Shown: in pieces, positions 1-64,000 of the stretch | How the letters are laid out: every line of letters begins with the position of its first letter | Position numbering within the stretch: position 1 is the first letter of the stretch | From: Brachybacterium sp. P6-10-X1 | GTDB taxonomy: Bacteria; Actinomycetota; Actinomycetes; Actinomycetales; Dermabacteraceae | Assembly: GCF_001969445.1 (NCBI RefSeq) | Contig: NZ_CP017297.1 | Span: 2,976,001-3,040,000 of the forward strand | Length of the DNA stretch: 64,000 nucleotides | Reading direction: 5' to 3' | Made by a program: the position numbers and the translations under genes | The notes under the pieces: model-generated | What the model was told of the DNA's origin: nothing | Seen by the model: the letters and a program-made list of their open reading frames with translations, nothing else | The model's database searches: none

Positions 1-2698
<2,698 letters not shown>

Positions 2699-2701
2699 TC
2701 C

Positions 2702-3265
2702 GTGAGCACGAGTGATTCGAGGACGGCCCCCGGCCCGTCCGCGTCTCCGGAATCGACCACCCAGCTCCCGTCGTTCCAGGACGAGAAGAAGCCGACCGCG
2801 GACGAGCAGACGATCGGTTCCGGCAAGGGCTCGGCCGCCAAGGGGGCGAGCCGCAGCCCGAAGAAGTCCCCGTCGGCGGCGAGCCCGGTCGAGGCCGAGA
2901 AGCGCGGACCGCGCCGGGTGCGCCTGACCCTCGCCCGGCTCGACCCGTTCTCGGTGATGAAGCTGTCGTTCCTGGTCGCCATCGCGATCGGCATCGCGAC
3001 CGTGGTGGCCGTGGTGCTGCTGTGGAACCTGGTCGACGCGATCGGTCTGTGGACCCAGATCGACCAGCTCGGCCGTGACCTCAACGGCGGTGAGCCGCTG
3101 CCGTTCATGGAGTTCTTCCAGTTCTCCAAGATGGTCAGCTACGGCACCATCGTCGCGGTGGTGAACGTCGTGATCATCACCGCGTTGGGCACGCTTCTGG
3201 CCTTCCTCTACAACCTGGTGGCGGCGCTGCTGGGCGGATTGAAGATGACCTTCACCGACGAATGA
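2702..3265 (+). CDS. DUF3566 transmembrane protein
   Basis: Small membrane protein found directly after gyrA in many actinobacteria (the Rv0007 position); its function is not established. The 187-residue product starts at GTG 2702, 3 nt after the gyrA stop. The first ~75 residues are Ser/Pro/Lys-rich and cytoplasmic-looking. The DUF3566 part has two hydrophobic segments, at about residues 82-110 and 143-175, separated by a short loop containing DLNGGE. The tight spacing to gyrA suggests co-transcription. The family assignment is secure; role unknown. Confidence 0.9.
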   Translation: MSTSDSRTAPGPSASPESTTQLPSFQDEKKPTADEQTIGSGKGSAAKGASRSPKKSPSAASPVEAEKRGPRRVRLTLARLDPFSVMKLSFLVAIAIGIATVVAVVLLWNLVDAIGLWTQIDQLGRDLNGGEPLPFMEFFQFSKMVSYGTIVAVVNVVIITALGTLLAFLYNLVAALLGGLKMTFTDE

Positions 3266-3344
3266 TCCGCGGACCGGGCAGCCGCCCGAGCCGCCGGGCG
3301 GGCACCTGACCCCACCCCACCCAATACCCCATCACCCATTCACC

Positions 3345-3406
3345 CGCCGAGTTCTGCGCTTTCGTTCCCACAGCGCGTTATGGGAACGCCTTTGCAGAGC
3401 TCGGCG
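3345..3406. repeat. 62-bp near-perfect palindrome
   Basis: The outer arms CGCCGAGTTCTGC and GCAGAGCTCGGCG pair at 12 of 13 positions. The inner arms GTTCCCA and TGGGAAC pair perfectly, and the central GCGC core is also self-complementary. It lies between the convergent DUF3566 and ybaK genes. It could act as a bidirectional transcription barrier, but there is no T tract, and its length and layered symmetry resemble dispersed REP-type intergenic palindromes. Only one copy was seen in this window. Confidence 0.75.
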
Positions 3407-3460
3407 CTGTGGTGCTGGGGTGATTGCTGGTGGGGGTGGGGGTGCTGGTGAGCCTCGGGT

Positions 3461-3937
3461 TCATTGCTGCAGCTCGGTGACCTCCGCGACCTGGGCGTCC
3501 AGGTACGTCAAGGCGGCCTCGGCGTTCACCGAGGCCGCGACACCGTGGGCCCCGGCACCGATCGAGATCCGCCGGGCCGGGTCCCCGATCAGGGAGGCAT
3601 CGGCGATCACGGGCCAGGCCGTGGTGGAGCCGAACGGGGTGATCGTGCCGCGCTCGTACCCGGTGACGTCCCGGGCCACCTCCTTGTCCGGCATCGACAG
3701 CCGGTTCACCCCGAGCAGCGCACGCAGGAGAGGCCAGGAGATCTCCCGGTCGCCCGGGACCAGCACGAACAGGAAGTCGCCGTCACCGCGCCGCACCACC
3801 AGGGTCTTGACGATGTCGCGGGGCTCGACGCCGCGGGCGGCCGCCGCCTCCGCGAGCGAGCCGACCCGCCCGTGCCGCGTGATCTCGTGATCGAGGCCGG
3901 AAGCCGCCAGGGCCGTGATCGCAGGAGTGTCGCTCAT
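3461..3937 (-). CDS. ybaK: YbaK/EbsC-type aminoacyl-tRNA deacylase
   Basis: A 158-residue protein of the YbaK/ProX family. These enzymes hydrolyse mischarged tRNAs, typically Cys-tRNA(Pro), in the cytosol. Family features include the early KTLVVRRGDGDFLFVLVPGD strand pair, with its conserved Lys, the central GYERGTITPFG segment and the later ISIGAGAHG turn. Length matches the family. It stands alone, converging on the DUF3566 gene. Substrate specificity cannot be read from sequence. Confidence 0.88.
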   Translation of the reverse strand: MSDTPAITALAASGLDHEITRHGRVGSLAEAAAARGVEPRDIVKTLVVRRGDGDFLFVLVPGDREISWPLLRALLGVNRLSMPDKEVARDVTGYERGTITPFGSTTAWPVIADASLIGDPARRISIGAGAHGVAASVNAEAALTYLDAQVAEVTELQQ

Positions 3938-4034
3938 GGACCCACGATAGAGGCCGACGGCGGGCGGGGAGGGGGCCCGTGGCGGTCACCACCGGAACCT
4001 GGGGCGAGAGCGGGAGCTTCGCTAAGGTCGAAGG

Positions 4035-4850
4035 ATGTCCTGCTCCTCGACTCTGCCGGTGCCGACCGCCCCGTCCGCCTCGGATGTCCCGACCGTCCCC
4101 GACGCCCCGGAGGACTACCCCTGGACGGGGCAGTCGGTGCGCTCCGCGTTGTTGCTCAGCACCGGGATCGCGGAGCTCGATCCGGACAGCGGGGTGGAGG
4201 CTCCCACCGAGCAGCAGGGCCACCCGCTGGTGGACGTGGCCGCGATCGAGGCCGGCCTCGCCGCGGACGGGGCCGCCCCGCTGGCCGAGCGCACGCTGGT
4301 GGTGGCCGTCGGCTCCAACCAGACGCCCGAGACCATCGCTCGCAAGTACGCCCGCTCCGGACGTGATCTGCACCCGGCCACACCGTTCCTGCGCTGCACG
4401 ATCCACCATCTCGCCGTCGGCCATTGCGCCCACATCTCCGCGCGGGGCTACATCCCCGCCGCCCCGTACCGCGCCGAGGGGGAGCGGATGGAGCTCGTGG
4501 CCACCTGGTTCGACGACGAGCAGCTCGCCGTGGTGGACGAGACCGAACCGAACTACGAGCGCATCCGGCTCGAGCAGGAGAGCTTCCCGGTGACGCTGGC
4601 GACGGGCGAGCGGCCGCAGCACATCGACGTCTACGCCTCGGTGTGGGGCGTCCTCGCCCATGAGCAGCCGATCCCGCTGCGCCACCTGCAGCAGGAGATC
4701 TTCGACGAGCTCGTGGCCCTCACCGGCGCCGCGCTGGTCCGCGGGGACGCGGCGGAGATCTGCGCGCGGCTCGAAGCCGCTCCCGACGCTCTGCAGAACC
4801 TGGCGCGCGAGCACTCCCTGGTGGCCGAGGACGGCCTGCCCCGGGGGTGA
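4035..4850 (+). CDS. Uncharacterised protein, possibly gamma-glutamylcyclotransferase-like
   Basis: The 271-residue product has no clear named family. A strand-turn VVAVGSNQTP near residue 95 resembles the YGSN substrate loop of gamma-glutamylcyclotransferase-like folds, and VVDETEPNY further on could supply the acidic residue; this is only a weak resemblance. No signal peptide or membrane segment is present. A TAAGGT hexamer at 4023-4028 ends 6 nt before ATG 4035, so the mRNA may be leaderless. The gene converges on the molybdenum oxidoreductase with a 31-nt gap. Confidence 0.6.
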   Translation: MSCSSTLPVPTAPSASDVPTVPDAPEDYPWTGQSVRSALLLSTGIAELDPDSGVEAPTEQQGHPLVDVAAIEAGLAADGAAPLAERTLVVAVGSNQTPETIARKYARSGRDLHPATPFLRCTIHHLAVGHCAHISARGYIPAAPYRAEGERMELVATWFDDEQLAVVDETEPNYERIRLEQESFPVTLATGERPQHIDVYASVWGVLAHEQPIPLRHLQQEIFDELVALTGAALVRGDAAEICARLEAAPDALQNLAREHSLVAEDGLPRG

Positions 4851-4881
4851 GCCATCGGGAGGGCGGGCAGTCCGCCGCGAC

Positions 4882-6417
4882 TCACGCCACCGTGAAGTCG
4901 ACCCGGTGCCAGCCGCTCGCCCCGTTCGGGGCGGGGTTCGCGCGCTCCTCGGTCTGCAGCTCTCCCTCGCCGTCGGTGGCCCGCACCGTCGCCGTGTGAT
5001 CGCCCGGAGCGGGATCCTCCCAGCGCAGCGACCACTGCACCCAGGTGTCCTCGGTGACCTCGGCCCCGAGATCGGCCTCCCGCCAGTCCCCGTCGTCGAT
5101 CCGCACCTCGACCGCCGCGATCCCGCGCTGCTGTGCCCAGGCCGTGCCTCCCAGCATGACGGCGCCGTCGGCGTCGGGCGCGAGCTCGGCGAAGGAGCGC
5201 GGCACGTCCACCCGCGAGGCGATCTTGATCGGGCCCCGCTCGGACCAGCCCCGCGTGGACCAGTAGGCGAGGTCGTCGGCGAAGCGCGTGACCTTCAGCT
5301 CCGTGAGCCATTTCGTCGCGGAGACGTATCCGTAGAGTCCGGGAACGACCATGCGCACCGGGTAGCCGTGCTGCTGCGGCAGCGGCTCGCCGTTCATGCC
5401 GACGGCGATCAGCGAGTCCCGTGCATCGGTGAGGGCCTCGAGCGGGGTGGAGGCGGTGAACCCGTCGATGGAGCGGGAGAGGACCATGTCCGCCCCGTCC
5501 TGCACGCCGACCCGTTCGAGCAGGTCGCGCACGGGCACGCCCAGCCAGGTCGCGTTCCCGGCGAGATCCCCGCCGACGGGGTTGGAGACGCAGGCCAGCG
5601 TCACGTGCTTGGCGATCATGGGCTCGGCCAGCAGCTCCTCGAAGCTCAGAGTGAGCTCGCGGTCGACCAGGCCGTGGATCCTCAACTGCCAGGAGGTGGG
5701 GTCCACGCGCGGCACGGCGAGGGCGGTGTCGATCCGGTAGAAATCCGCATTCGGGGTGACGTAGGGGGGCATGCCCTTCACCGTCACCTGGGCGTCCTCG
5801 GGGATCGGCTGGGCGGGCTCGACGGGTTCCGGCAGCACGTACTGCGCGGCCCGATGGGCCAGCTCACGGCTCGCCGTCACGCCGCGTGCGATGGCGGCGG
5901 CGACGACCGCGCCGACCCCGAGCGCTCCGATGCCGACGAGCGCGCGTCGTCGTTCCCACGCCGTCCCGATGGCTGCGGGGTCCACGGCACGGAGCATGAT
6001 CACCAGCAGCGGCACCGCGGCCACGGTCCCGACCACGGTGGGGATCGCATCGGCGGCACCGGTGCCCGCCCGGGTCAGCACGATGATCGTCGCGAACAGT
6101 CCGAGCCCGGCGAGCGCGGCGGCGGCGAGCCGCGGGCGACCGGCGCCGAAGGCACCGATGAGGCCTGTGAGCACGACGTACACCGCGATCATGGAGGCGA
6201 ACAGCACGAGCTTGTCGTGGGTTCCGAACAGGCCGATGGCCAGGTCCTTCACCCACGGCGGGATGATGTCGATGAACCCCCCGCCGACGGCCACGAAGGG
6301 GGCCGAGGAAGAGCTGAAGATCAACGAGAGGAGTTGCGCGATGGCCACCAGGGCGAGGCCCGCGACCACGCCCGCGATGGCGGACCACCACGGCACGGGC
6401 CGGTCGCGGGCACTCAT
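4882..6417 (-). CDS. Membrane-anchored sulfite-oxidase-family molybdopterin oxidoreductase
   Basis: About 511 residues. The N-terminal ~180 residues carry roughly five hydrophobic helices (about 11-34, 70-92, 97-116, 125-144, 158-180). A sulfite-oxidase/YedY-type molybdopterin domain follows, with the metal-binding Cys near residue 276 in TLACVSNPVGG and the later GYPVRMVVPG motif. The last ~110 residues form the Ig-like dimerisation domain. The topology suggests a catalytic domain outside the membrane, reducing or oxidising an unknown substrate. ATG 6417 overlaps the rskA stop (TGATG), so it is translationally coupled to sigK-rskA; a GTG at 6420 is an alternative start. This coupling suggests a role in extracytoplasmic redox stress. 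Confidence 0.85.
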   Translation of the reverse strand: MSARDRPVPWWSAIAGVVAGLALVAIAQLLSLIFSSSSAPFVAVGGGFIDIIPPWVKDLAIGLFGTHDKLVLFASMIAVYVVLTGLIGAFGAGRPRLAAAALAGLGLFATIIVLTRAGTGAADAIPTVVGTVAAVPLLVIMLRAVDPAAIGTAWERRRALVGIGALGVGAVVAAAIARGVTASRELAHRAAQYVLPEPVEPAQPIPEDAQVTVKGMPPYVTPNADFYRIDTALAVPRVDPTSWQLRIHGLVDRELTLSFEELLAEPMIAKHVTLACVSNPVGGDLAGNATWLGVPVRDLLERVGVQDGADMVLSRSIDGFTASTPLEALTDARDSLIAVGMNGEPLPQQHGYPVRMVVPGLYGYVSATKWLTELKVTRFADDLAYWSTRGWSERGPIKIASRVDVPRSFAELAPDADGAVMLGGTAWAQQRGIAAVEVRIDDGDWREADLGAEVTEDTWVQWSLRWEDPAPGDHTATVRATDGEGELQTEERANPAPNGASGWHRVDFTVA

Positions 6418-7283
6418 CACAGCGCTCCCGCCGCGATGGGGTCTGTGGTCGGTTGTTCGGAGCCCCCCGCCGGCTCGACGGTGAGGCCGAGCTGCGCTCC
6501 AGGAGGCATCTCGTCGTGCATCACCACGGTCTGGTCCGGGGAGGTGATCAGCCCGGCACCGTGGGCGCCGTCCTCATCGATGAGCCACAGCTGATAGGTG
6601 CTCTCGCTGGGGAGCTCCGCCAGATCGGCGGCCTGGACGATCATCGCCTCCTGGTCCCGCGAGTACATCAGGTGCAGTGCACCGCCGGACTCGGCCGGCA
6701 CCGTCAGCTGCGTCGCGTCGTCGGAGGCCATGATGGTCGAGACCATCTGCTGCTCCTGCTCGGCGTCCTCCTGCGCCGATCGCAGGGCCTCGATCGTGGC
6801 CTCCGACTCCTGCTGCGCGGCGCGCTCCGTGCTCCACAGTCCGACCCCGGCGACACTGGTGACCAGCAGAGCCGTCGCCGCGACGGCGAACCATCGGGTG
6901 CGCCGCACGGCGGATCGGTAGCGGTCCAGGGGGACGACCTCGGCGTCCGGCGAGCCGGCGGAGGCGTCGGAAGCCCCTGTCTCGGCCCGATGCGTGTTCT
7001 CGGCGGGGGCGGACGCCGTCGCGGTCTCGTCGGCGTCCTGGGCGTCGGGCGGCGGCAGTTGGCGTGTCCGCGCGATCCGCGCCATCACCGAGTCCTTGAG
7101 CTCGGGGCGCGGCGGAACCGGCTCCAGGCCGCGGGCGAGCTCGCCGGCGGTCTCCTCGAAGGAGCGGGCCTCGGCGGCGACCTCGGGGTCCTGGGCGAGC
7201 TGCTCCTCGACCCGGGCGCGTTCGTCGGCGTCCAGGGCGTTCAGGGCCCAGGCACCGGTCATGTCGTGCTCCTGCTCGTTCAC
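6417..7283 (-). CDS. rskA: Anti-sigma-K factor RskA
   Basis: Membrane anti-sigma factor that holds SigK inactive. The 288-residue product has a cytoplasmic N-terminal domain with the zinc-finger-like anti-sigma pattern (EHDMTGAWALNALDADE), an Ala/Pro linker, one transmembrane helix around residues 140-160, and an external RskA C-terminal domain (STYQLWLIDEDGA). GTG 7283 overlaps the sigK stop as GTGA. ATG 7262 has a good AGGAG 6 nt upstream, but would remove the conserved His. In mycobacteria RskA responds to reducing conditions; that is family knowledge only. Confidence 0.9.
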   Translation of the reverse strand: MNEQEHDMTGAWALNALDADERARVEEQLAQDPEVAAEARSFEETAGELARGLEPVPPRPELKDSVMARIARTRQLPPPDAQDADETATASAPAENTHRAETGASDASAGSPDAEVVPLDRYRSAVRRTRWFAVAATALLVTSVAGVGLWSTERAAQQESEATIEALRSAQEDAEQEQQMVSTIMASDDATQLTVPAESGGALHLMYSRDQEAMIVQAADLAELPSESTYQLWLIDEDGAHGAGLITSPDQTVVMHDEMPPGAQLGLTVEPAGGSEQPTTDPIAAGAL

Positions 7284-7912
7284 GAGGTCACCCCCAGGCT
7301 CTCCCGCAGGACGATCATGCCGTCCCGTATTCGTGTCTTCGCCGTCCCGACCGGGATGCCGAGCAGGGCCGCCACCTCGCGGTGACTGTAGCCACCGAAG
7401 TACGCGAGGCGGATCGCCTCGGACTGCGGCGAGGTCAGAGCACGCATCGCCGTGACGACCCGCTGGGACTCGATTCTCAGGATTCCTTCCTCCTGCACAT
7501 CCACGACCTCCTCCTCGATGGCTCGGACACCTTCCTCGGAGTCCCGACGCCGTGCGGCGTCGGTGGACCGGACGGTGTCGACGGCGCGCCGATGGGCGAT
7601 GGTGCACATCCATCCGTGGGCGGAGCCGCGGTTGCTGTCGAACCGGGTGGCATGCTTCCAGATCTCCACGAACACTTCCTGCAGCACTTCTTCGCTGATC
7701 GACACATCCCGCACCACGCGCTTGATGAGCGCGAACAGCAGGGACGCGGTCTCGTCGTAGAGACCGGAGAAGGCGTCCTCGTCCCCCTGGGCGACGCGGC
7801 GCAGCAGCTCGGACAGCGGAGGTTCGGTGATCTCGTGGTCACCAGGTGCTCTCCCGTCCGGCCCTCGCGACCGTGGTCGCTCCGATTCTTCCTCGGGGGG
7901 ATCGAGCGCCAT
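7280..7912 (-). CDS. sigK: ECF RNA polymerase sigma factor SigK
   Basis: The 210-residue product has sigma region 2 (DAFSGLYDETASLLFALI, then WKHATRFDSNRGSAHGWM) and region 4 (RLAYFGGYSHREVAALLG, then a helix-turn-helix ending GTAKTRIRDG), the layout of ECF group SigK. ATG 7912 is chosen because AAGGAG lies 7 nt upstream; the frame extends further to 7981 without a better site. It forms a coupled operon with rskA and the molybdenum oxidoreductase. No (C/G)ATCC-N15-CCGAAC promoter was found immediately upstream, so autoregulation is not evident. Confidence 0.92.
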   Translation of the reverse strand: MALDPPEEESERPRSRGPDGRAPGDHEITEPPLSELLRRVAQGDEDAFSGLYDETASLLFALIKRVVRDVSISEEVLQEVFVEIWKHATRFDSNRGSAHGWMCTIAHRRAVDTVRSTDAARRRDSEEGVRAIEEEVVDVQEEGILRIESQRVVTAMRALTSPQSEAIRLAYFGGYSHREVAALLGIPVGTAKTRIRDGMIVLRESLGVTS

Positions 7913-8004
7913 GCACAGCTCCTTCGACGACGGCGTGAGCGGGTGGGGGAGAACCGTGGAAGATGCCGCCCACCCACTCATTGCGTCCTCACAGTGTGCG
8001 CTGT

Positions 8005-8688
8005 TCAGGCGGCGTCCGCCATCGACGGCGGCATCAGGACGGTATCGACCAGGTAGACGGTAGCGTTCTGGGTCTGCACGCCGCCGCAGATCACGGCCGC
8101 ATCGCCCACCATCAGGTCGTCACCGCTGCCGGTGACCTCGACGTCCTCGCCCTGCACCGTGGTGTGGGTGCCGGTGATCTCGTCGGGGCTGAGCTGGCCG
8201 GCGACCACGTGGTACGTGAGGACGTCCGTCAGGCCGTCGGCGTCCGCGGCCAGCGCGTTCAGGTCGTCCTCGGGGATGGCCGCGAAGGCGTCGTCGACCG
8301 GGGCGAACACCGTGAACTCGTCCCCGTCGAGGGTGTCGGTGAGGTTCACGTCAGGATTCAGCTCTCCCGAGACGGCTGAGGTCAGCGTGGTCAGCATCGG
8401 GTTGTTCGAGGCCGCGACGCTCAAGGGGTCCTGGGCCATGCCCTCCACGGACCCGGCACCGTCCGGAACCATCTCCGCGTAATCGGCGCAGCCCGGGCCC
8501 ACGAGGTGCGCAGCCGGATCCATGGCCATGTCGCCGCCGCCGTCGGACGCCATCGAACCTCCGCCGTCGGACGCCTGATGGCCCTCGTCCATGGACGGCT
8601 CATCGCTCATGCCGCCCGAGCAGGCGCTCATCAGGACGACCGTGGCCGCGAGCGCCCCCAGCTTCGGAAGCATCGTGGAAGTGCGCAT
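8005..8688 (-). CDS. Fasciclin-domain lipoprotein (MPT70/MPT83-like)
   Basis: Secreted, lipid-anchored protein with one FAS1 domain. The 227-residue product has a signal peptide ending in a lipobox-like LMSAC (Cys about 23), then a Gly/Ser/Asp-rich spacer. The FAS1 fold follows, with the H1 motif [15 protein letters not shown] and H2 region [15 protein letters not shown] 8688 has AAGGAG 6 nt upstream. In M. tuberculosis the homologous MPT70/MPT83 are the main SigK targets; here the gene lies beside sigK and carries a matching promoter at 8741-8767. It is probably a cell-envelope adhesion or redox-stress protein. Confidence 0.92.
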
Positions 8689-8740
8689 GACAGTCTCCTT
8701 CGTGATCCTGTGCTGACACCCCAGCGGCGCCATGCAAGAA

Positions 8741-8767
8741 GTTCGGAGCGGACCGTGATCCGGATCG
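8741..8767 (-). promoter_or_regulatory. SigK-type promoter of fasciclin gene
   Basis: On the minus strand, -35 CGATCC (8767-8762) and -10 CCGAAC (8746-8741) are separated by 15 nt. Known mycobacterial SigK promoters use CCATCC and CCGAAT. The start point would be near 8734, giving a ~46-nt leader to ATG 8688. The same -10 and spacer recur at 23981. Confidence 0.65.
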
Positions 8768-8895
8768 GTGCGGATCCCCGGACGTGCTGTGACCTCCCGT
8801 ACAACGGCCCGGGACGGTTGGACGTCGCGGGTCGGAGCGCTGTAGTGTTGCCCGTCGGTGGCTGACACCGATGCACGTCGTACGTCAGCCTCCAT

Positions 8896-8969
8896 GGGCC
8901 TATAGCTCAGTCGGTTAGAGCGCTGTCCTGATAAGACAGAGGTCACTGGTTCAAGTCCAGTTAGGCCCA
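8896..8969 (+). tRNA. tRNA-Ile (GAT)
   Basis: A 74-nt cloverleaf. Acceptor GGGCCTA pairs with TAGGCCC and the discriminator is A8969. The anticodon stem is CTGTC/GACAG, with loop CTGATAA giving anticodon GAT at 8930-8932. The T arm reads GGTTCAAGTCC. CCA is not encoded. It occupies the usual actinobacterial position downstream of gyrA. Confidence 0.97.
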
Positions 8970-8989
8970 CTTCGAGGATCGGAGGACTC

Positions 8990-9148
8990 GTGAAGAAGCT
9001 CATCAGCTGCACCGCCGTCCTGATCGGCTCGACCGTCGCCGGACTCCTCGTGTGGCGCAAGGTCGAATCGGATCGCCACCGCGACGAGCTGTGGTCCGAG
9101 GCAGAGCGGGTCTCCGCTGCGCAGGACGCCGCCGAGGTCCGCGACTGA
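8990..9148 (+). CDS. DLW-39 family small protein
   Basis: A 52-residue product beginning [18 protein letters not shown], with one membrane helix (about residues 5-22) followed by a charged tail that contains DELW. This matches the DLW-39 family, tiny proteins encoded between gyrA-proximal tRNA genes in actinobacteria; the function is unknown. GTG 8990 is preceded by GGAGG at 8981. It lies between tRNA-Ile and tRNA-Ala and is probably transcribed with them. Confidence 0.85.
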
Positions 9149-9182
9149 TCCACCGGCGTTCTTCCCGCGCCCACGGCGCCCA

Positions 9183-9255
9183 GGGGGCTTAACTCAGTTG
9201 GTAGAGTGCGACCTTTGCAAGGTCGAAGTCAGGGGTTCGAATCCCCTAGCCTCCA
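9183..9255 (+). tRNA. tRNA-Ala (TGC)
   Basis: A 73-nt cloverleaf. Acceptor GGGGGCT pairs with AGCCTCC (one G-T wobble) and the discriminator is A9255. The anticodon stem is CGACC/GGTCG, with loop TTTGCAA giving anticodon TGC at 9216-9218. The T arm reads GGGTTCGAATCCC. CCA is not encoded. Confidence 0.97.
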
Positions 9256-9270
9256 CAGATTTGCAGGTCA

Positions 9271-9301
9271 GAGGCCCTTCCTCGTCACGAGGGAGGGCCT
9301 C
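9271..9301. terminator. Hairpin terminator after tRNA-Ala
   Basis: GAGGCCCTTCCTCG and CGAGGGAGGGCCTC form a 14-bp stem (one wobble) with a TCA loop. It lies 15 nt past tRNA-Ala and faces the end of the GMC oxidoreductase gene, so it can serve both strands. No long T tract follows, as is common in high-GC actinobacteria. Confidence 0.75.
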
Positions 9302-9331
9302 GTGCGATGCGCGGAGGCCGCCGGGGCGGGC

Positions 9332-11527
9332 CTACACCTGCCCCGCCCCGGGACCGCTCCCGGGACGTCCGACGCGGGGACCGCTCAGGGCGGAGCGCGT
9401 GAAGAAGGCGAGGAAACGAGCCGCCGCCCGGAGGCGGCGGGCTCGGGTGAAGGCCTGGCCGCGCAAGGAGATTCCCAGCCGCGCCACGTTCGCGAGGTTG
9501 ATCGTCAGCAGTGTCCGGAGCGGCTGCGTGCCCGAGTCATCGACGGGGGCGATCTCGGTGGGAAGCGTGGTCAGCCCGGACAGCAGGGCCAGAGGCAGCC
9601 GGGAGCGGGTCGTCTTGACACCGGTCAGCTGCCACGCGCGCCCGGAGTCGTCCTCGAACCGCAGGGAATAGCGCATCGCCTCGTCGATGCCGCGGGGGAA
9701 CAGGGACAGGGTGCCGGAGACGGGCGCCGCCGAGACGAGGCCGTCGACGTCGATCGCTCCCTGGATCGACACGATGTGGGCCGGGTCGGTGAGGAAGCGG
9801 TCGATGCTGCGCACCTCGGCGCTCAGTCGCATCTCGAGACGGGGACGGCGGCGACCGCACGTGGCCATCCGCTCGGTGAACAGCACGCCGTCGCCCCGGG
9901 TCGCCTCGTGCAGGGCCGCGGCGGCCGCGAACGCGGAGTCCTCGGGCACCGGCGCCGGCGAGAGGTCCTCCCATTCCGGAGCGCGCCATCCGGGGCGACC
10001 GGCGGCACGGATGACGGTCTCGATGGCGCGTTCCGTGGCGGCCAGGATCGTCGCCGAGGGATTCACGCCCGTGGCGGCCGGCAGGGTCGAGCCGTCCATG
10101 ACGAAGAGCCCGGGGTATCCGTGCACCTCGCCCGCCCCGTCGACGACCCCGCTGTCGGCATCGGGGCCGGGCCGCACCCCGCCCAGCGGGTGGACGGTGA
10201 TGGTCCTGCGCAGCAGGGACCAGGTCGGGGGATTGTACTGGCGGGCACCCAGCAGGCGGCTGATCAGGGGCCCCACACGGCGCTGGGACCTGTAGAGCTG
10301 GGACTGCCACCGATTGCTCCAGGCCAGCTCCGCCGTCCCGGAGGTGTCCAGGCGCAGCGTGCCGCGGCCGGAGTCTTTTCCCATGGAGAGCACGGCGAAG
10401 GTTCGACGCGGGTCCGAGCGACGGAGCCGCTGCCACCGGTGCCGTAGGCCGCCGGCGGGCAGCAGCGCATCGATGAGGGCCTGCAGCGGCGGAGGGATCG
10501 CACCATCCTGGACCTGGTACCACACCGATCGTCGGCCCTCCGGGACGGACAGCACCGTCGTGGTGGTGATCGTGGGCCCGGTCGTCATGTCCGTCCGGTC
10601 GCCGCGCAGCTCGGCCAGGGTCAGGAAGTCGCCGTTGCCGGAGAATCCGCGTCCCAGGTGTGCGGACAGATCCGGCAGCGTGCCGTGCCGATCCCGGGCG
10701 CGCAGCAGCAGCTCCGTGGTGGCCACGGCTCCGGCGGCGAGGATCACCCTCGGCGCGACCCATTCGCGAGGAGGTGCGGAGGGATCGGAGGGTGTCGAGG
10801 TGACCACCGTGTACTCGCGACCGTTCGACGCGGTGGGGAGGAGCTCGATCCGTCGGACCTCGGCGTCGGGGACGGCCTGCGCGCCATGGCGCTCCGCGAG
10901 CGCGAGGTAGGTGGTGTCCAGGGTGTTCTTGGCGCCGTGGTTGCAGCCGATCACGCACTCGCCGACGAAGGCGCATCCTCGCCGCGGGACGCCCTGGGCG
11001 TTGGGGCGCCACGTCTCGGAGTCGCCGAAGGTGACGGCGAGCGTGGGTCGGATGGTGCGCTCCGGGGCCCCCATCCCTTCCATCATCTGCTCGATGAGGG
11101 CGGTGCGGGGAGCGGCCCTGCCGGTGGCCGGATCGGAGCCGGTCGGCGCCACGCCCGTCATGTGCGCCGCCAGGTCGTAGTAGGGGTCGAGGGTCCGGCG
11201 ACGCAGATGGGCGGGCCACCGCTCGTCCATCGCTCCTTCGAAGGGCCGGGCGAACACATTGGCGTAGACGAGCGAACCACCGCCCCAGCCCGAGGCCTGG
11301 ACGCTGCCCATGGTGTCGAGCCAGCGGATGTCGTACAGACCGCGGTCGACCTCCCACAGCCAGCCGTCCTCGAGGTGGGGCCGACGGGGGAAGTCCCCGG
11401 GGTTCCATCGTCGGCCCCGTTCGAGGATCACGACGGAGAACCCTGCCTGTGCGAGGCGGGCGGCAGCCACGGCACCACCGAACCCGCTGCCCACCACGAT
11501 CGCGTCGGCGGTGGGTCGATCGTCCAT
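9332..11527 (-). CDS. GMC-family FAD oxidoreductase (cholesterol-oxidase-like)
   Basis: A 731-residue flavoenzyme. The N-terminal Rossmann motif GSGFGG lies near residue 13. SGWGGGSLVYANV and FVGECVIGCNHG are typical of the cholesterol oxidase branch, and the catalytic region reads HPLGGV. The family oxidises alcohols to ketones or aldehydes. About 200 extra residues after the GMC fold (from ~525) form a beta-rich domain of unknown role. ATG 11527 has GGAGAGG upstream. It lies downstream of the carotenoid and haem genes but has its own promoter at 11582-11610. Substrate unknown; a terpenoid or carotenoid alcohol is conceivable but unproven. Confidence 0.85.
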   Translation of the reverse strand: MDDRPTADAIVVGSGFGGAVAAARLAQAGFSVVILERGRRWNPGDFPRRPHLEDGWLWEVDRGLYDIRWLDTMGSVQASGWGGGSLVYANVFARPFEGAMDERWPAHLRRRTLDPYYDLAAHMTGVAPTGSDPATGRAAPRTALIEQMMEGMGAPERTIRPTLAVTFGDSETWRPNAQGVPRRGCAFVGECVIGCNHGAKNTLDTTYLALAERHGAQAVPDAEVRRIELLPTASNGREYTVVTSTPSDPSAPPREWVAPRVILAAGAVATTELLLRARDRHGTLPDLSAHLGRGFSGNGDFLTLAELRGDRTDMTTGPTITTTTVLSVPEGRRSVWYQVQDGAIPPPLQALIDALLPAGGLRHRWQRLRRSDPRRTFAVLSMGKDSGRGTLRLDTSGTAELAWSNRWQSQLYRSQRRVGPLISRLLGARQYNPPTWSLLRRTITVHPLGGVRPGPDADSGVVDGAGEVHGYPGLFVMDGSTLPAATGVNPSATILAATERAIETVIRAAGRPGWRAPEWEDLSPAPVPEDSAFAAAAALHEATRGDGVLFTERMATCGRRRPRLEMRLSAEVRSIDRFLTDPAHIVSIQGAIDVDGLVSAAPVSGTLSLFPRGIDEAMRYSLRFEDDSGRAWQLTGVKTTRSRLPLALLSGLTTLPTEIAPVDDSGTQPLRTLLTINLANVARLGISLRGQAFTRARRLRAAARFLAFFTRSALSGPRVGRPGSGPGAGQV

Positions 11528-11581
11528 GACGGTCCTCTCCGGCAGGTCGTGTCCGTTCCCGGGCGCGAGGCGGTGAGCTCG

Positions 11582-11610
11582 ACGCTAACGTCAGGGTCCA
11601 GCGTTGTCCA
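11582..11610 (-). promoter_or_regulatory. Housekeeping promoter of the GMC oxidoreductase
   Basis: On the minus strand, TGGACA (11610-11605) and TAGCGT (11587-11582) are separated by 17 nt. This is a good SigA-type fit and gives a ~50-nt leader. The rest of the 239-nt gap (11528-11766) shows no further feature. Confidence 0.5.
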
Positions 11611-11766
11611 CACGCACTCAGGGCCGTGGAGCAGCGGGGCCGATGGAAGGGTCGGCGCGCCGGACCGTCCGCACGACGAGCATCATGCGGACCGCGGCCC
11701 GTCGTCCCGCAGAGCGGAAGGCCGCCGGCCAGCACCAGGGGTCGCCGTGCCGGCGGAGATCGCCGG

Positions 11767-13308
11767 TCAGAGCCCGTCAAGGTCCCCGTCACGATCCGCG
11801 CCGTCCGCCATGCGTCCCGAGGTGGCCCGGGCCGCCGACATGATGTTGCGGGCCATCGCGGGGAAGACGAGCGCGTGGAAGGGGGAGATCCCCCACCAGT
11901 ACAGACGACCCAGGAGGCCGTCGGGGAAGTAGATGGCGCGCTGGCGATAGCGGGTACCTCCGTCGCAGGGCTCGACGGACAGCTGCAGCCATGCGCGGCC
12001 GCTCATCCTCATCTCGGCGCGCAGGGTGAGGCATCGCCCGGGTTCGATCCTCTCGACCCGCCACCAGTCCACGGCGTCTCCGACCCGCAGGCGCCGGGGG
12101 TCGCGACGGCCACGTCGAAGGCCAGGCCCCCCGAGGAGCCGGTCCGCGAGACCGCGCAGGGCCCACAGCACGGGCGTCGAGTACCAGCCGGATGCGCCCC
12201 CGATCCCCTCGATGACACGCCACACCGAGGACGGGTCGACGTCGGCTCGTTCGCGCTGCCGCTCGTCGGTGAACACCGTGTTGCCCGCCCACTCCGGATC
12301 CGAGGGCAACGACGACTCGGGGACCCTCTCGTGCCCCAGGTCGGCGTCCCAGCGCGAGGCCAGGTCCCCGAAGCGCTCGGCCTCCAGGGCCGTGCGGACG
12401 GCTGTCCTGTACGGCATCGGCCCGCCGACTGGTGGAGGCAGGACCTCGTCGGCCAGAGGCCCGCTGGTGACGGCTTCGTGCTGCATCGATTGGGCGAGCG
12501 GCACGGCGATCGACAGCGGCACAGGCGTCACCAGGCCGATCCAGCCCCCCGACAGCAGCGGAGCCGGCAGCGGCAGCGAGAACACGCGCCGGCGCCGGAG
12601 CCCCGCGACCTCCGCGTACACGGTCAGGAGATCGGCGAATCGCAGGTCCGTTTCGCCGCTGCCCACCCCGTAGGTCCCGGAGACGTCTCCCGCAGCGATC
12701 ACGGCCTCGACGAGGTAGTGGAGGACGTCGGTGACGGCGACCGGCTCGATCCTGTTGCGCACCCAGCGCGGAGCGGGCATGACGGGCAGCCGCTCGGAGA
12801 GGTGGCGGATGATCTCGAAGCCGGCGGAGCCGGCGCCGATGACCGTGGCGGCCTCCAGCACGGTCGTCGGCACGGTGCCGTCGCACAGGATGCGACCGAC
12901 CCGGCGGCGCGAGGCCATGTGCTCGCTGAGCCGATCGGAGTCGGGATGCAGGCCGGAGAGATAGACGATCCTGCTGACTCCGGCGCGCTCGGCCTCGTCG
13001 GCCATGATGTGCGCCATGCGCGCCTCGCGCTCGGCGAAACCACTCCCGCCTGACATCGAATGCACGAGAAAGACCACGACGTCGACTCCGGAGACCGCGC
13101 GCCGCACGGACCGACGGTCGACGAGATCGGCTTCGACAGCCTCCACCCGGTCCCTCCAGGGCTGGGCGTCCAACCGGTTCATGTGCCGTCCGCAGACCCG
13201 CACCCGGGCCCCGCGATCGTCGAGCGCCGGCACGAGACGACTGCCGATGTATCCCGTCGCGCCCGTGACGAGGACGCGGGCCCGGTCGCCGCCGCCCTGG
13301 CTCGTCAC
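11767..13308 (-). CDS. Atypical SDR NAD(P)-binding protein with DUF2867
   Basis: A 513-residue two-domain protein. Residues ~10-300 are an atypical short-chain dehydrogenase/NmrA-like Rossmann domain starting VLVTGATGYIGSRLVP. Residues ~335-495 match DUF2867 (SRPBCC-like fold; WWRVERIEPGRCL, YYW..FHALVFPAMARNI region). GTG 13308 overlaps the hemH stop as GTGA, so the two genes are coupled. The C-terminal part suggests binding of a hydrophobic ligand. Actual reaction unknown; pairing with ferrochelatase and carotenoid genes is the only functional hint. Confidence 0.85.
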   Translation of the reverse strand: MTSQGGGDRARVLVTGATGYIGSRLVPALDDRGARVRVCGRHMNRLDAQPWRDRVEAVEADLVDRRSVRRAVSGVDVVVFLVHSMSGGSGFAEREARMAHIMADEAERAGVSRIVYLSGLHPDSDRLSEHMASRRRVGRILCDGTVPTTVLEAATVIGAGSAGFEIIRHLSERLPVMPAPRWVRNRIEPVAVTDVLHYLVEAVIAAGDVSGTYGVGSGETDLRFADLLTVYAEVAGLRRRRVFSLPLPAPLLSGGWIGLVTPVPLSIAVPLAQSMQHEAVTSGPLADEVLPPPVGGPMPYRTAVRTALEAERFGDLASRWDADLGHERVPESSLPSDPEWAGNTVFTDERQRERADVDPSSVWRVIEGIGGASGWYSTPVLWALRGLADRLLGGPGLRRGRRDPRRLRVGDAVDWWRVERIEPGRCLTLRAEMRMSGRAWLQLSVEPCDGGTRYRQRAIYFPDGLLGRLYWWGISPFHALVFPAMARNIMSAARATSGRMADGADRDGDLDGL

Positions 13309-14579
13309 CGCTGCTCCCCGTCCGTGCGAGCATGGGTCCGGAACTCTCGGAGGTCCTGGTCGGAGTCGAGCGCGGAGGTGGTCGGGACGATCCTCCCGCG
13401 GGAGGATCCGGACAGACAGCAGGCCGTTCCGCAGACGTCGGGCGTCTCCCCGAAGTCAGTGACCGCCTGACGAGGCGCCCCGTCGGTCATCCTCTCCTCG
13501 ACGAGATCCGCCAGCGCGGCCACGAACCGCGGATCGGTGCCGGATGTCGGCACGCGGCGGAACGCCAGGCCGTGCTCCTCGGCACTCTGACGCGCCTCCG
13601 TGTCCAGATCCCAGATGACCTCCACATGGTCGCTGACGAACCCCACGGGAACCACGATCACGGCCTCGTGGGACCTCGACCGCGCGATGCGCGCGATGAC
13701 GTCATTGATGTCGGGCTCCAGCCAGGGAACCTGCGGCGGGCCTGAGCGGGACTGGTACACGAGCTCCCAGGAGGAAACCGCGGGAGCCCCGCCCGAGACG
13801 CTCTCACGCCTCTCGCCGCCGACCACGGCGTCCACCAGGTATCGGCACACCGCTTCGTGCTGGGCGACGTACCAGCGCGCCGGGCCCGCAGTCCGCTCCT
13901 CCTCCGGGCCGGAGGCGTCGGCCATGACCTCCGGGATCGAATGCGTCGAGAACAGGATCCGGATGCGGGAGCGGTCGTGGCCCTCGGCCTCCAGATCCTC
14001 CAGGGCGGCGCCGATACCGTCGGCCATCGGCGACAGGAATCCCGGATGGTTGAAGTAGGGCCGCGCCTTGTCGATGCGCAGCGACCCCATCAGTCCTGTC
14101 TCCTCGAGAGCGCGGCCGAAGTCCTCCCGGTACTGACGGCACGAGGAGTACGAGGAATACGCGCTGGTGGCGAGGGCGAGGATCTCGCGGTGGCCGTCCT
14201 CGTGCAGAGCGCGCACGGTCCGGGACATGGAGGGCTCCCAGTTGCGGTTGCCCCAGTAGACGGGGAGGTCGATACCCCGCGCGTCGAGTTCCGCGCGCAG
14301 CGCATCGATCAGCACCCGGTTCTGGTCGTTGATCGGGGAACGTCCGCCCAGCGCCGTGTAGTGCTCACCGACCTCGACCAGGCGTTCGTCCGGTATCCCG
14401 CGGCCCCGCGTGACGTTGCGCAGGAAGGGCAGCACATCCTCGTGGGCCTCCGGTCCGCCGAACGACGCCAGCAGGATCGCGTCGTAGTCGCGCGCCGCGG
14501 CCCGGCGTTCCCGCGGCTCGGAGAACGTGTCGACGGTGACCTCCGCCCGCAGATCTGTGGTGGAAAGGTGGTGCGTCAT
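13305..14579 (-). CDS. hemH: Ferrochelatase (coproporphyrin ferrochelatase type)
   Basis: Inserts Fe2+ into coproporphyrin III, or protoporphyrin, in haem synthesis. The 424-residue product starts its core with AILLASFGGPEAHEDVLPFL. The metal/active-site segment FSTHSIP and the GRSPIN loop are present. A late CGTACC cluster (about residue 385) fits the [2Fe-2S] ligands of actinobacterial enzymes, plus an earlier Cys in SSCRQYREDF. ATG 14579 has AGGAGG 5 nt upstream. It is separated from the P450 gene by a promoter-bearing gap that contains an operator shared with crtE, so it is likely controlled by the MarR regulator. Confidence 0.93.
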   Translation of the reverse strand: MTHHLSTTDLRAEVTVDTFSEPRERRAAARDYDAILLASFGGPEAHEDVLPFLRNVTRGRGIPDERLVEVGEHYTALGGRSPINDQNRVLIDALRAELDARGIDLPVYWGNRNWEPSMSRTVRALHEDGHREILALATSAYSSYSSCRQYREDFGRALEETGLMGSLRIDKARPYFNHPGFLSPMADGIGAALEDLEAEGHDRSRIRILFSTHSIPEVMADASGPEEERTAGPARWYVAQHEAVCRYLVDAVVGGERRESVSGGAPAVSSWELVYQSRSGPPQVPWLEPDINDVIARIARSRSHEAVIVVPVGFVSDHVEVIWDLDTEARQSAEEHGLAFRRVPTSGTDPRFVAALADLVEERMTDGAPRQAVTDFGETPDVCGTACCLSGSSRGRIVPTTSALDSDQDLREFRTHARTDGEQR

Positions 14580-14629
14580 GCAGACCTCCTGAGTTCCGGT
14601 ACACGTCGTCGACTCCGCGACACTTTCGA

Positions 14630-14640
14630 TAGTCTAGCTA
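14630..14640. promoter_or_regulatory. Putative MarR operator in the hemH promoter
   Basis: TAGTCTAGCTA matches TAGCCTGGCTA at 23297-23307 in front of crtE at 9 of 11 positions, in the same orientation on the plus strand. It overlaps a -10-like TAGACT in the hemH direction. Sharing with crtE suggests joint repression. Confidence 0.5.
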
Positions 14641-14688
14641 ATGATATGTGAGCGTGCCTGGTAGGGCATGAGGCTGAGGCCCGATGCG

Positions 14689-15891
14689 TCAGGCGGATCC
14701 AAGACGCAACTCGGAGCCGCGCAGCCGATATCCCGCGAAGAGCTCGTCCCATCCCAGGGACGGCTCGGCGAGGATCGTCGGCTCCTGTGCGAGCAGACGG
14801 GTCAGGAGCGCGTCGGTCTCGAGGAGGGCGAGGGAGCGCCCCGGGCAGCGATGTGCTCCGTCCCCGAAGCTCAGTCCTGATGCGCCGATACCGCGTGGCA
14901 GCGTCCGACCCGGGCAGAGTTCCAGCGGTGCGGTGCCGACGCTCGCTGGGTCCGCGTTCGCGCCGCGCACGTCGATGTCGACGAGATCGCCGGGTGCCAG
15001 GTGGTGCTCGCGGCCCTCGTCGCTGACGGTGATGTGGTCGCGGACGCGTCGATACAGGTGGCCGACGACCGGCTCGAGTCGGATGATCTCGTGCAGGATG
15101 CCGAGGCGCTCGTCCTGGCCGGCTGCGAGGTAGCGCGCTCGCAGCGGATCGTCCTCCAGCAGGTGCCAGCAGGCCATGGAGATGAACTCGCGGGTGGTGA
15201 CCATGCCGGCGGTCCCGTAGGTCACGCATTCGACCAGGATGTCGGCCCGTCCGGCGCCCTGGTCCAGCAGCTGGCTGATCACGTCGTTCCGCGGGCGCCG
15301 GCGGTGGTCGCGCACAGCGGGGAGCACGTCTGCGAGGTAGAAGCGCAGCACCGGGGACAGTCCGTTGTACGCCGCACCCATCAGCTGCCGCTTCGTGCGT
15401 CCCAGGCGCGGCCGGGCGAGGTCGAACGGGGGCTGGCGGAAGAAGCGGGTCAGCCGCCGGGACATCGCCGGCACGGGTGAGGAGGTGAGCCCGACGACCT
15501 CGGCGGTCACGGCGACCGCATAGTGCAGGGCGAGGTCGTCCAGACGGCATCGACCGGCCCGGACGGCCTCCGCGATCATGTCCTCCGCGGTCGACTCCAT
15601 GAGCGCCGCGTAGCGTTCGGACACCACGTTCGGGGCGAAGAGGCGGGCGAGAGACCTGCGCTGCTCGTCATGGAGGGCGCCGTCGGAGATGAGGATGGGG
15701 TGGCGTCGGAAGAACCCCCGGGGAATCTGTTCGGCCGTGAACCCGGCCTGGGTCGTCCGGTCGCGCGCACGCAGGACCTGGCGAGCTGCCTCGAGCGATC
15801 GGATCCGCCAGATCGGTCCGTCGCGCTCGACCCGTGGGCCGTCCGGCTCGTCGGGCCGCACCGCTTTGCGGCGCCCGGGGTGGCCCATCAT
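14689..15891 (-). CDS. Cytochrome P450 of the carotenoid operon
   Basis: A 400-residue soluble P450. The I-helix oxygen motif is GTAGMVTTRE, the ExxR motif is EIIR (about residue 275), and the haem-Cys loop is FGDGAHRCPG (about residue 355). ATG 15891 overlaps the TGA of the restored crtU frame as ATGA. It is the last gene of the overlapping crt run, so it most likely hydroxylates the aromatic carotenoid rings, as P450s do for isorenieratene derivatives in Brevibacterium; this is inference. Slightly short N-terminus compared with many CYPs. Confidence 0.88.
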   Translation of the reverse strand: MMGHPGRRKAVRPDEPDGPRVERDGPIWRIRSLEAARQVLRARDRTTQAGFTAEQIPRGFFRRHPILISDGALHDEQRRSLARLFAPNVVSERYAALMESTAEDMIAEAVRAGRCRLDDLALHYAVAVTAEVVGLTSSPVPAMSRRLTRFFRQPPFDLARPRLGRTKRQLMGAAYNGLSPVLRFYLADVLPAVRDHRRRPRNDVISQLLDQGAGRADILVECVTYGTAGMVTTREFISMACWHLLEDDPLRARYLAAGQDERLGILHEIIRLEPVVGHLYRRVRDHITVSDEGREHHLAPGDLVDIDVRGANADPASVGTAPLELCPGRTLPRGIGASGLSFGDGAHRCPGRSLALLETDALLTRLLAQEPTILAEPSLGWDELFAGYRLRGSELRLGSA

Positions 15892-17479
15892 GGTCGCGGC
15901 TCCTCCGATGGTCGTGGTCGACGGATCCGCCCCAGCACGCCCCGCCGCAGTAGGCCGCGCATCGGGGGAGAGATGATCTCGTGCCCGGTGACCCCCAGGC
16001 GTGCAGGAGCTCGTTGGCTGCGAGGAATCCGGTGGTGGCGGCGCGTTCCATGAGGGCTACCGGGTAATCGCACACGATGCGGTCCCCGGCGAGCACCAGG
16101 CCCGTCAGCGGCGTGACGACGCCCGGTTGCCGTCTGCGGGGTTCGGGATCGACCAGGGCGCAGTCGTCATCGACCCGGAGCTCCTCGGCGATGATGGCGA
16201 GGCCGGTGGTCTCCGGATACACGGCGCGCAGATCCGCGAGCAGCAGGCGGCGGATCCGGGCCGGGTCCGCCGTTCGCGGGTCGTGGTCGGCATCGAGGGC
16301 GTAGGCATGCAGCTCGAGGACGGAGCCGCTGTGGTCCTCGCTCCACCGGCGGGCGCCCTGCTCGTAGCGCTCCAGGACGGTGACGTTGTCGAGCACCGTG
16401 TACCCGCTGGTGCCGCAGAAGGCCTGGCGGGAGGGATCGACGTGGCCGTCGAGCCACAGGCGCAGCACGGCGAACGGCGGCGCGTTGCGCTGATGGGCGA
16501 TGTCGCGCTGCCATGTCCGCACAGCGTCTGCATCCGGGGCGGACGCCGCGGAGTCGGGATCGAGCTGTGCGACCAGATCGCGGGTGGTGCGCGGGTCCGT
16601 GGCGAGGACCACGGCGTCGGCGTCGAGGTCGCCGTCCTCGGACGCGACGCACCAGCCGGCGGGCCGTTGCGTCACGGAGGTGACTCGCGCCGAGGTCCGG
16701 ATGGACACCCCGAGGTGCGCGAGGTGCTCGCCCAGAGGCGCCCACAGCGTGGTGTCGTAATCGTCGGCGGGAACGTCGAAGAGGAGTCCTTCGCGGGATC
16801 CGACGAAGTAGGTGTGGAACATCGCCACGAGTTCTCCGGCGGCGAAGTCCTCGGGATGCGCGAAGAAGGAGCGGGCGAACACCTCCAGGGCCAGGTGCCG
16901 TGCGCCGCGAGGGAAGCGGAGCCGGTCGAGGAACTGCGCGGCCGAGACGCCGTCGAAGCGGGAATGGCTCGACGGGAAGTCCACGTCGATCAGCTCGAGC
17001 GCGGTGCGGAGGTCGATGTCGGCCAGCGCACGCAGCGGGAAGCTGGGGCTGCGCAGGACGAAGCCGGCGAGGTTCCACGGCGGCGTGCGCGGGATCGCCG
17101 CGAAGGAGTCGACGAGCCCGTCGGCGCGCTGCAGGGGGTAATCGACGATCGGCACGAGACGGGAGAGCTCCGGGTCGACGCGGCGGAGCAGGGACCGCAG
17201 GTTGTAGTACTGGCGGAAGAAGGCGTGGAAGCCGCGGCTCATGGTGCGGCCGTCGTCGAGGGGCCAGGCGGCGACGCGTCCGCCGAGCCGGTCGGTCGCC
17301 TCCTGGACGGTGACCTCGACACCTCGTTCGGCGAGGGCGGTCGCGGCGGTGAGTCCGGCGATGCCGCCGCCGATCACGGCGACCGATCGTGGGCGCGCCG
17401 GAGCGGACAGCCCGGGCCGCGGGGGGATGCGGACGACGTGGGGGTCCCGCGGCCCGGGGACGGCATCCTCAGTCCTCAT
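15888..17479 (-). CDS. crtU: CrtU carotenoid desaturase/methyltransferase, frameshifted near C-terminus
   Basis: Converts beta-ionone rings of beta-carotene to phi aromatic rings (isorenieratene synthase family). The FAD motif is VIGGGIAGLTAA, and GFHAFFRQYYNLRSLL is a CrtU signature. ATG 17479 has AGGAGG 5 nt upstream and overlaps the methyltransferase end. The conserved ending is split: the first frame gives ANELLHAWG, while the typical continuation GVTGHEIISPP is one base out of frame. The break lies in a run of five C (15992-15996, plus strand). Adding one base restores a ~530-residue protein whose TGA overlaps the P450 start. As read, the frame runs on to 15668 through P450 DNA. Sequencing error and true mutation are both possible. 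Confidence 0.88.
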
Positions 17480-18215
17480 CGGGGCCTCCTGGTGCACGGG
17501 CTGTGTAGGTGTGCAGGATCCCTCGGTGCCAACCACGACCGGTGCGGACAGCGACCTCCTCGAAGCCCGCCTCGAGGAGCCGGCGCCGGAACCGGGCGGT
17601 CGAGTCGTTGTCGCGGACGGAGTGCCACAGGTACCGGTAGAGACCGGGATCGGCGCCGACGATCCGGCTGAGAGGGATGACGATCAGCCAGCAGACGAGG
17701 CTCCACACGACCCGGGCGCGCAGGGACTCGCGGACCGAGTAGTCGTGCACGACCAGACGTCCGCCCGGTCGCAGGCGGGTGGAGATATGCGCCAGGGCTG
17801 CATCGCGAGCATCGGGAGCGAGGTTCCGGAAGAGGTACGCGGCGAAGATCCCGTTCGGCTGCTCCTGGAGAGCAGGTTCGGGATGCGTCGAGAGCTCTTC
17901 CACATCGCCGGTCACGAAGTGCGTGGTCGACGGCCAGGACTTGATGCGAGCCCGCGCGAGCATGCCCGCAGAGGCATCCAGGCCCGTCACGCGCGCCGTC
18001 GGCATCGCGCGCAGCAGGGCGCGGGTGCTGAGCCCAGAGCCGCAGCCGAGGTCCCAGATCCGGGGCGGAGGGCCCGCATCGTGGTCCCGCCCGCGTCCGA
18101 TCCCGGCGGCGAGATCCTCGGCCGCTTCGCGCAGCTCGCGCCGGTAGCCGGGGTTCAGCCCGGTCAGGAGGTCGTACCGTCGGGCACTGCGGGTGAAGGC
18201 GTCACTCAGCGTCAT
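17469..18215 (-). CDS. SAM-dependent methyltransferase in crt operon
   Basis: A 248-residue class I methyltransferase of the UbiE/COQ5 type. Motif I is IWDLGCGSGLSTRAL (about residue 55), followed by VTGLDASAGML, and LRPGGRLVVHDYSV marks the later core. It overlaps crtYd by 14 nt and crtU by 11 nt. Streptomyces griseus has a methyltransferase-like gene, crtT, in a comparable crtY-T-U arrangement, so this may be its counterpart. It may modify the carotenoid or an associated quinone; substrate unproven. Confidence 0.85.
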   Translation of the reverse strand: MTLSDAFTRSARRYDLLTGLNPGYRRELREAAEDLAAGIGRGRDHDAGPPPRIWDLGCGSGLSTRALLRAMPTARVTGLDASAGMLARARIKSWPSTTHFVTGDVEELSTHPEPALQEQPNGIFAAYLFRNLAPDARDAALAHISTRLRPGGRLVVHDYSVRESLRARVVWSLVCWLIVIPLSRIVGADPGLYRYLWHSVRDNDSTARFRRRLLEAGFEEVAVRTGRGWHRGILHTYTARAPGGPDED

Positions 18216-18534
18216 CGTCAGCCCCTCGCCGGTTCTTCAGGTGCTGCCAGACCATGATCGTCAGAGTCATCATGGCGAACCCGAATCCGAAGTCCTCGAT
18301 CGGGATCTCCCAGGGGAAACGGATACCGAGGAACTCGTCCGGATGGTAGATGACGATGGGTGCGGAGAGCTTCGTGAGCCACCCGTCGACGGGGATCTGG
18401 AAGGCCAGGCAGATCGCCATGGCGAGCCAGTAGGCGGGCCGGCGGAAGATGCCGGTGCGGAGCACGAGCAGCTCGAGCAGGACGACCAGGAGGATCCCGA
18501 GGACCGTGAGCACGGTGTATTCAGGAATGTCCAT
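18202..18534 (-). CDS. crtYd: Lycopene beta-cyclase subunit CrtYd
   Basis: A 110-residue membrane protein, one half of the heterodimeric actinobacterial lycopene cyclase. It has about three hydrophobic helices and the motif FPWEIPIEDFGFGF, where PxE(E/D) acidic residues belong to the active site. ATG 18534 shares one base with the crtYc stop (TGATG), so translation is coupled to its partner. Together the two subunits form beta-rings on lycopene, giving beta-carotene. Confidence 0.9.
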   Translation of the reverse strand: MDIPEYTVLTVLGILLVVLLELLVLRTGIFRRPAYWLAMAICLAFQIPVDGWLTKLSAPIVIYHPDEFLGIRFPWEIPIEDFGFGFAMMTLTIMVWQHLKNRRGADDDAE

Positions 18535-18878
18535 CACTGCGTCCTCCGTCGATCCGCGAGGCGGCGGCGTGCGATCCGCAGGACGGTCTCGACGCCCTCG
18601 TAGCTCAGGAGGGCGGCGAGGGGGATGACCACGAAGAAGACCAGCTCCTCGAGCGGCAGCGGGCCGATCATCACCCCGGTCATGTACGCGCTGTCGTACG
18701 TCCAATGCTCACGGACGATCCCGAGGACGTCCCAGAGACCGAAGACGAGCACGACGACGAGGATCGTCGGCAGGAGCAGACGCCATCGCCGGTAGACCCG
18801 GGCGCGGAGGACGAACTCGAGGGGCAGCGTGATCGCGACGCACGCACCCATCAGGAGCAGGTACTGGAACTCGGTCAT
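18534..18878 (-). CDS. crtYc: Lycopene beta-cyclase subunit CrtYc
   Basis: A 114-residue membrane protein, partner of CrtYd. It has three hydrophobic segments and the family motifs FGLWDVLGI and PLPLEELVFF, with the two adjacent Glu residues of the cyclase active site. ATG 18878 overlaps the crtI stop as ATGA. Size and order match other actinobacterial crtYc-crtYd pairs. Confidence 0.92.
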   Translation of the reverse strand: MTEFQYLLLMGACVAITLPLEFVLRARVYRRWRLLLPTILVVVLVFGLWDVLGIVREHWTYDSAYMTGVMIGPLPLEELVFFVVIPLAALLSYEGVETVLRIARRRLADRRRTQ

Positions 18879-20500
18879 GACCGTATGGTGCCCTCCGACG
18901 AGGGACGGTGGGAGGGACGTCGAGGCATGGGCGTGCGCGACGGGGAGGGTGAGTCATCCCCCCGCAGGCGTTCGACGAGTACCTCGGCGCTGATCAGGCA
19001 CATGGGCAGTCCGATGCCCGGGATCGTGGACGACCCGGCGTAGTAGAGCGCGTCCACGCGGCGGGAGACGTTCCCGGCGCGGAAGAAGGCGCTCTGGCGG
19101 AGAGTATGGGCCGGGCCCAGGATGCCGCCGCGCCAGGCACCGAGATCGTCGCGGAAGTCGGCCGGCCCGACGGTGCGGCGCACCACCACGCGGTCGGGGA
19201 GATCACCGACGCCGGCCCACCGTCCGAGCTGCTCGATCGCCTCATCGGCGAGGCGCTCCACAGCGCCGGCCCCCGCGCCGTCCACCCCGCCGTGCCCCAG
19301 CGCTGGGTCCGCCGGCGCCGGTACCAGCAGGAACAGATTCTCGTGACCGGGTGGAGCGACCGAGGAGTCCGTGGCCGACGGCTTGCACACGTACGTCGAT
19401 GCCGGCGAGGGGACGCGACCGTCGGCGATCGCCCCGAAGTTCGCGGCCCAGTCCCGAGTGAACAGGAGGGTGTGGTGGGGCAGCTGCGGCAGCTCCCCGC
19501 GGATGCCGAGCATCACCAGGACGCCGCCCGGGCTGCTGGTGCGCCGCCGCCACCACGACTCGGGGTACGTCTGCAGGCGGCGCGGCAGCAGGGTGGTCTC
19601 GACGTGGTGCAGATCGGCGGTCGCGACGACGACGTCGGCGTCCAGCGTCCGGGTCTCACCCTCGGGATCGCGCACCTGCACACCGCGGGCCGTCGCGCGG
19701 GCCCGGCCGCGCCGCCCGGTCGCGGTGACGATGCGTGTGGCCGCGGTGCCCGCATGCAGGCGCGCCCCGGAGGCGCGGGCCAGGTCGACCATGGCGTCGA
19801 TGAGAGTGGCGAACCCGCCGTGCGGGTACTGCACCCCGCCGGTCAGGTCCAGGGAGCTCATGAGGTGGTAGAGGCTCGGCGTCCGGTCCGGTGAGGAGCC
19901 GAGGAACACCGCGGGATAGCCGAGGATCTGTCGGAGGCGGGGATCGTGGAAGCGCCGCGCGACGAGCGACTCGAGCGGCTCCAGCAACAGCTGCAGGAGG
20001 CGCGGCGCCTGGCGGACGACCTCGGTCGACAGGAAGGGCCGCACGGAGTCGAACGAGGTGTAGAGGAAGCGTTCGACAGCGATGTCGTAGGTGCGCCGAG
20101 CGGAGTCGAGGTAGCGCTCCAACTGCTGACCGGCACCCGGCTCGATCGCCTCGAAGCGCTCCATGTTCTCGGTCGCCGATGCGCTGATGTCGATCGGATC
20201 GGGGTGCCCCTCGAAGAAGACGCGATATCCGGGGTCGAGCCGCTCGAGGTCGAGCTGCTCGGCGGCGGACGTGCCCAGCAGGTGGAAGAAGTGGTCGAAC
20301 ACCTCGGGCATCAGGTACCAGGAGGGGCCGGTGTCGAACCGGAAACCATCCCGCTGCCAGCGCCCTGCCCGGCCGCCGAACTCGTCGCGGGCCTCGACCA
20401 GGTCGACGTCGTAGCCCTCACGGGCCAGGAGCGCCGCGGAGGCGAGCCCGGAGACGCCACCCCCGATGATCACGACCGAGCGTCCGGAATCACGACTCAT
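18875..20500 (-). CDS. crtI: Phytoene desaturase
   Basis: FAD-dependent desaturase converting phytoene to lycopene. The 541-residue protein starts with the dinucleotide motif VVIIGGGVSGLASAALLA and the GGRAGRWQ..GFRFDTGPSW block. The C-terminal signature contains YYAGSSTIPGIGLPMCLISA, typical of CrtI. It overlaps crtB upstream and crtYc downstream by 4 nt each. Confidence 0.95.
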   Translation of the reverse strand: MSRDSGRSVVIIGGGVSGLASAALLAREGYDVDLVEARDEFGGRAGRWQRDGFRFDTGPSWYLMPEVFDHFFHLLGTSAAEQLDLERLDPGYRVFFEGHPDPIDISASATENMERFEAIEPGAGQQLERYLDSARRTYDIAVERFLYTSFDSVRPFLSTEVVRQAPRLLQLLLEPLESLVARRFHDPRLRQILGYPAVFLGSSPDRTPSLYHLMSSLDLTGGVQYPHGGFATLIDAMVDLARASGARLHAGTAATRIVTATGRRGRARATARGVQVRDPEGETRTLDADVVVATADLHHVETTLLPRRLQTYPESWWRRRTSSPGGVLVMLGIRGELPQLPHHTLLFTRDWAANFGAIADGRVPSPASTYVCKPSATDSSVAPPGHENLFLLVPAPADPALGHGGVDGAGAGAVERLADEAIEQLGRWAGVGDLPDRVVVRRTVGPADFRDDLGAWRGGILGPAHTLRQSAFFRAGNVSRRVDALYYAGSSTIPGIGLPMCLISAEVLVERLRGDDSPSPSRTPMPRRPSHRPSSEGTIRS

Positions 20501-21363
20501 CCGGTTCTCCTGGTCAGGGCGCGGGCGAGGATCCAGGCCTTCTGGGTGTCGGGCACCCGGATGCGGCGACGTCCGATCTCCGCGGCAGGAGTGGCGCGCA
20601 AGCGGTCCGCGAGGGCGCAGTACAGGCCGTGCGCGGCGCTGACCGCCCGCCGGCTGCTGAGGGGAAGCTCCCCGATGGCGGCGTCCGCGGCCGCCAGATC
20701 GGCGTCGATGTCCTCCAGCAGGACGTCACGGTCGGCGTCCGTGAAGGTGCTCCGGTCGATCCCGGGGAAGTATGCGCGCCCGAGCAGCTCCTCGTCGTCG
20801 GCGAGATCGCGCAGGAAGTTGACCTTCTGGAAGGCCGCTCCGAGCCGACGGGCGCCGGGTCGCAGGTGCTCGTAAGCCTGCGGATCGCCCTCGACGAAGG
20901 CGCACAGACACATGAGGCCGACGACCTCGGCGGATCCGTAGATGTACTCCGACAGGCTCTCCGCGGTGTGCGGGCGCGGAGACAGGTCCCGTCGCATCGA
21001 GGTGAAGAACGGCGAGACCAGCTCGTCGCCGATCCCGCACCGTCGTGCCGTCAGCGCGAACGCATGGACCACCAGATTCGCGCTCCGTCCCTGCGTCAGC
21101 GCACGCCCGGTCTCCTGCTCGAACCCGTCCAGCAGCTCGGCACGCAGCGACGGCGTGAGTCGCGGATCGGGGTCGTCGACGATCTCGTCCGCCACGCGGA
21201 CCAGCGCGTAAGTGCTGCGCACGTGCGTCCGGACCGGTTCGTCCAAGAGTCTCGACGCCCAGCCGAAGGAGGTCGAGTACCCGGCGATGACTCGCCCCGA
21301 CGCCTCCTGGGCGACCCGGTCGTACCGCGTGAGAGCGGGGAAGGGGCTGCGGCGCGCACTCAT
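20497..21363 (-). CDS. crtB: Phytoene synthase
   Basis: Condenses two geranylgeranyl diphosphates to phytoene. The 288-residue product has the two Asp-rich substrate-Mg motifs, RVADEIVDDP (about residue 62) and NFLRDLADDEELLGRAYFP (about residue 180), the second being the trans-prenyltransferase signature. ATG 21363 overlaps the tspO stop as ATGA and the end overlaps crtI. Confidence 0.94.
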   Translation of the reverse strand: MSARRSPFPALTRYDRVAQEASGRVIAGYSTSFGWASRLLDEPVRTHVRSTYALVRVADEIVDDPDPRLTPSLRAELLDGFEQETGRALTQGRSANLVVHAFALTARRCGIGDELVSPFFTSMRRDLSPRPHTAESLSEYIYGSAEVVGLMCLCAFVEGDPQAYEHLRPGARRLGAAFQKVNFLRDLADDEELLGRAYFPGIDRSTFTDADRDVLLEDIDADLAAADAAIGELPLSSRRAVSAAHGLYCALADRLRATPAAEIGRRRIRVPDTQKAWILARALTRRTG

Positions 21364-22169
21364 CCGGCCACCGTGCTCCGGGACCTGCGCAACTGCCGCA
21401 CAGCCGCGACGACCGTGGCCGCGCCGACGACAACCGCGACGATGGTGGCCGCTGTCGCGGTGATCGGTGAGTGCGGCTCACCGGCACTGCGAGCGACCGC
21501 GATCCACCCGATCCCCCACGAGATGGCGACGGGGGCCGCGATCGCCCCCCGCCCGGAGGAGGCGAGAGCGATTCCGACCCCTCCGGCGACGGCGAGCACG
21601 AGCACCGCCAACCACTCCGGGTGACCGAGGTCCGGCGCCCCGGCTCCGACCAGAGCGGCGGTGATGTTCGCACACGTCGCCACGCTGACCCAGCCGAGGT
21701 AGAGGCCGAAGGTGCCGTCGACCACGAGCAGCTCCAGCGGTCCGCGGGCGGGGGCCTTCGAGGCGCGCTGGAAGAGCACGGCGAGGACGACCACCAGCAG
21801 GACGATCATCGGCACGGTGAGGCCGACCCGACCCGCCTGGACCAGCAGGATCCACGCGGCATTGAGCAGCAGGGAGGCGATGGCGGGCCCGGCCACGCGC
21901 CGCTCGTCGGCTCGGTCCCACCACTGCCACAGCGTGTACGCTCCCAGCGCCGCATAGATGACGGTCCAGATCGAGAAGGCGGGGCCGGCAGGAGCGATCA
22001 GGGTGGCATCGCTGGCCAGGAGCCCGTCGGCGGCCTCGGAGATCGACACGCCCCCGAGGGCTCCGGCGCCGATGGCGGACCCTACGATCGCGACGACGAA
22101 GCTCGCGGTCACCGCAAGACGTCGGGCGAGCGTGCGGGGTGGCGGCGAGGACGGTTCGGCACGTGTCAT
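21360..22169 (-). CDS. tspO: TspO/MBR-family tryptophan-rich sensory protein
   Basis: A 269-residue integral membrane protein with several helices and the TspO-like FSIWTVIYAALGAYTLWQWW region. It is longer than the ~160-residue bacterial norm, with an extra pair of C-terminal helices, as in other actinobacterial members. ATG 22169 overlaps the crtE stop as ATGA. TspO proteins bind porphyrins and relate tetrapyrrole level to photo-oxidative stress; in Rhodobacter the gene (crtK) also sits among carotenoid genes. Placement between crtE and crtB here repeats that association. Confidence 0.8.
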   Translation of the reverse strand: MTRAEPSSPPPRTLARRLAVTASFVVAIVGSAIGAGALGGVSISEAADGLLASDATLIAPAGPAFSIWTVIYAALGAYTLWQWWDRADERRVAGPAIASLLLNAAWILLVQAGRVGLTVPMIVLLVVVLAVLFQRASKAPARGPLELLVVDGTFGLYLGWVSVATCANITAALVGAGAPDLGHPEWLAVLVLAVAGGVGIALASSGRGAIAAPVAISWGIGWIAVARSAGEPHSPITATAATIVAVVVGAATVVAAVRQLRRSRSTVAG

Positions 22170-23257
22170 GATGCTTCCTCCCCCACGTCTGGTACCGGCA
22201 CGAGCGCGTCCGTCGCGGTCGTGCGGATGTCGTCGACGAGGTCCGTGAGGGCGTCGGCCAGGGTCGTCGACAACCTGCTGCGCAGCGCGATCCGCAGCGC
22301 CCGGTCGAGGTAATGGTCGGCGAGATCCTGGACCGCGTCGCGTGCCCCGCACTCGGTGAGCGCCGCCCGCGCTCGCGCGGCGCCGCTGCGGTCGAGTCGA
22401 CGGTCACCGACCAAGCCGTCCAAGGCGGTCCAGGACGGCGTGGACCGCGCGTGGGCGATGAGAGCGGTGGCCTTCCCCTCGCGAAGGTCCGAGAGCGCGC
22501 TCTTGCCCGTTCGACTCTCGTCCCCGAACACCCCCAGCAGGTCGTCCAGCAGCTGGAAGCCGACCCCGAGGCAATGCCCGATCTCCCCCAGGGCGGCAAC
22601 GGTCGCCGGCGGCGCGTCGGCCAGCACGGCGGCCACGCGCAGGGGAAGCTCGAACGAGTACGAGGCCGTCTTCAGCGCGGCGACGCGCACCGTGGCGCCG
22701 ACGACGGGCTCGAGTTCGAGGCCGAGCCCGAAACGGACGTCGGCGAGCTCGCCGGTCGCCGAGGTGTGCACGGCCTCGTCGAGGAGGTCCAGCAGGCGAC
22801 CGATGATCTCCTGCTCCACGCCGCAGGTGGCGATCATGCGGGTGGCCGTCATCAGCGCGAGATCGCCGGCGAGGATCCCTGCCGCGTCGGCGTAGCGCTG
22901 CACGGAGGGCTCGGGGAGGTGACCCTCGCGGGCTTCCCCCGCGAAGGCACCGGAGACGTTCAGGCGGCCCCGACGCAGGTGGTCCCCGTCGATGACGTCG
23001 TCGTGGATCACGAACGCGGTGTGCAGCAGTTCGACCGCGGCCGCGGTCCGGGCGGCGGCCGCGGTCCGCGTGCCGCCGAGGCCCTCGTGGGTGACGAGAA
23101 GGAGGTGTGGTCGCAGTCGCTTCCCGCCCCTCAGCGCCTCGCTCACCGCGGTCCACAGTCGACGGTGATCAGCACCCAGTTCTCCGAATCGTGCAGAGCC
23201 GGTACGGATCTGCGCGTCCAGCTCGCGCTCGACCGCAGCGAGCGTCTCGTCTCCCAC
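22166..23257 (-). CDS. crtE: Geranylgeranyl diphosphate synthase
   Basis: Makes the C20 precursor for carotenoids. The 363-residue trans-prenyltransferase has the first Asp-rich motif HDDVIDGD (about residue 94) and the second DDLLGVFGDE (about residue 245); GGKRLRPHL precedes them. GTG 23257 is chosen because GGGAGG lies 4-5 nt upstream; the frame extends further upstream through the regulator region without support. It is the first gene of the overlapping crt operon, divergent from the MarR gene with the shared operator between them. Confidence 0.93.
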   Translation of the reverse strand: MGDETLAAVERELDAQIRTGSARFGELGADHRRLWTAVSEALRGGKRLRPHLLLVTHEGLGGTRTAAAARTAAAVELLHTAFVIHDDVIDGDHLRRGRLNVSGAFAGEAREGHLPEPSVQRYADAAGILAGDLALMTATRMIATCGVEQEIIGRLLDLLDEAVHTSATGELADVRFGLGLELEPVVGATVRVAALKTASYSFELPLRVAAVLADAPPATVAALGEIGHCLGVGFQLLDDLLGVFGDESRTGKSALSDLREGKATALIAHARSTPSWTALDGLVGDRRLDRSGAARARAALTECGARDAVQDLADHYLDRALRIALRSRLSTTLADALTDLVDDIRTTATDALVPVPDVGEEAS

Positions 23258-23296
23258 GTCGCCTCCCTCGAAGGATGGGCAGAGCCACAAACTAGT

Positions 23297-23307
23297 TAGC
23301 CTGGCTA
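23297..23307. promoter_or_regulatory. Putative MarR operator between crtE and marR
   Basis: TAGCCTGGCTA is a perfect 5-1-5 palindrome in the 75-nt divergent gap, next to the further half-site ACTAGTTAG. It would overlap the crtE -10 region. Corynebacterial CrtR, a MarR-type repressor divergent from crtE, binds a comparable A/T-containing palindrome. Confidence 0.6.
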
Positions 23308-23332
23308 CGTACACGAACCGTACCATGTGCAC

Positions 23333-23869
23333 ATGGCTGATGACACGGCATCTCCGCCCTCGCCTGAGCGCAGCGCGGCACAGTGCGACCCCTCGAGCAC
23401 GTCGTACTGGTTCGACGAGCGCGACACGGCCGTGACCGTGCTGCAGGCCGTGCGTGAGGTGCAGGAGGCGGGCCGCGAGATGCGTCGTCGGATGAGCACC
23501 GGCATGTCGATGAACACGACCGACCTGGAGGCCGTCCGCCATGCCATCGCCCACGAGCGAGCCGGTGACCCGCTGACGCCCAAGGCCCTCTCCCGGCACC
23601 TCGGCATCTCCGGCGCCTCGACGTCGAAGCTCATCGACCGCCTCACCCTCTCGGGTCATCTGGTCCGGGCCGACCATCCTCGGGACCGTCGTTCCGTCGT
23701 CGTGTTGGCCACGGATCACGCCCACGACCAGGTGCGCGAGCGATTGTCGGACATGCACGACCGCATGCTGACCGTCGCCCGGTCCGTGCCGGAGGACTCC
23801 CGGGCGGACACCGCCGAGTTCCTGCAGGCGATGGCGGAATGCCTGAGAGCGGAGCCCGCACCGCGCTAG
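23333..23869 (+). CDS. MarR-family regulator of carotenoid genes (CrtR-like)
   Basis: A 178-residue winged-helix protein. The recognition region is ALSRHLGISGASTSKLIDRL (about residues 84-103) and the wing is HPRDRRSVVV. It is divergent from crtE, the arrangement seen for CrtR of Corynebacterium glutamicum, which is released from DNA by isoprenoid diphosphates. ATG 23333 is used; GTG 23327 is in frame. No ribosome site is seen, so the message may be leaderless. It likely represses crtE and possibly hemH and itself. Confidence 0.85.
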   Translation: MADDTASPPSPERSAAQCDPSSTSYWFDERDTAVTVLQAVREVQEAGREMRRRMSTGMSMNTTDLEAVRHAIAHERAGDPLTPKALSRHLGISGASTSKLIDRLTLSGHLVRADHPRDRRSVVVLATDHAHDQVRERLSDMHDRMLTVARSVPEDSRADTAEFLQAMAECLRAEPAPR

Positions 23870-23959
23870 TGCGCTCCCGCGACGGGGGGCGTCACGGAGA
23901 TGGGGACAGGCGATCGTGAGCCCTCAGGGCGAGCGTTCCCAGAAAGTTCGGATCCATTC

Positions 23960-23986
23960 CCATCCGATCGGCCGTGTGCTCCGAAC
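23960..23986 (+). promoter_or_regulatory. SigK-type promoter of CHRD-sortase-PepSY operon
   Basis: CCATCC (23960-23965) and CCGAAC (23981-23986) are separated by 15 nt. The -35 equals the mycobacterial SigK consensus and the -10 differs only at the last base. The start point would be near 23993, giving a ~55-nt leader. Compare 8741-8767. Confidence 0.7.
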
Positions 23987-24047
23987 CACGTGGTGTCACC
24001 GTCCCCGACGGCCGCTCGACCGTCCGGTGCTCAACGAAGGAGTCATG

Positions 24048-24815
24048 ATGCGCACGACGACGAAGCGAATGCTCCCCCTCCTCGCGGCCACGGCCATGCT
24101 CGGCACGTTCGGGATGTCCGGCGCCGCGATGGCCGAGGGTCCCGACAGCACCTCGCTGGAGGCGAACCTGACCCAGCTGAACGATTCCGGCGCCTCCGGC
24201 ACCGCGTGGGTCACGGTCGAGGGCAACGAGGTCCACGTCAAGCTCGACAGCACGGGAATGCTCGCCGAGGCCCCGCACGCCCAGCACATCCACATCGGCG
24301 GCAAGAACCAGTGCCCCGATCCGACCATGGAGGGCACCGGGGTCGATGGCGCGATCCGCACCACCGACGCCGCGGGCGACTACGGCGGCGTCCAGGTCTC
24401 CCTGACCAAGGAGGGCGACACCAGCCCGGACAGCGCCCTGGCCGTCGAGCGGTTCCCCACCGGAGATGCGTCCTATGAGCGCACCTTCGAGGTGAGCGAC
24501 GAGGTCGCCGAGAACCTGCGCAACGGGGACGGCTCGGTGGTCCTCCACGGCGTCGACCACAACGGCAACGGCACCTATGACGGTGATCAGATGTCCGATC
24601 TGGACGAGTCCCTGCCCTCCGAGGCGACCGATCCGGCTGCCTGCGGCGCGCTCGAGATGAGCCAGATGGACGCCATGCCCGAGGGCGGCGCCGAGACCGG
24701 TGACGGCACCACCGCCGGCATCGAGAACTCCGGCGCGATGCTCGCCGGCGGAGGCCTGCTGACCGCTGCGGCGGCCGGCGCGTTCGCGCTGCGTCGTCGC
24801 CAGAGCCAGAAGTGA
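24048..24815 (+). CDS. Exported CHRD-domain protein with C-terminal anchor
   Basis: About 255 residues. The signal peptide ends around GAAMAEG (about residue 27). The CHRD-like domain carries the His cluster PHAQHIHIGG followed by a Cys (QCPDP). Near the C-terminus a Gly/Ala-rich hydrophobic stretch ends in RRRQSQK, the shape of a sortase sorting tail, but no LPXTG is present (GIENSGAML precedes it). ATG 24048 has AAGGAG 5 nt upstream; ATG 24045 is adjacent. It is first in an operon with a sortase, 1 nt apart, and is preceded by a SigK-type promoter. It may bind metal through the His cluster; this is inference. Confidence 0.82.
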   Translation: MRTTTKRMLPLLAATAMLGTFGMSGAAMAEGPDSTSLEANLTQLNDSGASGTAWVTVEGNEVHVKLDSTGMLAEAPHAQHIHIGGKNQCPDPTMEGTGVDGAIRTTDAAGDYGGVQVSLTKEGDTSPDSALAVERFPTGDASYERTFEVSDEVAENLRNGDGSVVLHGVDHNGNGTYDGDQMSDLDESLPSEATDPAACGALEMSQMDAMPEGGAETGDGTTAGIENSGAMLAGGGLLTAAAAGAFALRRRQSQK

Positions 24816-24816
24816 T

Positions 24817-25569
24817 ATGACCCCTCGGGGATCATCCCGCCGGGGCGGCGGTCGTCGGAGGACGGCCGCCGCCCTGGCGGTCCTCGCCCTGGTCGGCGCG
24901 GCGCTGCTGGTGTTCTCGCTGACCAGTCAGGTCGGCGCACCCCCGGAGCCCGAGCTGCGCTCGTCAGCCCCCTCCGCCTCGGATGGCGGCGGCACTGACT
25001 CCGAGGACGCCACCACTGCCGCGGAGCCGTCGCCGACCCCCAGCACCGAGGCATCGGAACCCACCGAGCAGCCCAGCACCGAGGACGAGACGACCTCCGC
25101 GGTCGCGGCGCCGCTGGAGCCCTCCGAACCCACGAGCCTGCGGATCCCGTCGATCGACGTCGACGAGCAGCTCTTCCCCATCGGCCTGGGCGAGAACGGC
25201 CAGCTGCTGGCTCCCCGCGGCGACCGCGCGAACCGGCCGGCGTGGTTCGAGGGATCCCCCACGCCCGGTGAGAACGGCCCGTCGGTCATCGAGGGGCACG
25301 TGACCTGGCACGGTGATCCGTCGATCTTCTTCGATCTCGGGTCTCTGAGCACCGGCGATCGCGTCGAGGTCGAGCGCGAGGACGGCACGGTCGCGACCTT
25401 CGAGGTCTACGACGCGGCCCGCTATCCGAAGGACGATTTCCCCACCCTCGCCGTCTACGGGCGCACGGAGGGTCCGGAACTGCGATTGATCACCTGCGGC
25501 GGCGACCTCGGAGCGGACGGCCACCACCTCGACAACACCGTCGTCTTCGCCCGTTTGGTCGACAGCTGA
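24817..25569 (+). CDS. Class F sortase
   Basis: A 250-residue membrane-anchored transpeptidase or hydrolase. One N-terminal helix (about residues 16-37), a ~70-residue Ser/Thr/Glu/Pro linker, then the sortase barrel (LRIPSIDVDEQLFPIG). The catalytic His is in VIEGHVTW and the Cys in LRLITCGGD; an Arg near the end (VVFARLV) could complete the triad. It follows the CHRD gene by 1 nt and precedes PepSY by 10 nt. The natural partner is the CHRD protein, although that has no LPXTG motif. Confidence 0.88.
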   Translation: MTPRGSSRRGGGRRRTAAALAVLALVGAALLVFSLTSQVGAPPEPELRSSAPSASDGGGTDSEDATTAAEPSPTPSTEASEPTEQPSTEDETTSAVAAPLEPSEPTSLRIPSIDVDEQLFPIGLGENGQLLAPRGDRANRPAWFEGSPTPGENGPSVIEGHVTWHGDPSIFFDLGSLSTGDRVEVEREDGTVATFEVYDAARYPKDDFPTLAVYGRTEGPELRLITCGGDLGADGHHLDNTVVFARLVDS

Positions 25570-25579
25570 GGATTCCGCC

Positions 25580-27028
25580 ATGACCACCACCCGGTCCCGC
25601 CAGGGATGGTTCGGGCAGCTGCTTCTGCGCCTGCACTTCTATGCCGCGATCTTCATCGGCCCCTTCATCCTGGTCTCCGCGGCCAGCGGCGCGCTCTACG
25701 CGATGACCCCGCAGCTGGAGCAGATCGTCCATGCCGAGGAGCTCACCGCCGAGTCCGACGGGCCCGCACTGCCTCTCGCCGAGCAGGTCGAGGCGGCGAC
25801 TGCGCACATGGGCCGGAGCGCGGAGCTCGCCGCGGTCCGTCCGGCACCGGAGCCGGGGGAGACGACGCGCGTGATGTTCGCGGAGGACTCGCTCGGGGAG
25901 AGCGAGACGCGCGCGATCTTCGTCGATCCCGTGTCCGCCGAGATCCGCGGCGACCTCACCGTCTACGGCACCAACGGCTCCCTGCCGCTGCGCACCTGGG
26001 TCGACCAGCTGCATCGCAGCCTGCATCTGGGCGACGTGGGCCGGTTGTACAGCGAGCTCTCCGCCTCCTGGCTCGGCGTGATCGCCGCAGCGGGTCTCGG
26101 GCTGTGGATCCGACGGGCCCGGCGCGCCCACCGGGCCCGGGACCTGATGAGACCGGACTTCCGGGCGCGCGGTTACCGTCGGACCCTGTCGCTGCACACC
26201 TCGGCGGGGGTCTGGGTGCTGCTGGGTGCGCTCTTCCTCTCGGCCACCGGCATCACCTGGTCGCAGTACGGCGGCGGGAACATCGGCACGATCCGCGAGG
26301 CCTTCGGGTTCACCACCGCGACGGTGAGCACCCAGCTGCCGACGAGTTCCGGCACGACGGGCGGCGACCACGGCGGTGAGCATGCGGGTCACGGCGATGG
26401 CGGGCACGAGGGCGGGGGCGCTGCCGAGCACGTGGCCCATGGGTCCGGCGGTCACGACTCGAGGAAGCAGCCGGGGACGGACCCGACCGTGATCGACGGC
26501 GTCCTCGCCGCCGGCCGGGCCGTCAACATCGACACCGGTCAGGTCGAGATCCTGCCGCCCGACGATGTGGAGTCCGCCTGGGTGGTGCAGGAGATCCAGC
26601 GCAGCTACCCGACCGAGGTGGATGCCGTCGCCGTCGACGGCGCCACCTTCGAGGTCGTCGACCGCACCGACTTCGCCGACCAGGACCTCGCCGCGAAGCT
26701 GACCCGATGGGGGATCGACCTGCACATGGGCACCCTGTTCGGTCTGGCGAACCAGATCGTCCTGGTCGTGATCGCCTCGGCGCTGGTCGCGATGATCCTC
26801 TGGGGCTATCGCATGTGGTGGCAGCGCCGGCCCACCCGGGGCGGGCGCAGGGTGGGCAGACCGCCGCAACGCGGAGCTCTGACCCGCGCCCCCTGGTGGG
26901 GCGTGGCCCTGGTCCTGGTCGGAGCCGTCGGCATCGCTCTGATGCTGCCGCTGATGGGTGCGAGCCTCACCGCCTTCGTGGTGCTCGACACCGCTCACGG
27001 ACGCCTCACCGCGCGCCGGGAGAGGTGA
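25580..27028 (+). CDS. PepSY-associated membrane protein with His-rich loop
   Basis: A 482-residue PepSY-TM family protein. The first helix lies near residues 17-42 (FYAAIFIGPFILVSAASGAL), with further helices near 155-175, 210-232, 390-412 and 440-470. A periplasmic-side loop (about residues 258-292) is extremely His/Gly-rich (HGGEHAGHGDGGHEGG), suggesting metal binding. PepSY-TM proteins are often linked to iron or copper reductases and envelope stress. It is third in the CHRD-sortase operon, so probably under the SigK-type promoter. Confidence 0.85.
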   Translation: MTTTRSRQGWFGQLLLRLHFYAAIFIGPFILVSAASGALYAMTPQLEQIVHAEELTAESDGPALPLAEQVEAATAHMGRSAELAAVRPAPEPGETTRVMFAEDSLGESETRAIFVDPVSAEIRGDLTVYGTNGSLPLRTWVDQLHRSLHLGDVGRLYSELSASWLGVIAAAGLGLWIRRARRAHRARDLMRPDFRARGYRRTLSLHTSAGVWVLLGALFLSATGITWSQYGGGNIGTIREAFGFTTATVSTQLPTSSGTTGGDHGGEHAGHGDGGHEGGGAAEHVAHGSGGHDSRKQPGTDPTVIDGVLAAGRAVNIDTGQVEILPPDDVESAWVVQEIQRSYPTEVDAVAVDGATFEVVDRTDFADQDLAAKLTRWGIDLHMGTLFGLANQIVLVVIASALVAMILWGYRMWWQRRPTRGGRRVGRPPQRGALTRAPWWGVALVLVGAVGIALMLPLMGASLTAFVVLDTAHGRLTARRER

Positions 27029-27093
27029 CGGCGCCCCTGCCGAGCCGGGTAGTGTTCCGGTCGACACGCCGATGCACGCAGAACGGGACCCCG

Positions 27094-27627
27094 ATGACTC
27101 CGAAAGACCTGATCGTCCTGCTGGACTGCGGCGACACGCTCATCGATGAAGGGACCGAGATCCACCAGGACCCCGGCGTCGTCCTCTCGGGTGACCTGGT
27201 GCCCGGCGCCGATCGGATGGTCCGGGACCTCGTCGCCGACGGGTTCCGCCTCGCGCTGGTGGCCGACGGGCGCCACGCCTCCTTCGAGAACCTCTTGTCC
27301 CAGCACGGTCTCTTCGACCTGTTCGAGACGCTGACCTGCTCGGAGGCCATCCGGCACGAGAAGCCCAGCCCCCGGATGTTCAAGGCGGCCCTCGGATCGC
27401 TGGACCTCGCGGAGTCCGACGCCTCGCGCTGCGTGATGGTCGGCAACAATCTCGCTCGCGACATCGCCGGCGCCAACCGGATGGGGATCAGGAGCATCCA
27501 CCTGGCCTGGACGGATCGGTACCCGAAGACGCCCGCCGACCCTGATGAGATCCCTGATCACACGATCAGCACTCCCGCCGAGCTGCTGCCGCTGCTGCGG
27601 GGGCTCGAGGACGAGCAACGACCCTGA
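27094..27627 (+). CDS. HAD-superfamily hydrolase
   Basis: A 177-residue HAD protein. Motif I is LLDCGDTL (nucleophile Asp, but Gly at the usual second Asp position, the DxGDT variant). Motif III Lys is in RHEKPSPRMF, and motif IV reads MVGNNLARDI. ATG 27094 is internal to a longer frame and is chosen because conserved sequence begins there. The phosphatase substrate is unknown. It lies 65 nt past the PepSY gene and ends facing a methyltransferase. Confidence 0.8.
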   Translation: MTPKDLIVLLDCGDTLIDEGTEIHQDPGVVLSGDLVPGADRMVRDLVADGFRLALVADGRHASFENLLSQHGLFDLFETLTCSEAIRHEKPSPRMFKAALGSLDLAESDASRCVMVGNNLARDIAGANRMGIRSIHLAWTDRYPKTPADPDEIPDHTISTPAELLPLLRGLEDEQRP

Positions 27628-27645
27628 CCGGCCCGGGCGGGCCGG
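27628..27645. terminator. GC hairpin between convergent genes
   Basis: CCGGCCC and GGGCCGG form a 7-bp stem with a GGGC loop immediately after the HAD stop and 10 nt from the methyltransferase stop. It is suited to act in both directions; no T tract is present. Confidence 0.45.
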
Positions 27646-27654
27646 CAGCGGCGG

Positions 27655-28533
27655 TCAGCGCCCGTCGCGGCGGGCGGCCCAGACGGTGCGTTCGGTCCGC
27701 ACCCTGAGGTCGTCCCGGCGCAGGATGCTGCGGGGACCGTCGGCATCCACCAGGTCATCGAGCGCGGCGAGGTCCTCGACGGGCAGGTGGTCGGCGACGG
27801 CGCCGCGGAGACGCTGCAGGACGCCGTGGGCGTACCGGCCGATCACCTCGTCGCCGGAGCCGTCGATGTCGACGTCGAGCGTGCGCTCGACCTCGACGGT
27901 GAACCCGGCTGCCGTCAGCGACGGGCCCCAGTCGGCCCCGCGGTGGGGCATCAGCTCCTGCTGGAGGCGGTCGGCCGCGCGGTGGACGCGCTCCTCCAGG
28001 CCGGGTCGGTCCGCGGGGGCGTTCTCGGGCAGGAAGCGCGGGTGCCCGGCCAGCTCCACGACGGCCAGGAGGGCGCCCGGGGCGAGGGCGTCGTGGACGG
28101 CGCGCAGGGCGCGGGCGGGATCGGTCAGGTGGTGCATCGAGGCCGACGCCCACACCAGTTCCGGAGACCCGAGCTCCGGCCACCGGTCCCCGTCGAGGTC
28201 GGCCTGGACCGTCCGCACCCGATCCTGGACGCCGCGGGCGAGCGCCGTCGCGCGCAGGCGCTCCAGGTGGTCACCGGAGACGTCGACCGCCGTCACCTGC
28301 GCCGTCGGGAAGCGGTCGAGGAGGGCGAAGGTCCCCGTTCCTGTGCCGCTCCCCAGATCCACGACGTGCTGCGGGTCGCTCCACAGGGGCAGCGAGGCCG
28401 TGATCGATGCGATGTGCTCGGCGAGCACCTCGGCGTCCAGGTCGAGGATCTCCGCCTGGTCCGCGTCGGTGGGGCCGGGACCGTGATCGTGGGACGAGGG
28501 GTGGGCATGGGTGTGCGGAGGCGAGAGGTTCAC
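27655..28533 (-). CDS. Class I SAM-dependent methyltransferase
   Basis: About 292 residues. The start at GTG 28533 gives a His-rich N-terminus (PHTHAHPSSHDHG), then the SAM-binding motif VVDLGSGTGTGTFALL and the acidic VTAVDVSG strand; ASASMHHLTDP is typical of methyltransferase domain 11/25. No membrane segment. The target is unknown. The His-rich lead could bind metal but may be incidental. Confidence 0.82.
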   Translation of the reverse strand: MNLSPPHTHAHPSSHDHGPGPTDADQAEILDLDAEVLAEHIASITASLPLWSDPQHVVDLGSGTGTGTFALLDRFPTAQVTAVDVSGDHLERLRATALARGVQDRVRTVQADLDGDRWPELGSPELVWASASMHHLTDPARALRAVHDALAPGALLAVVELAGHPRFLPENAPADRPGLEERVHRAADRLQQELMPHRGADWGPSLTAAGFTVEVERTLDVDIDGSGDEVIGRYAHGVLQRLRGAVADHLPVEDLAALDDLVDADGPRSILRRDDLRVRTERTVWAARRDGR

Positions 28534-28672
28534 CCCCTCACCGTAGGGTCGCCATGCGTCACCAGCACCTCGGTTTGCTGTCCGCGCAACGAGGTGACCG
28601 TCGACGCGGCCCGCGGCGCACGGTGGAGCGGCGCGGACCACAGGCCGCCGGTCGTCCGGGCGCCCGGGGCCC

Positions 28673-29002
28673 TCACCCCTCGCGGATCGTCATCCGCGCG
28701 ATGCGACCTCCGTCGATGTCGAAGGTGAAGGAGCTGCGGCCGTTGGCGTGATTGCTGCGCCAGTCGCCGATCACGGTGATGCGGTTGCCGTCGACGGCGA
28801 CCTCCTCCGGGGTGAGCACCCCTCGGGCGCCGAGGAACTCCGTGTCGCTCCAGGTCTTGATGGCATCACGGTCGGGGAACACCCGCCCCCAGTCGTCGAC
28901 CACGCCGTCGCCGGTGAAGGCGTCGAGGAAGGCCTGCTCGTCGTGCCGGTTGACGGCCTCGACGAAGGAGTCGACGGGTTCGGGAATGTCGGTCCGGGTC
29001 AT
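28673..29002 (-). CDS. SnoaL-like/NTF2-fold protein
   Basis: A 109-residue small alpha+beta barrel protein. VDSFVEAVNRHDEQAFLDAF is the classic NTF2/SnoaL opening helix pair, followed by short strands ending in IDGGRIARMTI. ATG 29002 has GAGGAG about 8 nt upstream. Such proteins act as isomerases, hydrolases or ligand carriers; role here unknown. Confidence 0.8.
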   Translation of the reverse strand: MTRTDIPEPVDSFVEAVNRHDEQAFLDAFTGDGVVDDWGRVFPDRDAIKTWSDTEFLGARGVLTPEEVAVDGNRITVIGDWRSNHANGRSSFTFDIDGGRIARMTIREG

Positions 29003-29080
29003 GTCAGAACTCCTCGTGGCTCGCGATCGTCCGTGGCCCGAGCATGGCACGTCGGCCGACATCGGCGCCAGGCTCCGACC

Positions 29081-29635
29081 TCAGGTGCAGGACCCGTAGC
29101 CCCCACCGAGAAAGTCGAAGCCGATGGCCCATTCGTGGCTGACGGGCGGTGAGGACCATCCGCCGGGGCCGACCGCTTCGACGCTCACGTCGCCCGCCCA
29201 GGCCTGGTTCCAGCCCCCGGTGATGCCCCAGGCGACCGTGGAGGTCGTCGCCGGCACGTACGTCGGACTGTCGGCCGGGACGAGGGGGTAGCCCTCGGAC
29301 GTCTGGCCGCTGTTCCAGCCGTCGGGTGCGCCGCCGTCGACGGTGATCGTCACCAGGTACCCCGAGACCGGCAGGCCGTCCGCGGAGGTGTCCAGATGCA
29401 GCAGGTTCGGGGCCCCGTTGCGTCCTTCGCACGTGGTCACGGCCGGGGAGACCGACGCCGCGCTCGCCGTCAGGCCGGCCGTCTCCTCGGACACCCAGGC
29501 GGCATCGGTCAGCTGGGGCGCCGTGGCGTCGAGCGGGCCGGCGGCGAGACCGAAGCCCGTCGCCGTGGTGAGCACCAGTCCGGCGGTCAGCGCGAGGCGT
29601 CGGCGTCCGGTCCGTCGGGAGTCGGTGGTCGTCAT
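29081..29635 (-). CDS. Exported protein, last gene of SipW-type operon
   Basis: A 184-residue product with a twin-Arg-like charged start (TGRRRLALTAG), one hydrophobic segment, and then a DAAWVSEE region that resembles the alternate signal-peptide tail seen upstream in the operon. The remainder is a beta-rich, Gly/Trp/Tyr-rich domain with two Cys (TTCEG, YGSC at the end) that could form a disulfide. ATG 29635 overlaps the preceding stop as ATGA. Probably an exported fibre or surface component; family not recognised. Confidence 0.65.
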   Translation of the reverse strand: MTTTDSRRTGRRRLALTAGLVLTTATGFGLAAGPLDATAPQLTDAAWVSEETAGLTASAASVSPAVTTCEGRNGAPNLLHLDTSADGLPVSGYLVTITVDGGAPDGWNSGQTSEGYPLVPADSPTYVPATTSTVAWGITGGWNQAWAGDVSVEAVGPGGWSSPPVSHEWAIGFDFLGGGYGSCT

Positions 29636-30465
29636 GGTGTGCCGTCCTCGTCCTGCTCGTCGTTCCTGGTCAGTGCGCGCCGTCCCCGGTGCAGCGAGGC
29701 CCCGAGCAGCAGAATGGCTGCCGCAGCGAGCAGCCAGACGGCCACGGCCATGCCGGTGGCGGCGAGGAACCCGAGCGGCACCTGATCGGCCGGTGCGTTC
29801 CCCGAGGACCCGGTGCTCCCCGTGTCGAAGCCGCCGGATCCCGACGCGGCATCGTCGGATGTGCCGTGGGACGGACGGGTTCCCCCGGTGGAGTCCCCGG
29901 ACCCTCCGGACCCGTCGACGGAGGCTCCGCCGGATTCGTCGCCGGTGCCCCCACCCGGCGAGACGGAGAGATCGTCGCCGACTCCCCGCGCCCGCAGGCT
30001 CAGCGTGCCCGCCAGGGACTGGACGTCCTCCGCCGTCCCGTCGGGAAGGCCCACCCGGACCAGCAGCCACTGATGGTCGGTGGCCGCCTGGGAGCCGAGG
30101 TCGTAGGACCCGCCGGAGGGGGTCCCGCGGCCCTCGAGCAGGCTCGTCCCACCGGGGCACGTCGTGGAGGCCGGCCGAGCGGCGCAGGCCTCGACGCTCA
30201 CCTCGACGTGCTCGGCGAGGTCACCGCCGACCACCAGGGTCCGCGAGATGGCTCCGTCCTCGACCCCCGGAGCCGAGATCTTCACGGCCCATGCCATGGT
30301 GTCACCGGGGGCGAGGGTCTCCGCCCCGCCGGAGGTCACCGAGACCAGCTCCAGGGAGCGACCTTGCACGAGCTGCTCGGTCCCCTCGGCCCGCGCGAGC
30401 GGGGACAGGGCGAGCAGGAGGACGAAGGCGGCGACGGCGGTGGCGATCCGTCGGGTCGCGGTCAT
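29632..30465 (-). CDS. Secreted, membrane-anchored protein of SipW-type operon
   Basis: A 277-residue protein with an ordinary signal peptide (cleavage about LARAEG, residue 27), a beta-rich external domain of ~130 residues with a Cys pair, a ~75-residue Gly/Ser/Asp-rich stalk, one C-terminal helix (VWLLAAAAILLLG) and a basic tail. The anchor layout is sortase-like, but LPXTG is absent. ATG 30465 overlaps the sipW stop as ATGA. It may be a base or anchor for the SipW-processed proteins encoded upstream; this is inference. Confidence 0.7.
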   Translation of the reverse strand: MTATRRIATAVAAFVLLLALSPLARAEGTEQLVQGRSLELVSVTSGGAETLAPGDTMAWAVKISAPGVEDGAISRTLVVGGDLAEHVEVSVEACAARPASTTCPGGTSLLEGRGTPSGGSYDLGSQAATDHQWLLVRVGLPDGTAEDVQSLAGTLSLRARGVGDDLSVSPGGGTGDESGGASVDGSGGSGDSTGGTRPSHGTSDDAASGSGGFDTGSTGSSGNAPADQVPLGFLAATGMAVAVWLLAAAAILLLGASLHRGRRALTRNDEQDEDGTP

Positions 30466-31037
30466 CCCCGGCTCCTCGCCGGCGACCGGGGCCACAGGCC
30501 CCAGATGACGAACGCGGCGGCGATCATGCCCAGCGGCGCGAGCATCCTGGAGGTTCCCAGCTGCGCGACCAGCGGGGCGATGCCGGGGACGGAGAAGACC
30601 ACGCGGGAGACCTCGGTGACCTCGTACGGAGCAGGATCATCCTGCTCGTTGGCATCGCCACGCAGGGTGAGGAGACGGGCGTCCGCCCGGTCGGCATCGT
30701 CGATCGCGACCACGCGGTGGGTGACCGGGAGCTCGCCGGCCCCGCGATCCACCGTGACGATGTCTCCCTCCTCCACGTCGGCCGCCTCGATCGATCTCAC
30801 CAGGGCGGCGGAGCCCACCGGGATCGTCGGCTCCATCGACCCCGAGCTGAACAGCATCACCTGGAACCCGAGGAACGAGGTGAGCACGGCGAGGACGGCG
30901 CACAGCAGTCCGAGCGCCGCGGCGGCCCACAGGAGCACATCGCCGAGGACGCGCAGCGCACCGCGGGTGCGGTTGCGGGTGCGCGGGCGAGTGCGCCGGA
31001 GGACGGGGGTATCGGAGGTCGCGGTGGTCTGGGTCAT
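30462..31037 (-). CDS. sipW: SipW-type signal peptidase I
   Basis: A 191-residue membrane protease with an N-terminal helix (about residues 30-58), a second helix near the C-terminus (about 165-183), and the catalytic Ser in FSSGSMEPTIP. VTHRVVAI supplies His where Lys occurs in the classical enzyme, as in ER-type/SipW signal peptidases. It is encoded immediately after two proteins with alternate-type signal peptides, which are probably its substrates. Confidence 0.9.
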   Translation of the reverse strand: MTQTTATSDTPVLRRTRPRTRNRTRGALRVLGDVLLWAAAALGLLCAVLAVLTSFLGFQVMLFSSGSMEPTIPVGSAALVRSIEAADVEEGDIVTVDRGAGELPVTHRVVAIDDADRADARLLTLRGDANEQDDPAPYEVTEVSRVVFSVPGIAPLVAQLGTSRMLAPLGMIAAAFVIWGLWPRSPARSRG

Positions 31038-31081
31038 GGGGAGTCCCCTCCGTGCGGGTCCAGGTGGTCGGGGATGATCGG

Positions 31082-31747
31082 TCAGAGCTGGGAGATCGTG
31101 ACGGACAGGCCCACGGGCGAGCTCGTGCCCTGCACGTCCCCGCCGGCGTCGCCGTCACGGGGAGCGGCCACCCGCAGGTCCAGGCAGAGGCCGAGGGAGT
31201 CCTGGGCGTCCGCGCCGATCTCGGCGCTCGTCCCGTCCATCCCGGTGCCGAACACCTGATAGGAGTCCGGGCCGCCGGCGAGGTAGGTCGCCCCGGCGCT
31301 GAAGTCCGACGCGGTGCACTGGGCGATCGAGGCCTCCCGGACGACCACCCGGTACTCGAGCGCCTGGGCCAGAGCACCCTCGGCGGAGACCTCGTCGAGC
31401 TGCACCGTCCCGCCCCGGGTGGATCCCGAGGCGGTGCGGAGGTTGAGCCAGCCGTAGTGGGAATCGCCTGCGGTCGGGGCCACATAGGTCCCGCCCGGCG
31501 CGAGCCCGGTGAGGTCCGTCGCGAGGATCGCGGGATCCCCGGGGCCGTGGTGGGCCCAGTCGCTGCCGGCTGTCTGCGACTGGGTTTCGAAGGTGCCGGC
31601 GGTGAACGTGGCCGAGGCCGCCTGCGGGTCGTGCCAGGCCGCCACGGTCACGGCGCTCGCCATGCCGAGGGCGAGCCCGCCCGCCAGGAGGCCGAGCACC
31701 CTGGCGGGACGGGCCGTGCCCTCCCGGGTCTCCTGGCGCGCGGACAT
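31082..31747 (-). CDS. SipW-dependent exported protein (second)
   Basis: A 221-residue protein with a basic start, one hydrophobic helix (VLGLLAGGLALGMASAVTVA) and the alternate-signal hallmark AAWHDPQAASATFTAGTF just after it, as in TasA/CalY-type precursors. The mature part is beta-rich with two Cys. ATG 31747 shares a base with the stop of the preceding gene (TGATG). Probably a minor fibre or accessory subunit. Confidence 0.78.
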   Translation of the reverse strand: MSARQETREGTARPARVLGLLAGGLALGMASAVTVAAWHDPQAASATFTAGTFETQSQTAGSDWAHHGPGDPAILATDLTGLAPGGTYVAPTAGDSHYGWLNLRTASGSTRGGTVQLDEVSAEGALAQALEYRVVVREASIAQCTASDFSAGATYLAGGPDSYQVFGTGMDGTSAEIGADAQDSLGLCLDLRVAAPRDGDAGGDVQGTSSPVGLSVTISQL

Positions 31748-32370
31748 CAGGCCAGCGAGCTGCCCGAGGTGCCGGTCAGCGTCCAGGTGACGTCGGCCGT
31801 CTCGTTCTGCGCGAGCTCCGAGTCCGCGGTGACGGTGACCTTCAGGTACACCACTTCCTCGAGGGAGGTGAGATCGAAGATGTCGTCGTGGGTGGTCCCC
31901 CCGGTGACGGACTCCGAGCTGATCATCGTGCCGATCGTCTCCGTGGCGTCGATGTCGTTGACCTGCTGGATCGTGAAGGTCAGGTTGTCCGCGGCGGTGC
32001 CGGTCGCCGTCACGGCACCGTCCACGGTCGCCGCGTAGTCCGAGGACTGTTCCAGACGCACCGCGTACACCGCGGTGGCCGAGTCCGAGGGGGAGAGGTT
32101 GTCCGCCAGCCCGTCGAAGTCCAGCGTCAGGGGAGACTCCGGGGCGGTGGCCGCGAAGGTCTCGCCGTCGGAGCTGCTCTCGAGGGCGAAGGAACCGGCG
32201 GCGAAGCTGCCCTGGGCGGACTCGGTATCCGTCCACGACGCGAGCGTCAGGACTCCCCCGAGCCCGAGCACGAGCCCGCCGGCGGTGATCGCCAGCAGCT
32301 TGCGACGACGCTGGGAGGGCTCGCGCTCCTCGGTGATGGTCTGCGTGTTCCGGGTGTTCTCGGTGGTCAT
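31747..32370 (-). CDS. TasA/CalY-like SipW-dependent exported protein (first)
   Basis: A 207-residue product. Charged start with RRRKLLAITAGG, a hydrophobic helix, then LASWTDTESAQGSFAAGSF, the pattern of alternate signal peptides processed by SipW. The mature part is Ser/Thr/Asp-rich and beta-like without Cys, similar in size and character to CalY/TasA. It is the first gene of the five-gene operon, divergent from the response regulator. A fibre-forming matrix role is plausible from context only. Confidence 0.8.
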   Translation of the reverse strand: MTTENTRNTQTITEEREPSQRRRKLLAITAGGLVLGLGGVLTLASWTDTESAQGSFAAGSFALESSSDGETFAATAPESPLTLDFDGLADNLSPSDSATAVYAVRLEQSSDYAATVDGAVTATGTAADNLTFTIQQVNDIDATETIGTMISSESVTGGTTHDDIFDLTSLEEVVYLKVTVTADSELAQNETADVTWTLTGTSGSSLA

Positions 32371-32387
32371 GGCCCCTGCTCCGTCCT

Positions 32388-32424
32388 GCCGGTCCGTACC
32401 GGCCCTTTATGCTGGTGAGACCAG
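32388..32424. promoter_or_regulatory. Two inverted repeats in the divergent calY/regulator gap
   Basis: GCCGGTCCGTACCGGC (32388-32403; 6-4-6) and CTGGTGAGACCAG (32412-32424; 5-3-5) lie in the 156-nt gap. The second is next to an A/T-rich CCCTTTATG that could be the -10 of the minus-strand operon. They are candidate binding sites for the adjacent response regulator. Confidence 0.4.
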
Positions 32425-32526
32425 TAGGCGTCAGGAACGGCAGAGTCGTCGGCGACCGTGCGTGGAAACACGCAGATACTGTGGTGCCAGCTCCCGCGCA
32501 CCGGGCGGGATCGGGGAGGAGTGGCC

Positions 32527-33216
32527 ATGCGCAGCGGAGGTGCTGCCGGACGGCGCGCTCGTCCGCTGCGCGTGAGCGTCGTCGAGGACGAGGCGCTGAT
32601 GCGCTCGATGCTGGCCCGGACGATCGACGCAGCCGACGGGATGCGTGTCGTCCACGAGCTCGACAGCGCGGCGGCCGCGCGGCTCGCGATCTCACCGCGC
32701 AGCACGGACATCGCCCTGCTCGACGTGAACCTCGGCGACGGCAACGGCGTGAAGCTCGGCCTCGACCTGCAGAGGGCCGACCCCCGGATCGCCATCATGC
32801 TGCTGTCCAGTCTCGACGTGATGGGCCTGTTCCTGTCGGTCCAGGACGAGGTCAGCGAGCCCTGGAGCTACCTCTCCAAGCGCTCCTCCTTCACCCGGGA
32901 CGTGCTGCTCGGCGCGATCGAGGCGACCGCCGACGGCGAGACGGTCATCGATCCCAGCCTCGTGCAGCGCTCGCGCCCCCGTGCCGGGACACCGGTCGCG
33001 GGGCTCACCGCCGCACAGTTCGATGTGCTGCGGCTTGTCGCCGAAGGTCTGTCGAACGAGGCGGTCGCCGGGCGGCTGCACCTCTCCGAGCGCTCGGTGG
33101 AGAGCCATCTGCTGGCCATCTACCGCCGCCTCGGGGTCGACGGCGAGGGAGCGAACAGGCGCGTCCGCGCCGTGCTGATCTTTCTCGAGCAGACGGGCCG
33201 CACATGGCAGCGATGA
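32527..33216 (+). CDS. LuxR-family response regulator
   Basis: A 229-residue two-domain regulator. Receiver: VVEDEALM acidic pocket, phospho-Asp in ALLDVNLGDG (about residue 66), and Lys in YLSKRSSF. The C-terminal LuxR helix-turn-helix is LTAAQFDVLRLVAEGLSNEA, then ERSVESHLLAIYRRL. ATG 32527 has GGAGGAG upstream. The stop overlaps the histidine kinase start. It likely controls the divergent SipW-type operon. Confidence 0.88.
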   Translation: MRSGGAAGRRARPLRVSVVEDEALMRSMLARTIDAADGMRVVHELDSAAAARLAISPRSTDIALLDVNLGDGNGVKLGLDLQRADPRIAIMLLSSLDVMGLFLSVQDEVSEPWSYLSKRSSFTRDVLLGAIEATADGETVIDPSLVQRSRPRAGTPVAGLTAAQFDVLRLVAEGLSNEAVAGRLHLSERSVESHLLAIYRRLGVDGEGANRRVRAVLIFLEQTGRTWQR

Positions 33217-34361
33217 GGGGCCGGCGCCTGGGGGTCGTGGCCTCCGTCGGCGTGCTGAACATGGTGGGCTTCGCCGTGCTGGTCGCTGAACAGGCCATCG
33301 AGTGGAGCGCGGGGGGCCCGGCGGCCCCGCTGATCTGGTGGGTCGGAGGGGTGACCCTGGTGATCGGGCTGGTGCTGGTGGCCGCGATCCTGCTCCTCGC
33401 GGTGCTGGTCCGGCTCTGGTGGCTCCGGCTCGGTGTGGGCGTGGGCCTCGTCGTGGTCCAGGCCCTGGTGCGGACCCTGCTACTGCTTCCCGCCATCGCG
33501 GCCGACGGCGGCCCGCCGGCAGCCGTCGTGTGGGCCACGGGGATGACCGGCTATTCGGTGGCGCTCGGTGCCGGTCTCCTGGTGGGTGCGCTGCTGGTGC
33601 GTGAGGACCGGGAGCGGGAGCGACGGGAGGCGGAGGAGGGCCGGGCACGGCAGGCGATCGCGGAGCTGGAGGGAGAGGAGCTGCGCGTGCGCCGGATGGT
33701 CGCCGATCGCCTGCACGGCACCGTGCAGCATCGCCTGGTGGTCATCGCGAGCGGTCTGGACCACGCGGCCGCCGACCTCGAGGGCTCGGGCTCCGGGAGG
33801 TGGGTCCCGACGCTGCGCGAATGGGCCGCGGACCTCGACGAGCTGCGCGAGGAGCAGGTGCGCTCCCTCAGCCACAGCCTGTTCCCCTCCGGTGCCGACC
33901 TCGGCACCTACGAGGCGATCTGCGCCCTGCTGGACCGCCTGCCCACGAGCGTGGCCACCACGGTGGTCCTGGGCCCGCGGATGCGCGATATCGTGCACGA
34001 ACACGGGTCCCCGCTGCCGCTGGTGGACCGCCTGGTGGCCGTGTATGCGGTCGAGGAGGCCGTCACCAACGCGCTCAAGCACGGCAGGGCGGAGGCGGTC
34101 ACGGTCACCATCGAGATCGCGCAGGACACCGAGGCCCTCTGGATGCTCGACGTGACCGTCGACGACGACGGCTCGGGCCCGCCGGCCGGGCCGACGGTCC
34201 TCTCCGGCCTCGCCCGGCACCGCTCCCGCGCGGAGGCCCGCGGCGGATCGCTCGAGCTCACGCGGTCGCCCGTCGGTGGTGCCCGGCTCCACCTCGTGCT
34301 GCCGTTCGTCCCCGAGACCGGTCAGCCCGCCGTCGCGCCGGCCTCTCCCGGCACCGGGTAG
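33213..34361 (+). CDS. Membrane sensor histidine kinase
   Basis: A 382-residue kinase with four N-terminal helices (about residues 8-28, 40-66, 70-92, 100-122), a coiled linker rich in Glu/Arg, a HisKA_3-like H-box DRLHGTVQHRLVV, and an ATPase domain with the N-box AVEEAVTNALKHG and a DDDGSGPP loop. ATG 33213 overlaps the regulator stop (ATGA); ATG 33204 is in frame. It forms a pair with the preceding regulator. Its last 40 nt overlap the end of the opposing beta-propeller gene. Confidence 0.87.
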   Translation: MRGRRLGVVASVGVLNMVGFAVLVAEQAIEWSAGGPAAPLIWWVGGVTLVIGLVLVAAILLLAVLVRLWWLRLGVGVGLVVVQALVRTLLLLPAIAADGGPPAAVVWATGMTGYSVALGAGLLVGALLVREDRERERREAEEGRARQAIAELEGEELRVRRMVADRLHGTVQHRLVVIASGLDHAAADLEGSGSGRWVPTLREWAADLDELREEQVRSLSHSLFPSGADLGTYEAICALLDRLPTSVATTVVLGPRMRDIVHEHGSPLPLVDRLVAVYAVEEAVTNALKHGRAEAVTVTIEIAQDTEALWMLDVTVDDDGSGPPAGPTVLSGLARHRSRAEARGGSLELTRSPVGGARLHLVLPFVPETGQPAVAPASPGTG

Positions 34362-35239
34362 TCGACGAAGGCGAAGGCCGAGCCGTCCGGCGCCCAGCTG
34401 GGGACGTTCATCGTCCCCTGGCCGCCGTGCAGCGAGACCAGCGTCGTCGGCTCCTGCCACGCCCCGACCCGCACCAGCCGCAGCTGCACGGGCCGGTTCT
34501 CGGGATGGCCGATGGTGCCGGGCGGGAAGCTCACGTAGCAGGCGACGTCCCCGGTGGGGGCGACCTGCGGGAACCAGTTGACCCGCTCATCGGCCGTGAG
34601 CTGCTCGAGCCTGGTGCCGTCGGGCCGGATCCGTGCCAGCTGGGCATGGCCCGGCGAGGTGGAGAACTGCTCGGTGTTGAAGAGGATCCATCGCCCGTCG
34701 GGGGTGAAGACGCAGCCGTCGGCCGGACCGGGATCGGTCGTCACCGCGCGGTCCCCGCGGCCGTCCACTCCGATCAGGTGGATCCGGGCGGAGGCCGGGA
34801 GGTCCCCGCCCTGCGGCTCCAGGCGCACGTAGGCGAGCTGCGTGCCGTCCGGGCTCACCCCGTGCAGGAAGTGCAGGGGACCGTCCTCGTGGGTCACCCG
34901 ACGGATCGGGCCGCCGCCGAAGGGCACGTGCCAGATGTGGTGGTCGCCGGCCGACGCGAAGACTCCGGAGCCGTCGGGTGCGAGCACGTGGTCGTTGTTC
35001 ACCGGCGGCAGCCCCGGCGCGTCGAACGGCTCGGGCGCGGCGGACCCGTCGGCCGGCAGGAACCACAGCCTCCCGTCCCCGTTGACCAGCAGGCGCCCGT
35101 CGTCGGTCCAGTTCGGCGCCTCGTAGAGGCGCTGGCCGGACTCGTGCACCGTGCGCACGGCACCGCTCGCGCGGTCCCAGACGCGGATCCTCGCGCGCTG
35201 GCCGGGAAGGAGGGTCCGCCAGGAGATGCTCTCGCTCAT
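34322..35239 (-). CDS. TolB/WD40-like beta-propeller protein
   Basis: A 305-residue protein of repeated ~45-residue blades with APDGSG, SPDGTQLAY, TPDGRWILF and APDGSAFAF turns, as in TolB-like or WD40-like PD40 repeats. No signal peptide, so probably cytosolic. ATG 35239 is the first Met before the repeats. The propeller may bind a protein or a sugar; no catalytic residues are recognised. The 3' end overlaps the convergent kinase by 40 nt. Confidence 0.75.
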   Translation of the reverse strand: MSESISWRTLLPGQRARIRVWDRASGAVRTVHESGQRLYEAPNWTDDGRLLVNGDGRLWFLPADGSAAPEPFDAPGLPPVNNDHVLAPDGSGVFASAGDHHIWHVPFGGGPIRRVTHEDGPLHFLHGVSPDGTQLAYVRLEPQGGDLPASARIHLIGVDGRGDRAVTTDPGPADGCVFTPDGRWILFNTEQFSTSPGHAQLARIRPDGTRLEQLTADERVNWFPQVAPTGDVACYVSFPPGTIGHPENRPVQLRLVRVGAWQEPTTLVSLHGGQGTMNVPSWAPDGSAFAFVDYPVPGEAGATAG

Positions 35240-35298
35240 AGGCGGAAGTCTGGCACGACGGAGATCTCCCCGGCGTCGGTTCTCCGGCGGCGCCGCCG

Positions 35299-35565
35299 TC
35301 ATCCCCCCGGCCCCATGACGACCAGCATCAGGACGACGAGGAACAGCGCCAGAGCACCGAGCGCGGTCCCGATGGCGGCCGGGAGCACCTTCGGGGCCGC
35401 CCCCGTGTCGTGGCGACCGATGCCGATCAGCCCGAGAACGACCGCGGTCACCGCGACCGGGGCGGAGATCATGTCCCCGACGGCCGGGATCACCAGGCAC
35501 CCGACCGCGGCCAGGCCGAAGGTCAGGGACCAGTCCCCGGCGGAGTATCGCTTGGGCTCACGCAT
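35299..35565 (-). CDS. Small multi-helix membrane protein
   Basis: An 88-residue product starting MREPKRYSAGDW with three hydrophobic segments (about residues 13-28, 31-48, 61-83). ATG 35565 lies 8 nt beyond the MerR stop, so it is probably co-transcribed. Family not recognised; a DUF4190-like small membrane protein is possible. Confidence 0.6.
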   Translation of the reverse strand: MREPKRYSAGDWSLTFGLAAVGCLVIPAVGDMISAPVAVTAVVLGLIGIGRHDTGAAPKVLPAAIGTALGALALFLVVLMLVVMGPGG

Positions 35566-35572
35566 CGCCCCA

Positions 35573-35962
35573 TCATGCCCGGTCCTGCTCATCGATCACC
35601 TCATCGAGGATGTCGATCGTGTCCACCTGCCGGGCGACCTCCTGCCGCAGCCGGTCGCGATAGCCGCGCAGGGCGGACACCAGGGCCCCGGTGCGGTGCT
35701 CCTCGGCGATCATGCCGGGCAGGACCGGTCGGATCTCGGAGCTCGTGAGCCCCGCGGCGAACAGGCGCTGGATCAGCACCACGCGATCCACCGCCTCGTG
35801 GTCGTAGCGGCGGTGTCCTGCCGGGGTGCGCCGTGCCGACAGCAACCCCTTCTCCTCGTAGTACCGCAGGGAGCGGGGGGTGACACCGGTGAGAGCCGTG
35901 AGGCCCCCGATGCTCAGCGGCGCCTCGGCCTGGGGTCTCACATCCGTGGCAGATATCGACAT
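35573..35962 (-). CDS. MerR-family transcriptional regulator
   Basis: A 129-residue regulator. The N-terminal winged helix is GGLTALTGVTPRSLRYYEEK, followed by GHRRYDHEAVDRV; the dimerisation coiled coil covers residues ~85-125. No Cys cluster, so it is not a metal or SoxR-type sensor by sequence. It is followed by a small membrane protein, a likely target. Confidence 0.85.
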   Translation of the reverse strand: MSISATDVRPQAEAPLSIGGLTALTGVTPRSLRYYEEKGLLSARRTPAGHRRYDHEAVDRVVLIQRLFAAGLTSSEIRPVLPGMIAEEHRTGALVSALRGYRDRLRQEVARQVDTIDILDEVIDEQDRA

Positions 35963-36278
35963 ACCTGCAGTGTAGAGAGCGCCGGGGACGGATCACGAGA
36001 CCTTTCCACGCGTGTCAGATCGAGACCGTCGGGAATCCGCCACCAAATTCCCTTGGCACCGCCGACGCCACCTTGTACCGTCGCCCGGATCCACGGATCA
36101 TCGTCACGAGGAGTGATGTGCATGGACCCGGGGCTCGGCTCCGGGCAGGACCCGCGCTCGATGTCGAGCGCCACCGGCCCCGCGCGCCGGCCGGATCCCT
36201 GATGCGCGCCTCAGATCATCCCGGCACCGCCCGGACGGAGTCCGCGCAGCGTGCCATGACGAGGACGAGGTTCTCCCC
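35963..36278. promoter_or_regulatory. 316-nt leader region before the FAD oxidase gene
   Basis: A good promoter, TTGGCA (36053-36058), 17 nt, TACCGT (36076-36081), starts transcription near 36088, about 190 nt ahead of ATG 36279. A short frame with GAGGAG upstream (ATG 36122 to stop 36202, 26 residues, starting MDPGLGSG) lies in this leader. Nothing else is recognised. Confidence 0.45.
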
Positions 36279-37763
36279 ATGCCCAGGAACGATCCGCACC
36301 ATCTCACCACCACGCCCCTGGAACGTCGCGCCCTGCTCCGCGCGGGCGGGGTCCTCGGCGCAGCCGGCGTGACCGGAGCCGCCGCGTTCCACCCCGCACC
36401 CGCCCATGGCGAGGGCCCTCCCGCCCCGTGGCTCCGGCCCGGTGACCCGGGCTACGAGGAGTCCCTGGCCCGGTTCAACATCTCGATCGACCACCATCCC
36501 GAGGCCGTCGTCCTCGCCCATCACTCCCACCACGTCCAGGAGGCCGTGCGCTATGCGGGGCGCCAGGACCTGCCGGTCGCCGTGATGGCGACCGGTCACC
36601 AGGCCTCGGTCCCCTTCGACGGCGGGATCGTGGTCAACACCGCAGCGATGGATCGCATCCGGATCGACGAGCACCGCTCGGCCGCGACCCTCGGCCCCGG
36701 GGTGCGCTGGGGCGAGCTCGCCGAACGCGCGGCGGACCACGGTCTGGCCGGTCTCGCCGGGTCCTCCGGCAGCGTCGGCGTCGTGGGGTACACCCTCGGC
36801 GGCGGCCTGAGCCCCGCGATCGGCCGCCGGCACGGCTACGCGGCCGACCACGTCTCCCGTCTGGAGATCGTCACGGCCGACGGGGAGCTGCGCGAGGCGA
36901 GTCCCGAGTGCGAGGAGGACCTCTTCTGGGCGGCGCGCGGCGGGAAGGGGAACTTCGGCATCGTGACCTCGATGGACGTCGGACTCTTCCCTGTCCCGAC
37001 GCTGTACGCCGGCGCGCTCCTGTTCGCCGCCGAGTTCGCGGAGGACGTCCTGCCGGCATGGAGGGACTGGGCCGCTCAGGCTCCGGAGGAGATCACCACC
37101 TCGGCCGCCTTCGTGCGGGTGCCGCCGGATGCACCGCTGCCCGAGCCGGTGCGCGGCAGACTCGTGGTGAGCGTGCGGGTCTCCTACGACGGTGTGACCT
37201 CCGAGGGCGAGCGGTTGGTCGCCCCGCTGCGCGCGGCGGCCCCGGTGCTGACCGACTCGATCGCCGAGATCCCGTTCACCGACTGGGAGCAGATCCACAG
37301 CGATCCGGCCGGTCCGATCCCGGCGTACGAGCGGACCACGCTGCTGGGAGAACTGCCCGATGAGGCGATCTCGGCGATGATCTCGCTGGCCGGCGCCGAG
37401 TCCGAGTCACCGATGAGCCTGGTCGAGGTGCGCCAGCTCGGCGGGGCTCTGGCCCGGGAACCCGAGGTCGGCAACGCCGTCGGCCGCCGGAGCGCCGCCT
37501 TCACCTTCTTCACGATCGGGGTCGCGCCGCCGGAGCAGGTCGACGTGGTGCGTGCCTACGGGGAGCGACTGATCGGGTCGATGGTGGCCTGGAGCGACGG
37601 CGGTGCCTACATCAATTTCCTCTCCCGCGACGAGTCGGACCCCGAGGACGTGCGCACTGCCTACATCCCGGAGATCTACGACCGTCTCGTCGAGGTGAAG
37701 ACCGAGGTGGACGGCGAGAACATGTTCCGTCTGACCCACAACATCCCGCCCGCCGACGACTGA
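36279..37763 (+). CDS. Tat-exported FAD-binding (PCMH/BBE) oxidoreductase
   Basis: A 494-residue berberine-bridge-like oxidase. The N-terminal ERRALLRAGG is a Tat motif, followed by a hydrophobic stretch and APAHG cleavage region. The FAD-binding type 4 domain has VMATGHQASVPFDGGIVVNT and GSSGSVGVVGYTLGGGLSP; GGKGNFGIVTS is conserved. The first flavin-linking His position is replaced within VAVMATGHQA, so single covalent attachment at the retained His is possible. It oxidises an unknown substrate outside the cell, producing H2O2. It converges on fdxA with a 4-nt gap. Confidence 0.87.
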   Translation: MPRNDPHHLTTTPLERRALLRAGGVLGAAGVTGAAAFHPAPAHGEGPPAPWLRPGDPGYEESLARFNISIDHHPEAVVLAHHSHHVQEAVRYAGRQDLPVAVMATGHQASVPFDGGIVVNTAAMDRIRIDEHRSAATLGPGVRWGELAERAADHGLAGLAGSSGSVGVVGYTLGGGLSPAIGRRHGYAADHVSRLEIVTADGELREASPECEEDLFWAARGGKGNFGIVTSMDVGLFPVPTLYAGALLFAAEFAEDVLPAWRDWAAQAPEEITTSAAFVRVPPDAPLPEPVRGRLVVSVRVSYDGVTSEGERLVAPLRAAAPVLTDSIAEIPFTDWEQIHSDPAGPIPAYERTTLLGELPDEAISAMISLAGAESESPMSLVEVRQLGGALAREPEVGNAVGRRSAAFTFFTIGVAPPEQVDVVRAYGERLIGSMVAWSDGGAYINFLSRDESDPEDVRTAYIPEIYDRLVEVKTEVDGENMFRLTHNIPPADD

Positions 37764-37767
37764 GAGA

Positions 37768-38097
37768 TCATTCCAGCGGGTTCGGCTGCGGGGGCAGCGC
37801 CTCGATGATCGGGTGGTCCTTGTCGATCACGCCCATCTTGGCGGCGCCGCCGGGCGAGCCCAGGTCGTCGAAGAACTCGACGTTGGCCTTGTAGTACTCG
37901 GCCCACTGGTCCGGGGTGTCGTCCTCGTAGTAGATGGCCTCGACGGGGCACACCGGCTCGCAGGCCCCGCAGTCCACGCATTCGTCGGGCTGGATGTACA
38001 GGGAGCGGTTGCCCTCGTAGATGCAGTCGACGGGGCACTCGTCGATGCAGGCGCGGTCCTTGACGTCCACACAGGGCTGTGCGATCACATAGGTCAT
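37768..38097 (-). CDS. fdxA: 7Fe ferredoxin FdxA
   Basis: A 109-residue ferredoxin carrying one 3Fe-4S and one 4Fe-4S cluster. Cys ligands are in QPCVDVKDRACIDECPVDC and CVDCGACEPVCPVEAI. Length and Asp/Glu-rich tail match actinobacterial FdxA. ATG 38097 is preceded by a strong ribosome site. Its promoter contains a SoxR box with 19-bp spacing (38128-38158), so it is predicted to be induced by redox-cycling stress. Confidence 0.93.
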   Translation of the reverse strand: MTYVIAQPCVDVKDRACIDECPVDCIYEGNRSLYIQPDECVDCGACEPVCPVEAIYYEDDTPDQWAEYYKANVEFFDDLGSPGGAAKMGVIDKDHPIIEALPPQPNPLE

Positions 38098-38127
38098 GAG
38101 GGTCTCCTTCCCGTTCCGGCTGCCAGG

Positions 38128-38158
38128 ACCGTAAGATCTCAAGTGCACTTGAGGTCAA
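38128..38158 (-). promoter_or_regulatory. SoxR-controlled promoter of fdxA
   Basis: On the minus strand, -35 TTGACC (38158-38153) and -10 TACGGT (38133-38128) are separated by 19 nt. The spacer region holds the perfect palindrome CTCAAGTGCACTTGAG (38138-38153), matching the classic SoxR box. The long spacer is typical of MerR/SoxR activation. It may also serve soxR itself. Confidence 0.85.
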
Positions 38159-38174
38159 GCGGAGGAGGGTGAGG

Positions 38175-38660
38175 GTGTCCGTGCCGCACGAGCCCGAGGA
38201 GCTGTTGACCATCGGCGAGATGCGCCGGCGCACCGGCGTGGCCGCCTCGGCGCTGCGCTACTACGAGGACCTCCATCTCATCGCCGCGGTGCGCACCAGC
38301 GGCAACCAGCGCCGCTACGCCCGCCACATGCTGCGTCGGGTCTCGCTGATCTCCGTCGCGAAGCGCTTGGGCGTGCCGCTGGCCGATGTGCAGGTGGCTT
38401 TCGCGGACGTCCCGATGGACACCACGCCGTCGCATGCCGACTGGCAGCGCGCTTCGCGGCGCTGGAAGGCGCAGCTGGAGGAGAGGCGGCGCGGGCTCGA
38501 GCGGCTCGAGGCCGAGCTCACCGGCTGCATCGGCTGCGGCTGCCTGTCGCTGAAGGCCTGTGCGCTGCTGAATCCCGACGACGCCCTCGCCGCGACCGGG
38601 GCCGGTCCGCGCCGCCTCGCGGACATTCGCGCGGAGGAGGACCGGGATGACGACGAATGA
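38175..38660 (+). CDS. soxR: Redox-sensing MerR-type activator SoxR
   Basis: A 161-residue regulator. The winged helix is TIGEMRRRTGVAASALRYYE; the C-terminal region holds the [2Fe-2S] cluster motif CIGCGCLSLKAC, defining SoxR. GTG 38175 is chosen because GGAGGAG at 38161-38167 gives 7-nt spacing; GTG 38169 and 38181 are alternatives. It sits between two SoxR boxes, divergent from fdxA and upstream of sodA. Confidence 0.93.
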   Translation: MSVPHEPEELLTIGEMRRRTGVAASALRYYEDLHLIAAVRTSGNQRRYARHMLRRVSLISVAKRLGVPLADVQVAFADVPMDTTPSHADWQRASRRWKAQLEERRRGLERLEAELTGCIGCGCLSLKACALLNPDDALAATGAGPRRLADIRAEEDRDDDE

Positions 38661-38669
38661 CCGGACGGT

Positions 38670-38700
38670 TTGGCCTCAAGTGCACTTGAGGTCTTAGGGT
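38670..38700 (+). promoter_or_regulatory. SoxR-controlled promoter of sodA
   Basis: -35 TTGGCC (38670-38675), a 19-nt spacer, and -10 TAGGGT (38695-38700). The 18-bp perfect palindrome CCTCAAGTGCACTTGAGG spans 38674-38691. The start would be near 38707, with a ~33-nt leader to sodA. Confidence 0.85.
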
Positions 38701-38739
38701 CGAGGTATCCACGGTCTCCCCTCGACGAAAGGACCGATC

Positions 38740-39369
38740 ATGGCGGACTACACGCTTCCGGATCTCGACTACGACTACGGGGCGCTGGATCCCTCGATCT
38801 CGGGCAGGATCATGGAGCTGCATCACTCCAAGCACCATGCGACCTATGTCAAGGGTGCGAACACGGCGTTGGAGAAGCTGGCGGCGGCTCGGGAGTCGGA
38901 GGACTTCGGGGCGATCAATCAGTTCTCGAAGGATCTGGCGTTCAACCTCGGTGGGCACACGAATCACTCGATCTTCTGGAAGAACCTCTCGCCGGAGGGT
39001 GGCGACAAGCCCACCGGTGAGCTGGCGGCCGCGATCGATGAGTTCTTCGGGTCCTTCGACGCGTTCCGTGCTCATTTCACGGCGGCGGCGCTGGGGATCC
39101 AGGGGTCGGGTTGGGCGATCCTGGCCTATGAGCCGGTCGGTGGGAACCTGGTGATCGAGCAGTTCTATGATCAGCAGAACGGTGTGCCGGTGGCGACGAT
39201 CCCGTTGTTCCAGCTGGACATGTGGGAGCACGCGTTCTACCTGGACTACCAGAACGTGAAGGCGGATTACGTCAAGGCGATCTGGAACATCGTGAACTGG
39301 GCCGATGTCCAGAAGCGGTTCGAGAACGCCCGCACCGTCGGCGCCTCGCTGGTGGCCCCCCAGGCCTGA
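38740..39369 (+). CDS. sodA: Superoxide dismutase (Mn/Fe)
   Basis: Detoxifies superoxide in the cytosol. The 209-residue protein has metal ligands His in [12 protein letters not shown] (about residue 28), His in [10 protein letters not shown] (about 75), and Asp/His in [13 protein letters not shown] (about 160). Length and motifs are standard. The gene favours G-ending codons (gcg, ggt, ctg), unlike neighbours dominated by C-ending codons, perhaps reflecting high expression or different ancestry. Its promoter carries a SoxR box, and a strong terminator follows. Confidence 0.96.
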
Positions 39370-39393
39370 GACGCGATGCGCTGAGCCATCGCG

Positions 39394-39424
39394 ACGGCCG
39401 GTCCCGAGCAGCGGGACCGGCCGT
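39394..39424 (+). terminator. Strong hairpin after sodA
   Basis: ACGGCCGGTCCCG and CGGGACCGGCCGT form a perfect 13-bp stem with an AGCAG loop, 24 nt after the sodA stop. No T-rich tail except TT. Confidence 0.8.
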
Positions 39425-39901
39425 TCGCTGTGCTCGGGACGTGACGGTTCCATCGACGGACCTCGTCGCGAGGACTGGGGGCCGCGAGGACTACGGGGTC
39501 GGACGACGCGCACCGCGCGATCGGGAGCGGCGGCAGACCGTTGCGGATGTCCTGCGCCCCCGGGCCCGGCGATGGGCCGGCAGGTCGCCGAGGGTCTGCT
39601 CGGCGATCTGCGTGGGAAGTGCGCGGCGAGGTTCCCGCTGGCCTGCGCCATCCCCTGCATCGGCCTCGGCCGACGGGACGAGTGGATCCAGCTGGTGCGT
39701 CCCGACGACACCCCGATCGACATGACGCTGACGGCCGCCTCGGCGCCTGGGACAAGGAGTGGGACAAGGACATGGTCTGCCGCGGCGCCGCGTGGGCGGC
39801 GGCGAGCCCGACTCTCGGGATCCCGGTCCCTGCCCGGGCCCTGGTTCTCCCGGCGCGATGCCGCTCCTCGCCGAGACTCCCGTGAACATCGCTGACTCCG
39901 G
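39425..39901. other. Non-coding or decayed region
   Basis: No intact gene is convincing in this stretch. From ATG 39572 the plus frame gives a protein-like start (MGRQVAEGLLGDL, then DEWIQLVRPDDTPID), and near 39750 a plausible continuation (LGAWDKEWDKDMV) is in a different frame. This looks like a frameshifted gene remnant of unrecognised family. Codon quality drops before and after. Confidence 0.35.
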
Positions 39902-39939
39902 AATATATCTTGACGAGTATATACCGATGATGGTAGACA
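39902..39939 (+). promoter_or_regulatory. Promoter/operator of ArsR-type gene
   Basis: An A/T-rich imperfect inverted repeat (ATATATCTTGACGAGTATATA, arms ATATA/TATAT) overlaps a promoter TTGACG (39910-39915), 18 nt, TAGACA (39934-39939). Transcription would begin at about GTG 39946, implying a leaderless message. The repeat is a likely autoregulatory site. Confidence 0.5.
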
Positions 39940-39945
39940 GTGGTC

Positions 39946-40266
39946 GTGCCCACTGCCTACACCGCGCTCGCGCTGCCTCTGCGCCGCGACCTCCTCGATG
40001 CCCTGCGGGCCGGCCGCTCGACCGTCGGCGCCCTCGCGGAGCGACTCGACGTGCCTCAGGCCATCGTCTCCAAGCAGCTCCGAGTGCTTCGCGAAGCCGG
40101 TTTCGTGCGGGTCGAGGCCGAGGCCCAGCGCCGCTGGTACACCCTGCGGCCCGAGGCGTTCGCCGAGGTCGCAGACTGGCTGGAGCCGTACCGCTGGCTG
40201 TGGGAGGACCGGCTCGACCGACTTGGTGAGCGGTTGGATCAGATGCAGGACGAGGAGCGGACATGA
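39946..40266 (+). CDS. ArsR-family transcriptional regulator
   Basis: About 106 residues. Helix-turn-helix LAERLDVPQAIVSKQLRVLR followed by the wing RVEAEAQRRWYTL. It lacks the metal-binding CVC of ArsR itself. GTG 39946 is chosen from the promoter position; GTG 39940 is in frame. The stop overlaps the SRPBCC gene as ATGA, a common regulator-AHSA1 pair. Confidence 0.85.
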   Translation: MPTAYTALALPLRRDLLDALRAGRSTVGALAERLDVPQAIVSKQLRVLREAGFVRVEAEAQRRWYTLRPEAFAEVADWLEPYRWLWEDRLDRLGERLDQMQDEERT

Positions 40267-41153
40267 CCACCCCCGACCCCACGCTCACCCACGCCGACGG
40301 ACGCTCGGCCGTCGTCGTGCAGCGCCACTACCCGCACCCGGTCGATCGCGTCTGGCGGGCCGTCACGCTGCCGGAGCACCTCGCGCAATGGTTCCCCGGC
40401 GCCCCGGAGTTCGAGCTGCGCGAGGGCGGCACGGTCCGCTTCCCCGACTTCGCCGGGACCGAGGCGGAGTCCGGCACCGTCCTCGAGTGCGTGATCCCGT
40501 ACCGGCTCCGATTCTCCTGGGACACCGATGAACTGCTGTTCGAGCTGTCCCAGGACGGCGATGGAACCCGGCTCGTGCTCACCCACGCCTTCGACGACGC
40601 CGCCGGAGCCGCGAGCTTCGCAACGGGGTGGGAGGCCTGCCTCGCCGGACTCACCGCGGTCATCGCCGAGGAGGACGTCCCCGATCCGGGCCCCCGCCGC
40701 GAGCGCCACGAGGAGCTCGCCCGACGCTTCGAGCTCGGTCGGCCCGTCGTGACGCCGACCGCGCAGGGCTGGGCCGCCCGCTTCGAGCGCCAGCTCGTCT
40801 GCTCTGCCGGGATCGCGTGGGAACTCTTCCTCGGCGGTGCAGCGGAGCCCGAGATCGAGCATCCCGTCCCGGAGATCGGCAAGGAGCTCCGGGCACCGCA
40901 GGCGCCTGAGGTCGTGCTCGGCATCGTGACGGAGGTCCGAGCGCCGAGGCTGCTCGCCTTCGATACCGGGCCTGGCGAGCCGGGGGATCATGTGCGCCTC
41001 GAGCTGATCGACGGGACCGGGCACGGCGCCCGCCTGCTGCTCACCGTGGGCGGGTCCGATCCGGCGGAGAAGGACGCCGCGCTGGAGCAGTGGGGGCTGG
41101 GGGTCGTCGAGGCCATCGCCCAGGCAGCGCTGGAGGCGAGCTCGACCGCCTGA
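40263..41153 (+). CDS. SRPBCC/AHSA1 two-domain protein
   Basis: A 296-residue protein. The N-terminal AHSA1-like domain (about residues 15-140) has the typical YPHPVDRVWRAVTLPEHLAQWF opening and LVLTHAFDD end. The second half (about 165-290) is a degenerate copy of the same fold (RQLVCSAGIAWELFLGG). These domains bind hydrophobic ligands or Hsp90-like partners. ATG 40263 overlaps the ArsR stop, so the pair is co-translated and probably repressed by ArsR. Confidence 0.82.
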   Translation: MTTPDPTLTHADGRSAVVVQRHYPHPVDRVWRAVTLPEHLAQWFPGAPEFELREGGTVRFPDFAGTEAESGTVLECVIPYRLRFSWDTDELLFELSQDGDGTRLVLTHAFDDAAGAASFATGWEACLAGLTAVIAEEDVPDPGPRRERHEELARRFELGRPVVTPTAQGWAARFERQLVCSAGIAWELFLGGAAEPEIEHPVPEIGKELRAPQAPEVVLGIVTEVRAPRLLAFDTGPGEPGDHVRLELIDGTGHGARLLLTVGGSDPAEKDAALEQWGLGVVEAIAQAALEASSTA

Positions 41154-41177
41154 GGTCGTCTCAGGTCGCGGCGCGGA

Positions 41178-41252
41178 TCACCCCTTGACCGATCCCTGCA
41201 TCAGCCCGGCGCGGTTCCCGGGCCACGGTGTCGGCCTGCCCGGGATCTCTCG
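41178..41252 (-). pseudogene. Possible C-terminal remnant of an ABC sugar permease
   Basis: The minus-strand frame ends ...PWPGNRAGLMQGSVKG followed by TGA at 41178. GL.xGSVKG resembles the extreme C-terminus of MalG/UgpE-type permeases (GLTAGAVKG). No upstream permease sequence exists; the HNH gene ends 8 nt away at 41260. It looks like a fragment left by an insertion or deletion. Confidence 0.35.
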
Positions 41253-41259
41253 TCGTTCC

Positions 41260-43269
41260 CTAGAACGGGGGGGGGTCGTCGGGGCGGTGGTCGGGCGGGG
41301 TGTTGGGGTCGGGGTGGGAGCTGCCGTGGTGGCGTTGGGTGAAGCGCGTGGCTTCTGCTGTTCGTTGTTCGGTGACGCGGTCGCGGTGGGGGCGGCGGGC
41401 TTCGATCTCGCGGTGGTGGAGGGCGATCTCACGGGCGCGGTGGTGGGCGGCCCAGGCGGTATCGAGTGCTCGGGCGAGGGTGGGGGTGAGGAGGTCGACG
41501 TCGTCTCGGGTGGTGGTGTGGACGGTGTCGTCGATGTCCCACCAGGTCACGGTCGGTTCCACCACCGCGTGGGCATGCTCGCGCGGGGCAGTGGGGCCCG
41601 GCAGAGGATCCAACGGCAGAGGATCCAGGTGCAGGGACCCGGGCGGGAAGTCGAGCAGTTCCGGTGGCGGGCCCGGAGGCCTGGTCGTTGCCGGGGGACT
41701 GTTCGCCCCGTTCCCGGCACTGTCGCGGTGGGGGTCGATGTGGCGGGCGGTTTTGATCGTGTGGTGCAGCCAGCACAGGCGGTGGAGGTTCGCCAGGTCC
41801 GTCGCCCCACCCTGGGTGGGGTCATGGTGGTTGAACTCCTCAATGTGGTCATCCTCGGCCGCCAGCGCGGTGGGGCGGGTGCAGCCGGGAGCGGCGCAGA
41901 CGGGGTGACGCAGCCGGAGTTGGAGTCGCATCGCCGCAGTGGGGGTGTAGGTATCGGCGGTGGCCGGGAGGTAGGCCCCGGTGGTGGGGTCGGTGAGGAT
42001 CCGCTGCCAGGTGTTCATCCCCGCGGCCAGGGCGCGGGCCTGTTCGGCCGGGATCGGGGTGAGGCCCTCGATCAACCCCGGCGCGTCCTCGATACCGAGC
42101 AGCGTCATGGCCGGGACGGTCACCAGGAGCTTGTAGACGCTGGCGGGTTCGGGCACCGGGCCGGTATCAAGCATCGAGTGGGTCAAGATCGCGTACCGCA
42201 GCGCCGCTAACGACAGGGGTCTGCCGCGGTCGCGGAGGGTCTCGTCGATGTCGAAGGGGATCTCACCGGTGTCTGTGTCGTGCAGGGCGGCGCGTTGGGC
42301 TTTCTGCACCACCAGGGCGGTCACGTCCAGGCGGTGGGCGAGGTCTGTGATCTCCGGGATCGGCCCCGTCACCATCAACGTGGCCAGCCCGCACGCCGGG
42401 TCGGTGACGTCGAGATCGACGCGCCGCTGTGTCTGCGGTGCTGTGGGGAGGGTGCCGGCGGTGATGCGGACGATCAGCGTCTTGAGGTGGGTCTCGAACG
42501 TGTGCCGGGAGATGTTTCTCAGATCCCACCCAGCGACGTGCCCATCGACCATCACCACTTGCTCGTCGGTGAGGGAGCGGACGTGACGGACCAGGTATTG
42601 GTGGAACCCCTCGGGCATGTCCCCGGCAGCGAGATGGGTGAACGTGGCGGGGAGCAGGTCCACGGATCGGTGGGCGTCGCGGATGAGTCGTTCGGCCTGC
42701 CGGGTGGTGAGGCGCATGCCGGTGGCGATCTTCATCGCGGAGATGTCGGCCTCATCGATCAGCCCGTCGGTATCGGGGTCGTCGGTGAAGAACTCCACCA
42801 GCAGTTCCTGCTGGCGGGCGTAGAGGATGGTGCGTTCACGCACCGTCGCATGCAGGTGAAGGACGCGGTAGGCCTGGTCACTGGCGGGCTCGACGCCCGC
42901 GAGTTTCACCATCCGCTCACCGGTCAGCGGCACCCGCGCATCCACCGCCCACGCCCGCACCGGAAGCACAGCCCCGGCATCACCAGCGGCCGCAGGGCCA
43001 TCAGCGGCAGCACCAGACGCCGTGGCCGCAGAGACCGTGTCCCCGGCGGTGGTCGAGGGATCGGAGGCCGGGCCATCGGGTGCGGAGGCGTCGGTGGCCT
43101 GGTCCTCGGCCCGCTGCTTGTGTCGATCAACCACCGGACCGAACGCACTCGCAGAGGACCGCGCGGGGCGATCCTCGGCATCGGGACCGGACGGGCCGCG
43201 GGAGACGGGACGGGACGGCACCGGGGGACCGTCGCCGGGCCCGTGATCGGACTCGAACTCCTCACCCAC
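41260..43269 (-). CDS. DUF222/HNH endonuclease (13E12 repeat family)
   Basis: A 669-residue protein from GTG 43269 (GGGAGG 8 nt upstream); the frame stays open to 43572 with poor, low-complexity sequence. DUF222 covers about residues 130-420. The HNH nuclease (about 455-510) has the Cys pair CAAPGC, then DDHIEEFNHHDP and NLHRLCWLHHTIKT. The tail is His/Pro/Asp-rich. Relatives are multicopy mobile-like elements (REP13E12) in mycobacteria and other actinobacteria; natural substrate unknown. A permease remnant abuts its 3' end and 29-bp repeats lie upstream. Confidence 0.88.
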   Translation of the reverse strand: MGEEFESDHGPGDGPPVPSRPVSRGPSGPDAEDRPARSSASAFGPVVDRHKQRAEDQATDASAPDGPASDPSTTAGDTVSAATASGAAADGPAAAGDAGAVLPVRAWAVDARVPLTGERMVKLAGVEPASDQAYRVLHLHATVRERTILYARQQELLVEFFTDDPDTDGLIDEADISAMKIATGMRLTTRQAERLIRDAHRSVDLLPATFTHLAAGDMPEGFHQYLVRHVRSLTDEQVVMVDGHVAGWDLRNISRHTFETHLKTLIVRITAGTLPTAPQTQRRVDLDVTDPACGLATLMVTGPIPEITDLAHRLDVTALVVQKAQRAALHDTDTGEIPFDIDETLRDRGRPLSLAALRYAILTHSMLDTGPVPEPASVYKLLVTVPAMTLLGIEDAPGLIEGLTPIPAEQARALAAGMNTWQRILTDPTTGAYLPATADTYTPTAAMRLQLRLRHPVCAAPGCTRPTALAAEDDHIEEFNHHDPTQGGATDLANLHRLCWLHHTIKTARHIDPHRDSAGNGANSPPATTRPPGPPPELLDFPPGSLHLDPLPLDPLPGPTAPREHAHAVVEPTVTWWDIDDTVHTTTRDDVDLLTPTLARALDTAWAAHHRAREIALHHREIEARRPHRDRVTEQRTAEATRFTQRHHGSSHPDPNTPPDHRPDDPPPF

Positions 43270-43403
43270 GACCCTCACCTCCCATCCCGAACAATCATCG
43301 CCCGCACCACTGCGGACAACACCATCGACCTCGATGTCGACGTGTTCCCACACTACGACCCAGCCCCGACAATCGAAACCCACGACCCCGACCCCACAGA
43401 AAA

Positions 43404-43432
43404 TGTGGATAACCACCCCATGTGGAGGAAAG
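43404..43432 (-). repeat. 29-bp direct repeat copy 1 with DnaA-box sequence
   Basis: The plus strand begins TGTGGATAACCACCC and ends TGTGGAGGAAAG. It is identical to copy 2 (43634-43662) at 27 of 29 positions, 230 bp apart and in the same orientation. The minus strand contains TTATCCACA, the consensus DnaA box. It lies in the 686-nt gap (43270-43955) that otherwise shows no gene. Confidence 0.8.
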
Positions 43433-43633
43433 GCAACCCCGGAGAACACCAGAACCAACCCCCACCCCACGACCCCGAGACCGAACCCCGAGGCCGTGAC
43501 AGACCGATCCGAACCAGCTCGGTCCGGCCCGACCTGACCGAGCTGTTCAGCCAGGTCCCGGAGTGCACTCAACCCCTCGACGGCCTGGACTCACCACCGC
43601 AACGGCCTGCGCTTCACCTCGCGACCTGCGCGG

Positions 43634-43662
43634 TGTGGATAACCACCCATTGTGGAGGAAAG
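43634..43662 (-). repeat. 29-bp direct repeat copy 2 with DnaA-box sequence
   Basis: Second copy of the 29-bp repeat upstream of the HNH gene, differing at two adjacent bases. It again contains a perfect TTATCCACA on the minus strand and the GTGG-ATAA-CCAC mini-palindrome. The remaining sequence to the flavodoxin gene is featureless. Confidence 0.8.
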
Positions 43663-43955
43663 ATCGCGACTGCGGCGTGCCCGTCGATGATCATGAAGAA
43701 CCCCCTCCTGGCAGGTGAAATCTGCCATGGGGCACGTCGTTCGAAACACGTGCACGCCCGCGGGCTGTTCTGAACGTCGCTCTCGAGCACCGTGTTCCGG
43801 GCCTCACCGGACCCGCTGGGGCGTTCACGGGGACATCGCCGGGGAAGACGTCCCGACTCCCGAGCCAGTCGATCCATGTGTGCGGCCCCCATGGACGCCC
43901 CCGGCGTGACCTCGGTCCCGAAAGCCGGGACAGCGCGTCTGCAAGGATGAGCACC

Positions 43956-44450
43956 ATGACCGTGCTCGTCGCCTACGCGACCCACTCCGGCGCCACCCGC
44001 ACCCTGGCCGAGACCCTCGTCGAGACCTTGCGCGAGGAGGGGCTGAGTCCTGTGCTCGCCGATATCGCCGAGGACCCGGATCCGGGCGACCATGAGGCGG
44101 CGATCATCGGGTCCGCCGTGCGCGTCGAGTCGTTCGAGAAATCGTTCGTGAGCTGGGTGGACAGGCATCGCGCACAGATCGATGAGCTGCCCCTGGCGCT
44201 GTTCTCCTGCTCCGGCTCGGCCGCCGATCCCGCCCGGGGCGGCCGGCAGAAGGCGACCGACACCTTCCTCGAGCGCACTGGCCTGGACCCTGTCGCGGTG
44301 AAGAACCTCCCCGGCTGGGTGCTCATGGACCGGATCCCGGTCCATGAACAGCTGCTGCTGAAGTCCATGCGCACTCCCACCGGCGACTTCCGGGACCTGA
44401 CGGCGGTCGCGGCCTGGGCCCGGGAGATCGCGCCGCTGCTGCCTCGCTGA
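43956..44450 (+). CDS. Flavodoxin-domain protein (HemG-like)
   Basis: A 164-residue FMN-binding protein. The phosphate loop is VAYATHSGATRTLAE, and AAIIGSAVRVESFEKSFVSW resembles menaquinone-dependent protoporphyrinogen dehydrogenase HemG. Some actinobacteria use such proteins as general flavodoxins, so the HemG role is unproven. ATG 43956 sits 8 nt after AAGGAT; ATG 43947 is in frame. Its stop abuts the pdxT stop with no gap. Confidence 0.82.
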   Translation: MTVLVAYATHSGATRTLAETLVETLREEGLSPVLADIAEDPDPGDHEAAIIGSAVRVESFEKSFVSWVDRHRAQIDELPLALFSCSGSAADPARGGRQKATDTFLERTGLDPVAVKNLPGWVLMDRIPVHEQLLLKSMRTPTGDFRDLTAVAAWAREIAPLLPR

Positions 44451-45077
44451 TCAGCGACCGACGACCCGCTCCAGCAGACGACGGTGGAAGCGGTCCTCCC
44501 CGGAGACCTCCGGATGGAAGGACGTGGCCAGCAGGTTCCCCTGCTCGACGGCGACGATCCGGCCGTCGTCGAGGCCGGCGAGCACCTCCACCGTCGGCCC
44601 GACCTCGGTCACCTCCGGGGCGCGGATGAAGGTCGCCGCGACGGGGCGTGATCCGAGCGCGGGCACCGCGAGGTCCGTCTCGAAGGACTCGTTCTGGCGG
44701 CCGAAGGCATTGCGTCGGACGGTCATGTCGAGGCCCCCGAGCGTCTGCTGACCCACGATCGCGTCGTCCACCCGATCCGCCAGCAGGATCATCCCGGCGC
44801 AGGTCCCGTACACCGGCAGACCCCCCGCGATCGCTGTACGCAACGGCTCACGGAGACCGAACGTCCTGGTCAGTCGGTCGATCACGCTGGATTCACCCCC
44901 GGGCAGCACCAGGCCGCCGATCCTCGTCAGATCCTCGGGCCGACGCACCAGCACGACCTCGGCGTCGAGACCCGCGAGCATCCGCGCATGCTCGCGGACG
45001 TCGCCCTGGAGGGCGAGGATCCCGATCCGCGAGCCCGAGCCTGGTCCTGGCCCCGAGCACGGTCCGCCGGGACTCAC
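44451..45077 (-). CDS. pdxT: Pyridoxal 5'-phosphate synthase glutaminase PdxT
   Basis: Glutamine amidotransferase subunit that feeds ammonia to PdxS. The 208-residue product has [13 protein letters not shown] at the start, the catalytic Cys in [11 protein letters not shown] (about residue 87), and His/Glu in [13 protein letters not shown] 45077 overlaps the pdxS stop as GTGA. It ends directly at the flavodoxin stop. Confidence 0.94.
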
Positions 45078-45964
45078 CAACCGCGCTCGGACAGGCGGTG
45101 CGGGGCGGGGACGTCGGCGACGTTGATCCCGACCATCGCCTCGCCGAGCCCGCGCGAGACCTCGGCGATCACGGAGGGGTCGTCGTAGAAGGTGGTGGCC
45201 TTGACGATGGCGGCGGCCCGCGCGGCGGGATCGCCGGACGTGAAGATGCCGGATCCGACGAAGACCCCGTCGGCCCCCAGCTGCATCATCATCGCGGCGT
45301 CCGACGGGGTGGCGATCCCGCCCGCGGTGAACAGCACCACCGGCAGCGAGCCGGTCTCGGCGATCTCCTTGACCAGGGAGTACGGCGACTGCAGCTCCTT
45401 GGCCGCGACATAGAGCTCGTCCTCGCTCTTGGCCGCCAGCGCCCGGATCTCCGCTGTGATGGTGCGGATGTGCTTGGTGGCCTCGGAGACGTCGCCGGTG
45501 CCGGCCTCACCCTTGGAGCGGATCATCGCGGCGCCCTCGGTGATCCGACGCAGGGCCTCGCCGAGATTCGTCGCGCCGCAGACGAAGGGCACGGTGAAGG
45601 GGTGCTTGTCGATGTGATTCACGTAGTCGGCGGGGGAGAGCACCTCGGATTCGTCGACGTAGTCGACGCCGAGCTGTTGCAGCACCTGCGCCTCGACGAA
45701 GTGGCCGATCCGAGCCTTGGCCATGACCGGGATCGACACCTCGGCGGTGATCGCGTCGATGAGGTCCGGGTCGCTCATGCGGGCCACGCCGCCCTGGGAG
45801 CGGATGTCCGCGGGGACGCGCTCCAGAGCCATGACGGCGACCGCGCCGGCGTCCTCGGCGATCCGTGCCTGCTCGGCCGTGACGACGTCCATGATGACGC
45901 CGCCCTTCAGCATCTCGGCGAGTCCGCGCTTGACCGTGCCGGTGCCGGTGGTGGATGTGCTCAT
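45074..45964 (-). CDS. pdxS: Pyridoxal 5'-phosphate synthase PdxS
   Basis: Synthase subunit that makes PLP from ribose 5-phosphate, glyceraldehyde 3-phosphate and ammonia. The 296-residue (beta/alpha)8 protein has [36 protein letters not shown] and [16 protein letters not shown]; catalytic Lys residues are in MAKAR and elsewhere. ATG 45964 has GGGAGAAG upstream. It is divergent from pdxR with direct repeats between. Confidence 0.96.
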
Positions 45965-46039
45965 GGGCTTCTCCCGTCGCTCGCGCGGCGCGGGCCGAGC
46001 GCGTCCGCTGCGCCGACCCTCCCTGCACCACATAGGCCT

Positions 46040-46072
46040 ATGCCAAAAAGTATCATGGCGCATGCCAAGAAT
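46040..46072. promoter_or_regulatory. PdxR operator candidate (direct repeats)
   Basis: ATGCCAAAAA (from 46040) and ATGCCAAGAA (from 46062) are 22 bp apart, two helical turns, with ATAGGCCTAT just upstream. They lie between pdxS and pdxR. MocR-type regulators bind direct repeats. A TAGACT at 46092-46097 ends 7 nt before GTG 46105, suggesting leaderless pdxR. Confidence 0.55.
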
Positions 46073-46104
46073 CGAGGCCCGTGGGGGCCCATAGACTCGG
46101 GTCC

Positions 46105-47496
46105 GTGAGCACCGACGCGCAGCACGGCAGAAAGCCCGGCAGAGAGCAGGTGGACGCGCCCATGATCAGCGGCAGCACCGCCGCCGAGATCGCCGACAGC
46201 GTGCGCGGCCTGGTCGAGCGCGGTGCCCTGGCCCCGGGCCACCCCCTGCCCTCCGTGCGGGCTCTCGCGGAACAGCTCGGCATCAACCGCAATACTGCCG
46301 TGGCCGCGTATCGCACCTTGGCCCGCTCCGGAGTCGTCGTCTCCCAAGGCCGAGCCGGCACCCGTGTCGCCCAGCACCCCCGCGTCCCCCAGGAGGGCTT
46401 CGCCGCCGCCGGTTCGCTGCGCGACATCGGCACGGGCAACCCCGATCCGGTGCTGATCCCGGATCTGCGGCCCGCGCTGGCCGCAGCCGTCGGGCGCCCC
46501 GTGCTCTACGGCGAACCGGTCATCGATCGCGACCTGGAGAGCTGGGCGCGGGACTGGATCGCGCCTGACCTGCCCGGTGCGCCCACCGCGCCCGACGTCG
46601 TCACCGATGCGTTCCGTCTCACCCTGACCAGCGGTGCCGTCGACGCGGTCGAGCGGCTGCTGGCCCAGGCCCTGCTCCGCGATGACGCGGTGGCCCTCGA
46701 GGACCCGTGCTTCCTGGCCAGCATCCACCTCTCCCGGCTCGGCGGCTACCGAGCCGTCCCCGTTCCGGTGGACGCCGAGGGCATGACCGTCGACGGGCTC
46801 CGCCGTGCTCTGGACCAGGGCGTTCGCGCCGTGGTGAGCACCCCTCGGGCCCAGAACCCCACCGGTGCCTCGCTCAGCGCCGAGCGGGCCGCGCAGCTGC
46901 GCGAGGTCCTCGCCGAGCACCCCTACGTGCTGGTGATCCAGGACGACTACTACTCCTACCTGTCCCGTCGGCCGTTCCACTCGATCATCGGCCCCGAGCA
47001 CGAGCGCTGGGCGCTGATCCGCTCCGTCTCCAAGTTCGCCGGGCCCGACATGTGCCTGGCCGTGACCGCCTCCGACCCGGGGACCGCCGCCCGACTGGCG
47101 ATGCGCCTGAGCCCGGGCACCACCTGGGTGAGCCACCTGCTGCAGCGGCTCGCGCATGCGGTGATGACCGACGGCGACGCACTGGACCTCATCGAGCGCG
47201 CCGGTGCCCACTACGCCGAGCGCAACGCCGCCTTCGCCGAGCTGCTCACCGCCCACGGACTCCCGGCCCGGGCAGGCGACGGGCTGAGCCTCTGGGTGCG
47301 CGTGCCCGCGCCCGCCCGGGACATCGCCGAGCGCCTCATGCGGCGCGGCTGGCTGGCTCGCACCGGGGACGAGTTCCGGCTCGAGCCGACGGGCGAGCCG
47401 TCCCATCACGTGCGGCTGACCGTGCACGACCTGGACGAACAGGAGACAGCGACCCTCGCCGCCGATCTCGCCGCCGCGGCGCGCGAAGCCCGTTGA
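46105..47496 (+). CDS. pdxR: MocR/PdxR-family regulator
   Basis: A 463-residue fusion of a GntR winged helix (about residues 20-85: [20 protein letters not shown]) and a fold-type I aminotransferase domain. The PLP Lys is in [11 protein letters not shown] (about residue 313), and IQDDYYSYL carries the cofactor Asp. It senses PLP and activates pdxST, the divergent operon. GTG 46105 is set by the promoter position; upstream in-frame codons from 46081 are less likely. Confidence 0.9.
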
Positions 47497-47533
47497 GGCC
47501 GCGGGCCCGGCAGCGCGCGGTCGGAGGGCGCGG

Positions 47534-48112
47534 TCAGAGCTCCCGGATCACTCGCGCCGGATTCCCGACGGCGACCACGTTCGCCGGCACGTCCCGGGTG
47601 ACCACGGCGGCCGCCCCGATCACGGAGTTCTCGCCGATGGTGACGCCCGGCAGCACGGTGACGCCCCCGCCCAGCCACACGTTGTCCCCGATCGAGATCG
47701 GTTCGGCACGCTCCCACTTCGCGCGGCGCGGGCCCGGCTCCGAGGGATGGATCGGCGTGAGCAGCTGGACGTTCGGACCGATCAGGCAGTCATCGCCGAT
47801 GGTGATGGTCGCGACGTCGGCCGCCGTGAGGAAGTAGTTCACGAAGGTGCGCTCCCCGAGCACCACGTGGCTGCCGTAGTCCACCGACACCGGGGGCCGC
47901 ACCACGGTCTCCGCCCCCAGCCCTCCCAGCAGCTCGGCGAGCAGGTCCTGAGCCTCGGGCGCGTCCGCGAGCCACGCCCGGTGGTAGCGATCGGCCAGAA
48001 CCGCCGCCCGGTGCTGAGCCTCGCCGAGCTCGTCATCGGAGACGTACCAGTCGCCCGCGATCATCCGCTCGCGCTGGCTGCGGTCGTCGGCAGGATCCGG
48101 GACGCTGGTCAT
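47534..48112 (-). CDS. Maltose/galactoside O-acetyltransferase (LbH family)
   Basis: A 192-residue left-handed beta-helix acetyltransferase. The N-terminal Mac domain is MIAGDWYVSDDELGEAQHRA, with hexapeptide repeats (IGDDCLIGPNV, IGDNVWLGGGVTVLPGVTIG, IGAAAVVTRDVPANVVAVGNPAR) and the catalytic His in LTPIHPSEPG. It acetylates sugars using acetyl-CoA; the substrate is uncertain. It is divergent from an MFS transporter. Confidence 0.9.
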   Translation of the reverse strand: MTSVPDPADDRSQRERMIAGDWYVSDDELGEAQHRAAVLADRYHRAWLADAPEAQDLLAELLGGLGAETVVRPPVSVDYGSHVVLGERTFVNYFLTAADVATITIGDDCLIGPNVQLLTPIHPSEPGPRRAKWERAEPISIGDNVWLGGGVTVLPGVTIGENSVIGAAAVVTRDVPANVVAVGNPARVIREL

Positions 48113-48178
48113 GGGATCGAGGGTAGCGGGCCGAGCCGACGCCCCGAGATGTCGGCCGACGAGGTGCAGACTGAAGGG

Positions 48179-49414
48179 GTGAGCACGCCCTCGGACCCGA
48201 GCCCGTTCCCGGGCTACCGCACCAGCGATCCCGAGTACCGTCGCATCACGATCGCGCTGTTCTTCGCGGGGATCGCGACCTTCGCGACCCTGTACAGCAC
48301 CCAGGCGCTGCTGCCGGAGCTCGCCACCGCCTTCGACGTCACCCCCGGCCAGGCCACCCTCTCCCTGTCGGTCGCGACCATCGGCCTCGGGGCCGCCCTG
48401 CTGGTGGCGGGCGCCCTGTCCGAGGCCGTCGGACGCACCCGGCTGATCCACCTCTCCCTGACCGTCTCGGCCCTGATCGGCCTCGCCTGCGCCCTCGCCC
48501 CGAGCTGGGAGGCGCTGCTGGGGCTGCGTCTGCTGCAGGGCATCGCGCTGGCGGGGCTGCCGGCGGTCGCGACCGCCTACCTGCGCGAGGAGATCCACGC
48601 CCGGGTCACGGCCCGCGCGGCCGGTCTCTACATCGGCGGCACCGCCCTCGGCGGGATGACCGGACGCCTGGTCACCGCAGGGATCGGCGGGACCCTGGGG
48701 TGGCACTGGGCTCTCGGCGCGATCGCGGTGGTGGGCCTCGTCTGCGCCCTGGCCGTCCGGCTCCTGCTGCCCGCCTCCCGGAACTTCGTGCCCGTCCCCG
48801 CCCGGCCTCGTCGGCTCGCGCGCATGATGGCCGGGGCGCTGCGGGACCCCGCGCTGCTGGCGCTGTATGCGATCGGCGGCTGCTCGATGGGTGCCTTCGT
48901 CGCCGCCTACAACGCCCTGAGCTTCCGCCTGGTCTCCGAGCCCTTCGCGCTCAGCCTCGGCGTCGCCGGGCTGGTGTTCCTGGTCTACCCCGTCGGGACC
49001 GTCGGCTCGATCCTCGCCGGCCGCCTCGCCGACGTGCACTCACGCCGCCTCGTGGTGCCGATCGCCAGCGCGGTGCTGGCCGCGGGGCTGCTGCTGACGA
49101 TCCCCGCGCAGCTGGCCGTCCTGGTGCTGGGCGTGGCCGTGATGACCGGCGGGTTCTTCGCCGTCCACGGTGTCGCCAGCGGATGGGTGCCCGTGCGCGC
49201 CCACGCCGCGGGCCTCGCCCCCGGGCCCGCGGCCTCGCTCTACCTCTTCGCCTACTACCTGGGTTCCTCGGTGTTCGGCGGCCTCGCCGGCCTGGTCTGG
49301 TCCGCCGGCGGGTGGTCCGGGGTCATGGCGCTCACCCTGACGCTCACCGCGATCGTGGTGGTGCTGGCGCTGCTGCTGCGGCGCACCCGGTCGCTGGAGA
49401 CGGGACGGCGCTGA
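48179..49414 (+). CDS. MFS transporter (12-helix exporter)
   Basis: A 411-residue protein with about 12 hydrophobic helices. Signature loops are LSEAVGRTRLI and AGRLADVHSRRLV (the D-x-x-GR-type loop 2-3 motif in each half). The overall shape is like YnfM/AraJ-type transporters. A CAGACT hexamer at 48167-48172 lies 6 nt before GTG 48179, suggesting a leaderless message. The stop overlaps the TauE gene (TGATG). Substrate unknown. Confidence 0.87.
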   Translation: MSTPSDPSPFPGYRTSDPEYRRITIALFFAGIATFATLYSTQALLPELATAFDVTPGQATLSLSVATIGLGAALLVAGALSEAVGRTRLIHLSLTVSALIGLACALAPSWEALLGLRLLQGIALAGLPAVATAYLREEIHARVTARAAGLYIGGTALGGMTGRLVTAGIGGTLGWHWALGAIAVVGLVCALAVRLLLPASRNFVPVPARPRRLARMMAGALRDPALLALYAIGGCSMGAFVAAYNALSFRLVSEPFALSLGVAGLVFLVYPVGTVGSILAGRLADVHSRRLVVPIASAVLAAGLLLTIPAQLAVLVLGVAVMTGGFFAVHGVASGWVPVRAHAAGLAPGPAASLYLFAYYLGSSVFGGLAGLVWSAGGWSGVMALTLTLTAIVVVLALLLRRTRSLETGRR

Positions 49415-50175
49415 TGGAGCTCGCCCTGCTCGTGGTCGTCGGCGCGGTGCTGCTCGGCGTCACCCTGCAGCGCACCAGCGGGATGGGCACCGGCCTCGTG
49501 CTCTCCCCGACGCTGGTGCTGGCGATCGGCCCCGTGGCGGGGATCCTGCTGACGAACATGACCACCGTGGTCTCGGCGGTCTTCCTGACCTTCGCCGTCC
49601 GGGCCGACATCGACTGGGGTCGCTACGCCCGGATCGCGCCCGCCGTCGTCCTGGGGTCGGTGCCGGCGGCCCTGCTGGTGCACTCGGTCGGATCCGGGTG
49701 GCTCGAGGTCATCATCGGCTCGGTCCTGCTGGCCTCCCTGGCGGCCACCCCGCTGCTGCATCGGCTGGGGGAGGTGCCGGTCCTGCCCGCCGGGTTGGTC
49801 GCGGGTCTGCTGGGCGGCTTCCTGAACACCGCGGTCGGCGTGGCCGCCGCCGCGATGCTCGCCTACGCGCAGGTGACCCGCTGGGAGCAGAAGGCCTTCG
49901 CCGCCACCCTGCAGCCGATCTTCCTCACCATGGGACTGACCTCCGTGGCGACGAAGGTGCTGGTGGGCGCGGCCGGCCAGGGGCAGCCCCCGCCATGGCC
50001 GCTGATCCTCGCCGCCATCGGCTCCGTGCCGCTGGGCGTGCTGCTCGGCGGAGCCGTCGCCCGCCGGGTCCCGGCGAGGGCGGCCCGTCGGGTGGCGGTG
50101 GTGGTCGTGCTGCTGGGAGCGACCGCGACCCTCGTGCGCGGTCTCGGCCAGGTCCTCGGCGCCCCGGTCCCGTGA
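49414..50175 (+). CDS. TauE/SafE-family membrane permease
   Basis: A 253-residue protein with about eight hydrophobic segments and internal repeats (GSVPAALLV, later GSVPLGVLLG). SGMGTGLVLSP and GLLGGFLNTAVGVAAAAML are TauE/SafE motifs. The family exports sulfite or sulfoacetate, or imports other small anions. ATG 49414 is coupled to the MFS gene. Confidence 0.87.
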   Translation: MELALLVVVGAVLLGVTLQRTSGMGTGLVLSPTLVLAIGPVAGILLTNMTTVVSAVFLTFAVRADIDWGRYARIAPAVVLGSVPAALLVHSVGSGWLEVIIGSVLLASLAATPLLHRLGEVPVLPAGLVAGLLGGFLNTAVGVAAAAMLAYAQVTRWEQKAFAATLQPIFLTMGLTSVATKVLVGAAGQGQPPPWPLILAAIGSVPLGVLLGGAVARRVPARAARRVAVVVVLLGATATLVRGLGQVLGAPVP

Positions 50176-50195
50176 ACTTCTCGGGGCCGCTCCGG

Positions 50196-51395
50196 TCAGG
50201 TGAGAGACCCGTACCAGGGGCGGCAGACGCCCTCCTCGGTGGGGGCCGTGGTGATCTCCAACAGGTGCCCGGTATCGGTGCGGACGAAGGTCGGGGAGTA
50301 GTTGGGGCAGTAGTTGTTCCAGGGGTCCTCGACCGGCACCGGGGCCGGCTCGACCACCCAGCGGATGTCTCCGTGCAGGGCGCGGTTCCGGGTGCGCAGC
50401 ACGACCTGTCCGTTGTGCTCCGAGAGCCGCCCGTCCGGCAGGTAGTGCATCTGGGAGCCGAGGAGCACGGAGCCGTCCTCGTCGATGGTGAGGGTCGGGG
50501 TGTGGCGGGGCTCGGTGCCGTCGCTCGCCCGGATCAGCGGGTCCCGGGCGGTGACGGATCCCCACTCGCGGGGGTCGTGCGAGGTGCGCACGTAGGTGCG
50601 GCAGTGATCCTCCGGCCCGCAGACCTCGTAGCTCATGGCCCAGTGCCCGCTGCGCAGGCGCCGGACGTTGGGCATGCCCGGCCGGGCCGTCGGGTCCTCC
50701 AGCTCGATGATCGGTTCTGGATCGGTCCAGGTCAGGCCGTCGGTCGAGGTCTGCTGGACGATCTTCTGGGAGTGGTTGTCCCCATCGGTCTCGTCGCAGT
50801 ACCAGAGCACGAGTTCGCCGTCGTCGGCGACGGCGAACTCCGGCTCCCACAGGCCGCCCTCGTTCGCGGCGACCGCGGTGATCGCGATCCGCTCCCAGGT
50901 TCGGCCGACGTCCGTGCTCGCCCAGATGCGGATCGACATCCGGCGGTCCGCGATGTCCTGGCCGACCGACGCGCTCCACAGCAGGGTTCCCTCGGGAAGG
51001 TCGCCCACTGCTCGGGGCAGCTCGTACAGCGTGGCGCAGCACAGACCCTCCCCGGTCCCGGTCGCCTCGTCGGAGACGGCGGCGACCTGCGCGAAGGTGG
51101 CGCCGCCGTCGGTCGACTCCCAGATCCCGCCGTAGCCGGAGGGGCCGTCGAAGGAGACCACGGATGCGAGCAGGCGATCGTTCGCCGCGCCCTGATGGGC
51201 GAGGCGCACCACCCGGGGATAGAGGCCGGTGCCGTCCAGCAGCAGCTTCGGGGGTCGGCCCTCGGGGGTCCGGCCCGGACCGGTCCCGTCGGGGGGACCG
51301 GCAGGGCCTCCGGCGAGGGCAGAGCCGGCGGCGCCGACGGCAGCGGTGCCGGTCAGGGCTGCGGTCAGAGCAGTGGTCAGGGTGCGTCGTCTCAT
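50196..51395 (-). CDS. Secreted sialidase-like (exo-glycosidase fold) protein
   Basis: A 399-residue protein. The signal peptide starts MRRRTLTTAL and ends about ALAGG (residue 29). The six-bladed sialidase fold shows Asp-box turns STDGGATF, STDVGRTW and STDGLTW. The expected catalytic Arg triad and Tyr are not clear, so it may cleave a different glycan. It is divergent from a LacI regulator, its probable controller. Confidence 0.75.
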   Translation of the reverse strand: MRRRTLTTALTAALTGTAAVGAAGSALAGGPAGPPDGTGPGRTPEGRPPKLLLDGTGLYPRVVRLAHQGAANDRLLASVVSFDGPSGYGGIWESTDGGATFAQVAAVSDEATGTGEGLCCATLYELPRAVGDLPEGTLLWSASVGQDIADRRMSIRIWASTDVGRTWERIAITAVAANEGGLWEPEFAVADDGELVLWYCDETDGDNHSQKIVQQTSTDGLTWTDPEPIIELEDPTARPGMPNVRRLRSGHWAMSYEVCGPEDHCRTYVRTSHDPREWGSVTARDPLIRASDGTEPRHTPTLTIDEDGSVLLGSQMHYLPDGRLSEHNGQVVLRTRNRALHGDIRWVVEPAPVPVEDPWNNYCPNYSPTFVRTDTGHLLEITTAPTEEGVCRPWYGSLT

Positions 51396-51778
51396 GGTCG
51401 TGCCGTCACTTCCTGGTGGGGTGGGGGCGGGTCGCCGTCCGCTGAGATGTCGGCACCACCGGCGATGGTGGTGACGCCACCGCAGCCGTCGGGGTCGGTG
51501 CGCGGGGCGGGGTGCAGGGCGGACGTGGCGTGCAGGGTCATCGGTGACCCCTTCGCCCGCGGGATTCAGGAGGGGAAGAGGCCCGCGGTGGGATGCGGGG
51601 TCAGCGTAGTTCAACGATGTACTTCGCGCCACACCCTCGCGGCGGCCGCGGTGATCCCGGTGGTCCTCCGGCTGGGAGCGGCGGCTCGCGGACGTGGGAT
51701 CCTGATGGCCGTGACCACCTTCGTCCTCGTGCGCCCCGGGCAGTCCCGGCTCGACGCCGTCACGGCGGGTGACGGGCG
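51396..51778. promoter_or_regulatory. Sialidase-LacI divergent region
   Basis: 383 nt without a gene. It contains a hairpin CACCACC-6-GGTGGTG (51454-51473), a second hairpin GGGTCA-4-TGACCC (51535-51550), and GTTCAACGATGTAC (51609-51622), an imperfect CG-centred palindrome of LacI type (10 of 14). The hairpins fall in the probable sialidase leader. Nothing else is recognised. Confidence 0.45.
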
Positions 51779-52840
51779 ATGACGACACCGACGCCCCGAC
51801 CCCGGGCGCGCACTGTGAGGATGCGGGACATCGCCGACCGGCTCGGGGTGTCGATCAAGACCGTCTCCAACGTGGTCAACGACCGGCCCAACGTGGGGCC
51901 CGGCACCCGGGAGCGGGTCCAGGACGCGATCCGCGAGCTCAATTACCGCCCCCAGGCCGGCGCCCAGCAGATGCGCACCGGCACCAGCGGGCTGATCACC
52001 CTCGCCATCCCCTCGCTGGCCGGCACCTACTTCTCCGAGCTCGCCCAGGCCTTCGCCGACGAGGCGCAGCGACGACGGCGCAGCATCATGCTCCACAGCA
52101 CCTCAGCGGGCCGGGAGGAGGAGCAGAGCGTGCTGGTCGGCTTCACCCGCGTGCTCGGTGACGGCGTCGTCTTCAACCCCTTGCAGATCGGCGAGGACGT
52201 CCTCGCCGATCTGGGACGCACCATCCAGCCCACCGTGTTCATCGGCGAGCACGTCGAGGAGGCGGACCTTCCTGCGGGCAGCGACTACGTGCGCACCGAC
52301 AACCGCGGCGCGGCCTACGACGCCACCTCGCACCTGCTGCGCCAGGGGCGCGAGCACCTCGCATTTCTCGGCGCGCTCGAATCACCTGTGGCCCGGCAGG
52401 AGCATTCCACCAGCCGGCTGCGTCTGGATGGGTTCCACCGCGCGCTCCAGGGCACGGGCGGGGCCAGGGCGATCGTCCAGCCGGTGGGGACCTGGAGCCT
52501 GGAGGGCGGCCTCGCTGCGGTGCGCACGCTGCTGGCCGAACATCCGGAGGTCGACGGGATCGTCTGCGGCAATGACGACCTCGCCCGCGGCGCGCTGCTC
52601 GGGCTGCATGCCGCAGGGATCGCGGTGCCGGGTGAGATCGCGGTGATCGGGCACGACGACATCCACGAGGCGTCGTTCAACACCCCGTCGCTGACCACCA
52701 TCGATCCGGACAAGGGCACCCTCGCCGCGACGGTGCTGGACCTGCTTCGTGAGCGGATCGACGGGTACGACGGCCCACCTCGCGTGGTCGAGGCGCCGTA
52801 CCGTCTCGTCGAACGGGGGAGCACCGCGCCCCGCGGCTGA
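51779..52840 (+). CDS. LacI-family transcriptional regulator
   Basis: A 353-residue repressor. Helix-turn-helix MRDIADRLGVSIKTVSNVVN, hinge YRPQAGAQQM, then a periplasmic-binding-like sensor with VIGHDDIHEASFNTPSLTTI, the usual LacI C-terminal block. The effector is probably a sugar. It lies between the sialidase and the dehydrogenase pair; CG-centred palindromes stand before both. Confidence 0.92.
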   Translation: MTTPTPRPRARTVRMRDIADRLGVSIKTVSNVVNDRPNVGPGTRERVQDAIRELNYRPQAGAQQMRTGTSGLITLAIPSLAGTYFSELAQAFADEAQRRRRSIMLHSTSAGREEEQSVLVGFTRVLGDGVVFNPLQIGEDVLADLGRTIQPTVFIGEHVEEADLPAGSDYVRTDNRGAAYDATSHLLRQGREHLAFLGALESPVARQEHSTSRLRLDGFHRALQGTGGARAIVQPVGTWSLEGGLAAVRTLLAEHPEVDGIVCGNDDLARGALLGLHAAGIAVPGEIAVIGHDDIHEASFNTPSLTTIDPDKGTLAATVLDLLRERIDGYDGPPRVVEAPYRLVERGSTAPRG

Positions 52841-52847
52841 CGCCGGA

Positions 52848-53159
52848 TCAGTCCCGGGTCAAGGCGGCGCCGGTGGTGCTCGAGAGCTGTTCGTTGACGC
52901 CGAGGTTCGAGATCCGCGCGTCGGTGATGCCGAAGGAACCGAGTCGCGCGGTGTGCTTGGCGACGTAGCGGGCGGCGGAGTCCTCGTCGGCGAAGAGGTA
53001 TGCGCCGCCGGCGACGGCGGTCTCAGGATCCTCCGTCCAGACCTTCCAGATCAGGCCGTCCTCCGCGGCGATGTCGGCGGCCAGTTCGGCGTACGCGGCG
53101 GCGGCCTCCTCGCCGAAGGGGCCGTCGGAGGAGAACTCGATGGAGACGAGACGGGGCAT
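52848..53159 (-). CDS. YdhR-family putative monooxygenase
   Basis: A 103-residue dimeric ferredoxin-like fold protein. It matches YdhR through DGPFGEEAAAAYAELAADIA, GLIWKVWTED, GGAYLFADEDSA and KHTARLGSFGI. ATG 53159 has AGGAG 7 nt upstream. Family members are thought to act on aromatic compounds; the role here is unknown. Confidence 0.88.
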   Translation of the reverse strand: MPRLVSIEFSSDGPFGEEAAAAYAELAADIAAEDGLIWKVWTEDPETAVAGGAYLFADEDSAARYVAKHTARLGSFGITDARISNLGVNEQLSSTTGAALTRD

Positions 53160-53296
53160 GGGATCACTCCTGAGGTCCGGTGGATGTGCACCCAGCGGAC
53201 CACGGTTCCCGGTCCCCGGCGGAGTCCCGGCCACCGGTTGCCACGAGCGCCGTCACACCACGCAGAACTCGTTGCGCTCCGGGTCGGCCGACACCC

Positions 53297-53335
53297 TTGA
53301 CACCGCCGACCACTCCGGGAAGGCTTACGCAAGCC
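53297..53335 (+). promoter_or_regulatory. Promoter with LacI-type operator for dehydrogenase pair
   Basis: TTGACA at 53297-53302 is a consensus -35. GGCTTACGCAAGCC (53322-53335) is a CG-centred palindrome (12 of 14) overlapping the expected -10, the classic arrangement for LacI repression. Confidence 0.6.
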
Positions 53336-53375
53336 GCTTTCGAAAAGAGCGCCCGTCCGGCCCGAAAGGTTGACC

Positions 53376-54371
53376 ATGACATCGTCGTCACCCCCCGCCG
53401 AGCCGTTGCGCATCGGCGTCATCGGTACCGGCGGGATCTCCCGCGCCCACGCTCCGGGGTGGCTCGAGGTCGGTGCCGAGCTGCACTGCTTCAGCCTCGA
53501 GGGCGCGGAGGAGTTCGCCGCGACCTTCGGCGCCACGATCCACGGGAGCCTCGAGGATCTCCTGGCCGCCGTCGACGTGGTGGACGTCTGCACCCCCACC
53601 GCCGTGCACGCGGAGATCGTCCACCGGGCCCTGGACGCGGGCAAGGACGTCGTGTGCGAGAAGCCGCTCGCGCTGACCAGCGAGGATGCTCGTGCCGTGG
53701 TGGAGCATGCCGAGCGCGCCGGCCGCGTGCTCCTCCCTGCGCACGTGGTGCGGTACTTCCCCCAGTACGCCGCCGCCCAGCGCGCCGTGGAGGCCGGCAC
53801 CGTCGGCCGCCTCGCCGTGCTCCGCTTCGAGCGCACCGGCTCCTTCCCCACCCAGCCCTGGTTCGCCGACGAGGAGCTCTCCGGCGGCATCGTCATGGAC
53901 CAGATGATCCACGACATCGACCAGGCGATCTGGCTGGCCGGGCCCGTCCAGCGGGTCTACGCCCAGCAGTCGACCTCCGCCGCGAGCGACACCGTGCGCA
54001 CCGCCCACGCCGTCCTCACCCACACCGGCGGCGCCATCAGCCACTGCCGCGGGCTGTGGGGCCCACCCGGAACCCAGTTCCGCTACACCTTCGACCTCGC
54101 CGGGGACAGCGGCCGCCTGCAGTACGACTCCGCCGGCGATCCCGGCGTCGTCCTCGACGACGTCGCGGCCGCGCGCCAGGAGAGCGGGGACGGGTTCCTG
54201 CCCGACCTCGACGGACTGCGCAGCCCCTATGCCGAGGAGATCGTCGAGTTCGCGGCCGCCCTGCGCACCGGCGGTCCCACCCGGGTCGTCGCGGCCGACG
54301 GCGCCTACGCCGTGGAGATCTCCCGAGCCGCCCTCGAGTCCCTGCGCACCGGACGGAGCATCACGTGCTGA
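53376..54371 (+). CDS. Gfo/Idh/MocA-family dehydrogenase (first)
   Basis: A 331-residue NAD(P)-dependent sugar or cyclitol oxidoreductase. The Rossmann motif is IGVIGTGGISRAHAPG; the family hallmark EKPL occurs in VVCEKPLALT (about residue 95); the C-terminal domain has GGIVMDQMIHDIDQAIWL with the catalytic Asp/His pair. ATG 53376 has AAAGG 7 nt upstream. Its stop overlaps the second dehydrogenase by 7 nt. Confidence 0.9.
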   Translation: MTSSSPPAEPLRIGVIGTGGISRAHAPGWLEVGAELHCFSLEGAEEFAATFGATIHGSLEDLLAAVDVVDVCTPTAVHAEIVHRALDAGKDVVCEKPLALTSEDARAVVEHAERAGRVLLPAHVVRYFPQYAAAQRAVEAGTVGRLAVLRFERTGSFPTQPWFADEELSGGIVMDQMIHDIDQAIWLAGPVQRVYAQQSTSAASDTVRTAHAVLTHTGGAISHCRGLWGPPGTQFRYTFDLAGDSGRLQYDSAGDPGVVLDDVAAARQESGDGFLPDLDGLRSPYAEEIVEFAAALRTGGPTRVVAADGAYAVEISRAALESLRTGRSITC

Positions 54372-55363
54372 CCGAGAACCCCACGCCGCCCCTGCGGATC
54401 GCGCTGATGAGCTGCGCGCACACCCACGCCGGCGCCTACACCGCGCGGCTCGACCCCCGCGCCGACGTCGACCTCGTGGTCGCCGACCCCGACGGATACG
54501 GGGACGTCCCCGCCGAGCGCCTCGTCGGCTCCTACCAGGAGGCCTGGGAAGCCTGGCCCGAAGGGCCCGACGCCATCGTCGTCACCAGCGCCAACGCCCA
54601 CCACAGGGACCTCGTGCTCGAGGCCGCCCGCCGCGGCGTGCACGTGCTGTGCGAGAAGCCCCTGGCCACCTCCGTCGCCGATGCCGAGACCATGGTCGCC
54701 GCCTGCCGCGAGGCCGGCGTGGTGCTCATGACCGCCTTCCCGGTCCACTTCGCCCCGGCCGTGCAGAGATTGCGCGCCGCCGTCTCCGACGGCACCCTCG
54801 GCGAGGTCATCGGCCTGACCGGCACCAACAACGGCAAGCTGCCCGACACCCGCGCCTGGTTCACCGACGTGGAGCTCGCCGGCGGCGGCTCCCTGGTGGA
54901 CCACACCGTGCACCTCGCCGAGATCCTCGACTCGCTGTTCGGTGCCCCGGAGTCCGTCCACGCCACCACCAACCGCATCCTGTGGGCCGACCGGGCCGGC
55001 GAGGGCGCGGAGACCGGAGGGCTGGTCACCCTGACCTACGCGAGCGGTCTCGTCGCCACCATCGACTGCTCCTGGTCGCAGCCGGCCGAGGCCCCCACCT
55101 GGGGCGGGCTGCGACTGCAGGCCGTCGGCACCGGCGGTCAGATGCAGATCGACGCCTTCGCCGAGCATGTCGGCGGGCCCGGGAAGTGGTTGCCCTACGG
55201 GGCCGATCCCGACACCGCGCTGCTGGCCGCCTTCCTCGACGCGGTCCGCGCCGGGGAGGGCGTCGAGCCGTCGGGCGACGTCGGCCTGCGCACCGTGCGG
55301 GTGGTCGCCGCCGCCCAGGAGTCGGTGCGCAGCGGGCAGCCGGTGACGCTCGCGAGCCTCTGA
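54365..55363 (+). CDS. Gfo/Idh/MocA-family dehydrogenase (second)
   Basis: A 332-residue product, coupled to the first dehydrogenase. The dinucleotide motif is divergent (RIALMSCAHTHAGAY in place of GxGxxG), but the EKPL hallmark is intact (VLCEKPLATS) and GGGSLVDHTVHLAEIL carries the catalytic His. Reduced nucleotide-site conservation suggests altered cofactor use or a partner role. GTG 54365 is the likely start. Confidence 0.85.
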   Translation: MLTENPTPPLRIALMSCAHTHAGAYTARLDPRADVDLVVADPDGYGDVPAERLVGSYQEAWEAWPEGPDAIVVTSANAHHRDLVLEAARRGVHVLCEKPLATSVADAETMVAACREAGVVLMTAFPVHFAPAVQRLRAAVSDGTLGEVIGLTGTNNGKLPDTRAWFTDVELAGGGSLVDHTVHLAEILDSLFGAPESVHATTNRILWADRAGEGAETGGLVTLTYASGLVATIDCSWSQPAEAPTWGGLRLQAVGTGGQMQIDAFAEHVGGPGKWLPYGADPDTALLAAFLDAVRAGEGVEPSGDVGLRTVRVVAAAQESVRSGQPVTLASL

Positions 55364-55365
55364 CC

Positions 55366-55836
55366 TCAGCGCTCCAGATCGCGCTCGAGCACCGGGGCGA
55401 GGCGGAAGGGGATGAGCTCGCCCATCGCCAGCGAGGTGTCGGCGCGGAGCACGCCGTCGCAGGCCAGCACCAGCTTGTTGATCCGATAGAGGTCCTCCGC
55501 GTCGCGGCACACGCAGCGCACCAGGATGTCCCCCTGCCCGCTGAGACCGTGCACCTGGACCACCTCGGGGATCTCCCGCAGCTGCGCGATCACGTGCTCC
55601 AGGCGCGGCTGATCGACCTGGGTGATCATGAAGACGGTCAGCGGGTACCCCAGCGAGGCCGCGTGCAGGCGCCGGTCATAGCCCTGCAGCGCCTGACCGG
55701 ATTCGAGGGCGGCCAGGCGGGACTGGACGGTGTTGCGGGAGAGCCCGAGACGCTCTGCGAGCGCGACGATCGTCGAGCGGGGGTTCTCCGTCATGGCCAG
55801 CAGCAGGTGTCGGTCGGTGTCATCCACGGTGCGCAT
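55366..55836 (-). CDS. Lrp/AsnC-family regulator (probable bkd regulator)
   Basis: A 156-residue protein. The helix-turn-helix is VALAERLGLSRNTVQSRLAAL and the RAM ligand domain covers about residues 70-150 (GQGDILVRCVCRDAEDLY). It is divergent from the bkd operon, the placement of activators of branched-chain keto-acid degradation. It probably senses a branched-chain amino acid. Confidence 0.88.
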   Translation of the reverse strand: MRTVDDTDRHLLLAMTENPRSTIVALAERLGLSRNTVQSRLAALESGQALQGYDRRLHAASLGYPLTVFMITQVDQPRLEHVIAQLREIPEVVQVHGLSGQGDILVRCVCRDAEDLYRINKLVLACDGVLRADTSLAMGELIPFRLAPVLERDLER

Positions 55837-55875
55837 ACTGCGTGATCCTACGGGGCCGTAGCCTCGCAGACTGCG

Positions 55876-55931
55876 CATTCTGCTGAAAATGGAGCGTTCG
55901 CGTTGTACGTCATGCACCCTCGGCGTAGCGT
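55876..55931 (+). promoter_or_regulatory. bkd operon promoter with Lrp-like site
   Basis: TTGTAC (55903-55908), 17 nt, TAGCGT (55926-55931) forms a good promoter with a ~78-nt leader to bkdA. The A/T-cored palindrome CATTCTGCTGAAAATG (55876-55891) lies just upstream of the -35, a good activator position for Lrp. Confidence 0.55.
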
Positions 55932-56015
55932 GGCCAGGGACGACGACGTCCCCCGCACCCACCCGGTGCAGACGTCCCATGCGCCCACCCGGCGCTGCGG
56001 AACCCGGAGGTCCGA

Positions 56016-57167
56016 ATGTTGACGACCACGTCAGCTCCCGACCAGGACCTGGTCGATGGACTCGCACAACCTCTGTTCGTCCTCGGCGAGGACGGCACCC
56101 GACATCCCGACGGCACGCTCGACCCCGTCATCCATGACGTGGACGAGGCGCTGCTGACCGGCCTGTACCTCGACATGGCCGTGATCCGCGCGATCGACGA
56201 CGAAGCCGTCGCCCTGCAGAGGCAGGGTGAACTGGGACTGTGGCCCCCGCTGCGCGGTCAGGAGGCCGCCCAGATCGGCCTGGCCCGTGCCCTGCCGGAG
56301 ACGGACTTCCTGTTCACCTCCTACCGGGAGAACGGCCTGGCCTGGTGCCGGGGCGTGAGCCCGGTGGAGATGCTCGCCGTCTGGCGCGGAACCACCCTGT
56401 CCGGCTGGGACCCCTTCGCTCACCACATGGCCACCCCGCAGGTCATCATCGGGGCGCAGGCGCACCACGCCGTCGGCTATGCGATGGCCACCCGGGCCCA
56501 GGGCAAGGACGACATCGCCGTGACCTGCTTCGGGGACGGCGCCCTCAGCCAGGGCGACCTCAACGAGGCCATGGCCTTCGCCGCCTCCTTCGCGGCGCCC
56601 GTGCTCTTCTTCTGCCAGAACAATCAGTACGCGATCTCCGAGCCGGTCGCGGTGCAGGCCACCGTTCCGATCGCGCTGCGCCCCACCGGCTTCGGCATCC
56701 CCGCCCTGCGCGTGGACGGCAACGACGTGCTCGCGACGCGGGCGGCGAGCCTGGTGGCGGCGCGGCACATCCGCTCCGGGAAGGGGCCGATGTTCGTCGA
56801 AGCGGTGACCTATCGTCTCGGCCCGCACACCACCAGCGACGACCCCACCCGCTACCGCGACGAGGAGGAGCTGGAGACCTGGCGGCGCCGCTGCCCGCTC
56901 GGGCGCCTGGAGCGCCACCTCGACCGGCTCGGCGCCTCGCCCGAGGATCTCCGCGCCGAGGCCGAGCGCCGCAGCCAGGAGGCCACCGGCGCCCTGCGGG
57001 AGGCGGTGGCCGCACTGCCCGCGCCGGCCCCGGAGAGCCTGTTCGACCACGTGCTGTCCACCGAGCATCCGGGCCTGCTCCGACAGCGGGAGCAGTTCCG
57101 GGCGCTGACCGCCTCGCTGGCCCCCGAGGACGCGGAGGCGGCGCAGACGGAGGGATCCTCGTCATGA
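56016..57167 (+). CDS. bkdA: Branched-chain 2-oxoacid dehydrogenase E1 alpha
   Basis: ThDP-binding alpha subunit that decarboxylates branched-chain 2-oxoacids, with E1 beta. The 383-residue product has the ThDP motif GDGALSQGDLNEAMAFAASF ending near NN (about residues 170-200) and the phosphorylation-loop-like YRLGPHTTSDDPTRYR. ATG 56016 has GGAGG upstream. It heads a 7-gene operon with accD1, accA1, maoC and citE as in the mycobacterial leucine cluster, which favours branched-chain substrates over pyruvate. Confidence 0.9.
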   Translation: MLTTTSAPDQDLVDGLAQPLFVLGEDGTRHPDGTLDPVIHDVDEALLTGLYLDMAVIRAIDDEAVALQRQGELGLWPPLRGQEAAQIGLARALPETDFLFTSYRENGLAWCRGVSPVEMLAVWRGTTLSGWDPFAHHMATPQVIIGAQAHHAVGYAMATRAQGKDDIAVTCFGDGALSQGDLNEAMAFAASFAAPVLFFCQNNQYAISEPVAVQATVPIALRPTGFGIPALRVDGNDVLATRAASLVAARHIRSGKGPMFVEAVTYRLGPHTTSDDPTRYRDEEELETWRRRCPLGRLERHLDRLGASPEDLRAEAERRSQEATGALREAVAALPAPAPESLFDHVLSTEHPGLLRQREQFRALTASLAPEDAEAAQTEGSSS

Positions 57168-58159
57168 CCACCACCATGACCATGGCCGCGGCCCTGAACG
57201 CCGCTCTGCGCGATGCTCTGGAGGCCGACCCCGACGTGCTGCTGATCGGGGAGGACATCGGCACCCTCGGCGGCGTCTTCCGCATCACCGACGGGCTGCA
57301 GGACCGGTTCGGCGCCGCCCGGGTCATCGACTCCCCGCTGGCGGAGGCCGGAATCCTCGGCACCTCCGTCGGCATGGCCTACCGCGGTATGCGACCCGTG
57401 AGCGAGATCCAGTTCGACGGCTTCATCTACCCGGCCTTCGACCAGATCGTCGCCCAGGCCTCCCGCCTGCACTTCCGCACCGATGGGCGGGTGCGGATGC
57501 CGCTGACGATCCGGGTGCCCTTCGGCGGCGGCATCGGTGCCGTCGAGCACCACTCGGAGTCGCCCGAGGCGTACTTCGCGCATACTCCCGGTCTGCGGGT
57601 GGTGACCGTCGCCGACCCCCAGGACGCGTATTCCACGATGCGTGCCGCGATCGAGTGCGACGACCCCGTGATGGTGCTCGAGCCCAAGCGCCGCTACTGG
57701 GCCAAGGGCGAGGTGGACACCTCTGTGACGACGGACCTCTCCTCCGCGCGCGTCCTGCGGCGGGGCGCCGACGCGACCCTCGTCGCCTACGGCCCGCTGG
57801 TGGTCACGGCGCTGGAGGCAGCGGTCGCCGCCGAGGACGACGGCATCAGCCTCGAGGTCATCGACCTGCGCACGCTCGCGCCGCTGGACCGCGACACCGT
57901 CGCCGCCAGCGTGCGCCGCACCGGCCACCTGGTGGTCACCCACGAGGCCCCGGGGACGGTCTCGGTGTCCTCCGAGGTGATCACCTCGGCGGTCGAGGAC
58001 TGCTTCGACCACCTGGAGGCCGCCCCCGAACGGGTCACCGGCTACGACACCCCCTATCCACCGGCCGCGGTGGAGGACCACTACCTGCCCGGCATCGACC
58101 GGATCCTCGACGCCGTGGACCGCACGCTGGGCCGGCGCAACTCGAGGGAGGCTGCGTGA
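57164..58159 (+). CDS. bkdB: Branched-chain 2-oxoacid dehydrogenase E1 beta
   Basis: A 331-residue transketolase-like beta subunit. GEDIGTLGGVFRIT near the start, RVPFGGGIGAVEHHSESPEA in the centre, and the C-terminal transketolase domain (VIDLRTLAPLDRDT). ATG 57164 overlaps the bkdA stop as ATGA. It forms the active site jointly with BkdA. Confidence 0.92.
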   Translation: MTTTMTMAAALNAALRDALEADPDVLLIGEDIGTLGGVFRITDGLQDRFGAARVIDSPLAEAGILGTSVGMAYRGMRPVSEIQFDGFIYPAFDQIVAQASRLHFRTDGRVRMPLTIRVPFGGGIGAVEHHSESPEAYFAHTPGLRVVTVADPQDAYSTMRAAIECDDPVMVLEPKRRYWAKGEVDTSVTTDLSSARVLRRGADATLVAYGPLVVTALEAAVAAEDDGISLEVIDLRTLAPLDRDTVAASVRRTGHLVVTHEAPGTVSVSSEVITSAVEDCFDHLEAAPERVTGYDTPYPPAAVEDHYLPGIDRILDAVDRTLGRRNSREAA

Positions 58160-59481
58160 TGAGCGACTTCCGACTCCCCGATCTGGGGGAAGGGCTGACC
58201 GAGGCCACCATCGTGTCCTGGCTCGTCGCCGTGGGCGACGAGGTCCTGCGGAACCAGGCGCTCGCCGAGGTGGAGACCGCCAAGGCCCTCGTCGAACTGC
58301 CCAGCCCCCACGCGGGCCGGATCGCCGCCCTGCACGCCGCCGAGGGCGAGACCCTCGCCGTCGGGGCACCCCTGATCGGATTCGAGGAGGCGGGGGCGCA
58401 GGCGCCGACGACGGGAGGAGCTCCGGCTGACGAGGAGGCGACAGCATCCGGCACAGGGTCCCCGACCGATCCCTCCGACGCGCCCTCCGCGCCGACCGCG
58501 TCCGCCGCTCCACAGCGCCAGCAGGTGCTGGTCGGGTACGGACCGGTCCTGCCCGACGCCGGACGGCCCCGCCGTCGACCGCGCTCCTTCGAGACGGTCC
58601 CCTTCGTCGGCCGCAGCGCGGCGGAGGCGGGGCGCGAGAGGCCCTCGGCGATGCCCCCGGTGCGCCGCCACGCCCGTGACCTGGGCGTGGACCTCGGCGC
58701 GGTCCGGGGATCCGGACCCGGGGGTCGGATCCTGCGCGCCGACGTCGATGCCTGCGCACCCGGTGGGACCGGTCCGCAGGGCACGAGATCCGTCCGTGCC
58801 TCCACCCGTGTGCCGGTCACCGGTCTGCGCCGTGAGACCGCTCGGGCGATGACCGATTCCGCCTTCACCGCCCCGCACGCGTCGGTGCACACCACCATCG
58901 ACGTCACCGACGCGCTCGAGCACCTGCACCGCCCGGGCCGGGACGGCCGGAGGACGTCGTTCCTGGCCACCGTGTGCAGGGCGATCCTTCCAGCCGCCGC
59001 GCGGACCCCGTCGGCCAATGCCCGCTTCGACGCGGAGGCCGGGGAGATCGAACAGTTCGCCGACGTCGTGCTCGGCATCGCCGTGGCCACCGAGCGCGGC
59101 CTGGTGGTCGCGACCGTCCCGGACGCCTCGGAGGTCGACGGCGCGACCCTCACCGAGCGGATCGCCGAGCAGGCCGCCCGCGCCCGGGACGGCAGCCTGA
59201 CCCCGGCGGAGCTCACCGGCTCCACCCTGACCGTCACCAACGTCGGGGTGTTCGGGGTCGACGGCGGCGTCCCGATCCTCAACCCCGGGCAGTCCATGAT
59301 CCTGGCCGTCGGGGCGATCCGCACCCAGCCCTGGGAGTACCGCGGCGAGGTGGCGCTGCGAAAGGTGGTGACGCTGACGGTCTCCTTCGACCATCGGGTG
59401 CTCGACGGGGCAGAGGCCTCTGCGTTCCTCACCGACGTCACCGACGTCCTGTCCGATCCCGCGATCCTGCTGACGAGGTAG
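58159..59481 (+). CDS. bkdC: 2-oxoacid dehydrogenase E2 (lipoyl acyltransferase)
   Basis: A 440-residue acyltransferase. One lipoyl domain (Lys in EVETAKALVELPSP, about residue 43), an Ala/Pro/Thr linker, a peripheral subunit-binding domain (PPVRRHARDLGVDLGAVRGS, about 170-200) and the catalytic domain with DHRVLDGAEA near the C-terminus. ATG 58159 overlaps the bkdB stop (TGATG). It transfers the branched acyl group to CoA; E3 is not in the window. Confidence 0.92.
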   Translation: MSDFRLPDLGEGLTEATIVSWLVAVGDEVLRNQALAEVETAKALVELPSPHAGRIAALHAAEGETLAVGAPLIGFEEAGAQAPTTGGAPADEEATASGTGSPTDPSDAPSAPTASAAPQRQQVLVGYGPVLPDAGRPRRRPRSFETVPFVGRSAAEAGRERPSAMPPVRRHARDLGVDLGAVRGSGPGGRILRADVDACAPGGTGPQGTRSVRASTRVPVTGLRRETARAMTDSAFTAPHASVHTTIDVTDALEHLHRPGRDGRRTSFLATVCRAILPAAARTPSANARFDAEAGEIEQFADVVLGIAVATERGLVVATVPDASEVDGATLTERIAEQAARARDGSLTPAELTGSTLTVTNVGVFGVDGGVPILNPGQSMILAVGAIRTQPWEYRGEVALRKVVTLTVSFDHRVLDGAEASAFLTDVTDVLSDPAILLTR

Positions 59482-59484
59482 CCC

Positions 59485-61083
59485 ATGGACGTCTTGACCA
59501 GCACGATCGACCCCTCCGCGGCAAACGGGCGCGCCGAGGGGATGGCCGCGCTCGTGAGCGATCTGCGCACCCGGCTCGCCGCCACCGCGGTCGGCGGCCC
59601 CGAAGCCTCCCGCGAGAAGCACCGTGCCCGCGGTAAGCTGCTGGCGCGCGAGCGCATCGACCACCTGATCGACGAGGGCACCGCCTTCCTCGAGCTGGCG
59701 CCGCTGGCCGCCGACGGGATGTACGAGGACGCGGCCCCGTCGGCCGGAGTCATCGCCGGCATCGGGATGGTCCACGGCCGTCGCTGCCTGATCCTGGCCA
59801 ATGACGCCACCGTCAAGGGCGGGACCTACTTCCCGATGACGGTCAAGAAGCACCTGCGCGCCCAGGAGGTGGCGGAGCAGAACCGCCTGCCCTGCCTCTA
59901 CCTGGTCGACTCCGGGGGCGCCTACCTGCCGATGCAGGACGAGGTCTTCCCCGACCGAGACCACTTCGGCCGGATCTTCTATCACCAGGCCCGGATGAGC
60001 GGGGCCGGGATCGCCCAGATCGCCGCCGTGATGGGCTCCTCGACCGCGGGCGGCGCCTACGTGCCCGCGATGAGCGACCAGACCGTCATCGTCCGCGAGC
60101 AGGGCACCATCTTCCTCGGCGGACCGCCGCTGGTGAAGGCCGCCACCGGGGAGGAGGTCACCGCCGAGGAGCTGGGGGGCGGGCAGCTGCACACCGAGAT
60201 CTCCGGGGTGGCCGACCACCTCGCCGAGGACGACGAGCACGCCCTGGCGATCCTCCGCGACATCGTGGACACTCTCCCCGACCCCGAGCCGATCTGGTCG
60301 CGCAGCGGGACCCGGGAGCCCGCCGTCGACCCGGCGACCATGGGCGCCGCGGTGCCGACGGATCTGTCCACCCCCTACGACGTGCACGAGGTCATCGCCC
60401 GGGTCATCGACGCCGGGGAGTTCTCCGAGTTCAAGCCGAGCTACGGATCGACCCTGGTCACCGGGTTCGCCCGGATCCACGGCCACCGGGTCGGCATCGT
60501 CGCCAACAACGGGATCCTGTTCCGCGAGTCCGCGCTCAAGGGCGCCCACTTCGTCGAGCTCTGTGACCAGCGCGGCATCCCCCTGGTCTTCCTCCAGAAC
60601 ATCGCCGGGTTCATGGTCGGCGCCGAGTACGAGCGCGGCGGGATCGCCAAGGACGGCGCGAAGATGGTCACCGCCGTCGCCTGCGCCCGTGTCCCCAAGC
60701 TCACCGTCGTCATCGGCGGGTCCTTCGGGGCCGGGACCTACTCGATGTGCGGGCGCGCCTACTCCCCGCGGTTCCTGTGGCTGTGGCCGAACGCCCGGGT
60801 CTCGGTGATGGGCGGCGCCCAGGCCGCCGCGGTGCTCTCGACCGTCCGGCGCGATCGGATCGAGGCAGGCGGCGGCACCTGGAGCGAACAGGAGGAGGCG
60901 GAGTTCCGTCGGCCGGTCATCGAGGAGTACGAGGCGCAGGGCAGCCCCTACTACTCCACCGCCCGGCTGTGGGACGACGGCATCATCGAACCCGCCGAGA
61001 CCCGCACCGTGCTCGGCCTGGCCCTCGACGTCGTCTCCCGGGCGCCGCTGGCCGAGCCCGTCCGCGGCGTCTTTCGGATGTGA
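59485..61083 (+). CDS. accD1: Acyl-CoA carboxylase carboxyltransferase (methylcrotonyl type)
   Basis: A 532-residue carboxyltransferase beta subunit. The N-half has [19 protein letters not shown] and [16 protein letters not shown], typical of methylcrotonyl-CoA carboxylase; the C-half has [13 protein letters not shown]-like [17 protein letters not shown]. It partners accA1. The position after bkdC fits 3-methylcrotonyl-CoA carboxylation in leucine breakdown. Confidence 0.92.
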
Positions 61084-61091
61084 GGCGCACG

Positions 61092-63107
61092 ATGCTCAGC
61101 TCCGTCCTGATCGCCCATCGCGGCGAGATCGCGATGCGGATCCTCCGCACCGTCCACGACCTCGGCCTCACGGCGATCGCCGTGCACACCGACGAGGACT
61201 CCGGCGCCGTCCACGTCGCCGCGGCCGATGCGGCGATCCGGATCGGCTCCTATCTCGACGGGGAGCAGATCATCGCCGCCGCGACCGCTTCCGGTGCCGA
61301 GGCGGTCCACCCCGGGTACGGCTTCCTCTCCGAGCGCGCCGACTTCGCGCGCGCCTGCGCCCGGGCAGGGCTCGTGTTCATCGGCCCCGACGCCGCGGCG
61401 ATCGGGACCATGGGCGACAAGATCTCCGCCCGCGCCGCGGTGGCGGCCCGCGGGGTGGCCACCGTGCCGGGCCTGGCGGAGCCGGGCCTGGACGATGCCG
61501 CGCTGATCGCCGGCGCCGCCGATGTCGGGTTCCCGCTGCTGGTCAAGCCCGCGGCCGGCGGCGGGGGCAAGGGGATGCACCGGGTCGCCGATCCCGACCA
61601 GCTGCCGTCCGCGCTGGACACGGCGCGACGCGAGGCCGCCGGCGCCTTCGGCGACGACACCCTGTTCCTGGAGCGGTGGATCACCTCCCCGCGGCACATC
61701 GAGGTGCAGATCCTCGCCGACGCCCACGGCACCGTGGTGCATCTGGGCGAGCGCGAGTGCTCCCTGCAGCGACGCCACCAGAAGGTGATCGAGGAGGCCC
61801 CCAGCCCGTCCCTGACCCCCGCGCAGCGCGAGCGGTTCGGGCAGGCCGCGATCGCCGCCGCCCGGGCCGTCCGCTACCGCGGCGCCGGGACCGTCGAGTT
61901 CATCGTGGACGCCGCCGCGCCCGAGCAGCCGTTCTTCCTCGAGATGAACACCCGGTTGCAGGTCGAGCACGCCGTCACCGAAGCCGTGACCGGATACGAC
62001 CTGGTGGCCGAGCAGATCCGGATCGCCGACGGGCAGCCGCTGTCGATCCGTCAGGACGAGGTCCGAGCGAGCGGCCACGCGATCGAGGCCCGCGTGTACG
62101 CCGAGGACCCCGACGCCGGGTTCCTGCCCACCGGCGGCACGGTGCTGGACCTCGCCCTGCCGGAGGGCGTGCGGGTGGACCACGCGCTCGCCGTCGGCAC
62201 GACCGTCTCCAGCAGCTACGATCCGATGCTCGCGAAGGTGATCGCCCACGCCCCCACGCGCGAGCAGGCGGTGGCGTCCCTGGATCGCGCCCTGGCCTCC
62301 ACCCACGTGCTCGGCGTGGTCACCAACACCGCGTTCCTGCGGGCCCTGCTCGCGCTGGACGAGGTGGTGGCCGGAACCGTCGACACCGGGCTCGTCCAGC
62401 GCCGCCTCGACGAGCTCACCCGCCCTCCACCCGGCCCGCGGACGCTGGCCGTCGCGGCCCTGGTGCGCTGGGACCGGATCGCCCGCAGCCGCCCCGACGA
62501 CCTCTGGCACGCCCCGACGGGGTGGCGGTTGGGGGCGCAGGCCCCGTTCACGGTCCGCTTCGACGCAGCCGACGGCGCCGGTGAGCCCGGTGCGGTCCCG
62601 CGGACGGTCGAGCTGACCGGCTCGCCCGCCGCGGCCCGGGCACGGATCGACGGGGAGGAGATCGCCCTGACCCTGCATCCCGGGGCCGTCACCGTCGACG
62701 GGATCCGCCTGCCCCTGATCCGGCACGGCACCGAGACGGCGGTGTGGATCGGTCTGCCCGGCGAGGACCGGGAACTGATCCTGCACTCCCCGCGCCGCAG
62801 CGTCGGCGTGCGCGATGCGGCCCCCGCCCTGGAGTCCCCGATGCCCGGGACGGTGACCGCCGTGCTGGCCGCCGAGGGGGCCGAGGTCGCTGCCGGGGAC
62901 CCGGTGCTGGTGGTGGAGGCGATGAAGATGGAGCACACCCTGTCTGCGCCGAGCGCCGGGACGGTGCGCCTGCGCGTGGCGGTCGGGGACCGGGTGGCCC
63001 GCGGCGCGGAGCTCGCCCAGGTGATCACCGAGCAGACCGTCCCCGACGAGAGCCTCCCGGACGAGACCGTTCCCGACCGGACCAGGAGGCCCGACGATGA
63101 GCCCTGA
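61092..63107 (+). CDS. accA1: Acyl-CoA carboxylase alpha (biotin carboxylase/carrier)
   Basis: A 671-residue subunit. The biotin carboxylase opening reads LIAHRGEIAMRI (usual LIANRGEIA, so N to H). ATP-grasp loop PAAGGGGKGM, then FLEMNTRLQVEHAVTE. The biotin Lys is in VVEAMKMEHTL (about residue 617), close to the end. The tail has DES.PDET-type repeats. ATG 61092 has GAGG upstream; GTG 61080 overlaps the accD1 stop and is an alternative. Confidence 0.92.
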   Translation: MLSSVLIAHRGEIAMRILRTVHDLGLTAIAVHTDEDSGAVHVAAADAAIRIGSYLDGEQIIAAATASGAEAVHPGYGFLSERADFARACARAGLVFIGPDAAAIGTMGDKISARAAVAARGVATVPGLAEPGLDDAALIAGAADVGFPLLVKPAAGGGGKGMHRVADPDQLPSALDTARREAAGAFGDDTLFLERWITSPRHIEVQILADAHGTVVHLGERECSLQRRHQKVIEEAPSPSLTPAQRERFGQAAIAAARAVRYRGAGTVEFIVDAAAPEQPFFLEMNTRLQVEHAVTEAVTGYDLVAEQIRIADGQPLSIRQDEVRASGHAIEARVYAEDPDAGFLPTGGTVLDLALPEGVRVDHALAVGTTVSSSYDPMLAKVIAHAPTREQAVASLDRALASTHVLGVVTNTAFLRALLALDEVVAGTVDTGLVQRRLDELTRPPPGPRTLAVAALVRWDRIARSRPDDLWHAPTGWRLGAQAPFTVRFDAADGAGEPGAVPRTVELTGSPAAARARIDGEEIALTLHPGAVTVDGIRLPLIRHGTETAVWIGLPGEDRELILHSPRRSVGVRDAAPALESPMPGTVTAVLAAEGAEVAAGDPVLVVEAMKMEHTLSAPSAGTVRLRVAVGDRVARGAELAQVITEQTVPDESLPDETVPDRTRRPDDEP

Positions 63108-63594
63108 CCCCGAGCACGTCCCCCGGATCGTGCAGCGCGGTCTGTACGCCGACGAGCTGCAGGTGGGAGCGATCTACGCGCACCGCCCGGGCCGCACGGT
63201 CACCGAGGCCGACAACGTCCTGTTCTCCACCATGACGATGAACCCGCAGGCCCTGCACCTCGACGCCGCCTGGAGCGAGTCCACCGAGTTCGGACAGCGC
63301 CTGGTCAACTCGATGTTCACCCTCGCCACCGTGGTCGGGGCCTCCGTCGCCCAGCTCACCCAGGGCACCCTGGTGGCCAATCTCGGCTTCTCCGAGATCA
63401 CCTTCCCGCATCCGCTGCACCTCGGCGACACCCTGTACAGCGAGACGGAGGTGACCGCGGTCCGCCCCTCGCGGTCCCGCCCCGGCCAGGCCGTCGTCTC
63501 CCTCGTCCACACCGGGCGCGACCAGCACGGCGAGGTCGTCGTCCGGGCGGCGCGAGCCACGCTGATGCATCAGTCGCAGGGACCGGTCTCATGA
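63097..63594 (+). CDS. MaoC-family dehydratase
   Basis: A 165-residue hot-dog fold enzyme. The hydratase motif region is MNPQALHLDAAWSES, and GFSEITFPHPLHLGDTLYSE continues the core. The mycobacterial counterpart between citE and fadE19 hydrates an itaconyl/methylglutaconyl-type CoA. ATG 63097 overlaps the accA1 end by 11 nt; the stop overlaps citE as ATGA. Confidence 0.88.
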   Translation: MSPDPEHVPRIVQRGLYADELQVGAIYAHRPGRTVTEADNVLFSTMTMNPQALHLDAAWSESTEFGQRLVNSMFTLATVVGASVAQLTQGTLVANLGFSEITFPHPLHLGDTLYSETEVTAVRPSRSRPGQAVVSLVHTGRDQHGEVVVRAARATLMHQSQGPVS

Positions 63595-64000
63595 GCGCGC
63601 CGGAGGCACCGCGCGAGGCCGACGAGCGGGAGAGGCTCCCGCTGGGACCGGCGCTGATGTTCTGCCCCGGGGACCGACCGGACCGCTTCGGCAAGGCCGC
63701 TGCCCGGGCCGACGCCGTCCTGTTGGACCTCGAGGACGGCGTCGGCCCCGCGCACAAGGCCGCTGCGCGGGAGGCCGTCGGCGCCCACGGGCTCGACCCG
63801 GCTCGCACGGTGGTCCGGGTCAACGCTGCCGGCAGCCCCCAGCTGGCCGCGGATCTCGCCGCCCTCGAACCCCTGCGCCCCCGGTACGTGATGATCCCCA
63901 AGGCGGAGAGCTGCGAGGACGTCGACCGCATCGCCGCCGCGCTGCCCGGAGCCGGAGTGCTGGCGCTGTGCGAGACGGCCCGCGGGGTGCTCGCCGCCGG
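63591..64000 (+). CDS. citE: CitE-like HpcH/HpaI lyase (3' end outside window)
   Basis: The first ~136 residues of a TIM-barrel lyase. MFCPGDRPDRFGKAA, AVLLDLEDGVGPAHKAAAR and VVRVNAAGSPQ are the CitE start; MIPKAES carries another conserved block. Family members cleave beta-hydroxyacyl-CoA thioesters; the mycobacterial homologue in the same cluster acts in leucine/itaconate breakdown. ATG 63591 overlaps the maoC stop. Confidence 0.9.
   Translation, partial: MSAPEAPREADERERLPLGPALMFCPGDRPDRFGKAAARADAVLLDLEDGVGPAHKAAAREAVGAHGLDPARTVVRVNAAGSPQLAADLAALEPLRPRYVMIPKAESCEDVDRIAAALPGAGVLALCETARGVLAA

Follow-up and report, generated by a model that had tools for sequence, protein, structure and literature searches.

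A candidate TasA-type surface-fibre operon encoding a SipW-like signal peptidase and a likely sortase-anchored protein in Brachybacterium sp. P6-10-X1

Matrix fibres of the SipW/TasA type have been studied in Firmicutes, where their attachment to the cell wall is poorly explained. The B. subtilis system consists of tapA-sipW-tasA (fibre structure 8aur; PMC9674648) and is controlled by SinR (PMC13082335), while B. cereus has two SipW-processed TasA-type subunits, TasA and CalY, and an assembly partner, CapP, itself processed by SipW and carrying a disordered C-domain that localises it to the wall; its authors call this system sortase-independent (PMC13082335). The C. perfringens locus sipW-bsaABCRSD encodes SipW, the secreted protein that forms the polymer, further secreted proteins and, inside the operon, a kinase and regulator that control it; no LPXTG-like motif is predicted in BsaA, and deletion of srtB had no effect (PMC7395162). 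Beta-sandwich donor-strand filaments also occur in archaea, namely the thread (7pnb) and the Pyrobaculum bundling pili (7ueg), and the thread paper states that sortases were not found in crenarchaea (PMC9715654). The preliminary description of the locus analysed here held such systems to be known mainly from Bacillus, which is incomplete in view of the C. perfringens operon with its own two-component system and the archaeal filaments. Among the matches listed in a search of the openly licensed literature, we found no report of TasA/SipW fibres in actinobacteria, or of SipW combined with sortase anchoring.

The window analysed is a stretch of 64,000 nucleotides of Brachybacterium sp. P6-10-X1 (contig NZ_CP017297.1, positions 2,976,001 to 3,040,000). 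Five genes on its minus strand, here called A to E, encode exported proteins and a dedicated peptidase. Gene A (31747..32370, 207 aa) has a SipW-type signal followed by a predicted TasA-like beta-sandwich and is the proposed major fibre subunit; B (31082..31747, 221 aa) is a homologue of A and a second exported protein with a SipW-type signal; C (30462..31037, 191 aa) is a SipW-like signal peptidase I of the ER/archaeal type; D (29632..30465, 277 aa) is the proposed sortase-anchored base; and E (29081..29635, 184 aa) is a third exported protein, proposed as a minor or tip subunit. A LuxR/NarL-type response regulator (RR) and a sensor histidine kinase (HK) are encoded divergently on the plus strand, as had been described, and all seven genes were found where the preliminary description had placed them. 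Its view that the genes are chained by overlaps applies to A/B, where the TGA of A and the ATG of B have one base in common, and to C/D and D/E, which share ATGA overlaps, but not to B and C, which are separated by 44 bases. We read A to E, with the divergent pair, as a gene set that builds a TasA-type surface fibre and brings along the enzyme for its processing, a sortase-anchored base and regulators (probability roughly 0.6), for which we infer polymerisation, sorting and a function in biofilms.

The complete seven-gene arrangement occurs in 4 Brachybacterium genomes, including that of the window, and six of the seven genes, with no E called, lie on one Microbacterium contig; because the order recurs in this way, it is not a chance arrangement. 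The shorter module A>B>SipW(>D)>E is common to many genera, for the most part Micrococcales, including Microbacterium, Arthrobacter, Brevibacterium, Leucobacter, Agromyces and Brachybacterium. Among 80 related loci, A was present in 75, B in 62, SipW in 70, the D domain in 58 and E/E2 in 47, and the E-type gene lies downstream of A in 52 of the 58 loci carrying both and upstream of it in the other 6. A search of 296 genomes of the phylum with the D profile gave at least 5 at E <= 1e-5 (12 candidates scored per genome). The genes of the relatives were called with a simple codon-usage predictor made for this analysis, and its output contains some incorrect start sites and a few misclassified partial genes; the lack of any classed gene at four of the 80 loci (L117, L120, L127 and L138) is probably due to the limits of this predictor. 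Where orthologue matches ran past the terminal stop codon (C in genome G015, HK in genome G014), the overrun was excluded from the gene calls, and duplicate genomes (e.g., L045 = L063) were dropped only from counts called distinct. The alignments contain the window sequence plus 65 of 66 references for A, 38 of 60 for B, 51 of 52 for D and 41 of 46 for E/E2.

Both A and B passed the curated model of SipW-type signals, TIGR04088 (32.4 and 25.0 bits, cut-off 19). This agrees with the two alternate-signal proteins described before, but E adds a third, since it has the same signal layout as A and B (TDAAWVSEETAGLTASA) without matching the model; this brings the alternate-signal-like proteins to three, of which the curated model recognises A and B. 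A and B aligned to each other by hhalign with a probability of 100 over 193 columns, the signal region included. Neither protein matched Pfam, only one of 66 aligned A proteins reached PF12389 (at E 0.004), and B scored 11.1 bits against the TasA/CalY model NF046066 (cut-off 450). A sequence-only search of PDB chains with the A profile returned four rows, all fluorescent proteins (E 0.7-1.8), which we took as chance; a comparison of folds was therefore needed.

The AlphaFold2 monomer model of mature A has a pLDDT of 85.1. Its residues 1-12 fall below 50, as a donor strand might show in a monomer model, and five residues of this stretch (W2, D4, E6, G10 and F12) are invariant in 66 rows. When the model was compared with PDB chains, the cryo-EM TasA fibre 8aur was the sole chain at E <= 1e-3 (E 1.8e-5). 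It was also the top row by Z (8.5), although hexosaminidase domains (8.1) and other rows are effectively level with it, and the Foldseek TM-scores were modest (0.55/0.41, at 7% identity). The other fold matches listed include the Sulfolobus thread and the Pyrobaculum bundling pili, both below TasA, and chaperone-usher pilins, all of them donor-strand filaments. By these comparisons, A is predicted to have a TasA-like beta-sandwich fold, the structure that the preliminary description had proposed to look for in the mature proteins; folding as monomeric enzymes or a failure of export, which it had named as speaking against a fibre, was not observed.

Gene C passed the archaeal/ER-type signal peptidase model TIGR02228 (60.5 bits, cut-off 51.85) and stayed below the cut-off of the Bacillus SipW equivalog NF046067 (42.8 bits, cut-off 190). 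In signal peptidases of the ER type, the catalytic Ser is accompanied by an Asp and by a His where the bacterial enzymes have Lys. Across the aligned proteins, with the window and duplicates included, Ser67 was found in 89 of 91 (the other two being gaps), and His107 and Asp128 in 91 of 91 each. By its sequence, C is thus an ER-type (Ser-His-Asp) signal peptidase, in keeping with the SipW-type enzyme described before. In the proposed mechanism, A, B and probably E would be exported by Sec, and C would cut A and B, and probably E, directly ahead of the conserved S/A-W-x-D strand, a site that we place by presuming the same cleavage position as in TasA. Once released, the strand at the N-terminus of A would insert into the next subunit in the manner of TasA, so that A would polymerise, with B as a putative second subunit.

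The locus resembles tapA-sipW-tasA (PMC9674648) in its SipW-type signals, its ER-type peptidase, the predicted TasA fold of A and the low-confidence N-terminus. It differs from the B. subtilis system in that its sequences fall below the Pfam and NCBIfam TasA thresholds, in that two homologous subunits, A and B, are joined by E, and in having D, a predicted sortase-type anchor that is often fused to SipW in relatives; no match to the NCBIfam or Pfam models of TapA was found among genes A to E. Paired TasA-type subunits with an assembly partner that has a wall-localising part are shared with B. cereus, whereas D, in contrast to CapP (PMC13082335), is exported by an ordinary signal and ends in one for sortase. 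Compared with C. perfringens, which is alike in having SipW, secreted proteins and a kinase/regulator pair at the locus, the Brachybacterium regulators are divergent rather than inside the operon, and the sorting signal is on a separate operon protein, D, whereas none is predicted in BsaA (PMC7395162).

D begins with an ordinary export signal, read from the sequence, and continues with a Cys-paired beta-sandwich and a Ser/Gly linker; its C-terminus, made up of LAATG, a hydrophobic helix and a basic tail, is a sortase signal. The preliminary description called D a stalked membrane protein; D is better seen as a likely sortase substrate, sorting being proposed from this signal. Neither the sortase signal nor the fusions of D to SipW are mentioned in that description. 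In a set of D proteins gathered by a profile seeded on the ectodomain, without use of the C-terminus, the L[AP]xTG sorting signal was present in 58 of 70 distinct proteins; the same full signal occurred in 0 of 206 distinct A/B/E/E2 proteins and in 10 of 996 other proteins. The 12 proteins lacking the strict motif comprise 8 near-misses, one SipW-D-E-like fusion and 3 that are probably not true D. A covalent sortase pilus of the SpaA type was rejected: A and B carry no sorting signals, and the two sortases matched by Pfam in this genome are of classes E and F, not of the class C that lies in the clusters of such pili.

The AlphaFold2 model of the D ectodomain (pLDDT 90.7) ranks the MSCRAMM domains of staphylococcal adhesins first (Z 8-10; FnBPA with Z 9.9 over 126 residues, SdrG and ClfA), and generic beta-sandwiches lie within two Z units of them. 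These adhesins are LPXTG-anchored and have tandem IgG-like domains with a dock-lock-latch; D differs from them in being a single beta-sandwich domain of about 10% identity within a SipW operon. TasA was absent among the fold matches listed for D; the two could nevertheless share a fold. The D profile also recruited A and B after three iterations. With a D-only profile, the A protein of the window was found at E 0.048, and values below 1e-3 were reached by just 1 of the 90 A proteins and 3 of the 73 B proteins; hhalign probabilities were 30 for D-A and 64 for B-D. The idea that D is itself a distant TasA copy is kept as a hint only, given this weak profile and hhalign support, and because the relation to A is weak and the fold rows are adhesin-like or generic, it is conjecture that D accepts a strand.

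The adhesin-like rows of D fit another reading of the subunits, in which A, B and E are SipW-processed surface proteins of TasA fold that do not polymerise and instead form a secreted or wall-bound adhesin or coat complex, with D anchored and A and B binding to it. The conserved N-terminus of A could then be kept solely for recognition by SipW. We consider this unlikely: the fibre form of TasA ranks first for the fold of A, several donor-strand filaments are listed beside it, and the monomer model does not place residues 1-12 of A with confidence.

Class E sortases prefer LAxTG. The genome of the window encodes one (NF033747, 253.5 bits, cut-off 160), and a Pfam sortase search of it gave two matches, classed E and F. 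The class F sortase lies within the window (24817-25569) and was rejected as the enzyme for D, because it adjoins a GVDTG-type protein that is its likely substrate; we take the class E enzyme to be the better fit to LAATG. A class E sortase scored over the cut-off in 57 of the 60 D-bearing genomes searched (29/31 + 28/29), and since these enzymes are common in these genera, their presence is a necessary condition rather than proof that D is anchored. One of the three genomes without it retains a strict D motif (L130/G400). In the second (G072/L111), neither the class E model nor the general sortase model, which was run on 8 of the D-bearing genomes, gave a match; D is kept there, with its motif decayed to LSPTG. 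The motif is decayed in the third as well (G079/L133). Two of the three genomes without the enzyme are thus among the nine whose D lacks the strict motif (hypergeometric P = 0.056 over the 60 D-bearing genomes), a link that is suggestive only because the test was made after the fact, and against which stand seven genomes that encode the enzyme despite lacking the strict motif, as well as L130, which has the motif without the enzyme.

In 42 of the 70 distinct D-domain proteins, the D part follows SipW in a single fused chain. A SipW-D fusion is also encoded at a second locus of the genome of the window. All 42 fusions have an A-x-A pattern ahead of D, which proves little because these stretches are rich in Ala. 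The fusions would also suit a different role, in which D serves SipW as a chaperone or for docking and the LAxTG-helix-tail is simply a membrane anchor that holds D at the peptidase, where it would feed the enzyme with substrates, much as TapA or CapP assists TasA/CalY; both are chaperone-like partners in Bacillus (PMC10151520; PMC13082335), and G072/L111 keeps D although no sortase was matched. We regard this role as the less probable one, though it is the strongest of the alternatives: an L[AP]xTG motif in 58 of 70 proteins would be superfluous for a membrane anchor alone, and the motif is decayed in the sortase-less G072/L111 and in G079/L133. If D is a wall-linked base instead, it would be exported by its ordinary signal, after which the class E sortase would cut LAATG and link D to peptidoglycan. 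In the SipW-D proteins of relatives, D is the C-terminal half, behind a segment that could serve as an internal signal peptide. Since many relatives make D in this form, D would sit at the site of subunit release and tie the base of the fibre to the wall.

We tentatively extend this to a hybrid actinomycete filament, for which the odds are somewhat worse than even: a SipW-processed donor-strand fibre of the TasA type would stand on a beta-sandwich base joined to peptidoglycan by sortase, which many species would produce as the C-terminal part of SipW and free by an internal signal peptide, so that release, nucleation and anchoring would be coupled at one membrane site. The module carries a likely wall anchor in its operon, which the well-studied Bacillus version is not known to have, and frequently encodes it in one polypeptide with the peptidase. 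This would open the attachment of a donor-strand fibre to the cell wall to direct testing, and would offer a structural and functional guess for gene families at present unmatched in Pfam.

The RR gene starts at 32527 (ATG) or 32572 (GTG) and ends at 33216 (plus strand; PF00072 and PF00196 above cut-off), and it shares an ATGA overlap with the HK gene (33213..34361, plus strand, 382 aa; HATPase_c over cut-off). As judged from its sequence, the membrane part of HK comprises several helices, and a large extracellular domain is absent. Its H-box, LHG[TAG]VQHRL, occurs in 5 orthologous loci, the window included, and the RR orthologues at the other loci are 84-96% identical. The pair may be no more than a neighbour with no role in the operon: of the 80 related loci, the pair is present at just two, L063 (which belongs to genome G014) and L064, so the module usually does without it. 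This is improbable, however: of 38 Brachybacterium genomes, the four with an HK orthologue are also the four with a close orthologue of A (>=70% identity), the two genes adjoin on one Microbacterium contig, and BsaRS governs the sipW operon of C. perfringens (PMC7395162). The palindrome of the shared promoter is also mostly conserved, and the suggestion in the preliminary description that the system has its own control fits the shared distribution of HK and A. The pair would activate the operon, and TGCGTGTTTCCACGCA may be the site through which it acts. This divergent two-component system is a further difference from B. subtilis, whose operon is under SinR (PMC13082335).

This candidate regulator site, TGCGTG-TTTC-CACGCA (32459..32474, no strand assigned), aligns across 5 loci of the divergent promoter. 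Its arms are intact in three of the four Brachybacterium genomes, with one base changed in G015; L064 has two changes in the left arm, and beyond the palindrome the alignment of the L063 and L064 promoters is poor. If up to 2 mismatches are allowed, the palindrome is no rarer than chance within the window, and with 1 mismatch it occurs at further places in three of the four genomes and at one in the reversed control. The claim made for it therefore rests on the TGCGTGNTTCCNCGCA pattern, which, with 0 mismatches, occurs once per genome in the 4 Brachybacterium genomes, at this locus.

E passed none of the family models, and TIGR04088 gave no match to its degenerate SipW-type signal. Its fold is perhaps Ig/FnIII-like, which is weakly indicated, and it may serve as a tip or minor subunit. 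The preliminary description of E as an exported protein with a Cys pair holds, since C69 and C183 are invariant in 42 aligned sequences.

Five reverse-strand genes, A to E, make up the operon. A curated model of SipW-type signals scores the products of A (31747-32370) and B (31082-31747) above its cut-off, as the archaeal/ER-type signal peptidase model does that of C (30462-31037), bearing out the preliminary description of two alternate-signal proteins with a SipW-type peptidase; D lies at 29632-30465 and E at 29081-29635, and Pfam models match none of A, B, D or E. The genes had also been described as chained by overlaps, which holds for A/B (one shared base) and for C/D and D/E (four each) but fails for B and C, 44 bases apart. 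A LuxR-type response regulator (ending at 33216) and a histidine kinase (33213-34361) lie on the forward strand, divergent from the operon as described, and the window is part of a single 4.39 Mb contig. We read the locus as a probable TasA-type surface fibre operon, in which the exported subunits would be cleaved and polymerise into a fibre, D would anchor it as its base, E may serve as a tip or minor subunit, and the two-component system would regulate the operon.

We aligned 91 peptidases (85 distinct, the window's included), in which His107 and Asp128 of C are each kept in 91/91 and Ser67 in all 89 proteins with a letter there; the catalytic pair is thereby Ser-His, as in SipW and the ER enzyme, as opposed to Ser-Lys. 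Mature A was modelled from S45, a start chosen by analogy with the TasA cut site, with 66 sequences in the input. The model (mean pLDDT 85.1, pTM 0.80) is a beta-sandwich except for residues 1-12, which score below 50. Against 350,542 PDB chains, its sole match at E<=1e-3 was the TasA fibre 8aur (E 1.8e-5, probability 1.00, TM 0.55 normalised to the query length and 0.41 to the target length, 7% identity). A second aligner also placed 8aur first (Z 8.5, 143 residues, 3.5 A), tied with hexosaminidase domains at Z 8.1, and the fold was therefore called on both aligners jointly. On that basis the predicted fold of A is TasA-like, as had been anticipated for the mature proteins. Among the further matches are structures assembled by strand donation: the Sulfolobus thread, the Pyrobaculum bundling pili, and the pilins of type 1 and P pili. 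Profile comparison shows B to be a homologue of A (probability 100 by hhalign, over an alignment that includes the signal region). In TasA, the N-terminal donor segment includes residues 28-38 (PMC9674648). The monomer model places the corresponding segment of A with very low confidence, and W2, D4, E6, G10 and F12 are invariant in this N-terminal segment. These features would fit a donor strand, and they would also fit plain SipW recognition.

D, a likely sortase substrate, consists of an ordinary signal (from sequence), a beta-sandwich (model pLDDT 90.7) with two Cys invariant in 52 aligned rows, a Ser/Gly-rich linker, LAATG, a hydrophobic helix and a basic tail. Using a profile seeded on the ectodomain and setting aside proteins classed as A or B, we found the full sorting signal at the C-terminus of 58 of 70 distinct D-domain proteins, compared with 0/206 A/B/E/E2 relatives and 10/996 other proteins of the same loci. 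The 12 non-matches comprise eight near-misses (e.g., LARSG, IARTG), a SipW-D-E-like fusion (L077) and three probable non-D proteins (L048, L055, L060). A class E sortase is encoded in the window's genome (253.5 bits; cut-off 160) and exceeds the cut-off in 57 of the 60 D-bearing genomes searched (29/31 and 28/29). One of the other three, G072, matches neither the class E nor the general sortase model, and its D (L111) terminates in a decayed LSPTG; over all 60 genomes, the association between absence of the class E enzyme and absence of the motif is suggestive and not significant (P = 0.056, post hoc).

D forms the C-terminal half of SipW in 42/70 proteins. In these fusions it is preceded by a hydrophobic segment, often ending in GHA-E or ARA-A type sequences, which could be an internal signal peptide, though the region is Ala-rich. 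At L077:4951-6687, [Zimmermannella] faecalis encodes one 578-aa protein that appears to combine SipW and the D domain with an additional, perhaps E-like, terminal portion; L054:6742-7775 in G017, apparently an operon remnant, holds just the C-terminal part of SipW and D with LASTG. The fold search with D was headed by staphylococcal adhesin domains (FnBPA at Z 9.9, SdrG, SdrD, ClfA), with unrelated beta-sandwiches, including a diphtheria toxin domain, following at about Z 8; no function is inferred from it. By profile comparison, D shows a weak relation to B and A.

E is probably a third SipW substrate. Its alignment (n = 42) keeps a domain-spanning Cys pair and one Trp without exception, and most sequences have a T-x-A-x-W signal end; three of the 42, the window's E not among them, match the SipW-signal model. 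Against the PDB, the E profile gave Ig or FnIII hints (E 0.25-0.6) beneath one better-scoring thioesterase match.

Close SipW matches outside the window (at least 67% identity over most of the protein; sample of the window's genus, Brachybacterium) occur in G023, G015 and G014, all with the order HK-RR / A-B-C-D-E; one Microbacterium contig (L064) has HK-RR / A-B-C-D, with no E called. Across the 38 Brachybacterium genomes surveyed, matches to A of at least 70% identity are confined to these three and the window genome, and the kinase to the same four; six more carry distant A relatives only (37-45% identity) and no kinase match. Within this set, kinase and operon co-occur. An A profile matched 188 relatives in public genomes, and the best 80 of the 188 loci were retained; they contain A in 75, SipW in 70, B in 62, the D domain in 58 and E or E2 in 47, with A, B and SipW together in 59/80. 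The commonest order is A, then B, then SipW either with D or without it, then E; the E-type gene sits downstream of A at 52 loci but upstream of it at six. Almost all genera of these 80 loci belong to Micrococcales, with Nakamurella outside. The general module does not include the two-component system, which is an extra of the window's subtype.

The divergent promoter, which separates A from the regulator gene, contains TGCGTGTTTCCACGCA. Without mismatch, TGCGTGNTTCCNCGCA occurs once per genome in all four genomes, always at this locus; its arms are intact in three, G015 differing by one base, and L064 has two bases changed in the left arm of the promoter palindrome. In five orthologous loci the kinase H-box is LHG[TAG]VQHRL, with Gly after the phospho-acceptor His, where an acidic residue is usual for this kinase type. 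Two SipW loci from other families (L056, L057) adjoin a different regulator-kinase pair, as seen from translations and weak kinase matches. The C. perfringens BsaRS, encoded inside the sipW operon, is needed for operon expression (PMC7395162).

Among known systems, the nearest counterparts are tapA-sipW-tasA of B. subtilis, sipW-bsaABCRSD of C. perfringens and TasA/CalY/CapP of B. cereus. The neighbouring srtB of C. perfringens is dispensable (PMC7395162) and the B. cereus system is sortase-independent according to its authors (PMC13082335), whereas the present system is distinguished by a predicted sortase-anchored, often peptidase-fused partner.

A further SipW locus of the window's genome lies at 2.30 Mb (L041:4899-8194, ~2.295-2.298 Mb), with three SipW-signal proteins over the cut-off and SipW fused to a D-like domain bearing LARTG. 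In G015, two transposase-like genes (products of 120 and 301 aa, from translations) separate two parts of that genome's second SipW locus (L048:7826-9679). About 3.5 kb from the operon, 24027-25569 encodes a separate likely sortase-substrate pair, a protein ending in a GVDTG-type sorting domain (37.8 bits; cut-off 29) and, after it, a class F sortase (173.9 bits; cut-off 166); G023 has, by translation, a similar gene close beyond E. A carotenoid-synthesis-like gene run occupies 11767-23257, its products presumably, from translations alone, phytoene desaturase- and synthase-like proteins, two cyclase-like membrane proteins of 110-114 aa and a polyprenyl synthase-like protein.
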